Source: Amphibalanus amphitrite
Lineage: Eukaryota > Arthropoda > Thecostraca > Balanomorpha > Balanidae
Direction: 5' to 3'
Assembly (NCBI RefSeq): GCF_019059575.1
Contig: NW_024881589.1
Location: 1,013,501-1,077,500 of the forward strand
DNA: 64,000 nt
Position numbers and translations under genes: made by a program. The notes under the pieces are model-generated. The model made no database searches, had not been told where the DNA came from, and saw only the letters and a list, made by a program, of their open reading frames with translations. Shown here one piece after another: positions 1-64,000 of this stretch (the first letter of the stretch is position 1; each line of letters begins with the position of its first letter).

Positions 1-6
1 AGCCTC

Positions 7-633
7 TGTGGTAACCACGTGTGTCGCCGGCCGGCACGGGAGTTCCCGGCGCAGACCGATTCGCGCGCCGACTTGTGACGTCGCTACCCCGCCCCGGCGC
101 TGGGGGGCGGCCCAGGACGTGTCTGTTCGTGAACTTTGTCCCATCACGATGCGACCGCGTGTCTGCAGCCTGCATTGCAGCAGTCTGCTGACCAATCCGC
201 GCTCGATCCGTCGCCGCGTGGTCTCCGAGTGTTTCTGCGCATGTCTGGGGCCCAGCCCGCTGCGTCGGGCCGCGCGCTCCGCTCCCCCGACATTCTAGGC
301 CGAGCTCTTGACCCGAGCAGACGCGTTACGTCTGGCTCCATTAGGCCCGTTCTGTCCGGGATTTATAACTTAGATTAGGCAGGGCATATTTGGCAAACTT
401 GGATTTCATTCTCGTCTCTTCGTCGCTCCATTGTCTGATTCGCTGTTTTGGTTTTTGACTTCGTTTTGGTAATTTAAATATAACAACCCGCTCTTTTAAT
501 TAATTCTTTTACTTGGGGCCGTTTGGATCGAACTGATTGAATTTTTGGAACACGCACCAGGTTGATATTTTCCATTTCTGATTACCGTAAAATCCAGTCA
601 CTGATATGTGGTGAACAGCCCCACAGCACCACA
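7..633 (+). repeat. 5' LTR
   Basis: 627 bp, TG...CA ends, short inverted tips TGTGGT/ACCACA. The first half is GC-rich and the second AT-rich. It is indistinguishable by eye from the copy at 5391-6017. The preceding CCTC matches the bases just after the 3' LTR. Confidence 0.95.
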
Positions 634-636
634 TAT

Positions 637-652
637 TGGTGAGCCCGACGTG
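637..652 (+). other. Putative primer binding site
   Basis: TGGTGAGCCCGACGTG lies three bases after the 5' LTR. It begins TGG, the complement of a tRNA CCA end, in the expected place for minus-strand priming. The primer tRNA was not assigned. Confidence 0.7.
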
Positions 653-945
653 ATTCTTGTTCGATTTTTCCATACTTCCGGGTTGTCGCCTCCGCTCATT
701 CCCGAATCAATTATTTTATTTTATTCCCCCACATGGATTGCTATTCCGTCGCTCCACAGTGGCTTCTGCGCCACTTTTCCATGATGGTTTCTGTGCCATC
801 TCTCCGCCGTGTGATTAGTTAGTTAGGCATTTATCTTCTCGGTGATTTTATTTCGGCGTTCCATTGGCTCTTTCGGACTTTGCACTTGGTGTTTTAAATT
901 TTAATTGTTCAGTGCATTGCAAACACCGGCTATACTTTAACGATC

Positions 946-1821
946 ATGACGAACGAGGGCACGATGGAACCCCCTCATGCTGAGCCGGTCCATCATGTGT
1001 CGATCAAGCCGCCGGTTTTTATGGACACCGCGGTTGACGGCTGGTTTGCTATTATGGACGCCCAATTTAACATTGCCAAAATCACCAACTCGCAGACCAA
1101 ATTCTACCACGTTCTCTCTGCCCTGCCTCCGGAAACCATCTCGCACATTCCGCGTGCTGTCTTGAGCAACAAAAATTTCTCTGAGCTACAGACAGCCGTC
1201 ACTGACATGTACGAAAAGACAAAGCCAGAGATGTTTGAGAAACTGATCAGCAAAACGCGTCTGACGGGCCGACCCTCACTCTTTCTAAGCGAACTCAGAG
1301 AGGTGGCCGACAAGGTTGGTGTCGGAGACGATCTCGTTCGGCACAAATTTATCCAGTCGCTACCCACAGGCATTGCAACGGCCCTGGCTTCTCAGCGCGA
1401 GCTCTCACTGTCGCAGTTGGGCAAACTCGCGGACGAGCTAATGCCTCTTGTGCAAAACTCAGCTGCTAACATGGTTCACTGTCAGGATCAGGACCCACAG
1501 TCTGACTCACAGGCGTTCCTTGTGGCTCAGCAGCACCCAAGGTACCACAGGGCCACTCAGCCACAGAGCCGAGCCGCCACACACTCCCCTGCTCGTGATG
1601 CTCGTGATTCAAGAGCGTCTCTCGGTCTCACGCCGTTCCACCCTGACCAGAAGCCGAAAGTATGCCGTGCTCACCTGTTTTTCGGCAGCCGAGCACGCAC
1701 TTGCAAGCCATGGTGTCACTGGCCCGACAAAGCTGCTGATCTGACCATGCAGCCGTCCTCACGAGCTGCATCTCCCTCCCGTGCAGCCTCAGAGTCGGGA
1801 AACGAGAGGAGCAGGCCGTAA
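946..1821 (+). CDS. gag: Gag-like protein of the Ty3/gypsy element
   Basis: A 291-residue frame from an ATG at 946 that follows a 312-bp leader after the LTR. The N-terminal two thirds resembles gypsy capsid: helical, with a pattern around 'FYHVLSALPPE' and 'KTRLTGRPSLFLSELRE'. Near residues 240-260 it carries a Cys/His cluster (CRAHLFFGSRARTCKPWC), a form common in arthropod gypsy Gags in place of a classic CCHC knuckle. The frame ends at TAA 1819-1821, inside the start of the pol frame, which is shifted by -1. Gag should form the particle and bind element RNA. It is intact in this copy. Confidence 0.85.
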   Translation: MTNEGTMEPPHAEPVHHVSIKPPVFMDTAVDGWFAIMDAQFNIAKITNSQTKFYHVLSALPPETISHIPRAVLSNKNFSELQTAVTDMYEKTKPEMFEKLISKTRLTGRPSLFLSELREVADKVGVGDDLVRHKFIQSLPTGIATALASQRELSLSQLGKLADELMPLVQNSAANMVHCQDQDPQSDSQAFLVAQQHPRYHRATQPQSRAATHSPARDARDSRASLGLTPFHPDQKPKVCRAHLFFGSRARTCKPWCHWPDKAADLTMQPSSRAASPSRAASESGNERSRP

Positions 1822-4800
1822 ACGCAGCCCTCGGCCTGCCGCTCCTTAGGGTCACAGCCAAGGTGAATGATCAGCCCCTGAAATTCATCGTGGATACTGG
1901 CGCTGGTGTATCCCTGGTTCCACCCTCCTATGTGAATGGAACTATAATCTACCCGTCCGCTGTTTCGATCACGACTGCCAGCGGGCAGCCACTGCGCGTG
2001 CATGGCGAGGCCACTCTCGATATTGTCCTCCCCACACTCCGACGCAGTTACACATGGACATTTGTAGTGGCTGAAGTGACAGAGCCACTACTCGGTAACG
2101 ATTTCCTCGCTCACAACTCGTTGGTTGTCGATTGTGGTTCCCAAGTTCTCCGCGACTCCACCACTCTGCTCTCTGCTCCCGGTGTACCGACGACCGGGGA
2201 GTCTGTTCATTTGGTGATAAATGATCTCGCTCAGGTGCCTGAGGCAGTGCGGCCCATCCTAGAGGATCACCCCGCTGTTCTCAGCCCTAACCAGCCGGAT
2301 TACACAGACTCGCCAATCAAAACCACTCACTTCATCGACACCGGCAGCGCTCCACCCACGTTCGCCAGCCCACGCAAGCTGCCGCCCGACAAACTAACCG
2401 CAGCAAAGCAAGCACTCGATGTGCTGCTCAAAACAGGAGTGATTCGTCCGTCTAGGTCCCCGTGGGCCTCACCCATCCACATGGTTCCGAAGAGTACTCC
2501 TGGTGAGTGGCGTGTCACCGGTGATTACCGCGCGCTCAACGCCGTAACCAAACCGGACCGCTACCCACTGCCGCACATTCAGAGCCTCTCAACCAAGCTC
2601 CACAACGCTCAGTGGTTCAGCAAAATTGATCTGCTCCGTGCATATCACCAGGTGCCTATGAACCCCGCTGACTCAGAGAAGACGGCCGTCACCACGCCCT
2701 TCGGCTTGTACGAATACACCTTCATACCCATGGGCCTTCGCAACGCAGGTGCCACATTCCAGAGGGTCATGGACGGCATCTTCCGAGACGTGCCGTGCGT
2801 ATTCGTCTATCTCGACGATATTCTGGTATTTTCCGAGAACCAGGAGCAGCATGAGAAAGATCTGCGCCTCGTGTTCAGCAAGCTGGCTGAGCACAAGCTT
2901 CGCATCTCACTGGAGAAATGCGAGTTCATGAAGAAGTCACTCATTTTCCTCGGTCATGACGTCACCAGCACAGGTGTCACACCTCCCAAGGCCAGAGTGA
3001 AGGAGATTCTGGACCTCCCTCTACCGCATGACTCAGAGTCACTGCGTCGCTATCTGGGACTCATCGGCTTCTACCGGCGTATGATTCCGCGATTCGCCGA
3101 TGTCACGTTCCACCTGACCGAACTGATTCGACTCAACCCAAAAAGCAAAGAACTGACGTGGACAGAGGAACAGACTCAGGCGTTCAGTGACAGTAAAGCA
3201 GCGCTGGCTGGCGCCTGCACTCTGCCACACCCAGTGCCACACTGCGAGCAGTACGAGCTCGTCACTGACGCATCACAAGTCGCGGTGGGTGCCGCGCTCC
3301 ATCAGATTGTGGACGGAGTACCCGTTCCCATTGGCTTCTTCTCACGGAAGCTCAGTCAGGCCCAACAGAAGTACGCCGCGTATGACAGAGAGCTACTCGC
3401 GGCTTATCTGGCCACACTCCACTTTCGTGACATGATCGAAGGCCGCCACGTTACCCTGCGAACGGACCACAAACCACTCGTGCGCGCTTTTCACAGCCCG
3501 CACACGGCTAAGTCTGACCGCCAACAGCGCCACTGGTGTGTCGTCACGGAATACATCACAGAGGTCTCGTACATTCGTGGCAGTGACAACGTGGTGGCGG
3601 ACTGTCTCAGTCGCCTGGTAAATGCAGTGTCCCTCGATGCATGTGACCTCCATTTTATCGCGGCGGCTCAGAAACAGGAAAAGGAGAGAGACGCCGACAG
3701 TGCTGATACAGAGCACCAGCATGCCGAGTCAGGTTCAGAATCGCGCTCAAAGCCGCAGGACACCTCCCGATTGGTGCCAGTAACACTGTCTGGCGACATC
3801 ACAGTCCTGTGTGAAAACACTGGACCACATCCACGCCCGTACGTACCAGAGGCATGCAGGCGCGCCGTGTTTGATCGTTTCCACGGCCTGTCGCACCCGG
3901 GTAGGAAAGGCACCACCCGTCTCATCAGCTCTCGCTATTTCTGGCATGATATGCGCCGTGACATTGCGCGATGGGTGAAGGAGTGTGAAGCATGCCAGGA
4001 AGCCAAGGTGCACAGGCACACTCGTTCTCCGCCCGGTCGGTTTGACGTGCCCTCACAGCGGTTCGAAACTGTACATATAGACATAGTCGGGCCGCTGCCC
4101 CCGTCAGTACCCCACGGGCACCCCTTCACCGCGCCATTTCGTTATTTGTTGACATGCATCGATCGCGCCACTCGTTGGGTCGAGGCCGTGCCGCTGGTCT
4201 CGATCACCGCGGAAAGTGTGGCCTCTGCTTTCCTCGACTCTTGGGTGTCCCGGTTCGGAGTGCCACTGCATGTTGTCACGGACCGCGGTTCCCAATTCGA
4301 ATCAGAACTGTTTTCACACTTGTCTTCAATGATAGGTTTCCATCGCCTCCGAACCACTGCTTATCATCCGACATGTAATGGGATGGTGGAAAGAGTCCAC
4401 CGAACGCTCAAAGCCGCCATCCGGGCGCGCAGGCAAGAGTGGCTGCGCGCGCTACCCGTCGTTTTGCTAGGTTTGAGAGCCATGCCAGCAGAGTCGGGTT
4501 TTTCGGCATTCACTGCCGTCACAGGTGCGCAGGTGCTGTTCCCCCGCTGCGCCGTCGAGAAGGTCCCCGTCGGGACAAAGTACGTCCAAGAACTGGCAAA
4601 GCGTATGTCAGAAATAGATTTCATCACACTCTCACAGGGCTCGAACCACGCCCGCACACCACCGACGCACGTGCCACCCGATCTCATGACATGCACACAC
4701 GTGTGGGTACGTGTTGACCGCGTGCGGCACTCTCTGGAGTCCCCGTACCGCGGCCCCATGCGAGTCATCAGACGCAGCCCTAAAGTGTTCACGTTGGAGC

Positions 4801-5141
4801 TGCCGACTGGCGCCCACGACACTGTAAGCGTCGACAGACTCAAACCGGCACACATGCCGCCACCTGCGGACACGCTTGGTCCGAGCAGTACCGAGCCTAC
4901 GGCTCCGGAGCAGCAGCCGTCACCGGAGACCTCGCTCGGGCCCCTCGCCACTGGGGCGCCCGACGAGCCGACACAGACGCCGACGACTACAAGACCGTCC
5001 AGCAAGAGGACTTCAAGACCTGGAGTGACGTCTTCCGCATCGCCGGACGAGGACGACAAGCCGTCCGCGGCTGCGCCGGTGCACACCCGCAGCGGCCGCC
5101 GCGTGCACTTCCGGCCGCAACCGGACTTCCGATACTTTTAA
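1740..5141 (+). CDS. pol: Pol polyprotein (protease, reverse transcriptase, RNase H, integrase)
   Basis: The frame is open from 1740, just after TGA 1737-1739, and overlaps the gag end by 82 bp in the -1 frame. A GTG at 1863 is the first start-like codon and there is no nearby ATG, so expression by -1 frameshifting from gag is likely. Counting from 1863: aspartic protease DTGAG near residue 11, RT core with YLDD at 316-319, RNase H around 'VTDASQVAVGAAL', integrase zinc domain (HPG...CEACQ, about 672-708), and DDE residues in HIDIVG, VTDRGSQ and MVERVH (about 739, 806, 843). A GPY/F-like module (SPYRGP) follows near 960. The C-tail is Pro/Thr rich. There are no internal stops across about 1,100 codons. 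Confidence 0.95.
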   Translation, partial: SDHAAVLTSCISLPCSLRVGKREEQAVNAALGLPLLRVTAKVNDQPLKFIVDTGAGVSLVPPSYVNGTIIYPSAVSITTASGQPLRVHGEATLDIVLPTLRRSYTWTFVVAEVTEPLLGNDFLAHNSLVVDCGSQVLRDSTTLLSAPGVPTTGESVHLVINDLAQVPEAVRPILEDHPAVLSPNQPDYTDSPIKTTHFIDTGSAPPTFASPRKLPPDKLTAAKQALDVLLKTGVIRPSRSPWASPIHMVPKSTPGEWRVTGDYRALNAVTKPDRYPLPHIQSLSTKLHNAQWFSKIDLLRAYHQVPMNPADSEKTAVTTPFGLYEYTFIPMGLRNAGATFQRVMDGIFRDVPCVFVYLDDILVFSENQEQHEKDLRLVFSKLAEHKLRISLEKCEFMKKSLIFLGHDVTSTGVTPPKARVKEILDLPLPHDSESLRRYLGLIGFYRRMIPRFADVTFHLTELIRLNPKSKELTWTEEQTQAFSDSKAALAGACTLPHPVPHCEQYELVTDASQVAVGAALHQIVDGVPVPIGFFSRKLSQAQQKYAAYDRELLAAYLATLHFRDMIEGRHVTLRTDHKPLVRAFHSPHTAKSDRQQRHWCVVTEYITEVSYIRGSDNVVADCLSRLVNAVSLDACDLHFIAAAQKQEKERDADSADTEHQHAESGSESRSKPQDTSRLVPVTLSGDITVLCENTGPHPRPYVPEACRRAVFDRFHGLSHPGRKGTTRLISSRYFWHDMRRDIARWVKECEACQEAKVHRHTRSPPGRFDVPSQRFETVHIDIVGPLPPSVPHGHPFTAPFRYLLTCIDRATRWVEAVPLVSITAESVASAFLDSWVSRFGVPLHVVTDRGSQFESELFSHLSSMIGFHRLRTTAYHPTCNGMVERVHRTLKAAIRARRQEWLRALPVVLLGLRAMPAESGFSAFTAVTGAQVLFPRCAVEKVPVGTKYVQELAKRMSEIDFITLSQGSNHARTPPTHVPPDLMTCTHVWVRVDRVRHSLESPYRGPMRVIRRSPKVFTLELPTGAHDTVSVDRLKPAHMPPPADTLGPSSTEPTAPEQQPSPETSLGPLATGAPDEPTQTPTTTRPSSKRTSRPGVTSSASPDEDDKPSAAAPVHTRSGRRVHFRPQPDFRYF

Positions 5142-5189
5142 GTGCGCCCGCGTACGTGCGTTCGAGGACGATCCTGATCGCGTGGCGCC

Positions 5190-5345
5190 GACAGTGAAGT
5201 GATAACTGCGTCGCGCGGTGTAGTGATTCTTGCGTCGCGCAGGACCGTGCAGTGACAATTGCGTTGCGCCGTACCGTGTAGTGATTATTGCGTCGCGCAG
5301 TGAAGTGTCGATCGCGTCGCGCACCGAGTGATGTGAAAAGTGATT
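5190..5345 (+). repeat. Imperfect tandem repeat upstream of the 3' LTR
   Basis: About five imperfect units of roughly 30-40 bp built on TGCGTCGCGC ... GTGTAGTGAT lie between the pol stop and the 3' LTR, where a polypurine tract is expected. No clear polypurine tract is visible. Confidence 0.75.
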
Positions 5346-5390
5346 GTTGTGGCTTATCGTGTATGCGCTCCGCGCTGAGGCGGTGAGTAC

Positions 5391-6017
5391 TGTGGTAACC
5401 ACGTGTGTCGCCGGCCGGCACGGGAGTTCCCGGCGCAGACCGATTCGCGCGCCGACTTGTGACGTCGCTACCCCGCCCCGGCGCTGGGGGGCGGCCCAGG
5501 ACGTGTCTGTTCGTGAACTTTGTCCCATCACGATGCGACCGCGTGTCTGCAGCCTGCATTGCAGCAGTCTGCTGACCAATCCGCGCTCGATCCGTCGCCG
5601 CGTGGTCTCCGAGTGTTTCTGCGCATGTCTGGGGCCCAGCCCGCTGCGTCGGGCCGCGCGCTCCGCTCCCCCGACATTCTAGGCCGAGCTCTTGACCCGA
5701 GCAGACGCGTTACGTCTGGCTCCATTAGGCCCGTTCTGTCCGGGATTTATAACTTAGATTAGGCAGGGCATATTTGGCAAACTTGGATTTCATTCTCGTC
5801 TCTTCGTCGCTCCATTGTCTGATTCGCTGTTTTGGTTTTTGACTTCGTTTTGGTAATTTAAATATAACAACCCGCTCTTTTAATTAATTCTTTTACTTGG
5901 GGCCGTTTGGATCGAACTGATTGAATTTTTGGAACACGCACCAGGTTGATATTTTCCATTTCTGATTACCGTAAAATCCAGTCACTGATATGTGGTGAAC
6001 AGCCCCACAGCACCACA
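5391..6017 (+). repeat. 3' LTR
   Basis: 627 bp, the same length and apparently the same sequence as the 5' LTR, followed directly by the CCTC duplication. Confidence 0.95.
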
Positions 6018-6021
6018 CCTC

Positions 6022-6466
6022 TTACCTACAATAAGCTATCTACCTGGGTATATTGCGATTTATTTATGTAGATTCTTTTGCGCCGGATATCCACCCCGAA
6101 AAGTCTACAGTGATAATTAACATAACAATTCTAACGAGCGGCTTTAAGTTTGCGTAAGGAGGTGCCAGTTGGTGCGATAAAATTTAACACCGTAGATAAG
6201 GGAGCAACTAAAATTGTTTGCCTTTCTACCAAGCAAGGTATTTTGGTGCAAGAGACTTATCGTGGGTTGTGCGAGCCCTGCCACATCGCACAAAGCTTCA
6301 GTTTAGATTATCTACCTATGAACATTTGAAATCATGAGTCATGCATGCTGGATTACAACAGTGGTGGCCGCTGGGAAAGTAAAATAGGTCACGTGTCATA
6401 AAGGAAACCTCAAACGCATCTCTATGTCTGGAAGTGTATGTACATAATCGGACAATAGTGTGTACC
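6022..6466. other. Intergenic, no gene seen
   Basis: AT-rich sequence between the retrotransposon and the next inverted-repeat element. No coding pattern or RNA gene was recognised. Confidence 0.5.
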
Positions 6467-7814
6467 TACTATGTATTTCAGACCCCATGAGACCCTGTTT
6501 TTCGGCGATAATTTCTTCATTTTTTGTCCATTTAGCTTGAAATTTTGACATAATATATTTCAGCTCAAGCGCCAATTTTTGTCAATATGGTCTCTTAACA
6601 AAATATCTATATTTAGAGCACTTGTCGTTGGCTCGTAATGTTAATCATATTTTTCACCCGGATAGAGGCTCGCTCGCTGCCGCACCGGATTGGATAGGAG
6701 CGCTGGCCAATCACGTTACGCCGTGCTCAGCTTGACTCCGCCCACTGGCCGTGACCGCGCTGGGTCTATGGCGCTTCAGTCGGCGTCAGTACCACGGAGG
6801 GTTCGCAGCGGGACCGCATGCTTGAGACAAATTGAGTTGGCAAAGTTGTTTCGGGACGAAAGCAAAAAATATCCGTTCCAGTTCGAGGGCAGTGGTGTCC
6901 TCTTCTCATTATTTTGGTATCTAAACGTCGAACCATCTCAGGATATTCAGAATGATCAGAATCAGGGTAGGATGAATTATTAGCCTCCCCAGAACCGGCC
7001 GTAAAAGGAAAGATACTAGATAGACGAACTCTTGTGCTCCGAGCATTTATTTAAGCCAGAGTTGCACCTATCTCATCGTCAGGTTGGATCAGGTCACACC
7101 CTATCACCTATAAGATCATGCGTAAGCCTCTGCATTATCCCAAAATATTTATATATTTTGCACCGTCAATAAATGTTTCTGAAGAAGGCGCAGAAAGCAA
7201 CAAAGTGGGATGAAGAGTCGCGGGCACGGCCGATTGCCTGGCGCATTGCTCCAGCGAGACGACTGTATTCGTGATTGAAGTGGTGCAGGGCGCCGGGCGG
7301 GACAGAAGGTGATTGTAACTGAACAGGATGTAGGTACCCGTACGCCTTTGCAAATATAAATGCAAAGGCGAGGGCTTCAGCTAGTGCGTTACTTATGAGT
7401 GCTATTTTTGCTCATTCGGTTAGGTTACGGCTGCAACGGCAACTGCACGGCAGCTACGTTCCATGCGATCCACCCCGGTGCGGCAGCTACTGCCTCGCCC
7501 GCACTACGCAGCCGACTGACCGGCCAAGGTCACCGCCCCGTCCGCCGGAAGGGCGGAGCTTAATGGTCACGTGTTTGTGACGTCACACCTACGCACGGAT
7601 AGCCTCTACTCCACTGACGGATTTACGGAGCTGATTTTAACATTACGAGGCAACGACAAGTACCCTAAATTTTGATATTTTGTTAAACGACCATATTGAC
7701 AAAAATTGGCGCTTGAGCTGAAATGTGCTTTGCGAAAATTTGAAGCCGATTGGATAAATATTAAATAAATTATCGCCAAAAAACAGGGTCTCATAGGGTC
7801 TGAAATGCATAGTA
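6467..7814. mobile_element. Non-autonomous element with long (~170 bp) terminal inverted repeats
   Basis: 6467-6645 is an imperfect inverse of 7640-7814. The shared tip is TACTATG.ATTTCAGACCC, and further in both arms carry GCGCCAATTTTTGTCAATATGGTC-like sequence. Both ends abut TA. The 1-kb interior is partly GC-rich and codes for nothing recognisable. It is a fold-back or MITE-type element. Confidence 0.75.
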
Positions 7815-8627
7815 ATTATACGTGCAAATTCTATATAGGTAATTCTTAATTCATAAATTCTATGCAAATAATCAGAGGTCTAAAAATGATAAAATACACG
7901 AATGTACAATGTTTAACAGAAACCTGAAATTTCCGCTTGCCCTTTGCCGATAGAGGCGTTTCGCAAACATTTTATGAAAACAGTAGGTAAGTAGATTGAT
8001 ACCCACTTACCGTTCAAACTAGATACTTAAACTAGGAAAAGGCGAATCGAGTTTTTGTGAGTCATTCGCTTCAGCTACGTATTTGCTTATTATTACCTAT
8101 TCAAGTAGATGTCATTTATGATCACGCGAAACACTATGTAATCTTACGTGATCAAGGCCACTAAGCAAAAATCTCAATTATGTATTACATTAGGTTTAGC
8201 GGTATTTTATCGCCGTTGGATAAAGGGTTACCGTCTATTACCTTTTAAAAACTATGTAGGTTAATATTTCCATGTTATCGAAAAAAAAGAAAACGACAAG
8301 AGTCAAGAATCTTCACTGACATGCCTACATAGGTGTAGCAACGTATCTCTTTGGTGAAGGATACCTTTCACCAAAGTTTTAGATTGGTGAAGGATCCTTC
8401 ACCAATCTTGAGCAATGCAGGTGAGGGTCTTCACCAATGCTAGAACGACTGGGTTCGACGGTCGATCTAATGTTAAAAAAGAAAAGCAATGCCGAATGGG
8501 ATGAACAAAAAGGCTAAAACGGCAACAGGTACCCAATTACTCCATCCTTTCAGTTATGAAGTGTTATGCCCACCTTCTTCACAATTCACGCCATTTAATA
8601 AACCAGTATAACGCCTTTTGGGGCGAC
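7815..8627. other. Intergenic, with a perfect 26-bp palindrome
   Basis: AT-rich and without a gene. 8382-8407 is a perfect palindrome centred on GGATCC, with arms GATTGGTGAAGGA. A similar imperfect one (TTTGGTGAAGG...) lies just before it at 8350-8376. Confidence 0.6.
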
Positions 8628-10613
8628 TAACGGAGCGAGCGAGAGGGTGAGCTTTGCACGTGCGAAATTTCGACGGGGTACCTCCAGCTGACTTGTGCAC
8701 GGCACCCTACTAACCGGTCTCTAGCGATGTGCCAAATTTGAGCACAATCGGCCCAGTCGTTCTCGAGATCTGGAAGCGGCATCCTGCACGTGCGCACGTG
8801 CAAAATGGGTCCCAACTGACTTTTGCACGGCACCCTACTAACCGGTCCCTAACTGTGTACCAAATTTGAGCGCCATCGGTCCAGCCATTCTCGAGATCTG
8901 GAATCGACCCCTGCACGTGCGCACGTGCAGCAGCACCCCAACTCTGGCACATGGATATGCATTGCCTAGTGGGTGCCTACCTACAGGGTGTCCCAGAATT
9001 ACCCGGACATTTATTTTCTGGCTAAAAGTACGACTGCGCTCGCTTCTAATGATATACAAGCATCATACTTTTATCAGATATCCCTTAGCTATCGAGATTG
9101 GGGACTGTGTGCTTTTGGTGGCCGGTAACGACTCGAATCAATTATTATCCAGAGTCAAGTAAGAGAAGTCCTTTTCCGTTTTCAGCTTAAGCCACTAATA
9201 GGCATCCATGGTGAATCAACTCCCGTTCTCAACTTTGTAAACGGACTTTCGGCATGGTTTTTGCTGGAGAGCTTCAGCAGCTCATCTGCAAGCAGTTAGG
9301 ATTGAGCAAAGCACAATTATAGGTATCAGCTAACGAAGCCAGAGAGAGCAAGAGATAAACCTGATTGACAAGCTTGGGCTCGGCCATAAAGGGCCATACA
9401 CCAGTTGTCAAACAAGGGGTTGCTTGTCATAGACAACAAACATCACCGATCTAGCTAAAAACTAGCTAAACAATAGATCAGGATCATCTACAAAACATCA
9501 GTCTACTTTGCACCACTATTTTCGACAAAATTTTGGAATTTGGGGTCCTTCGCCAGAAAAATATGCGAAAACTACGGGGAAAGCAGCGCAATTCACTATA
9601 ATTCATCCCAAAAACATAACATATATAACAAAACAGTATATTGAGGCACACTTTGTGGTCTAACGAAGGTATTATGTCATTTGAACTGCCCGAAAAAGGC
9701 TTGTGTGAACGTCAGATGGCTACAACGCCCCAACAGCAGAGACGGCCAGGCACCCGTCGAAAATCAAATTGTGAGACATTTTGAGCCACCGTGCACTCAT
9801 TGGGCTTGATATGATGGCCCAAAGACAACCGTTAGCACAGGGTACTACTGCGGTAATATTCTACCAGTGCGAAAACTGGATGCCGTGAACCAAATGGCCA
9901 TCTGTTGGAAGCCAAAGGTTGCGCGATGTTCAGACATGGAGCTTCTCCACTCCAGATGTAAAAAACGCAGCAAAAGTGGCGTAGGCAGAAATTTTTGTTT
10001 TGGGGGATAATACCTTATGGTCTGGGAACACTTTGATGTCAAGTTTATCTTATATGATCGTATTATCCTCCGGCAAGAGGTCAAAGAAAACAGGCCTACA
10101 CCCAGTTTCGGGAGACCCGTAAAACAACTGAGACCAGCAATGGCTGGCATTTTCCATCATTGTCGGCTGATCTTGTAACAAGCGTATCTATTGCATGTGC
10201 TATTTCACAGCCACCCTAGTTGACTATATAGGACGGTAAAAAGAAAAAGCGCCATCATGTTTGCCTTATTTTATACGTTAATTAACAATGTCCGGGTAAT
10301 TATGGGACACCCTGTACATGCCAACTTTCAGCGCAATCGGCCAAGTAGTTACCGAGATATTGCAACAATTACAAAAGTGACACCTCTTCGTTTTGCACGT
10401 GGCACGTGCATAAGGGGTCACCCACATGCATCGGGAATAGTCCAATACTTGGTAGAAGGAATGAAGCTACCCTACAAAAATTACAGCGTGTAAATCGGTC
10501 AAGTGGTTGCTGAGATATAAGCGTCGCAGAATCGTGACCACGGCCGGCCGCTCATACTCAGAAATTTCCGTTAATCTAAGGAAAGACTACGCTCGCTTCG
10601 CTCGCTCCGTAAT
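8628..10613. mobile_element. TIR element with ~125-bp tandem units, split by a mariner-like insertion
   Basis: Outer tips are inverse: ACGGAGCGAGCGAG at 8629 and its complement ending near 10612. Inside, units sharing the pattern 'TGCCAAATTTGAGC.CAATCGGCCCAGTCGTTCTCGAGAT' occur at about 8730 and 8855. They resume at about 10318 and 10480, after the mariner-like insertion at 8982-10316. Units one and two carry the palindrome TGCACGTGCGCACGTGCA. Confidence 0.65.
8982..10316. mobile_element. Mariner-like element (degenerate)
   Basis: Both ends carry TACAGGGTGTCCCA.AATT followed by ACCCGGACATT in inverse orientation, flanked by the TA dinucleotide typical of Tc1/mariner (IS630). At about 1.33 kb it has room for one transposase, but every frame is broken. 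Only weak, non-decisive similarity to transposase remains. It sits between tandem units of the surrounding element. Confidence 0.75.
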
Positions 10614-11303
10614 GATAGGTAAAGTCGAAAACTGTATTGAGGTTAGTAAACGTGTAAATGTGTCTCAGTAAATGCCGTGAATATCAAAATACATATATTG
10701 GCTTGTTTTTCCTCGTGGGAAAGTTGTAAGACTGGTCACGAAAAAAGAGCAGTGGAGCATACCTCTAGGTTCCAAAGGTATGCTTTGATAGTGGATACCT
10801 TTGGTAGGTATCCAAAGGTATGCTTGGATACCTAAAAATTCAATTTTAGGCATGTACTGAAAAGTTGGCGTTAATTAGATGATAATGGCGTGAGACATTT
10901 GCGAGAAAAAAACAGGAGTTGGCGAAATTCCCCCCCCCCCCCTCCACTGCGGTAAGGTCCTACACCTTCTCCGAAGGTTTAGGTGACTTCTCCGAGGGTT
11001 CAGGTGACATCCTTCACCAATATTTTTGGCGCTCCTACACCCATGCATGCCTATATGCTGAGGGAAATCAAAATGACAGCAATATTTATTTTTTGGCACC
11101 GTAATCTTAATGTTTGTCTTTATCCAGGAGATTTTCGTATCCCTGCAATAAATTTGCTTTCGACGCTTTCAGTAAATGTTCGAGTTACAAGCAAAAATTG
11201 AATTAAGTCATCTGTTTTGTAGTGACCATGCTAAACAACCTCCTAATATAAATTATGAAAAAACGCACAAACAAACTTTCAGCAATTTTGTAGTCATTGG
11301 AAC
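10614..11303. other. Intergenic, no gene seen
   Basis: AT-rich, with small imperfect palindromes built on GGTATCC (10765-10835) and a C-run at 10931-10942. No coding pattern. Confidence 0.5.
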
Positions 11304-11454
11304 CATAGGCGGCGGAACGGGGAGGGCACCGGGGCACCGTGCCCCCCTTTGATTTTGGCATTTTAACATTAGCCCCCCATGGGCGTTGCATGGAAAGAAT
11401 GGGATCAAAAGTCGGCAGTGCCCCCTTTTAATTGAAAGTGTTCCGCCGCTACTG
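11304..11454 (+). mobile_element. hAT-type MITE, copy 1
   Basis: 151 bp. The left end is CATAGGCGGCGGAAC and the right end, read inward, is CAGTAGCGGCGGAACAC. It is flanked by an 8-bp duplication ATTGGAA(C/T) (11296-11303 and 11455-11462). Its twin is at 46861-47018. CAG-type tips plus an 8-bp duplication are the hAT signature. Confidence 0.88.
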
Positions 11455-12986
11455 ATTGGAATCGAATCGATGATCTACACATTTCTCTTTAAAAATCGTG
11501 CATTGTTCAATCAAGGCCAACAATTTACCAATTCCCGTCATGGCACAGCTCAGTGCGGGGACATAGCACCGAAGCCCGGGCAGACAGAAGCACAATACTG
11601 ACCGCACCAGACAAACTCGTGGGATTTAACTTCGGAGCTCATTTCACATGAATCGCTCCACCTCCCCGGCCCGACGCGGGCTGGGATACTCTGACAACAC
11701 AGGAAGATTCCGCCAGCGCGCTAAACTACGAGAGAGACGACCCACTTCCACCGGCCGGCACTCTCCTAAATAACCCCACTCACGGGACACGAACGCCAGG
11801 CCCGTGCCAACGGCGCCCGTCATGAAGACATCGCGTCTGGCGGCAGAGGCTCACCTGTCCGTCAGCTGACTGACACCCCTGGTGACGTCACCAGGGGGTC
11901 TGTCGGACGGCCGCCGTCTCGTCAGCCGGCTCTGGCACGTCGTAAATCACACACCTGAACGACCAGCAGACAGGCCATGGGGGACTGGGGAGTCGCACGC
12001 GCAGTGCGGGAGGAAGAGGGCAATTGACGGTGGTACGGAAGGGGAAACAGGGAGCAGCCCTGGGTCTGAATGGGGCCGGCACGGTTTCCCTCTCCCGGTG
12101 CGGAAGCGTTGTGGTTGGGTGGCTGGGGTACGGGGGAAGGGGGTCCGAGCCGTGACCCGGCCGCGTGGGAGACGCTCTCACCTGGTTTTCAGCGGCGGTC
12201 GTCCGGCCTTGGCGAGCGGCGGCCGACAGCGCTTCCTGCTGGCCCATATCCCTCCGCCCGCGCCGACCATATATGGTGCTGCCCCGAGGTGGCCTCCAAA
12301 CGGCGGAGTCGGCCGCCGCGCCGCCCCAATCCCTCTCAAAGCTGAGCTCCGCGACGGTCGGCGGTCGGCCGCACACACCCAGAGGCGATATACCGAATAT
12401 ATTTTAAACGTAAGTCACACAGCCTTCGCAGATCATTTGCCCGAGTTAGATACCGTCGTCTGAGGCACAAACGAAGCGTTTATGGTAGGTCATCACTTAC
12501 CCAGTCACGTCACAACGGATCAAGCCTGCACAAGCCAACAACCTGTCACGAGTTAAATATCTACGCAATACGAGCACATAACAAGTAGAGTCAATTATTG
12601 TCACTGTCTGCGATCCGCGGCGGGCGGGCGGGCGCGGTGCGCGCGGCCCGGGCGCGCTCCCTCCCGCGGCAGGGGCGCGCGGCTATTGGTGACGGTGAGG
12701 AGTTGATTCGCAACCGACCGGGGCCACCGGCCGCCCAATGAACGTGAAACGAGGCACTACAACGCGCCGCGCGGGCCGCGGGCCGGCGCCGGCGGCCGGC
12801 GCGCGGACGGTCCGCTCGGGGGCGGCGTCACCACGGCCAGCCGGCCTCCTGCAGAGGCTCCTCCCCCGGCGCGTCCTCCTGCTCGTCCTCGTCCTCGTCC
12901 TCCCACTCCTCGAGTCCGCGCTCCTCGGGGAAGAGGGCGCCGCTGATGAGCGCTACGTACGGACGCCACACGTAGGCGTCGGCCAG
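11455..12986. other. Non-coding region turning GC-rich; CArG box at 12267-12276
   Basis: 11900-12460 and 12600-12960 are GC- and CpG-rich and stay open in several frames by composition. The 193-codon frame at 11882-12463 shows no recognisable protein. The region contains a perfect serum-response-factor-type CArG box CCATATATGG (12267-12276) and a possible donor AAACGTAAGT at about 12410, so it may be a promoter or first exon. It also covers the 3' flank of the minus-strand DnaJ gene. Confidence 0.4.
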
Positions 12987-14036
12987 TCATAGCACGCTGC
13001 TCAGGATCTCCTTGGCGCTGGTCGACAGTACCTCGGGGAATTTGATGTCGAACGTGACGATCAGGTCGCCCCGCCGGCTCGGCTCCTTCGGGTGAGGCAG
13101 ACCGCGGCCCTGCAGGCGCTTTGTCGTCTTGGGTTTGACGATTTCGCGCGTCAGGTCGAGCGGGATGCCCTCGCCCTGCAGCACGGGAATTTCGACCACC
13201 GTGCCACACAGCGCTTCCCGCAAGCTAATCTTGCACGTGTAGCGGATGTCACTGCCCTCGCGCTTGAACAGCGGGTGGGGCTTGTCGCGGATGATGAAGA
13301 CGATGTCTGCCGGGATCTTGCCCTGCCCCTGGTCGCCCTCCCGCTGGAAGGTGATCCGAGTGCCGGCCTTCCATCCGGGCTTGACGTTGATGGTGAGCAC
13401 CTTGTCTTCGCGACGCGACGTCACTCCGTCTGGGTTCATCACCTTGCGAGAGATTTTCATCTTCTTTGTGCAGCCGCGCGCGATGTCGTCCAGTGTGACA
13501 TACAGGTCGTGCTCGACGGCCGGGTCCTGCTGCTTGGTACGCGGCTTCGACGGGCCCGTGTTGAACGACTGCGAGCGGAAGGCACCCGGCCGCGAGCCCA
13601 TGCCGAAGTGCGGCAGTCCACCGTCCTCCATCTCCTCGTCAAAGAACACCCGACCGCCCAGACCACCGCCTGGGCCCATACCGGACGAAAAGAACGACTC
13701 GAAAGGGTTGTTGGTCCCGAAAAACTGTGCGAATGTGGCGCGCGGGTCTCCATGGAACGTGTATGTGAAGTTGGGCGCGCCTCCGCCGCCGCCGCCGCCG
13801 CCACCACCCATGTTACCCTTGAGGCCCTCCTCGCCGTACCTATCGTAAACGTCCTTCTTTTTCTTGTCGCTGAGCACTTCGTACGCCTCGGCGATGTCCT
13901 TGAACTTCTCCTCTGCGCCGGGTGCCTTGTTCTTGTCCGGATGGTGTTTGAGCGCCATCTTGCGATAGGCCTTGCGGATCTCCTCGTCTGTGGCGTTGCG
14001 GGCGATGCCCAGCGTTTTGTAGTAGTCCTTCCCCAT
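12987..14036 (-). CDS. DNAJB1: DnaJ/Hsp40 co-chaperone, type II (DNAJB1/DNAJB4-like)
   Basis: 349 residues in one exon, close to the 334-351 usual for this subfamily. It starts [16 protein letters not shown]. The J domain (1-70) has HPD at 32-34, which stimulates Hsp70 ATPase. It is followed by a Gly/Phe region with a ten-Gly run, then C-terminal domains CTD1 and CTD2 (about 170-345) that bind substrate and the Hsp70 tail. There is no CxxCxGxG zinc region, so it is type II. Lack of introns fits heat-inducible family members, but I saw no convincing heat-shock element in the 350 bp upstream. The same frame stays open for 52 codons beyond the TGA (12831-12986). It acts in cytosol and nucleus, by family knowledge. 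Confidence 0.96.
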
Positions 14037-15408
14037 GGTGGCGGAGCGTGGAGGCGGTGCCGCTGGCTACAGTGGACTCCTGCAACAGGAGAGAGCAGTG
14101 TCGGAGAACGGTAGGTGGAGCGGTCGCCCAAACAGCAGTGTCGGGGAACCATTCAGTGAAATAACGTTATAATTCCCTGTGAGCTTACGGTAGCTACAGC
14201 TCACAATCACGGTTTATTTAACGACAATGTTATCCAGGGCAATGAAGGGGGAGGGCCTGACGCCAGGGACACACGGGCCATAACAAGCTCCCACAAGAAG
14301 GTCAAGCCCCGTTCGAGTTCCATTTGTCGGTAACCACGGTCACACCGGAGACAAGTTCAAGACCACGTGCTTCGTCAAAGGCAATTATAAAAATCAAGGA
14401 ATAGAAGACGCAAAAAGTGAAGATTGCAAGCTGTAAGAATGCAAAACTAAGACGACGATGAAAAAACATAACTCATTTCATTAGATAACGTAATGTTAAA
14501 TTAAACCACTTCTGAGTGTTAAGCAATCAACGCACGTGTGCAAGGTCGTCAATTGCTTTCTAAGAAGCTTATCATCGCCAAACTATTTTGAAATACATAT
14601 GACGAGCTGGCTCCTTAGTTGATCCATGTAGTCTTAGTGCCGATTTGGCCACTTGAGGGTCAATATCGATGATGGAATACACGCATTATCGATAGTTATA
14701 AATGGTCGGCTGTTGTATGAATTAAATGACGTGTGCATTTATCGATACATAGCATCGAAATGCCATTGCCCTTTATGGTTTCATTTCAATTGAGCAAGTG
14801 GTTTTGTATAGATAACAGTAGAATTGTTCTATTGTTATCTATGGCATTTGTAATATGTCATAACTAACTACAGCATTCTGATCGTCAACTTCCTCAATTT
14901 TTCCTCAGTTTCATCAAAGCGCCGGAATTCGACGCTTAGCCGGTAGTGAGAGCCCGGTTCAAGCCCCGGTGCGGGCGGCCACATTTAGCTCCTACGTGTA
15001 ATGGCGTGCGTGTCTGTGGCAGGGGCCGCACAGAGGCCAGGTAACGTGAGTGAGCGGAGGGGGCCGTGTCCAGTCGTGAGGGCACGTTAAACGTTCGGAT
15101 TAAATTCTGCCATACAACTGGAATTGCGCGATCGGGTGGTGGGGTCAGGGTCAGCACAACAAGCTATGCTTAGTGCGGGCTCTGATTCCTCAAATTCAAC
15201 CATTCAACCATTCGGACTAAATTTATATAAAAAATTAGCACTAAATGGCGGAGGCTGATGAAGGTAATTTATGTTAGGGGGCACCAGCAAAAGTTATTAT
15301 CACCGGATTTAGGCCACATACCCACGTAGCATAGACTTACAAGTTACATGCAAGGGCTATATCGAGCCAGAATTATTTTAAATTCGACCGATATCAATAG
15401 TCAGTTTT
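14037..15408. other. DnaJ upstream region and intergenic sequence
   Basis: 14037-14160 is probably the 5' leader and promoter of the minus-strand DnaJ gene. 14945-15150 contains a B-box-like GGTTCAAGCCC followed by GC-rich sequence ending in GGGCACGTTAAACG, which looks like a decayed tRNA-derived SINE, weakly supported. No gene recognised. Confidence 0.4.
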
Positions 15409-15438
15409 TCCGCCACTGCAAGATCTTGCAGTGGCGGA
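15409..15438. repeat. Perfect 30-bp palindrome built from two hAT-like tips
   Basis: The arms read TCCGCCACTG and CAGTGGCGGA around CAAGATCTTG. CAGTGGCGGA is a typical hAT terminus, so this may be two element ends abutting outward from a shared target sequence. Confidence 0.6.
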
Positions 15439-16373
15439 CACAACGCTGGCGGATATTGTGATAATTACTCATAACAGTATGCGGAATCGGAGTCGGAGTC
15501 GGCCGAAGTCGGTGGGAGTCCACAGTTCTTCTCGGAGTCGGAGTAAGCATTGCATGGCTCACAGTTTTGCTGGACGCCTGTTAAGAGGGAAATTTTACAT
15601 TTTTCGACCTTTACAGTACAAATTTTGTCGAAGTCAAAGCTATTCAAAGCCACATTCCTGTTAATCTTTTGAGCGTGAAAAGCAGAAGGCGGCGGCTGCG
15701 CCAGAAGCTGCTTCAATTCAGTATGCTACTATTAAGTATACTTGCAATAGCTTGAGCCCTGGCAGCGCCGCCCGCTGTGCGGAAGAACGCAAGCGCACCC
15801 GCTTCCGCTATGCCGCCCTCCGTGAGAGATATGTTTTCATTCCCTCTGCGGTTGAGACTTCTGGTGTCCTGACTCCTGGGTCCGGCGGCCACAGGTCTCA
15901 TGAAGGAGCTTGGCCGTCGGCTGACGTGCCGCCCCGGAGACAAACGGGAAACAGTCTGGCTGGCACAAAGGGTTTCAATCGCTGTGGCCAGGGGGCCAGG
16001 GGCAACGCTGCCTCCGTGCTGGCCACAGCAAAACTAGCAGTGGCCGACAGACCGGGACCGTCACCGACCCCATCGTCCAGGCTGACCCTAAGCATGATCA
16101 CTCTTCACTAAAGGACATGATGTGGAGTTTGCTAATGTAATAATTAAATGAGGACTTTACTCCACAAGAAATCGTTCGGGTCGGAGCTTTCGAATTGTAT
16201 TACAAAGCTTCGTCAGCGTATCGTAATCAACATTTACGAATAACCTTTAATCAATATACCGATTGATGAACGAAAACCGAAGCCTCAAAATGAAAATATA
16301 GGGGTACCTATTCTAAAGTACCTATGATCGAAAATAAAATAAATATCCCTTTTATTTCCGCTAATACTTTAGA
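15439..16373. other. Intergenic, no gene seen
   Basis: Contains a short run of GGAGTC units (15488-15545) and a GC-rich patch at 15750-16090. That patch is open for 119 codons but encodes nothing I recognise. Confidence 0.4.
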
Positions 16374-16552
16374 ATATCCCGTGCACCGACGGGGGTCTGC
16401 GCCAACTTAGTACCGACAGGGGGGGGGGGGGGGGCGGATGACCTTGCACACCATGTGTAAAATTGATGAGAGAATAGTCGTGCCGAATTTGGAATATCTA
16501 CGAAAAACCTCAGGGGGGGGGGATATCCGCCCCCCGTCGGTGCGCGTGATAT
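16374..16552. mobile_element. Short G-run TIR element (ATAT target)
   Basis: 179 bp between ATAT repeats (16374-16377 and 16549-16552). The ends are CCCGTGCACCGACGGGGG and its near-inverse. A long G-run sits at 16419-16435. It looks like a miniature relative of the larger G-run elements at 39-64 kb. Confidence 0.7.
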
Positions 16553-16646
16553 AATTGTTATTATGAGACTCCAGATTTCTTTAATCAGTAAAGTAATTTT
16601 CATGAGCCTCAAACAAGCGCTTTCTCATATTGACTAGGAGCAACAT

Positions 16647-17124
16647 TTAAAGTGACCATCCCACCTTAACATTAGTTTTGGGTTGAGATAGCCAAATTGG
16701 TGGCCATAACCTGAAATTACCGGTTTGGGCACTCACAACATCGAAAAATGCTTTAATTCGGAGATACGGAATTTCAACCTTGCAGTTTTCCGATTGTAAG
16801 GGGCTAATGCTTTGGAATGCCCCCTTAGAATTTGTGACGTCAGCGCAGATCTAACGATTTTAAATATTTTACTAAAACGCTTGGTAGCACGCGGTGGTAT
16901 ATGCCGCTTTGCGCGCAACAAGTGCCGTACTTTCAAATATGATAAGTCGCTAGGAACAGCGGAGATCCCAAAAAGTAAACACAAGTAAAAGTTTAATATC
17001 TTGAAAACCGGTGAATATTTTTCGATGAAATTTGGTAGATATTCGTTTTCGCTCTTACTGAACCGAGCGACATCACTTTCATGCCAATTCATTAACTTTT
17101 TTGAAAGTGGGAGGGTCCCTTTAA
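16647..17124. mobile_element. TTAA MITE with AGGGACTATCCCACC ends, copy 1
   Basis: TTAA at 16647 and 17121. The left tip is AGTGACCATCCCACCTTAAC and the right tip is inverse (GTGGGAGGGTCCCT). The left arms of the two copies also share 'GGGTTGAGATAGCCAA'. TTAA duplication with an AGGG tip suggests Kolobok-like mobilisation. Confidence 0.8.
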
Positions 17125-18152
17125 TGTTTACTTTTATAAACTAGGCCCTAACCCCAAGGTATGACAAAAAAGACGACGGGTTTCCGTTAATCATTGCGAC
17201 AGCTAGCCTGTTGTTAACCCACAATCTTTTACTTGATGCTACATCACTGCGCATTAAAATAAAAAGCCCCGTACTACACATTTTCCGTAGCTTCAGGGCG
17301 TAGTCCCGAACCATCACACCATCACACTTTCTGCAGTCTGCACCACCCACAGATCAGTAGCAATCGCAGCCTCTAGATGGCGACAGCGACAACGTCTGCA
17401 CTTATACTGTACCGCAGAGCACTAGCAAACTTTACCCCTAGATGTCGCTAGTAGTGAGCGCCTGAATATAGGCTGTACCGCCGGGCAGGCTGAGTGCGGT
17501 GATATACCTACTGGCTGAGTGCGGTGATAAGGAAGGGGGGGGGGAGGGGGGACTGGGGAGGGAAAGGAAGGGGAGGGTTGAGATAACGAGATCACAGCAC
17601 CATGGTTTCCAGGACCATGTTCTATATCTACAGCAATCAGGTGGCCTAAAATGGTAGGTATCAGCATAGTTAACAGTAAACACTAAACAGGCGCTGTCTA
17701 TAACAACTTCGCGTTTTTAGCGGCCGTCACGCCTTGTGATTGCATCCAATACGATAATTTTCACAGTAAGAATGATTGATCCTTCCCTTTGGTGCGAACA
17801 AATGAAAATTGTAAGCGGCCACCTGCAGACGGTCGGTCTAAGCGAGCCCAGACCTTTTCCGGCAGAAGTTGAATCATTTGAGCATAACGAACATCGGATT
17901 ACTTCAAAGTTTGACACGAACATGGCTGGTATGCAGGGCACTAACAAGTAACAATCGGTTGGACCGTCCACAAAGGCAGCCACAGGGTGCGCGTGACATT
18001 GAGTGGTGCCTTTTGGGACGCGAAGGCCACATTTACATGCAAACTATGCATCTAGCAATCATGAAAGTATCATCCCTCTCACTCTCTTCTGGTGGATAAG
18101 CGTTGGTACCTATATATTATACATAGCTTATAGCGGGAGGGCATTATCCGCT
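17125..18152. other. Intergenic, no gene seen
   Basis: Includes a G-rich tract (17535-17575). No recognisable gene or RNA. Confidence 0.4.
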
Positions 18153-18656
18153 TTAAAGGGACTATCCCACCTTTAACATGGGGTTTTTGAGTTGAGATAG
18201 CCAAGTTTGCGGCGAGATTCCGAAACCACTATCTATCTAGGTTGCAACCCCCGCGGCCTCTTGGTGTTGAAGAAATTCGTTCCCTTCATTTGAAAATGGG
18301 CCTTGTACAAGGCCCTATCTTCAACATGGAGCGACCGTTAGTGTGACGTCACCTCGCTTAGTCATTCTGATTTAAATGGGTTTGTTCGTTGAAAAATCGC
18401 TTACTTGGTCTGAACTTTGTTGTGGTGCCTACAGAGTAAAAAGAATCAGCTTTATGACAGTAATGTGGCCTGGGGAAGGAGGTAATTTTGGGCTGTGACG
18501 TCACATATTTGAAAGTTTGTGTTTGGAATATGGGAAGCCTAAGATGTTTAATGAAAAATAAATGCCAGAACCGTGTTCCTGGTCATCCAATCTATAAAGT
18601 CGGGCACAATTTAACTGGTTTTAACAACATTTTAGAAGGTGGGATAGTCCCTTTAA
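18153..18656. mobile_element. TTAA MITE with AGGGACTATCCCACC ends, copy 2
   Basis: TTAA at 18153 and 18653 encloses AGGGACTATCCCACCTTTAA and its inverse GGTGGGATAGTCCCT. At 504 bp it is better preserved at the tips than copy 1. Confidence 0.88.
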
Positions 18657-20099
18657 CAACCGTAATCACGCCTCGCGTTCTTGGAGAATTTATTCACAAG
18701 AAAACCTAGCCCCTACCTTGGTGCACTTGACTCAGAGACCAGCGGTTGACATGGGACCTTAAAAACGGGTACCTACCAGTCGTTGCGTCTCGTTCCGGCG
18801 CTTACGCTCGTTTTTCCCTCGAGGGCCGAGGCTCTAACTCGTCCTAGCTTTGAGTCAGCCTCCCCGGACCCGGTGAGTGCAGAAAGCTGATAGAACGGCA
18901 GCCACAAATGCACATATAAAGGAAGACCTGCCGAATCGAAAGATATGCAATATGGCCTCACAATGGACGTGACCATAGATGTGTACCTGTGGCCCTTTGA
19001 CCACGATTTCCCTGTGTCCGTCGGTGTTGTGACTTGTGACCCACTGAGTGTCTAAACAAATAAAATAATATCATTCCAATGAAGGCTTCTGAGACGAGTA
19101 AGCCGGCTCAGCGTATAGCCACCCGCTGCTCCACCATGGGCTTCTCAGACCGGTGCGGGCCCTTCGGGAACCGGCCTGAGCTCCCGAACTCTTTCACACC
19201 GGAGCAACTCCCTTGAACTGCACCATGGGCAGATTTATGTTCGAAAACCGGCAAGTGCCCTCAGACGAGATAAGATCGTGGGCCCTGATTGTGAGACCCT
19301 CAGGCCCGCCCGTTTCAGCGCAGTCGGTGGGCCCGATGAAATACGGGGCACTTCAAGATGTTAATTGTTAGGTGGACTGAGGACTCCTACATAGTTTGAG
19401 AGCGATCACTAGCCGTTTTCAGCCATAGGCGCATCTCAAGCTGAACGGTAAGTTAATCGCAACTAGTGTCTACGGGGGTCGATCATCAGGTCACAAGTCA
19501 ATCAGCTGGGCGGGGCGGCCCCAGCTAAGCTCGGAGCCCAGGCCCGCCCACTCGCCGCCCGCAGGTGTTCGATGCCGGGCAGCAGCCGACAGGCACAGCA
19601 CACGGACACAGCTGCCTCGAACACCGCAGCAATGGCGGACAACGTACCTGCTGTGAAAATCCAAATCACATGGGTCACTTCGGCCGTATCACGCCGGCTC
19701 TCCGTTTCGCGGCGCGACACCGACCCCGCCACGGACCTCCCATTCACTGAGCGAGCCGCCGGCGCCCGTTCCGCGGAGCGACACTCGCGCCGGGCACTCA
19801 CCCCATATATGGAGGCAGTGACGCAAGCACGAGCCAAGAACCTGTTTGGCGGACGGGTATTCGTCGATGACGTGATGTGGGCTGGCCTTGGCGAGCTGCG
19901 TCGGCGGACCAGCTCGCGACATCTGCCGTCTGCTCTGAAAGGTGTAGTTCGTTTTTCACTCACCAGGAAATCATGAGCCAGCTGGATGCTTTTTCTCTTT
20001 TTCGGGGAGCCTCAGGTCCGGCCGGCGCCATCGTGAAGCGGTCTCACTCGGCCGCGTTACTTTCCGTGGTGGTCTCCCTGCGGCCGGTCATCCTTCAAA
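18657..20099. other. ATP synthase beta upstream region; CArG box at 19803-19812
   Basis: 19500-20060 is GC/CpG-rich and open in several frames on both strands, but no protein family was recognised, so I read it as promoter and 5' leader. It holds a second perfect CArG box CCATATATGG (19803-19812). Sequence before 19500 is ordinary intergenic DNA. Confidence 0.5.
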
Positions 20100-31759
<11,660 letters not shown>

Positions 31760-34030
31760 AGTGACTGTGCGCGGTGAGCCTGGGCGCGGCGGGGCGCGCG
31801 CGGCCGTCACCCGCAGCCCGCCCGCCGCCGGCCGCGCCGCGCCGAACCACGTGTAGTAGCGACACTGAGCGGAGACCAGGCGCCCAAATACATACGCCCA
31901 CGTCTCCGTGAAGCAGCTGTTTGGTGTTGGGAACAGCGGAGGGGAGGGGGCGCCGGCTCAAACCGGGGTGGGACGTGTGATGTGCCAGAGATTGGGATGG
32001 ATTCCGGGTGCGATCATTGTAGGTGAACTATAGTAGGCGCGATGCGCTCAACTGTTGTGAACGAATGATGTCCATTGATCGAATCGAGAGCTGCTCATGA
32101 AATGTATTACGGACATAAAATCACCAAACAACTCGCCTTTGGACGTTCTGAAGTAAGCGGTGGGCTCTTTACAATAACGTGCTACAAAGTTACGAATTAT
32201 CAGTAAGCCCCCACCCCACCCCCGTAAATCGGAGTAAATCAGGCGAGGGTTCCTCCGGAACCAGAAATGCACATAGCACAGTGCCAACAACCGGTGCTAT
32301 GTTGGCGCCGCCGCCAGGCCCTAGTGAATAGTGGCTCTGGCTCGTAGCACCAGCAGACGCGACTGCTCCGCGTCGCAGTCTAGCCGCCTTAGGAGCCAAC
32401 AGGGGGCTGTGCTGGTCCCTGGGGCGTCAGTCTGCTGAAGAACCGCTGCTGTTTGTGATATTGTAGGCGAATAGTCTCGCCTTGGCAGGCCAGGATTGCG
32501 GGCGGACGGCAGCCAACAGAGGCTGTTCCCTGATGGCAGGGTGTGCGGCAGGCCTCAAAGTCGGAGCACGGCTGGGTGGGCGGGGTGTGTCGCTATTGGG
32601 GAACGGCCCGGGCGTGCCCATACCAGTTTTTCGCCCGTGACCAGTGCCATCTTTAGTAGGGTGACGACCGATTGTTCGGGTGATTGGAAGGGAAAGTGGA
32701 ACTGGAAATGGAGCACAAAAGCTACTGAGGAAGGAAGCGAATGCAGACGCTATTCCAAGAATGGCAACAATACGTTCTGTTTGAGAGTTCTCGTGGGGTT
32801 GTGTATTCCCATGGCGCTTACTTTCTCTTCCGTCCATTTGCGCATAATTCGAGTTCGATAAGCGTAGCTCAGCCGTCATGATATTCGGTATAATTAGGTA
32901 TAGCGAAGTTTTCAAAGTGAAAATGCATTCAATTTCAACCGTCAACATGTCTGTGCGAAAACTCGGGATGACAGTCCCCAGAATTTCGCCAATAATTGCC
33001 CGATTGAAAGGCCGGTCGTTCCCAGGGTGTTACAATAGCGACTTTACTGTCCTGCCGCGTGTAGGTAAGCGGGCGACCGGAATCTTTTGATAGACCGCCG
33101 CCCGTGTCCAGGCCGTTACTAGTTTTCAACAAGGGTGCACGTAAGTCAGTCTCGTAAATCATAACTTTATACCCCGCATGTGCGACTGGTAGTGGAGTTG
33201 CTGCGTTCATCGAGGTGACACTTCCTCAGTTTTTATCCTGTCGGCCGCCAGGGGCACTGCGGTGCAGCCTACCTGCAGGCGCTTGTTACTAACGCCATCT
33301 ATGGACACAAACTTAAACTATCATAGTATTCTACGGTGATAGGTAGAACGCGGCGCACCCGTTCTATGACGTTAGATAATTGAGACGAATCTCTTCTCGA
33401 CGGATATCTCCTATCGTAGTATATCGCCTTCGAGCACAACTAACACATTTTCCATAGGTTCTTATTGCAATTAAAGGTATCGAGTATCTGATGATGAGTA
33501 TCGAGCTTGTGAGGAACACAAAATATCATGCCGTAAATATTGTGCGCCAGTAAAAGCCACAGTGCACTGTATAGAGCCTATGAGGACTAGGAGCCACAGT
33601 CCACAGCGTGGAGGCGTCGGTTAACAGAGTCTCGGTCTGCGACTGACCCGGATCAGAGGTGGCAAAACAGCTCCTATCGGAACGGAGCTGCGACCACTTT
33701 TTACGTCTGTAAAAACTCGGATGATCGCTGCCGCTCGCCATACCGTAGCCGGATACGAATCCTTTGAGTCCGATCCCCGAGGGTTAGTTGTGTGTTTTAC
33801 GAGCTCGCAAATTATGCTGAGGCCTGGACTTCATCGCAGGCGAACGATTGGTCTTAGGACGTATTGGATGCCTATAACGGCATGGGTATGTGCGTTTCTT
33901 GAGGACATAATCAACATTGCTGTCTCAACAAAACCGTCTTAGGAGTTATCCATAATCTTTAGTGAATATCTAGGCAAAAACCATGTGCATTGTCGGATCT
34001 GTAATCCATACAACATGAAAGTGCTCGATA
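31760..34030. other. 3' flank of ATP synthase and intergenic sequence
   Basis: The first ~100 bp is GC-rich 3' UTR. The rest has no recognised gene. Short open frames (for example 32496-32861) show no family features. Confidence 0.4.
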
Positions 34031-34831
34031 TACCGGGTGGCCCAAAAAAAACGTTCCGAACTTTGGAGGCCCATATCTCAAATTCGAGTGCAAATAACGA
34101 GCCAAAATTTTCATCAAGGTAGCGTCACTTCTTTGCGCATTGGTATGCCAAATTATAACACTGTAACATCATTTTCAAGCCAGCAATCTTATGTTGAATT
34201 AAGTAACACGTTTTTGCTTTTTTTGCCGATGTTGAACGGCAGTAATGATTGGCTTAGACGTACCATGTTAGACAAAAGAATGAAAAAATAGAACACGTGA
34301 ATGAAACCAGAACGTGTGTTGTTATTTTAAATATTTTTGTCCCACTTATGTGCCAAATATTCAAATACTGAGCCAAAATAGTGTTAATGGATGCCATTTG
34401 TTTTAACAAGTCCTGTTTCGAGCAGGAGTGGCACGGTGCATGGGCTACTGCTGATCGCCCTCCCTTCAAGAAGATCAACTAGTTACCGACCGAATAAGGA
34501 AAAAAGCTAGAGGGAATGTGTCACACTGAGGCCTGAACCATCAACGAGACTAGTTGCCAGTAGCAGTCATGGCTGCAGGCCGTGGTGCCGAGATGGAAGT
34601 GGCCCGTTCACTCATATTTTTTAGTAAAAATCTGAGCAAAAAAGTAATTTTTACATGGCATGCTAGAAACACGAACCATTTAAAAAGTAATTGGCCGAAT
34701 AACATAAAAATCATACCATTTACTGAAAATGTATGCCGCATTGACTATTGGAAGTTTCAATGTTGTATCTTTATCACTTTCTGAGAAATATTGATTTAAA
34801 GTTGGGAACGTTTTTTCTGGGACACCCGGTA
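34031..34831. mobile_element. Mariner-type MITE, ~800 bp
   Basis: The left end TACCGGGTGGCCCAAAAAAA then CGTTCC is inverse to the right end TACCGGGTGTCCCAGAAAAA then CGTTCC, each starting at TA. No transposase frame remains. TA plus the CCGGGTG.CCCA tip indicates Tc1/mariner. Confidence 0.82.
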
Positions 34832-35497
34832 TGTACATACGATCCCGTCGAATCCGAGATAGAAATCCGTGAGATCCCAAATCCATTTCTCAGATCTGTG
34901 CGTATGTCGGCGTCTATGATTAAATTGTCGTTATTTTACATCAACATATGGTCACTACTCACTATGTTTTTTTTTCGAAACTAATACCGACTCGTTGCTA
35001 AATGGCACTGTCGATAAACTTCTATAAAACACAAATGTAGCTTTTCAGTTTTCAGTGTCATGAGCATACAACATTCTACAAGAAACACATTTGAACGAGA
35101 GCATTTTGGTCAAGCGTACCTAACCACACAACTTCCAAATCCTAAACTGAACGATACATAAATGTTCATCAATGAATAAGTTACACAACTGCATCAACAA
35201 AACATAATTACAACATAACAATGATTATTTGAAGCGCAGCATTATGATGGCGATGTCTTCCATATATTGCATAACATTCTGCTCTCCTTTACATTCATGG
35301 AACGAATTAACGCGAGCTGCGTGAGTGCACTTCCGAGAATGTCTCTCGCGAGCCAATCACGCTGGGTGGTCAATGGTCATTAGCCATCATCCGACATCCA
35401 GTAACCCAGGTGTATGTCTAGTCATCTAGGGGTATGTGACCCATCATTCGGGTCAGTGCTTTACTAAATGTGGTCGGTAGTCTGGACTGAAGACAGA
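34832..35497. other. Intergenic, no gene seen
   Basis: AT-rich DNA between the mariner MITE and the minisatellite. Nothing recognised. Confidence 0.4.
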
Positions 35498-35851
35498 CCG
35501 CTTCTCTTCTGGCACTAGTAGAAGCTCTTCTACCGATACTGACTGGCAGCTGCCTGGATAATATGCAGCAGAACAAACTGCTCCTCTTGGCTTCTAGCAC
35601 TGGTAGAAGCTCTTCTACCGATACTGACTGGCAGCTGCCTGGATCTGGTACAGAATAGGCAGCAGAACAATCTGCTCCTCTTGACTTCTAGCACTGGTAG
35701 AAGCTCTTCTACCGATACTGACTGGCAGCTGCCTGGATCTGGTACAGAATAGGCAGCCTAACAAACTGCTCCTCTTGACTTCTGGCACTGGTAGAAGCTC
35801 TTCTACCGATACTGACTGGCAGCTGCCTGGATCTGGTACAGAATAGGCAGC
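35498..35851 (-). repeat. Minisatellite containing copies of a last coding exon
   Basis: Four tandem units of about 80-96 bp. On the minus strand each repeats the segment encoding LPILYQIQAAASQYR plus stop, and the following 3' sequence. The first unit on the minus strand (35803-35851) is the real last exon of the gene at 35803-37878. The others fall in its 3' UTR. Confidence 0.9.
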
Positions 35852-37878
35852 TGGGGGTCCGATGGCCTGCAAAACATAAGGCGCGTTGCTATAGGAAAAA
35901 CCATTTATGCGAGTTTACACAAACGTTATATGTATTAGCCTTACTTTTAGTCTATTAAGATATTGACACTTACGATACAGAGCGGCCATCGATCAATTGC
36001 GTTTATAATCCTTATTTTTAGCAGCTATGCGCAAGCCTATACGTTCGCAATAACAATTTCTATGTGACTTCATGGTCTCTTCATTTAAAATGACGATATC
36101 GGATCGGAGATTACAACATTATGAGTTACGGCTCACAACTATTTCACTCACCCGCCGAAGAATCCTCCGGAAGGGATAGGTCCTACGATGCCGCCGCCGC
36201 CACCTCCTCCTCCGCCTCCCACGGCGGCGGCGGGCACCAGGCCGGCGATGACGGCGGCCAGCGCGAGCAGCGTGCCCGCCCAGAGCGCGCCGAGCAGCGC
36301 GGCCAGCGAGAACCCGCTGATGGCCAGGATGTCGCCGGTGGTCAGCGCTCCGCCGCCCTCAGAGTCGCCGGAGGTGCCGGAGCCACCGCCGGAGCCTTTG
36401 TTTCCCTTCATGCCTTTGTTGCCTTTCTGTCCTTTGCTGCCTTTCTGTCCTTTGCTGCCTTTCTGTCCTTTATTGCCCTTCTCTCCCTTGTTGCCTTTTA
36501 CTCCCTTATCACCTTTATCGCCCTTCATGCCCTTGTTTCCTTTATGTCCCTTTCCCCCTGTATTTTCGCCGTCACCTTTGCTGCCCTTACCCCCTTTGCT
36601 GCCTTTGCTTCCTTTATTTCCCTTGCCACCCTTATTACCCTTCTCACCTCTATTGCCCTTGCCACCTTTACTGCCTTTGTTACCGCGATTACCCTTGCCA
36701 CGCTTGTTGCCCTTGCTATTCATGTCGTCGGTATCGTCTTCATTGTTGCCACCGCCCTTGTTGCCGCCCTTATTTCGATTGCTGTACCGTCTCACTGGGT
36801 TTAGCTTATCTAGCAGCGGGCGGTCGTCAACATTGCTGCTGCTGAACGTGCTGTAAGCATCCTCCGCATCCTCAGACCCAAGCACATCACCGGTGGTGAC
36901 GATAGGTGCACTTCCTTGAGTAGCCTCATCAGCACTTTTCTCCACAATCGCGGGTAAGCCAGTGGCATTGACGGAAGCAGGCTGTGGGTTCTTTGTGCTC
37001 CCTGGAGTGGCAGTAGTCTGTCCACCATCATCGTCATCAATCTCATCAGTGCTGGCGGTGGAAGAACTCAACAGAGGAGTGGCAGTGCTGATATTGGGGT
37101 TCTGAATAGGACTACTGACATTGGATGGACTTGTTGAAATCTCAGGATCGGTGTTGAAAACTTGATTTGAAGAAGGAGGTTCAGCGTTAATGACTTGACT
37201 TATAGAAAGATCATCTTCATTGATGATGGAGCTCATCGGACGAACGCGGATAATTAAATCTAAATGAAGTGACGTTAACTTTGTGCTGGATTTGTCGGTA
37301 GAAACTGGAGTGATATCAACGGTGATTTTGTTCGAGGCTTCTGGAGTGCCATCGGCGCTGATGTTATCCCGCATCGGTAAGGCAGGACTAATGCTGAAGC
37401 TGTTCGAAGTCACTTGAGTTGAATCAGTGCTGGCGCTACTCGAAGTCGCTGATGTGGCACCAGTTCTCTTATCATTCAAGGTAACCGCGGCAAAATCAGC
37501 GCCAAGTTCTCCGGAAGGCGCTGAAGCTGCGTCAGGGATGTCGTCTTCTGAAATTGTCTGAGTTACGTTTGGTACGTCACTGTTCAAAACCACAGAAGCG
37601 CCAATGGCTTCATAAGGAGGCACTGTAGTAGCATTTGTGCCGCCGTCAACTGTAACCGATGGATAAACATCAGTGCTGATGTTTGATCTCACCGGGAAGG
37701 CTCTCACAGTATGACTGTCCGGTGACACCACTGTTACACTGTCGATGGTATTGACGCCCGAGCTCGCAGGCTCTGCCCCGGCTGCGATGATGGCGGCGGC
37801 GGCATTTGATACCGACAGAAGGAACACGCTGGATATCACGGCACATACCACTCCTCCGGTCCACGCGCCGGACACCAT
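35803..37878 (-). CDS. Secreted/membrane protein with Gly-X-Lys repeats, family member 1
   Basis: Two exons: 37878-36152 and 35866-35803, joined at phase 2 by GG|GTGAGT and TTTTGCAG|G, giving 596 residues. ATG 37878 starts a signal peptide (MVSGAWTGGVVCAVISSVFL). About 360 Ser/Thr-rich, probably glycosylated residues follow. Residues ~386-494 are Gly-X-Lys triplets without proline. A hydrophobic helix (about 508-545), a ten-Gly run and GGFFGG come next. The last exon encodes PSDPQLPILYQIQAAASQYR, matching the last exons of the genes at 40956-42422 and 45066-45735. An upstream GTG (37941) is also in frame but less likely. Function unknown; a matrix, mucus or adhesive role is a guess. Confidence 0.75.
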
Positions 37879-37941
37879 GCTGCAGAGGGGGCCCGGCGCC
37901 CACGCGCGTCCGGGCACCACTGTGACGTACCGAGTGTTCAC

Positions 37942-39146
37942 TGCAGCCAGTACTGCTCAGTGATCACCCAGTTACACAAAAACCACGGTAATGGGACCGA
38001 CCGCTTCTTTAGAGCCGGACCAGACAGGTTCTGCGTCGATCGGGCCTCAAATAATGCGTGGAAATTCGGAGCCGTTTAGGTAGCAAAAAGGGGCAGGTTG
38101 AGTTGAATGACAAGTAAAAGTATTACAGGTAAAAACTCAAATTAAAATGTCCTTAACTAAATCCACCAAGTAAGCATCAACTTTCCTCGGTGAAGTTCAA
38201 GCTCGCTGGGGGGGGGGGGGAGGGGGAGGGAAAGGAAGTTAACATTCGCTCTTACCTCAGCTCCTTGGTCACGTAACGAAAGTCGGGGGTATGGCATGTT
38301 ACATTCAAAAGGTTATACAAACATTTTAGATTACACATAGCCCAGTCATTTATACGGCTAGACCAGAATTGACCTAACCTTAGGTCACTGATGAAAAATT
38401 CGAGAAAAGGGACTCACTTTTCACCCTAATCGATGTTTGAATTGAAAGCTGCAATGCAATCGCTCAGTCGGTGTAACTAAGGAGAGTATTAATTTTTCTT
38501 TATGCCTTGCCCGGTGATCTGACTCCGAGTAATCTTGTTCTGAAATTTCCTCATGTGTGGAATAGATGTTTCATAAGTTAAGCCGCAACTCCCGAAAATG
38601 GCCCTACTCAACAGAGTTCTTGTGGTGTCGTGGCCGACACCATTCACTCCTAGTGGTTTGACCTGTAGTGATCAGCAAAGGTCACGACCCCCAAATTTGC
38701 ACAGCACATTGTTGTGGCTCACGATCAGCGGAGCTAGAGTGCTAGAAAAATATCACCAATCGTTTCGTAAGGGGTTGAAGCTATTTTCCAACTATCGATT
38801 TTACCCCAAAGTTACGCGATGACCTGAGATCACTTATGCGTCAGGTCGAAAACACTTTTGCACAGCAGTTCTTGACAAATTTATATGAATCAGGGTAACT
38901 ACGATCGAAAGCACGTCATTTAGTAGCCCATTGAGTGTGGCAACGTTCCCTGATCCATAAATGAACAAAGGACATCGTTTGACCTTGGGGGCATCGATAG
39001 TGGAAAAGAAGCTCCTGGGCTTATCGAGTTGCCTGCAGGTGACATTTTCAGCGATCTAGCTCCGCTGGTGGGTCACAATCTGCTGTGGCCTGTGCGAATT
39101 TCGGAGTCGTTGCTTTTGTTGATCTTTGTAGGTCAGACAGCTAGGA
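37942..39146. other. Intergenic and promoter region of family member 1
   Basis: Contains a G-run at 38209-38222. No gene recognised. Confidence 0.4.
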
Positions 39147-40331
39147 TTAACCTTCGCCCCAATGGGGGGGGGGGGGCATATGTTACCACCCTTTCGCGTT
39201 TTTTGCGTATAAATAAAAAACCGCGGCGCGTAGCGCCGCGCCGCTTGGGGTAGCTTTTGGTACATCAATTTTGGACAATGTGTGAAATTTTTGACCCCAG
39301 GTCATGTCAGGTCAGGTCACCAGGTCAAGTTAACTGACCAAGCCTAAAAAAAAGTTTGCAATCATGCCCAGCCTGCAGTGTTTGTCAGAAAGATTTTAAA
39401 CTTGGTGGATTGCATGATGTTATGGGCGCCTACAATTTGTATATCTCGGATTTTGTATATCCGTGACCTAAGGTCAGGTCAGTGGCGTGACCTTTCCATT
39501 ACAAGTCAATGGAGAAAAATGAAAATGCCTCTAGATCCGTGTGTACGCATAGGAACAGTCCAAATATTTCAGAATCACAATGATTTGGACCACCCGTGAT
39601 GACCAGGGTGTCATTTTTGCTGATAGCCTCTAGAAAGGTCATCCGAGGTCCTTTGAGGCTACAAACAGATTTTTGCCAATAACTCGCGATTGGAAAGAGA
39701 TAGAACGCTGGGGATGGTCTCATTGTGTTTGTCTTGCCGAGACGCATCGACTGATATGCAACATGACTTTTCCGGTCAGGTCATGACCTTGACCTGAGGT
39801 CAAATTTTCAAGTTGACCTTTCAAGGTCAAATTATAGCTCATTCGACGCGTCTCGGCGAGAGGAGCACGATTCTGGCAATAGAAATGTCGTGGCTTTTTG
39901 TTGTCGAAAGTTATTGTCAAAAAACACTTTTCGTAAAAACAGCTATTTTTGGAGTTTTTGCCCTCTGGAGGCTAAACCCGTGACCTGAGGTCAATTTTGA
40001 TAATGACCTTTTCAAAAGAAGAGTTCAAGAACTATCGATTGCTTTTCCATGCGTTTTTCTAGCTACCATAGTTCCTGAGATAACGGCATGTTTTCTGAAA
40101 AATATGATGACCATTGGCAAATTTTGACCTTTGATGACCTCTGGTGACCCCAATATTGCTCTAAGATGAAAAATGACTGAAATACTTTCAAACGTACGCA
40201 TTGAGAGCTATCGACTGCTTTTTACCGCGTCTTTCTAGCCCTCTTAGTTTTTGAGTTAGAGGTGGGTGGTAACATATGCCCCCCCTCACTAGGGCGAAGT
40301 TGGCGGAGACCGCCACTGGGGCGCGGGTTAA
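39147..40331. mobile_element. G-run TTAA element 1
   Basis: TTAA at 39147 and 40328 encloses CCTTCGCCCCAATGGGGGG and its near-inverse (CACTGGGGCGCGGG). The subterminal signature is GCATATGTTACCACC at the left and its exact inverse at the right (40267-40281). A GC hairpin lies at 39218-39240. The interior is rich in AGGTCA/TGACCT. 1185 bp, non-coding. Confidence 0.88.
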
Positions 40332-40955
40332 CACCGAATGATTTGGGCCACGTATTCCATACTTCAAGGGCTCCGCTGCTTGCGAGTTTCAACTGGATTC
40401 GATGTGTTCCAAATCTGGCCTGAATATTAGATAATCCGGGTTGAACATTGGCTGCCTTGTCGGGCATATCTTTTTCAGACACTTGTCAATGTTTATGAAA
40501 ATGGTCAGCACCTACCAACTAATTGTTTTAGAAATGTCCTTTTCATAAATCGAAACACTTTCCATTTTATTATGTGCTGTCACACGAAATAGTTCATGCG
40601 ATATTATATTCATGACAGATACATGCAAAACGAGGAATACCTATGTCCATAACATAGGCATTAACATACACCAGTAATTATGTTTATAAACGATCGACAT
40701 TAGATGCAAACATAGATAATCATCGTGAAGGACACAAAATGAAGACTAGATAAACGCGAACACTTGACTCAATCGCTTCTTATGATCGCTTTCATACATA
40801 CTTTACACACACTGTAACATATCACATTACACTATCAAGCCTCACATAGACTTGCACGACACAATAAGTTGATTGAATACCTTTGCCCATCATCCACAGC
40901 TGATACGAACATCCGGCGTAGGCGTATATTGAAAATATCATTGTTTTTATGTGGC
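40332..40955. other. Intergenic, no gene seen
   Basis: AT-rich spacer and probable 3' UTR of the minus-strand gene at 40956-42422. Confidence 0.4.
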
Positions 40956-42422
40956 TTAGCTCTCATAATCCGCCTCTGTCTGGTATAAGCGTGCTGCCTT
41001 CTCCAGCTGGAGCAGAATTGGTAGGTCGGCGCTGAGTGACCTGTAAACAAAACACATGACTACAATTATGGAACTGCAATGGTATAGTTAGATTGCCGAA
41101 GAAAATTAATTACTTTTTCGTGTAAGGAACACTATCTAAGCTCAGCAAAGTACACAAATGTAACGATGATAATACTAAAATTTGAGAAACAGACTATTAG
41201 AATTATAGACCTTACCATACATTCATTACATATATAGTTAGTAAGTAAATGGTACAATGTCCCATGGGCTCTAATGCTCACAGTCAGCAGGACAAAGTGC
41301 TTAGAAATGCTATAACTAAATAATAATAAAAAACATTTTAATGCTTTAATGACATTATTACAAAATGTTTCAAATATGGATTCCATTACATTTAAATATT
41401 CGAAGTACACGCAACAGTATAAAACTGTATGCTTTAAGGTCTTAGATGAGTCTGTACTGGACCTAACTATTCATCTAACATGAATCAAATGTTGGATGGA
41501 AAAAGTTTGCTTTTACAAACGATTACGCTACGATCGATCTCTGAATGTGTGGCTTGTGATAATTATATTTAGCAATGCTACGCATTTTTTAATGTTTTTA
41601 AATGCCGATCAAAATTCTTGTGGCCTTGACATTGCAAAAAAAAACTGTAGCCATTTTTGCAGCACAACTCTGTCGGCAACAAGTTGAACCGAACAGCTGT
41701 AGCTGCTAACTTTTTGATATGAAATTTCTCACAGCATTTCTATAAATTGCCTTGAAAATTGTACTGTAACCCTGCGATGCTCTTCGTAACACAGTTGATC
41801 ATGGTTTGTCTACTAAGTAATTTTCTAGCCGTTTACCCAGCTCTGGTATTCGGTCGTTTTCTCACCTTTTGTATCCGTGGCCGTACCCGCCATACCCGCC
41901 GTGACCGCCGTGGTGGCCGTAGCCGCCGTAGTCGCCGTAGTAACCGTACCCATAGCCGTACTGATGGTGGTGGTCGGCGATCAGCGCGATAAAGATCAGG
42001 ATGATGATCACCACAATGGCGGCCACCAGACAGATGATCACCACCGAGACGATGGCGTTGCTGCCCAGCGCCAGCCATGTGTTGGCGCTGCTGTTCTCCT
42101 TCAGCACGCTGAGGCCGGGAAGGGTGAACAGCGACCAGCTCCGGCTGAACAGACGTCGGAGGTGGTCGGCGATGGCGCCCGGGATTGCAGACGGACTGAG
42201 GGTGACGGCGGTAGCGGCGGGGCTGGTGACATCAGCAGCGGACGCAGCAGTAGCAGGGACGGCGGCAGTGGCGGCTGGGCTGGCGGCATCAGCAGCGGGA
42301 GCAGCAGCGGGGGAAGGGACGGCGGCCGAGGCGGCGTTGACGGCTGACGGTAACACCAGTGCAGTGACAGCGAGCCCAGTGACTGCGAGAGCAGTGATCT
42401 GTCGTCCAGTGACCGGCGCCAT
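40956..42422 (-). CDS. Membrane protein with Tyr/Gly/His tail, family member 2
   Basis: Exons 42422-41866 and 41040-40956, phase 2, AAAAG|GTGAGA and GTTTACAG|G, giving 213 residues. ATG 42422 begins a signal peptide (MAPVTGRQITALAVTGLAVT). An Ala/Pro/Ser/Val-rich stretch follows, then 'LPGLSVLKENSSANTW', a strong membrane helix (VVIICLVAAIVVIIILIFIA) and a tail of GYG/GGYGH repeats. The short last exon encodes SLSADLPILLQLEKAARLYQ plus eight residues, the family terminal motif. The helix-proximal part resembles the plus-strand member at 54148-57848. The unspliced frame stops two residues after the donor, supporting the splice. Tail composition recalls cuticle or adhesive proteins, inference only. 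Confidence 0.75.
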
Positions 42423-42676
42423 GACGCCCCTTCTGCGCCGAGCCGCGCTGTGTCTGACACTGGCGTCGGTGCCTGCGTCGGTGGCTGGTCCAGTGACCCA
42501 GTGGCAGTACCTGCCAGTTTTTATCGACGGCTGGGGCGGGTTCATGACATGAAGCACCCCAGCTGCCGGACTGTCGAATAGGTTGAATAGGTGGGTGGAG
42601 CCATTTCTTCAGCGGTGGCTATCTAATTCTTACTCATTTTACGGTAGTTTAATGTCGTGCTAACATATTCTGTGTC

Positions 42677-43882
42677 TTAACCCGCGCCCCGCTGGGGGGG
42701 GGGGGGGAGGGGCAGAATCTGCCCCCTCCCGTTTTTCGCCAATAACTTCTAAACGCGTTACGCCAGCGACATCAAACTTTGAGTACCTTATCATCCATCA
42801 ATTTGACACGTTCCCTGAAAATTTGAGCGAAATCCGTCGGAATTTTTTTTTTTGAGAAATTGACGTTTTTGTGACGTCATGTTCGCCATTTTCGCCTCAA
42901 AAAACGGCAAAATTTCAAACGCCGGTAACATCTTCATTTTTAAAGGAATCAAGACGTAACAAAAAAGGTTATACGTGATTCTACTTTGTCTATCAAATGG
43001 CTATCTCGGTTTTTTGAAATTGTTGGATTTTGGCCCAAGTTTTTTTCTTAAAAAACTGACTTCTTTGGGAAAATTATTATAAAATCCAAAATTTTGAGTG
43101 TATCGAAAAAACCAGAATATATGTCAGAGAAGTAGTCTATGTGCACCTATATACCAATTTTTTAGAAGAATCGGTTCAAAAATGTGGGAGTTATTCAAAA
43201 TTTTATGACGTCACGACACACAAAAATTTTGAAAAATGATTTTTTTGGAAGTTCTAGACTTCGTACGGAAACAAAAATAGCACCATTCGATTCGCCGTGA
43301 AAAACTGCATCAGTTAGACACCTTTTTAGGCCTTAACAAGCAACTTCAAAATTTGACCTCACTTGACCTGACCTTGACCTGACCTCGACCTGAAACTCAT
43401 CCAGAGGTGGTCCATATCACTTATTGAGTGTGCCTATTAAATTCTATGAGTAAAATGACCCATAAAACATGTGTCGCACATGCCCTTTTCTATATTTTGT
43501 TTTTGGTGACCTGACCTGACCTGACCTGACCTTGACCTTGACCTTTGAATGACATTGTATGCAACGAATTTTGTCTTGGTAGTCTAAGAACACGTTTTGG
43601 GCAATCAGTCTCAGCCCATTCTCCGGCAACTACGGTGCTAGGCCGATACTGTAGAAACTTACATTTTGTACCCTTGACCTGACCTTGACCTGACCTCTGA
43701 CCTACTTAAGCAAAAAAATTTGGGCTCTGTAGTAGTGCCTTGTTGAGAGCTTTCGATTGCCGTTTTCCCCGTCTTTCTACGACCATCGGTTCGGAAGTTA
43801 GACAGGGAGGGGGGCAGAATCTGCCCCCCCCCCCCCCCAGCAGGGCGCGTATGGCTGAATAGCGCAGCGGGGCGCGGGTTAA
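42677..43882. mobile_element. G-run TTAA element 2
   Basis: TTAA at 42677 and 43879. Tips are CCCGCGCCCCGCTGGGG and inverse, with signature hairpin GGGGCAGAATCTGCCCC at both ends. The interior has runs of TGACC (43366-43395, 43506-43550, 43674-43705). The right end carries an extra ~26 bp between two tip copies. Confidence 0.9.
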
Positions 43883-45065
43883 TTGTATCTCCTAAACAGT
43901 TTAATAACACAGCGATCAGCACCCTAAAATCCATCGCAAAGGCTTCACCGTTTTGTTTTTAAATCCTAGCAGAAGCTAGACTCATAGTCATAACCAAGGC
44001 CGTCATAACAGCCGTGACTGCCTTGGAGTCACGACAGCTCGTTAAGACTTTTTTTGAGCCGCCACGGGCCGGATGGCTGTCTGGGACCAGCAGTGGGCCC
44101 GTAAATAGCCTACTAGCTTTGGACAAGCATATATGAAACAAAAATATGGGCCCCAATGTATAGCGGAAACCGCTGACATTTCAATAGGCATAACCCATTC
44201 AAAAACAATGTAAAAGACATCATCTATAGAAAGTGAATGAATTTTCAGTAAGCACATAATAAAAAAGGGTATATTTTAGCATGCAGCTTGCACTCTGTTA
44301 CATGCACGCCGACAATGCACTCACACAGGGTCATACGGCTGCACGGCAACACATCTCGTATGCCCCCCATATTAGTTGACGAAACAAACAAAATAATAGC
44401 CACCTTCTCTCGGAAACACAATAAGCCAGCTATGCAATTTTTTGTTTTTAACATTGTCCTCGTTAATGTTTAAAAGTTTATGCTAAAAACATAACTATAA
44501 CGGCAGCAAAACAAACACACTTACCTAGGCTTCAACATTCAAGTATTAACGAAAATAATGCAACTATAACACATAGTTAACACAAATCATAAACCAATTT
44601 TCTCACAATGATCTTCACAAAAGCACTAATAACGAAAGATGATCAATCTCACTCTTCACACAGGCATGACGCAATGCCATATTAGTTACCCGAACAAATT
44701 AGCGAAGATCTAATTTCTATCACACAAAATGACAATGCAGTAACGTAAGTAATGCGGTAACTATTCAGCAATAAAACCGATGAGGCATAGATGAGGTCAA
44801 ACTATCTTCTACATTGGAAGATTTTGTAGCTTCCACACGGGAACATTCGACAAACGATAACAAGCTGAAATGACACCTCATTAAAACAACGGGGGAGGAT
44901 TTTACTTGCGCATTGCCCACGCATGCATGGCCTAATGCATGCATCACTGCGATCTTCCCCGTTCACTTGCTGCACATTGACATAATAAAGCATTCATCAT
45001 GGTAGTTTTCGTTCCACCTCCATGGTAGGAAATGGTAAAAATCACGATAATTACTTGAAAGCTTC
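43883..45065. other. Intergenic, no gene seen
   Basis: AT-rich spacer. No frame or RNA recognised. Confidence 0.4.
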
Positions 45066-45735
45066 TCATTGGTACAGGTTTGCGGCCGTTTCAAGGTGAT
45101 TCAAAATGAATGGCGTTGATCTGAGCGCTCTGAAAATAAATTTTCGCTTGATTAGTTGAGAACTAATTCGGATTTTACACATGCACAATGACAATTTAAT
45201 CGAATAACAACAATTTCTTCGAATAACAACAAGTTCGTTCACGCTATTTCAAATATTACACGCTGCAATTCATCTCAAATGATGCTTTACCTTTTACCCA
45301 CATTCCTGCTGAAAAAATCCCACCCAACACCCAACGGCCTCACCACTTGTTGAGAATAAAATTGACGAGCCGCTGAGCTCAATAGTGATTATCTCACCTG
45401 TAATGTGAATAACTGTGGTGTCCGCCATGTCCCCCGTATCCCCCGTATCCACCGTATCCGCCGTATCCGCCGTATTTGCCGTGTTTGCCGGGGAGCAGCA
45501 GCAGGCCGATGATAACCACTGCAGCCACGATCAGCACCACCCAGATGATGGAGGTGCCGCCCAGGCCGGTCTGCTTGTCCAGGTAGTGGTGGACCTGAGT
45601 GGTGCCGCCGCTGGTGCCGCTCGTCTGGCGGCCTGGTGGTGGTGCTCGCTGCAGTGGTGTGTATCGCCCAGTAGCGAGGGTGAAGGTAGCGGCGACGACC
45701 GCGGCCACGAGGCAGATCAGCAGAGAGGACCGCAT
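45066..45735 (-). CDS. Small membrane protein with Gly-Gly-Tyr tail, family member 3
   Basis: Exons 45735-45398 and 45129-45066, phase 2, TTACAG|GTGAGA and TTATTTTCAG|A, giving 133 residues. A signal peptide (MRSSLLICLVAAVVAATFTL), a short polar ectodomain, and a membrane helix (IIWVVLIVAAVVIIGLLLLP) are followed by a tail of five GGY repeats ending HHSYSHYR. The 64-nt last exon, the same length as in family member 1, encodes ALRSTPFILNHLETAANLYQ and stop. It is the most compact member and shows the minimal plan: signal, helix, Gly/Tyr tail, terminal motif. Confidence 0.78.
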
Positions 45736-46860
45736 GCTGAGTCCAGTGGGCAGAGCAGGGCGTCGGCAGTCGGGTGGCAGTCTGGACAGCTACTGGTGCC
45801 AAAACGCAGTCACCGCAGAAGCCTTACGGTTAGCGAATATAGAGGGGCCAGTTTTTTGGTAGACGGACCCGGTTCTAACGGAAATGGTGTGTGTGGGTGG
45901 GAAATGAAAACGAAGTCTCATGAGTCGAAAGTGGTTCATCACGCGACAGGCTTTCAGACTGCCGAAAACGGTGACCACGGACGGCATTGTGACCTTATCG
46001 CTGGCAGCATTATCTAGAGAAAATTGTGAGCGGGGGACACATATAGGTAGGCCCTGCAAAATGATTTCGTTTGTGGTACATGCCGATTGTAAGATGATTT
46101 GAAATTAAACCAGCTATCATTTACAACGCGGAAAAATTCAAATAATCGTTCTATTGCCTGCAATTGCATCTGTATTTGAACAAAAGCAATGTCACGTCTT
46201 TGTCGAAAGAATCCGTTTTCAACGCCAAGAGATGAAGAGACCACACCATTCTGGAAAAAAATTGATACGATAAATTTCCATGGCCAACTACCCGAAACAC
46301 CAAACAACTTTGAGATAGGAACGCGCGTTCAGTTGATGAATAAAGTTCCGGGTGTGAGTGAGCACCCGTTCTGAAACAAAAATAGCCTGTTCAAGGAGAC
46401 AGGCCAATTTTCTGCGCCAACAGCCACACTAATAGTTTAGGAACACATGAAATGTTCGTTTAACATTGGTATTAAAAAGACCAATATTCTCTCTACCTTG
46501 GCCACATAAGGACCTTATTCAATTCTTGCACGGTGAATGCAAAACGGCTGGTGTTATGCATTCTCTGCTGAGGTGATTACCGAGAGCTTTGACATATGGC
46601 ACACACACAATCGATCGCCTCAGTTTCATCTGACAAACCATTCATCTACAAATCTGTAACATGGGTGAAAAAATGTCTCAGGCTGTCACCGACGGAAGGT
46701 CCAGCTGACTCACGCCTAATTTTGACATTTGAGCAGTAGCTAAATGAAGTTTGAGATGCGCTGAGGACATCAAGGTACGCCTATCATGAAATAATCAATT
46801 TTCGACAGTCACAACTCACATCATTGTGCTGCAGTTATTGGAATCACAAACCACTGACAC
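45736..46860. other. Intergenic, no gene seen
   Basis: Promoter side of family member 3, then AT-rich DNA. Nothing recognised. Confidence 0.4.
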
Positions 46861-47018
46861 CATAGGCGGCGGAACAGGGGGGGGGGGGGGCACCGGCGCA
46901 CCGTGCCCCCTTGATTTTGGCATTTTAACATTAGCCCTATAGGCGTTGCATGGAAAGAATGGTACCAAAAGTCGGCAGTGCCCCCCCCCCCTTAATTGAA
47001 GGTGTTCCGCCGCTACTG
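46861..47018 (+). mobile_element. hAT-type MITE, copy 2
   Basis: 158 bp, flanked by a perfect 8-bp duplication ACTGACAC (46853-46860 and 47019-47026). Same ends and interior as 11304-11454, with expanded G- and C-runs. Confidence 0.92.
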
Positions 47019-47026
47019 ACTGACAC

Positions 47027-48352
47027 GTAGATAAAAGGAAAAAGCTGCAGAGGAGCGCTGAGTGTATTGTCCGTGCAAAGCGGAAGCAAATTTTCGTTCT
47101 ATTTAATGCATGGCTTGAGGTCGTTTCGACACGAAGAGAAACATCACAAACAAGATTATCATCCACAATTCCATTTAGGTGAATGTTTTCGAGAAAAGGA
47201 GATGGAACAACGGTTGATCATAAATCATAATCCTCAAAACACGGGTGGCTCTCGTCGAGTGACGTTAGCATGCTCCTAAAACTCGGTTCGGTTAGAGAGT
47301 AGTTGATTAGTATGTAGCACCAACAACCTCAGCTTGTTCGAGACACCAATAGATACCTACGGTTGTTAGGCCCATGGCGAGCGGCGAGGATCGCCGTCCC
47401 CTGTCCCTGTTATACGGCCTTGCCTTGCCCACGGTTTATGACGATTCGGCGGAGTCTCAGTCCTATCGTCCCATAACGTCCGAGGCCTGTTTATGGGGCC
47501 GGCGATGGCACCCCGAAGATTCTACTGGTCAGTCGAATTTGAAAAGTCTTAGTGATCGAACCTCGTTGTGTCGGTTGTGAGGCCGAGTATTGCGCAGAGG
47601 AATTGTGACTAGCGCTACGCATTGGTATAACATCGTAAGTACCTATATCGGGCATTTGTAGTGTTTTTTTTTCGGGAATAGAATCACCGTTAACAAATAC
47701 CCCGCTAATTTAATTTACAATTAGCTGAAAAAAACGTAACCTGATTGTTTGATATTACTGAACAAGATAGCACTTTTACTTGTTATCGACCTCAGGAGCA
47801 AGCTGGTATTACAAATAACATATGTTCACCGTTAAACACTTTTCCTCTTTATAATGCAAACCTGATTCGAACTTCATCGCATAAACAATAAACATGCGTC
47901 GCCTCCGAGATGCGAACTCACGACCCACGGATCCGTAATCCGAGACGCTACCAACTACGCTACATGGGCCCGAGCGGCGCGGCCCGGAGAGATGCGATGT
48001 GGCTGGTGGGGTGCAGAGAAATATTTACCCTGTACGCCCTAGAAGATCGGCTTGATTTCGTGCAAAATGGTAGCCATAAGCCAACCAAATGCTTTGACTT
48101 ACCTGACATGGCATGTTTGCAGCAGACTGAGATTGAGAAAAGACAGATGCAGAGGCACCACTCGCATCATTCGTGGTGTTTGTGTTGGTGTCCGATGTCT
48201 GGCTTTTCCCATCTTCAGTGGAGCACAACCACGTGGAACAAAAATTACCAAAAACGCCAACGGCCACAATCCCGCCACACAAACAGGACAAAGAGTCTGC
48301 GATCTGCTGCGATCATTCACGTGAGCACGGGTCATTCACCATTTGAATTAGT
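47027..48352. other. Intergenic with a decayed tRNA-Arg-like sequence
   Basis: No gene recognised apart from the tRNA-like stretch listed separately. A 68-codon frame at 47374-47580 has a good ATG context but no family features. Confidence 0.35.
47898..47969 (-). repeat. tRNA-Arg(ACG)-like sequence, pseudogene or SINE head
   Basis: The minus strand carries A-box TAGCGTAGTTGG, an anticodon arm like tRNA-Arg (TTACGGA loop, ACG), and B-box-like GAGTTCGCATC. The acceptor stem (GCCCATG against AGGCGAC) does not pair, so it is not a functional tRNA. More likely it is a tRNA-derived SINE fragment. Confidence 0.6.
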
Positions 48353-48605
48353 TCAGGCCCATGTCGTCCCCTATCTCCGCGCGTGTCCACTAACACGAAT
48401 GACGTCACGCATGTGGGTGGAGCTATGGGCGGAGCCTAATGCACGCGGCAGTCCAAGCCGCCATATTTGAATTTATATTTTAATAGAATCTTGCCGATAT
48501 TTTGGGTGAAGTCAATTTATATGGATAGCTTGGTGACAGTTTAGCTATACGAATAATAATTTATTATGGATGTGCGTATATTCAGCTTGGAATTGCAGTT
48601 AAAGT

Positions 48606-48679
48606 TCCGCAACGCATAGATTCGAACTCGGGACCTTTGGAATACTGCGCGGGCACGCTAACCACCACACTACCGCGAC
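48606..48679 (-). repeat. tRNA-like sequence in left fold-back arm
   Basis: Mirror of the right-arm copy. A-box TAGTGTGGTGG and B-box GAGTTCGAATC read on the minus strand. The T stem is imperfect. Confidence 0.6.
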
Positions 48680-49643
48680 CGCGCGGCGGCCGGCGGCAGG
48701 GAGGCTGCGGAGACATGGGGGGACATTTTACGCTTTTGTGAAAAAAGCAAAAGATTTAGCGAAAAACACGTAATAGATAACTTGCAGAAAATTGTCTGCT
48801 CTTTCAGATAAGATACTTAGGTTTGATATATCTTGTGCAGTCTTCATTCTACAGTGCTTCGAAAATCGCTCATTTACATGGGGATTGAACGGGGCTTCGA
48901 GACTTGACTCCAAATGACGTCACGAGCTGACGTCACGAAAAGGTAGATTCGCCGGACGACCCTACCTGGTATATAGGGCCTTGAATTAGTTGATTTCTTC
49001 AGGATGATAAACTTCAAAATGTGACCTACTGGCTACTGCCTACTTGCTAGAAACAGCGTGCATTCTTTAGTTGACTTGGTCTGCTTGCTAGAAAAACGCG
49101 AGTCGTTGACAAATAAAACTTATGAGTAGGTATTTTAGCAAATAGCTCAAAAGGCACATGAAAACATTACTTTGGGATTAAACAATCTAAATATGTAACA
49201 AATAACTGCTTTTACATGGACTCTTACAGATGGAAAAATAATTCACAAATTTACTGACGTCATTTACGTTGTGATAAAATGTGGTGCAACAAATCACTAG
49301 CCACTATTTATAAGAATCGCGCCATAATTGTAGCTGACCCAAGGCCCTATATACCAGGTAGGGTCGTCCGGCGATTCTACCTTTTCGTGACGTCAGCTCG
49401 TGACGTCATTTGGAGTCAAGTCTCGAAGCCCCGTTCAATCCCCATGTAAATGAGCGATTTTTGAAGCACTGTAGAATGAAGTCTGCACAAGATATATCAA
49501 ACCTAAGTATCTTATCTGAAAGAGCAGACAATTTTCTGCAAGTTATCTATTACGTGTTTTTCGCTAAATCTTTTGCTTTTTTCACAAAAGCGTAAAATGT
49601 CCCCCCATGTCTCCGCAGCCTCCCTGCCGCCGGCCGCCGCGCG

Positions 49644-49717
49644 GTCGCGGTAGTGTAGTGGTTAGCGTGCCCGCGCAGTATTCCAAAGGTCCCGAGTTCG
49701 AATCTACGCGGTGCGGA
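49644..49717 (+). repeat. tRNA-like sequence in right fold-back arm
   Basis: A-box TAGTGTAGTGG (49651) and B-box GAGTTCGAATC at RNA polymerase III spacing. Acceptor and T stems pair poorly, so this is a tRNA relic or internal promoter. Confidence 0.6.
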
Positions 49718-49970
49718 ACTTTAATAGCAATTCCAAGCTGAATATGCGCACGTCCATATTATATTAATATTAGTATAGCTAAACTGTCACGAAGCTATCC
49801 ATATAAATTGACTTCACCCAAAATATTGGCAAGATTCTATTAAAATATAAATTCAAATATGGCGGCTTGGACTGCCGCGTGCGTTAGGCTCCGCCCATAG
49901 CTCCGCCCACATGCGTGACGTCATTCGTGTTAGTGGACACACGCGGAGATAGGGGACGACATGGGCCTGA

Positions 49971-50783
49971 GCTGACCCATCGAACCCACCGGTATACTCA
50001 CGACACGGCCGGCCTTTTTCATTGGCCAGCAGGGATGTCGGAAGCTGGTGGACGCGTCTGCTATATTTTTGCGTGGTATGATTTTAACGTGACTTCACAT
50101 TAGGATATGTATTATGCTTTGGAATGAATGTGAATTGTGAGGGATTGCGGACGTGATGACTGTTTATAGCTTTTCGTTGTCAACTATCAATTTGACAAGC
50201 CGCCAGCTGTCTCATCAAATGTCATAAGCTGTCACCTGCGTGCGTCGGCGAGTCGGAGCTTTTTTTCACCCCTGTGACTGTAAAGTACCTAAAAGAACGG
50301 CATCAGGAATACCGTTCCATTTTGTATAAATCTGCGATGAGATTGTGGACAAAAATCGAAGTGGTAGTACTTTTATTTTCAATGATTTCTCATGTAGCCC
50401 AATTCTCTTTCAGTATCACAGATAAAAGCATCTGTCGTTGAAGCGTTACCCGCAATAAGGACTTCCCGGTGCCTGCTGGATGACATACTACCTGTGTGGT
50501 TTCAATAATTTTTAATCCATTTTTTTTTACGGACTCGGCCGGGCTGGGCTTTGACACGTTTAGCATGAACGGCTTCGGACTGGGCCGGGCTGTGAGCCCA
50601 TGGGCCTGGGCTGGACTGGATTAGGATTTTGCGGCCTGTGGCGAACACTGAGCTGTCGGCCAACTACCGGCCATCGCGATCGTCCACAGCGGACCAGTTT
50701 TTACTGGAAAGTCTATCGGGCATCGGGTGGACTGATCCGCGTGTTGGGAGGCATGCGATTGCGAAATGCGTATAATTTGATCA
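49971..50783. other. Intergenic, no gene seen
   Basis: Nothing recognised beyond short GGGCTG-rich imperfect repeats at 50540-50625. Confidence 0.4.
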
Positions 50784-51967
50784 TTAACCCGCGCCCTGCT
50801 GGGGGGGGGGGGGTGTTTGAACACCCCCCTTGTGGTTTTTCGCGAATATTTCAAAAACGGCGGCGCTCCGCGCCGCCGTTTTTGGTACACCTTATCATAC
50901 ATCAATTCTACACATGTTGTGAAAATTTCAGACCAAGGTCATTCAAGGTCAGGTCACCAGGTCACTTGAAGTGACCTCACCTCATAAAAAGTTTCAATGT
51001 CTGTCATAGCTACACCGAGTGACCGATCGCTTTGAAACTTTCAGCGATTGCTAAGAGCAATAGCATGTACAAAATGTATATCTCATAATTTTGATATCGA
51101 TGACCTAAGGTCAGGTCAATTTTGCAGCCTCCCCATTATAAGTCAATGGGAGAAAAATGAAATGCGTCTCTTTTGGACGAAAGACATTATAAACACTCCC
51201 AAACACCGAAGTACAAGTGGTTTAGACACACTGAACATGAAAATGGTGTCCGTGACCCTTGTTTATGCCCTGAGGTCATCTTAGGTCACGAATGGTATCT
51301 AACAGTTTTTCGCAAATAACTTTTGATAGAGGCAGGCTAGAGCGATGAAAATGTCTTATGTGTTCAGCTCGACGATATGGATCGACTGATATGCAACATG
51401 ACCCTTTCCGGTCAGGTCATGACCTTGACCTGAGGTCAAATTTTCAAGTTGCCCTTTCAAGGTCAAGTTATAGTTCATTCGATGCGTCTTGATGAGAGGA
51501 ACACAATGCCGGTAAAAGTAAGCTCGTACAAGGCTTGGGTCAAAAGTTATTGCAGAAAAACTGTTTCCGAAAAAATCGGCTATTTTTGCAGTTTTTGCCC
51601 CCTGCAGGCAAAACCGTTGACGTTAGGTCAAATCTGAGAGAATTATTCAGAAAGGACGTTAATAGGGCTATCGAATGCACTTTTCCGCGGCGCTGTAGCT
51701 CTATTGGTTCCCGAGTTATGCGTTGGCTTCTTGGAAATTTTCGACATTCGACCTGGAAATCGGCGAAATTTTGTCTTCAATGACCTCTGGTGACCTGACC
51801 TTTGACCTGACCAAAAAATTGACCGAAGTGATTTCGTCATTATTTTTTACGCTCTTTCGAACGCCGCCTTCCGCGTATCGCTACGTGGCCCAGGAGCCGA
51901 GTTAGAAGGGGGGGTGTTCAAACACCCCCCCGTGGAAATCCAGGACCCCCAGCAGGGCGCGGGTTAA
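50784..51967. mobile_element. G-run TTAA element 3
   Basis: TTAA at 50784 and 51964. Perfect tips CCCGCGCCCTGCTGGGGG and inverse. Signature GTGTTTGAACACCCCC at left, matched at right. GC hairpin at 50856-50884. Many AGGTCA/TGACCT sites. The best-preserved copy. Confidence 0.93.
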
Positions 51968-51997
51968 AGTAGATACCGGACGAAGGGAAATGCATTC

Positions 51998-52234
51998 AAC
52001 ATATAATCAAGAAAAGTAACCATATACTCTCATAGTTAATATCCAAAATCGTAAGAAAAAGGCCTGATAATTCCGAGGAGCTTTCGGCTTACGCCTTCTT
52101 CAACTCGCTCTGAAGTTGAAACAGAGCGAGTTGAAGAATGCGTAAGCCGAAAGCTCCTCGGAATTATCAGGCCTTTTTCTTACGATTTTGGATATTAACT
52201 ATGAGAGTACGGTTACTTTACTTGATTATATGTT
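51998..52234. repeat. 237-bp near-perfect hairpin
   Basis: Arms of about 115 bp (51998-52112 and 52122-52234) are inverse with few mismatches around a nine-base loop AAGTTGAAA. It starts 31 bp after G-run element 3. It could be a MITE or a hairpin-RNA source. Confidence 0.95.
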
Positions 52235-53335
52235 TAAGCGTGTCTCTCAAAACAGTGTTAACAGCAATTCAGAATATGCATTCACATTGCACATTGCAGA
52301 TATATGAAAACAAACGGGACATTATTTTGACGCATATATCAGATACATGAACGGTACCTTTTTCAGGTTACAGGTATACGACATAAGCAAAGTAAGCTTT
52401 CTGCCCAACAGCCGTAACATTTTTTATACCTACTTATCACTGCATGCTGTATAACGCGCATGTCACACTGATAAGGTTTCCTGTGGCCCTGAGGAGGCCC
52501 GAGGCTCGCTTTAAAAACAGCACTCTCAATATCTCTTCCGTGGCTATGCATAGCAAAAAAGTGACGCTCGGTTCGAAGCACATGACACAGTCGAACCAAG
52601 AACGCATATCTGACCTCTCCACTGAGTTCACGCTAAGAATGTGTGTTGTTTTTCCGCTTACGTCCATATCGCTATATGGTTACTTATACCAACCACCTTC
52701 CTAATTAAACCATCCATCATATTCCCGATATTTGTTACCCACGCGTGTCCGCCGTTTGTCACCCAGTTCCCAGCGTCCAGCGATATAGCCCGGCGTCCAG
52801 TTCCACTCCATAATACGACAGGTGGCGCCGCCGTGTTAGATCACGGCTCTGTCTGAGTGCACCCGTTAGCTGCCGTCCCATGGGCCTCCCTCACATCTGG
52901 CGGTGTTATAGCACAACTCCGCCGGCTGGCACATGTATTCCGCACTTCGAACATAGCTAGTTAGCTCGGGTTTGGTTCATGACGGACCTTCGGACTGACG
53001 ACTGCATCGACCAACGAGAAATGATATCCGTGCATCCGTGAATTTGCATCTTAATTAATGAACCAAACACCGCTTTGTAAATGGCCTTGACGAATCTGAT
53101 TTTGAAGGAGCAGATTTAAGCCAGATTACGCGAAAATTGCATGTGCCATATGAAATAACTACCGGTTTTTATCTTGTCTTTAGCATCATTTTAATGCTTA
53201 ACAATCCCAATCCCACTGATGCTAGGTAATAAATAGTAGGGACAAGGACATTGCACTGCAGCCTAGGGTTTTCTAAGGACATTAAATAAAGAGCAGTCTT
53301 TTACGCTATGTTGAGCTCGTCAGCAATAGCCGTTT
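52235..53335. other. Intergenic, no gene seen
   Basis: No recognised gene or RNA. Confidence 0.4.
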
Positions 53336-53613
53336 TCACGACGGACTATCCGGCGACTGGCGAGTGCACCTAATTTGACCAAATCTGCGCCTAATCTCTT
53401 TTACAGCAAATATCTGTATTTCATGCATTTATTTTAGTGTTTTAATCGATGATACTTTCTGATAATATGACAAAGCAGGCATATAAGCAATTAGTGCAGC
53501 CCTAGCTGATAGATACTTAGAGACACACTGAACCTAATTTGACCAAATTTGCACCTAATCTGCACCAAATGTGCACCAGATGTGTACCAGATGACCGTCA
53601 TGAAAACGGCTCT
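53336..53613. mobile_element. Putative small TIR element
   Basis: AGCCGTTTTCACGACGG (53338) is inverse of CCGTCATGAAAACGGCT (ending 53611). Inside are direct repeats of CCTAATTTGACCAAAT and degenerate TGCACC units. Confidence 0.55.
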
Positions 53614-54147
53614 TATTAGTTAGTCATGATTACTTATTGATTGCAATGTGCTGAGATAGAACAATGCCCGTCGGGTACCGATGTGATATACCGCTTCAGC
53701 TCTATAGTTCAAAGCTCTGGATGATCGGGTGCTTCACGTAGGCTCTAATCCTCCACATTCCATCCGACGATAGAAAATTTCAAGCATTTTTTGTTTGCCG
53801 GTAAAATATTCCAAAACATTTAGTTATTGAAAGACGTCTTGCTTTTATGAACATGAAACACAGTAGAATAGAAAGCCGACGCTCGGTAGTAAATCTGAGC
53901 GTGTTATAGGGCGCATAGTTAAATGGCTCATTCCGAGAATGTTCTGCTCGTTGCCCGTGCCACCGATCACGTCCAGTTCGTGTTTACCGACCGACTACGG
54001 TCGATCAGCGGCGTCCGTCGCCGGTGGCGGCCCGTTTCACTCTTCTCCGCCCCGCACGGCCCCGTTCCCGCGCGGCTGCTGACGAGCGGCCCGCGCCATC
54101 GGCCCTCCATCAGACGCGGTTCAGTGGTGACTCGGGCCGGCCGCGCC

Positions 54148-54182
54148 ATGGTGTCCTCCGCACTGCTGCTCGCTACTGTCCT

Positions 54183-54213
<31 letters not shown>

Positions 54214-57200
54214 ACAGACGCGTTAGTGCTACCGGCAGAGACGGCAAAAGGTACCCTGCGGCCTCCTGAGGTCAGCAATCAGCAGTCGGACTTGCTGCAT
54301 CGCCTGGAGCGTCTGCCCAGCGCCTCTGAGCAATCTGCGTCCTACGGAAGAAAAACGGCATCCGTAGAGACTGACGCTGTAGTAACAAATACCTCCAGCT
54401 TGGCTTGGAAAACGTCTCAAGCGGATCAACTCAATCACTCCGCTGAATCTGCGAAAACGTCGAACTTGACTGTCGATCTGCATAGCAAGAATGTCACCGC
54501 ACAAAGTCGATCAGTGCCACCACACATCCATGCCGTTGGTCATGCTCTCACCGAGTCCGTCCGCCTTCTGGCTGGCCGTGACCTCACCGGGTACTTACCT
54601 CGTGTCAATCTGGAGAACCTCATTGACTCTCGGTTCATTGCCATATCGGGCAGCGCCGTGGCACAGACCGTGATCACGGGGCTGCTGATCGCCGGAAAGA
54701 TCGTGCTGACGCTACTGGTGCTCTGTCTGGTCGTGGGTCTGTTCTTTGCGCTCGGAGTGGTCGGCCATTCGTCACCGGTGTACAACCGGTACGGCCACTA
54801 CGACCCGTACTCGCCGTGGGCGCCGTACACGGCCAACGGCGCCATCGACCAGCCCGGCTACAAGGGACGAGCGCTGGACTCAGGTGAGTATAGGGGACTT
54901 ACACAATACACTACAATACACGCCAATACACGCCAATACACGCCATCGACCAGCCCGGCTTCAAGGGACGAGCGCTGGACTCCAGGTGAGTATAGGGGAC
55001 TTACACAATACACATACAATACACGCCAATACACGCCATCGACCAGCCCGGCTACAAGGGACGAGCGCTGGACTCAGGTGAGTATAGGGGACTTACACAA
55101 TACACTACAAAACACGCCAATACACGCCAATACACGCCATCGACCAGCCCGGCTACAAGGGACGAGCGCTGGACTCAGGTGAGCATTGAACTTTTACAAT
55201 ACACTACACAGGGGCGCGCGCTGGACTCAGGTGAGCATTGAACTTATCCAAGGGATGAGCGCTGGACACGGGTGAGCATCGAACTTATCTAAGGGACGAG
55301 CGCTGGAGATGGGTGAACGGGGAACTTATCCAAGGGACGAGAGCTGGAGATGGGTGAGCTGGGGACAGACGAGCCCGGGGCACGGGACAGGGCGCACCCT
55401 TGATCGGACGTGACGCACCCCGGACACAGTTGAGTAGGGAACTGGACGCGCCCTGGTGACGGGTAGTCAGGGTACGGCTGAGAGGGGCAAGCCCTGGATA
55501 TAGGTATGTAAACAGGGAAGGATGGTCTATTGAGCATGTGTGATCAGGCCGACCAGGGAGTTATATTTTATCGACATTTATAAGCTAGATTCATGACAGT
55601 CATACAGGAGCAGATCCCTAGGCATCCCGACGTTATCCCGGCCGGGCCCGGGGGGTAATCCCAACCACCGCAGCCCGGGGGGGGGGGGGGCGTTTTTCGC
55701 CCCCCTGTCTAACTCCGTAAATAAGGGAGCTACGGAAACAAAAGTGATACCAAACGAAAGGTCCATACGAGACGATTCTAATGCACCTAAAATTTTTGAC
55801 CTCAGGTCAATTTTCAAGGTCAGAGGTCAAGGTCAAAGGCCAAAACCGGCACATGTGTAGTGATCTCAAAGTAAGCCTTCTAGAGGACGGCAGACTGCAT
55901 CAAACCGGCAAAATTGGGTGTCAAACGAAATAAGAGAATCTGAGGATTCTGAAAATGTGCTCCAAATCAAAGGTCAAGGTCAAGGTCACGCTCAAAATTG
56001 ACCTCAAACTTGGCACTTTTTCGCACATCTTGCGTGCTAACTTCCAAGATGTTTTGAAATGTTTTGAGGCTTATCAGTTCCCTATTTGTGGTTCATCTTA
56101 CGATACAAGGCTGCTCAAAGGTCAAGGTCACAGAAAAGTATCCCTGCTAGAGGCTATTTCACTGATTCAAGTTAGTAATAATAAATAAGACAATTTTGCC
56201 ATCCGGAAGCTCTAAATGAAGGCTTAGAGGAAAATAGATGCCAGATTCGTGATCAGCGGGTACAAATCCATCATAAACGACCTTTCATGTGTCAAGGTCA
56301 ACCAGAGGTCATTCGAGGTCACATGAGGTCAACATGAAACTTGACCTTTTCCGAACAAAATATATATCATTCGACGCGGCTTGACAAGGCGAATGCGATG
56401 GTACCACTGCCGTAGCTCTAGGACCATTTTTGTCGAAGTTATTTGCGAAAAACTAAAACCACATTTCGGGGTCTTTGACCTGACCTCTGACCTCAGGTCA
56501 CCAAAACTATTTTTCTATTTTTCTCTAGGTCAAACGCTACACAGCCGTGCTCGTAATTTGTCTTTATCTCTTAAACTCTATTTTTAGCAGCTATTTGAAT
56601 TTTGCGTCTGTGACGCCGAAGTTTGCCGTGCAGGGGTCTAGAAAAATGGACCTTGTGACGTCATCAAGGGGGCTAGGTCCAAATTTTTTACTTCAGAAGA
56701 TGTCAAATTGATGGGAGAAAAGGTACTGAAAGTTTCGCCTTCCTATCCCTAAGCGTTCGGGAGTTATCGCAAATATTCGCCAGGGGGGGCGAAAAACGCC
56801 CCCCCGGGCCCGCGAGGGTTATGAGTCATGACACCCCTCCCCCAAAAGAAATCCGAGATAATGGTTTGATTTCCTCACAAGATATGCGCACTAAACTACC
56901 GGCACAGTTCCCTCGGTGAGCATGTCTGTGGCCGAACCATCTGCCACGAATTCATCCACCGAAAACGCATCGCCTGGACCCGTGCTGGCAGTTCCCCACA
57001 CACGGGCATTTGTCGCTGATTACACTGTCAGACATCCGGTGAAGGCGCAATTCACACCAGCTGTACACCTATGCTGCGCCGCAATACTCGGTAGTTGTGC
57101 GGCACAGCATATCGGAGAACAAGACAATATCAGCAATAACAAATGTGTTTTACTTACCTGACTTTCGTATGCTCCCATTAAAGTTTGATTCTGCTGGTCT

Positions 57201-57848
57201 AGTAGTCATGACCAGCTAAATCGGCTTGGCAAATAGCCATGAATTTTACGAAATACCTAACGAATGCGATATACAATATGCATGTGCTAGTCACGAAAAA
57301 TCAGTCGTTATTTCCTTGAAGAAGTAACCTCTGACATCAACGCAATGATACCGTTCAAATTAATTCCCTCTCAAAATTTAGGCATGCACTGGCTTCCTAG
57401 TTCCTGATCCTGTTTGAATTGTGAATGAGTCCATCGGGTACCTACTATCTAAAACATAAGAATGAGGCGCAATGTTCCATGTAATCCGCAATGTAAAAAT
57501 ATAACAGCACAGTCCAGGATCAAAGTTGGCTTTCCAAATCAATGTGAGGCCTTGATGCAGGGAAAGTTCTGCAGGCTGCCCTTCCGCCCTATAACAGCAT
57601 TAAAACAACAGAAGTTATTGCAAAACTTAAAAGCATTACACCCACCCAAATTTTGCGCTTGACAACAGCATTTTAGACAAATCGTGGCAAGGCAATCACT
57701 GATCAGTGGCCAGCCTGCACGTTGTGCAGTGTGCACTGTGCATTGTGCAGCTGCCGCCTGCCGTCGTGCCGACAGCCAATTGCCTTTTTGCCTTCTAGCT
57801 AAAGATGCACTTCAGACCCAGTATCAGCTGGCGGGACCTGCGCACTGA
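54148..57848 (+). CDS. Membrane protein, family member 4 (plus strand)
   Basis: Exon 1 is 54148-54883. ATG 54148 in good context starts a signal peptide (MVSSALLLATVLTATATATV). A Ser/Thr/Asn-rich ectodomain follows, then 'LLAGRDLTGYLPRVNLENLI', a membrane helix (VITGLLIAGKIVLTLLVLCL) and a Tyr/Pro/Gly tail ending GYKGRALDS. It ends at CAG|GTGAGT, phase 1. A compatible acceptor, TGTGCAG|CT at 57750, opens an exon to TGA 57846-57848 encoding SQLPFCLLAKDALQTQYQ, which resembles the family terminal motif. The total would be 277 residues. The 2.87-kb intron contains repeated donor units and G-run element 4. Exon 1 is solid; exon 2 is a prediction. An upstream in-frame ATG (53923) exists. Confidence 0.6.
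54841..55460 (+). repeat. Tandem array reiterating an exon end and splice donor
   Basis: Units repeat the last ~40 bp of exon 1 of member 4 plus the donor (ATCGACCAGCCCGGCTACAA ... CTCAGGTGAGT). The first four are near-identical at about 95-100 bp spacing. They pass into shorter degenerate units (GGGACGAGCGCTGGA...GGTGAGC) to about 55460. Confidence 0.9.
55633..56822. mobile_element. G-run element 4 (TTAT target), in intron of member 4
   Basis: TTAT at 55633 and 56819 encloses CCCGGCCGGGCCCGGGG and its near-inverse. The signature GGGGCGTTTTTCGCCCC is matched at both ends. Dense TCAAGGTCA and AGGTCA sites, including AGGTCA-g-AGGTCA at 55817-55829. Confidence 0.85.
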
Positions 57849-58235
57849 GCTAGCAGGTCATTACCGCAGGCAACGACGGTAGTAGGAGACGTAATGACGG
57901 CAAATTGACTCAGTGAACTGCGTGTTTTGCGTGCGCTCGGCGTGCGTGCACGTAATGTGTCATCACGTGGTCATTTCTCTCGATGTTCAGGATGTGACGA
58001 CACCGTAGTGAGAGGGGAGGAGCACGGGTCACGTGTAGTCGCTGCTACACTCGCCGCGTATTTACAAATTGCAACCGAGCTCCGCCGTAGGGTATTTTAT
58101 ATCCGCCGTAGTGTATTTCAGTTGGGGTATTTTCTACCATACATCTGCCTGAGCTTGGGGTAATTACAATTTGTCGGCGACGTTAAAAAATGTTGCACCT
58201 TTTTTCGCAGTATAGGTTATCGCATGTGCATATTT
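57849..58235. other. Intergenic, no gene seen
   Basis: Nothing recognised. Probable 3' flank of family member 4. Confidence 0.35.
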
Positions 58236-58640
58236 GTCTTTTTGGTTGCGCTTTTCCCTCGCCCGTATAGGGGAGGCGTTGAGCGGGCCCCATCGGTTTT
58301 TCGTGAGTAACTCGCGTAAAAACCGTCCGATCGCGACGAAACTTTCAATACTCCCGATTTTATCAATTTTACTCCTGCCCTGAAAATTTCATGACCCTGA
58401 CCCAAATGACCTTTGACCTGTGACCTATTTCTCGAGGCCATGTTTGGCCCGAATCGCGATTCGGCGTATGTCGGCTCGCATTAGCCGCGCGTTTGCAGTC
58501 TTTACGTGGTTTCAAGCGTTGAAATATGTGATATGATGCTGGTCCCATGCATTAGGGTGGGTGTCACATGAAGGTCAGGTCAGCTCAATGACCTTTGATG
58601 ACCTCGGTTCACTTTTTCGAGTTTAACATGTTTCTAGGCT
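58236..58640. mobile_element. Truncated relative of the G-run elements
   Basis: Shares the 'TTTTTCG.GAGTAACTC' start and TGACCT-rich interior but has no intact G-run and no right end. Confidence 0.5.
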
Positions 58641-58914
58641 AGTTTTTGGAGCTGATTTCGAATTTAGCAACCACTTGAACATTACAGAGGGTGTAACGAA
58701 ATTATCCGGACATCTTTCTTCCCGCTGTAATTAAAAAGCAAAACATTCTGGTACTTTTATTTTGACTGAGCATGTAGCCACCTTTCATAAAAACACAGTG
58801 GCGAATGTTTTGGAGCATTTCAGCCAATGTATTCTCCAGCACACTGGCTTTGATGCGGACCAACGCCGTCTAAACCTGTGGCAGCGGTTGGGCGGTGCTT
58901 GTGGCGGGCGTCTC

Positions 58915-59794
58915 TTAACCCTATTAGTGGCAGGCTCCTGGCTACCCCATATTAGTGGCAGGGGGGGGGGGCTGTTTACGACCCCCCCCTTGATATCTCG
59001 AGATCTAACCGGCCGATTTTCAAAATTCAAACGGCATTGGACTTGGCTCAACGAGATCTACATTTCTAAAAAAAATTAAAAAATGTCAATAGGGGGGTAG
59101 AGGGGGGTAAAAACGGGCAAATTGCAGATACATTTAAGACTGTTTATCACGGCCAGGTTTCTGAACCAATCTTAACGCAACTTTTGCCGATCGATAGAGA
59201 ATGAACCAGGAATTCACATGGATCCTAAAAATATGCATTTTCAAAAATCATAGGCGGATACAGATCATTGAGATTGGGGGTACACAAAAAGTATAGTAAA
59301 TAAGGTTTTTGTTGGTACTGTTTCTAAAAAGGGTGGCAATGGTCTTGTTATGTTACAATTTTCTTATGAGAGAACGACTAAAATTGTATTGGTCATGCAT
59401 AGGCGGTGTCAGGGCACCTATATTGGGAGGTAAAAAATAACCCCCCTTTTTGGACGCCTGGATCCGCCTATTATAGCAAAAACGTGTCAAAAGAGGATGC
59501 ACAATAACTTTGTATATGTTATCACATGATACCTTTCATTCACTGTTCGTAAAACTGGTGCAGCATCGTGATCTTCGCCCAAATGACTCGCTTCACGAAT
59601 AGGACCCCCAATTCCCAGTGCTCTGGAGCCGCCCCTGGTAAAGTTATGATCTTGAAATTTTCAGGGAATGTGCCCAATTTAGTTTTAGGAAAAGTCAGAA
59701 AATTTCAGCATCGTAGCTTCAGCGGTTTCGGAGATATTACCGAAAAACCTGAGGGGTGGATAAAAACAACCCCCCCTGCCACTAATAGGGTTAA
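58915..59794. mobile_element. G-run TTAA element 5, nested in mariner
   Basis: TTAA at 58915 and 59791. Perfect tips CCCTATTAGTGGCAG and inverse, with a G-run and a CTGTTTACGACCC signature at the left. 880 bp. The left tip motif is duplicated (58918-58965). Confidence 0.9.
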
Positions 59795-60054
59795 GTCACC
59801 TAAACCGTAATCGCCACGCCATATGTGGAAGGCTTTTGGTGTCAATACATATACATACTGAACAAGAGCCCACAGGTTTTCGATTGAATTGGGATCGCGA
59901 CTTTTTCCAAGTCATAAGCGTTAGCCCAGAATGATTGAAGGTTCTATCGGCATCACTTCCCGTTCTTTTAGGGACTTTTAAGTAGCGCGCCGTCCCGCAT
60001 GAAGACAGCGTGGCTTGAATCAGGCATCAGTGCGCGTTCAGAAACCGAGCCCTC

Positions 60055-60109
60055 AGGCGCTCAACCAGACGGTATAGGAGGGCCTCCTATACCGTCTGGT
60101 TGAGCGCCT
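60055..60109. repeat. 55-bp palindrome inside mariner remnant
   Basis: AGGCGCTCAACCAGACGGTA followed by TAGGAG is exactly mirrored after a GGG centre. It interrupts the inferred transposase frame, so it is probably a local inverted duplication. Confidence 0.9.
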
Positions 60110-61303
60110 CCGACTATTCATTGGCCAGTATGTTTCTCCGGTAATACTTGACGTTGATGGCGGTATTTTGTGACACTATGTTCTATTGGAGGATCGCTAG
60201 GCAGCTGAACATGCTCCAGTTCTGGATGTTGTCCGGATGTTTGACGGCGGCGAAGGCCAGCAAGTTCGAGCGGCTGGCCGCCTATACATGGCCGATTTGA
60301 CGGTTCAAAGGATAATACAGCTCGAACGGCTACCCATCCAACCAGACCACCTCACCCTTATCTTTCTTCAACCAGTGGACGCGATCTGGCGTGAGGCGAA
60401 AGGTGGCGAACTGGTTGCTTTCCCGTCAGTTTTGTTGTCTTTTTCAGTTTGAAGGGCACTAGAACCAAGTTAAAGGGCGGGTAGCGGTAAACCATGATAT
60501 GGGATCTCTTATTATCTGACTTGGTAGGAATTCGAGTCAATTTGCGGATTGATTGGTGCCGTTTCCTTGCCGCTATCTTGATGACTCTCCTCACCACTTG
60601 ACAAAGGGCGGCTTTTGTGGTCGCGACTGGGCTGAGTCTGCCACCGAAGTCCCAGATTATTGCACCTCAGGCAGATGTGCAATTGGCTGCTGCTGATGTC
60701 CAGCTGCTGGCAGACCAGCTTCTGGCTCATGACGCCGTGGATGCCGCCATGCGATTTTACCACGAAAGGAGAGATTGTATCCCTTTCTCGCAACTGCCTT
60801 GGACGAAAACTACCATGTGAACCCGTCTGTGAATTGACTCCTACTCAGAGCAACAGTCACATGACAAGGTCAGGTCACTGCTGAGTTGAAAACCGATAGC
60901 AGAGGCACGTATTCATCCAATATTCCCACTTCTAACATCAGAAAGGATTAGGAAATTGTGCAAACAGATATGGCGAAAAAATAGATGTCCGGATAATTTC
61001 GTTACACCCTGTACTGAAGTAGTTTTAGTGCCTTCGTAACATGTTATGAAGCTGTCAAAAAAAAAAAAAAAAACGTTCTGCCCCTCCAACTTTTGCTTAT
61101 TTGTAGAACTTCGTTGCTTAGCAAACCACTATGTTGTTCGCATTGAGGAGCTTTGAAATGTCTGTGTAATTCAAAATGTTAGTTCTGTAATTAAAAGAAT
61201 TGATTCAGTGTTGCACATAATCTAACTTAACAACCGAGCATTGCAGGTTTGACAGCTTTTTGCCCCACCAGCACCACCTTCGCTGGAAAAGCTCCACCCT
61301 TGC

Positions 61304-63925
61304 CTATCCCGCGAGTTGCTGGGGGGGGGGGGGCGTTAAACGCCCCCACTTTTTTCGCCGGGCCATAGCATAAAAACGGCGGGCCGCAGGCGCGCCAAAT
61401 TTTGGGTACCTGTAGGGAATTGATTGAAGTTTATTGTGACAAAGTTTAAAAAAAAAATCAGTCGGAAAATTTTTGAGATATCGAGGTTTTAGTAACGTCA
61501 TGATTTCTGAGTTTTCGACCAAAAACGGCATATGTTCAAAAAATCATATTAAATCACAGAACAGACATACAGACATGCCGTAAACGCCATTAGACTGCCA
61601 ATACCATGATCAATCAAATGGCTATCTTCGATTATTGATTATCGTTCCGCATTTTCCATAATCTTGAACTGAATCTTGGCAATTTTTCGTGACTACTTCA
61701 CGACCATGATGCATGCATTTCTTAAATTGAACTTTTTGAGCCAAACACGTACACATCCCAGTCAGCAATTCGCTTGGGGATCGATTGGGGAATATTGGGG
61801 AAGGATTGGGAATTTCGGCGGTTTCCCCTACCCGATTGGGGAATGCTGAAGTTATCCCGAGGCTTCCCCCATTTAGCTTTTCAGGCGTAGTGGGGGCTGG
61901 GGGATATTCCGGGGTTTCCCCAGAGTTCCCCATTGCTGAATAATTTGGCGATAGAGATGATTATGGACGAATTGTGATGATGTCATATTTCTACACAAAT
62001 AAGTTATATTTTGAAGATTGTTCAAAGTGAATATAGGAAATACTTTTTGATCTCGAGTTATTTATTTATTTTTCATTTGAATTTGGATATTTCCACAAAA
62101 TATTGTTAACGCACTTCACAGCACTACGGGGCCGACAACGGGCGTCCTTCCTGTTTGTGCCAGCGCGGGGGTCAGTGCAGTGCGCGCAGCGCGCGGTGTG
62201 ACAGTCGGTGTCGCGTCATTACCTGTGATTTCTTCTATTCTCTCCTTTTTCGGGAAGGAATATTGCTTGAAGAAGTGCCTGCCTTAGAAGAGCAAAGGTG
62301 AGCTATGAAAAGTCATGGGTCAATCACAGTACAAGCTGCGTTGTTGCGTGCTGTGGTATGGCCGCCATTAATGTGGTGTCTTGGAAGTTACCGGACTCTG
62401 GAGTGGTTGTTATAGCATAGTTCTGGATGGGAATGTGATAGCAAAGTGGTGTCTATTGTTTAGAGAAGTTAAGTGAACGGTAATTGCTTGTTCCATGTTT
62501 ACTTGTTGTCGATAATTTTTATTTTTAGTCAACTGCCTGTTATCACGTGGTCAGGAACAAGGCCTGTGCATTGTATTTGACATGTTTTCTTTTACAGAGC
62601 CGCTATATATGCTTTGCATAGAGAACAACAAAAGCGGAGGTGTGAACTGCTGAGTCTCTACGTGCCTCTCCAGTGCCAGAGACCCGAGGAGCAGCCCCAA
62701 ACGAGCCCCTACGAAGCGGGCGATGGAAGGTGCGCTTGACATGCCTACTGGGCCTCAAGAGGGCTTATACATAGGCAGCGAGGCTGCTGACGAGGCGGAA
62801 GTTGCATTTTTCGACTTTTGAGCGACCCAAGTCACCTGGTGTGCACTGTAAGTACATAAAGGTTGGTTTAGTGTGTTGCACGGCTTGTTCGTGAAGTGTA
62901 CTGTAAGCAGATGACGATGAGCAAAGAAATATACGAGTCGTTCGAACTTTGTTTTTCACCTGTGATCTGGAGAGTCGGTCGGATATCCGCATCCAGGATG
63001 GGGTACTGCGGTTGGAAAGGTTATTTTCGTGTAACTAAGAAAATATTCGGTGCTTTTATAAAACCAGGGGGAGGCATCCGACCGTTCGCTTGGGAAAATC
63101 CTGGGACATCCCGGTCGGGATCGTGCCTTTTGCTGCGCTGTAACGCACGCCAAGCTATGGGGATAGCGTGGGAAAGTCCAACCGTTCGCTCGGGGAAGTC
63201 CTGGGATATCCCGGTCGGGATCGTGCCTTTCGCTGTGCTGAAGCGTCATTGGAGGATTGGGGATCGCTTGGGATGTTCTACCCGATCGGTTGGGGAACGC
63301 TAGGGGATCGTTCTGGAAACGATTGGGAGAGCCCGTACAATTTGTCTCACTTCCCAAGCGAAAGACTGGGGTTTCCCGAGCAATCACCTGGGGACAACCT
63401 GGGGTATCCCGCTTGGGATCGCAGCGAAATTGCTGACTGGGATATGGTAAAATGAATGTCACCATCGTGTTCTACGCCCCAAATTACCTATAAAACATGT
63501 GTCACAGGCTGCGAATATCAGTATTGATTTTCGGGGATATGTGGCATGTGCCTACCCGGTTGACCTGACCTTGACCCTGACCTATGCTTGACTGACCCCT
63601 ACATGGAGCTGACACTTGTAGGCCTTATATGATGGATTGTGCACCGTTTGGACAGAGTTTATGACGAGAGGCGCCCATTGCGAAGTCCTGAAGTCCATGC
63701 TACTGAAAGCCCGATTTCAGGTGTTTGACCTGACCTTGACCCGACCTGTGACCTCAAAATTCAACTTTAAAGTACTCATCTGAAGCGTCTCGTCGCGCTC
63801 TTTCGTTTGCCGCCTCGTGCGTTTCGCTGCGCCTATTGGTTCTCGAGTTATCGGCTGGGGGCGTTTAACGCCCCCCCCCCCAGCAAACGGTGGGTGGCGA
63901 AATACCCCAGCAACTGCCGGGCTAT
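61304..63925. mobile_element. G-run element 6 (CTAT target), enlarged by a nested element
   Basis: CTAT at 61304 and 63922. Tips CCCGCGAGTTGCTGGGG and CCCGGCAGTTGCTGGGG. Signature GCGTTAAACGCCCCC at the left, matched at the right (63859-63880). TGACC runs at 63560-63590 and 63724-63755. 2.6 kb because of the insertion at 61757-63441. Confidence 0.8.
61757..63441. mobile_element. Nested TIR element with TTGGGGA-type subterminal repeats
   Basis: CCCAGTCAGCAATTCGCTTG at 61757 is inverse to the right end at about 63405-63441. Many variants of GGGGATCG/TTGGGGAA lie at 61775-61935 and 63090-63420. The 1-kb core has a GC-rich start (62130-62220), a possible donor AAAG|GTGAGC (62297), and a 32-residue frame at 62723-62821. 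No known transposase. Confidence 0.7.
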
Positions 63926-64000
63926 GGGGCAAAACATAAGGGACAAAAACACAAAACAAGACAGATAAAAACAACACAAAATGAACTCATTGCCTAATGA

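Follow-up and report, generated by a model that had tools for sequence, protein, structure and literature searches.

Several described arthropod systems come close to the genes considered here. The insect Osiris genes (DUF1676) are described as clustered in PMC3284338, and two planthopper Osiris members carry a DM4_12 domain according to PMC12825958, where the function of the DM4/DM12 domain is termed unknown. That paper was the only one in an open-licence collection to match the Pfam accession or spaced names of DM4/DM12. The cuticular proteins with GYR or YLP motifs, also from arthropods, are characterized in PMC2932725 by short motifs with conserved tyrosines. Fast-changing, low-complexity membrane proteins are usually hard to group into families, and a tiny conserved last exon would provide a handle for finding such families as well as a precise site for binding tests.

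The window analyzed here is a 64,000-nucleotide stretch of the genome of the barnacle Amphibalanus amphitrite (C92:1013501-1077500). Own-genome searches covered the 807.55-Mb assembly of 2644 contigs, and an extended scan region of 184 kb, 5 kb of it N, included the window. A preliminary description had proposed a four-gene family (g1 to g4) defined by a small shared last exon; three of the genes (g1 to g3) bear this out, and g4 does not. The features concerned are as follows, with a slash marking the splice junction.

35506..35851, minus strand: tandem array of period 94, copies 96% alike
35803..35866, minus strand: g1 last exon, 64 nt, G/PSDPQLPILYQIQAAASQYR and stop
36152..37878, minus strand: g1 exon 1, phase-2 donor CGG/GTGAGT
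40956..41040, minus strand: g2 last exon, 85 nt, R/SLSADLPILLQLEKAARLYQTEADYES and stop
41866..42422, minus strand: g2 exon 1, phase-2 donor
45066..45129, minus strand: g3 last exon, 64 nt, R/ALRSTPFILNHLETAANLYQ and stop, recovered as an exon of its own when g3 was searched against the genome
45398..45735, minus strand: g3 exon 1, phase-2 donor
54148..54883, plus strand: g4 exon 1, phase-1 donor TCAG/GTGAGT
54840..55208, plus strand: tandem array with a period of about 101 in which the g4 exon 1 end and its donor recur
57751..57846, plus strand: proposed g4 last exon, not accepted, tail similarity within chance

The gene structures, tail similarity, and tandem layout of g1 to g3 can be read from the sequence itself. 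Genes g3, g2, and g1 stand in a row on the minus strand in a common orientation, and their introns are all GT-AG, phase 2, 268 to 825 nt long, and 34-37% GC, with donors that each fit the consensus at 8 of 9 positions. The exon ends given previously (36152/35866, 41866/41040, and 45398/45129) proved correct, each pair forming a GT-AG junction, as did the phase 2 assignment of all three introns and the last-exon lengths of 64, 85, and 64 nt, two of them thus being equal. The frames also stop right after the donor, as had been pointed out, and this is not independent evidence, since phase 2 followed by GTGA always yields TGA.

In each of the three genes, the first exon encodes a hydrophobic N terminus and a later hydrophobic segment. 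The order in g1 is a signal peptide, a Ser/Thr-rich and then Gly-x-Lys-rich ectodomain, one or more hydrophobic segments, and a Gly-rich stretch; in g2, a signal peptide, an Ala/Ser/Pro-rich ectodomain, a strong membrane helix, and a Gly/Tyr/His stretch; and in g3, a signal peptide, a short ectodomain, a strong membrane helix, and a Gly/Tyr/His stretch. The first exon of g4 encodes a signal peptide, an ectodomain with four N-glycosylation sequons, one or more hydrophobic segments, and a Tyr/Pro-rich stretch. The shared plan put forward earlier, with one membrane helix and a Gly/Tyr tail, needs correction for g1 and g4: the Gly-rich stretch that follows the membrane segment of g1 has no Tyr, that of g4 is rich in Tyr and Pro, and both proteins show adjacent hydrophobic peaks rather than a single clean helix. 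The charge flanking the membrane helix does not fix the topology. Genes g2 and g3 align over the membrane and Gly/Tyr parts as well, with an E-value that was calculated without composition correction.

Six open reading frames (ORFs) of at least 60 amino acids in the window combine a hydrophobic N terminus with a later membrane-like segment. Four of these are g1 to g4; the remaining two, which look spurious, lie antisense to g1 and within the g2 intron. The flanks (120 kb) gave six further ORFs, by eye repeats or other proteins. At about 36400-36780 on the minus strand, g1 contains a run of Gly-x-Lys triplets without proline and with collagen-like spacing; the Pfam Collagen model matched g1 with an E-value of 0.00043 (20.4 bits, under the cut-off of 27.2). 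The tandem array at g1 consists of the coding part of the last exon, repeated about three to four times downstream, and the second copy has, by eye, an AG that keeps the frame from the g1 donor.

The tails of g1 (PSDPQLPILYQIQAAASQYR), g2 (SLSADLPILLQLEKAARLYQ, continuing as TEADYES), and g3 (ALRSTPFILNHLETAANLYQ) align over 20 residues without gaps, as had been stated, and I, L, A, A, and Y are invariant. To score this similarity, any AG within 1.5 kb that gives a short phase-2 end was allowed for each gene, and the top-scoring ungapped trio, aligned from the first residue of the exon, was taken. The winning trio consisted of the tails already described, with a joint score of 101, which 0 of 300 Markov controls reached (mean, 56; standard deviation, 5.4; maximum, 83). 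Decoy donor trios from the 184 kb scored at least 101 in 59 of 2000 cases when unfiltered, a set that includes overlapping places and repeat copies, and in 0 of 3000 cases (maximum, 99) after removal of places less than 4 kb apart, the surroundings of the true tails, and pairs with more than 12 of 20 residues in common, a filter that was introduced only after the unfiltered outcome was known. Because neither the Markov nor the filtered decoy controls ever reached 101, we regard the tail as a real shared protein feature, and g1 to g3 as a real tandem family with a common tail exon, as far as sequence can show.

Tail identities are 8 of 20 for g1-g2, 5 of 20 for g1-g3, and 10 of 20 for g2-g3, and the pairwise BLOSUM scores were reached by 4, 96, and 0 of 20000 residue shuffles, respectively. 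In the same three pairs, second codon positions are kept more often than third positions (14 versus 9, 12 versus 4, and 14 versus 8 of 20), and the codon is the same at 4 of the 10 residues identical between g2 and g3. A profile of the tails scored above 23 in the 184 kb (5 kb of N included) only at g1 to g3 and at the repeat copies of g1. The idea that the tail forms an amphipathic helix is not supported, its helical moment being no higher than that of shuffles (fractions, 0.60, 0.27, and 0.06).

The tail proposed for g4 scored 67, compared with 61.1 ± 5.2 (maximum, 79) in 100 Markov controls, and no better tail was found as far as the window end. Membership of g4 by its tail was rejected on account of this score, which lies within chance, and of the phase-1 donor. 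An alternative acceptor, with 57799 as the first exon base, has a better pyrimidine tract, and its use would place QLPFCLL within the pyrimidine tract of the intron rather than in the exon. An assembly or allele difference at the g4 donor is possible, because one copy in the g4 array reads TCCAG/GTGAG, in which the extra C alone would give a phase-2 end. The first-exon plan of g4 is as in g1 to g3, and g4 may be a fourth member whose tail has diverged or been lost. Arrays with periods of about 101 and 41 at 54840-55359 copy the g4 exon end and donor.

Other content of the window includes a DnaJ gene and two further ORFs.

2481-5141: retrotransposon-type pol ORF with reverse transcriptase, RNase H, and integrase matches
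12987-14036, minus strand: DnaJ gene, whose product shares 99% identity with an ENA protein, 79% with Pollicipes pollicipes, and 69% with two DnaJ proteins of Amphibalanus amphitrite
27189-28775: ORF with a DUF7869 match

Rfam at the gathering threshold and ARAGORN gave no matches over the window. Stretches rich in the word GGTCA at about 39145-40325, 42677-43880, and 55650-56830, the last inside the proposed g4 intron, end in long runs of C or G, and some adjoin TTAA by eye; by the same inspection they have the appearance of related mobile elements. A small ORF, MRLFSPVLLV...HGHH, with a signal-peptide-like start and an otherwise His/Gly-rich sequence lies some 13 kb past the end of the window (L008, about 2733-2897 on the minus strand).

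Relatives of the window genes were sought in databases and in the barnacle's own genome. Pfam gave no match over cut-off for exon 1 of g1 to g4, spliced g2, spliced g3, or the C terminus of g1. In the protein database, residues 80-213 of g2 yielded 106 candidates, none with an E-value of 10 or less, and an alignment of g3 with the C-terminal parts of g2 and g1 yielded 7343 candidates and no match. Barnacle proteins are present in this database, as the DnaJ control showed. Both queries had Gly/Tyr or poly-Gly runs masked by X and low sensitivity to short tails, so these negative results do not show absence elsewhere; with no relative found in another species, conservation rests on the three paralogues. 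Literature searches brought up nothing on g1 to g4. In the assembly, the g2 tail matched only itself, in a search whose first pass was too coarse for the tails of g1 and g3. With g3 as the query, the matches were g3 itself, g2 (E-value, 0.63), two unrelated-looking places (0.17 and 0.38), and an intronless gene hit in four copies on C19 and C1606 (0.45 to 9.6).

This intronless gene belongs to a family of membrane proteins in the same genome. Its 222-amino-acid protein has a signal peptide, SRFLFN, a membrane helix, and a Gly/Tyr/Ser stretch followed by WSALSAIEWIALAQELYESADELRSRPCQQRLVCQL..., and used as a query it returned seven full-length copies among 25 matches, together with exon clusters on C198/C210 and C810/C1236, which are probably allelic pairs.

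C19:504-531 kb and C1606:107-133 kb, both orientations: seven intronless full-length copies
C198:650501-660500: four first exons upstream of single exons 2, 3, and 4
C810:148001-158000: six first exons upstream of single exons 2, 3, and 4

TATAAA lies upstream of the intronless copy that was inspected. Each first exon on C198 and C810 has its own ATG, a signal-like start, and a membrane helix, and an RFLFN-like motif occurs in most family members, intronless ones included. A phase-2 donor closes the Gly/Tyr/Ser stretch in 10 of 10 of these first exons; because it is the unusual GTACGT in 6 of 10, and because three of the open frames (C198 C, C810 A, and C810 C) contain, beyond it, donors of another phase that fit the consensus better, we infer rather than observe its use. 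The intronless copies, which have the same order in one reading frame with the junction included, support this choice. The joined C198 protein matches Pfam DM4_12 with an E-value of 9.7e-8 (33.1 bits; cut-off, 22). The matched span, residues 113-198, starts just before the end of exon 2 (residues 94-117). An acceptor-like site no more than 20 nt upstream of the ATG, by a rule written after the sites had been noticed, is present in 9 of 10 C198/C810 cassettes, versus 1023 of 5744 ATGs on C92 (0.178), and in g1 and g3 among the four window genes (2 of 4). Judged from their sequences, the C198 and C810 first exons resemble a set of mutually exclusive cassettes. An exon-by-exon search of the genome with PF07841 gave 53 DM4_12 matches, 40 of them over cut-off and many clustered on C75, C239, C434, and C653/C1776; it missed the C198, C810, and C19 members.

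The reading that we prefer, with about even confidence, is that g1 to g3 are tandem paralogues encoding signal-peptide-bearing membrane proteins. As we infer their expression, topology, and tail role, they would be proteins of the secretory pathway, each made from one large exon, with a signal, a fast-changing low-complexity ectodomain, a membrane helix, and a stretch rich in Gly or in Gly/Tyr/His, plus a very small last exon that encodes a conserved peptide at the C terminus. The low-complexity parts would turn over freely, leaving the tail as the only sequence-specific part kept in all three, and for this reason the tail is most likely a docking, assembly, or sorting peptide. It would lie on the far side of the membrane, in the cytosol if g1 to g3 are type I proteins; our best guess is that a secreting epithelium carries them as type I membrane proteins, with the glycosylated or charged ectodomain outside and the low-complexity stretch on the other side together with the tail. 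Even this topology is uncertain, because the DM4/DM12 relatives have conserved cysteines behind the membrane segment.

A tentative alternative, less probable than the preferred reading, is that g1 to g3 are shortened relatives of the DM4/DM12 family, their tail exon corresponding to exon 2 and the stop preceding the cysteine-bearing exons 3 and 4. The family of C198, C810, and the intronless C19/C1606 genes has a window-like plan and a phase-2 exon 2 followed by the DM4_12 exons, and the start and phase of that exon match those of the tail exon of g1 to g3. The layout of signal, membrane helix, low-complexity stretch, phase-2 donor, and small exon 2 is found in g1 to g3, a correspondence of layout only; the junctions read R/SLSADLPILL..., R/ALRSTPFIL..., and G/PSDPQLPIL... 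in the window, R/SGSDPYSAIWDNLSVLDWIAMMEE on C198, and R/SASDPYSAVFDKLSILDWIAMMEE on C810. The weak matches of g3 to the four intronless copies run from the membrane segment into the tail, but the two unrelated-looking places outscore them. When anchored at the split codon, the three tails summed outscored random tails on the C19 copy (P = 0.0017) and also on exon 2 of C198 and C810 once four residues had been cut from those exons (P = 0.0038 and 0.0009), values that are too small because the tails are mutually related. Against the uncut C198 exon 2, however, the anchored sum gave a P value of 0.19, single anchored scores against C19 gave decoy P values of 0.015 to 0.098 and were picked after looking, and shuffled sequences did as well as the tails in free local alignment with exon 2 (P = 0.10 to 0.94). 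The joined C198 protein had no match on C92 among 35 matches, and g1 to g4 do not stand out in a search with a cassette HMM (g3, E-value of 1; g1, 8.2; g2 and g4 not among the matches listed). The PF07841 model gave no match over cut-off in the window proteins, and a pattern search over the 184 kb for the cysteine motif C..R..C[EQ] gave 0 occurrences. In the C198 protein the Pfam match begins at residue 113, five before exon 2 ends, which leaves most of the tail-like part uncovered by the DM4_12 model. None of the 53 DM4_12 matches lies on C92, a negative that is weak because the same search missed the C198, C810, and C19 members. Taken on the sequences, homology between the window tails and exon 2 of the DM4/DM12 family is suggestive but unproven.

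Somewhat more doubtful is a wider proposal, in which barnacles would have a cassette system of interchangeable whole-ectodomain exons spliced in phase 2 onto a single constant C-terminal region. Each such exon would encode the signal peptide, ectodomain, membrane helix, and low-complexity stretch; the constant region would be the DM4/DM12 exons on C198 and C810, and the window genes would be a derived branch whose own constant part has been cut to a single 20-residue exon.

We consider it improbable that recent tandem duplication left the tail behind as a neutral remnant with no function of its own. Tandem copying is frequent here, as the repeated g1 tail exon and g4 donor region attest, but the tails share only 5 to 10 of their 20 residues, third positions have diverged more than second ones, and the splice sites and frame have been kept despite that divergence. 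Chance choice among many acceptors is conceivable for g4, with its 67 against a control mean of 61, but is very improbable for g1 to g3, whose score none of the 300 Markov controls or the 3000 filtered decoys attained.

Compared with the systems described above, the tandem paralogues with a shared tail that we favor differ from the GYR/YLP cuticular proteins: by eye neither a GYR nor a YLP core is present in the window tail, and the window proteins are, unlike those, membrane anchored in plan. They resemble the Osiris proteins in being clustered and in combining a signal peptide with a membrane protein but differ in that no window protein has a DUF1676 match in Pfam. The earlier statement that no named family has this plan agrees with the lack of Pfam matches over cut-off and of database relatives, but a DM4/DM12-domain membrane family with that exon plan is present in the same genome. 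This subfamily (C198/C210, C810/C1236, and C19/C1606) is like g1 to g3 in its signal peptide and membrane helix and, as in the window plan, has a Gly/Tyr/Ser-rich stretch, a phase-2 junction, and a small exon 2; its sequence similarity to the window genes was not significant in the free tail alignments, the cassette HMM search, or the search with the C198 protein, and it continues into a cysteine domain (C..R..C[EQ]), whereas they end after the tail. The family of g1 to g3 appears real but modest, and the cassette-like family elsewhere in the genome appears wider and more interesting. Barnacle arrays of alternative-looking first exons with one DM4/DM12 region would make the role of that domain testable.
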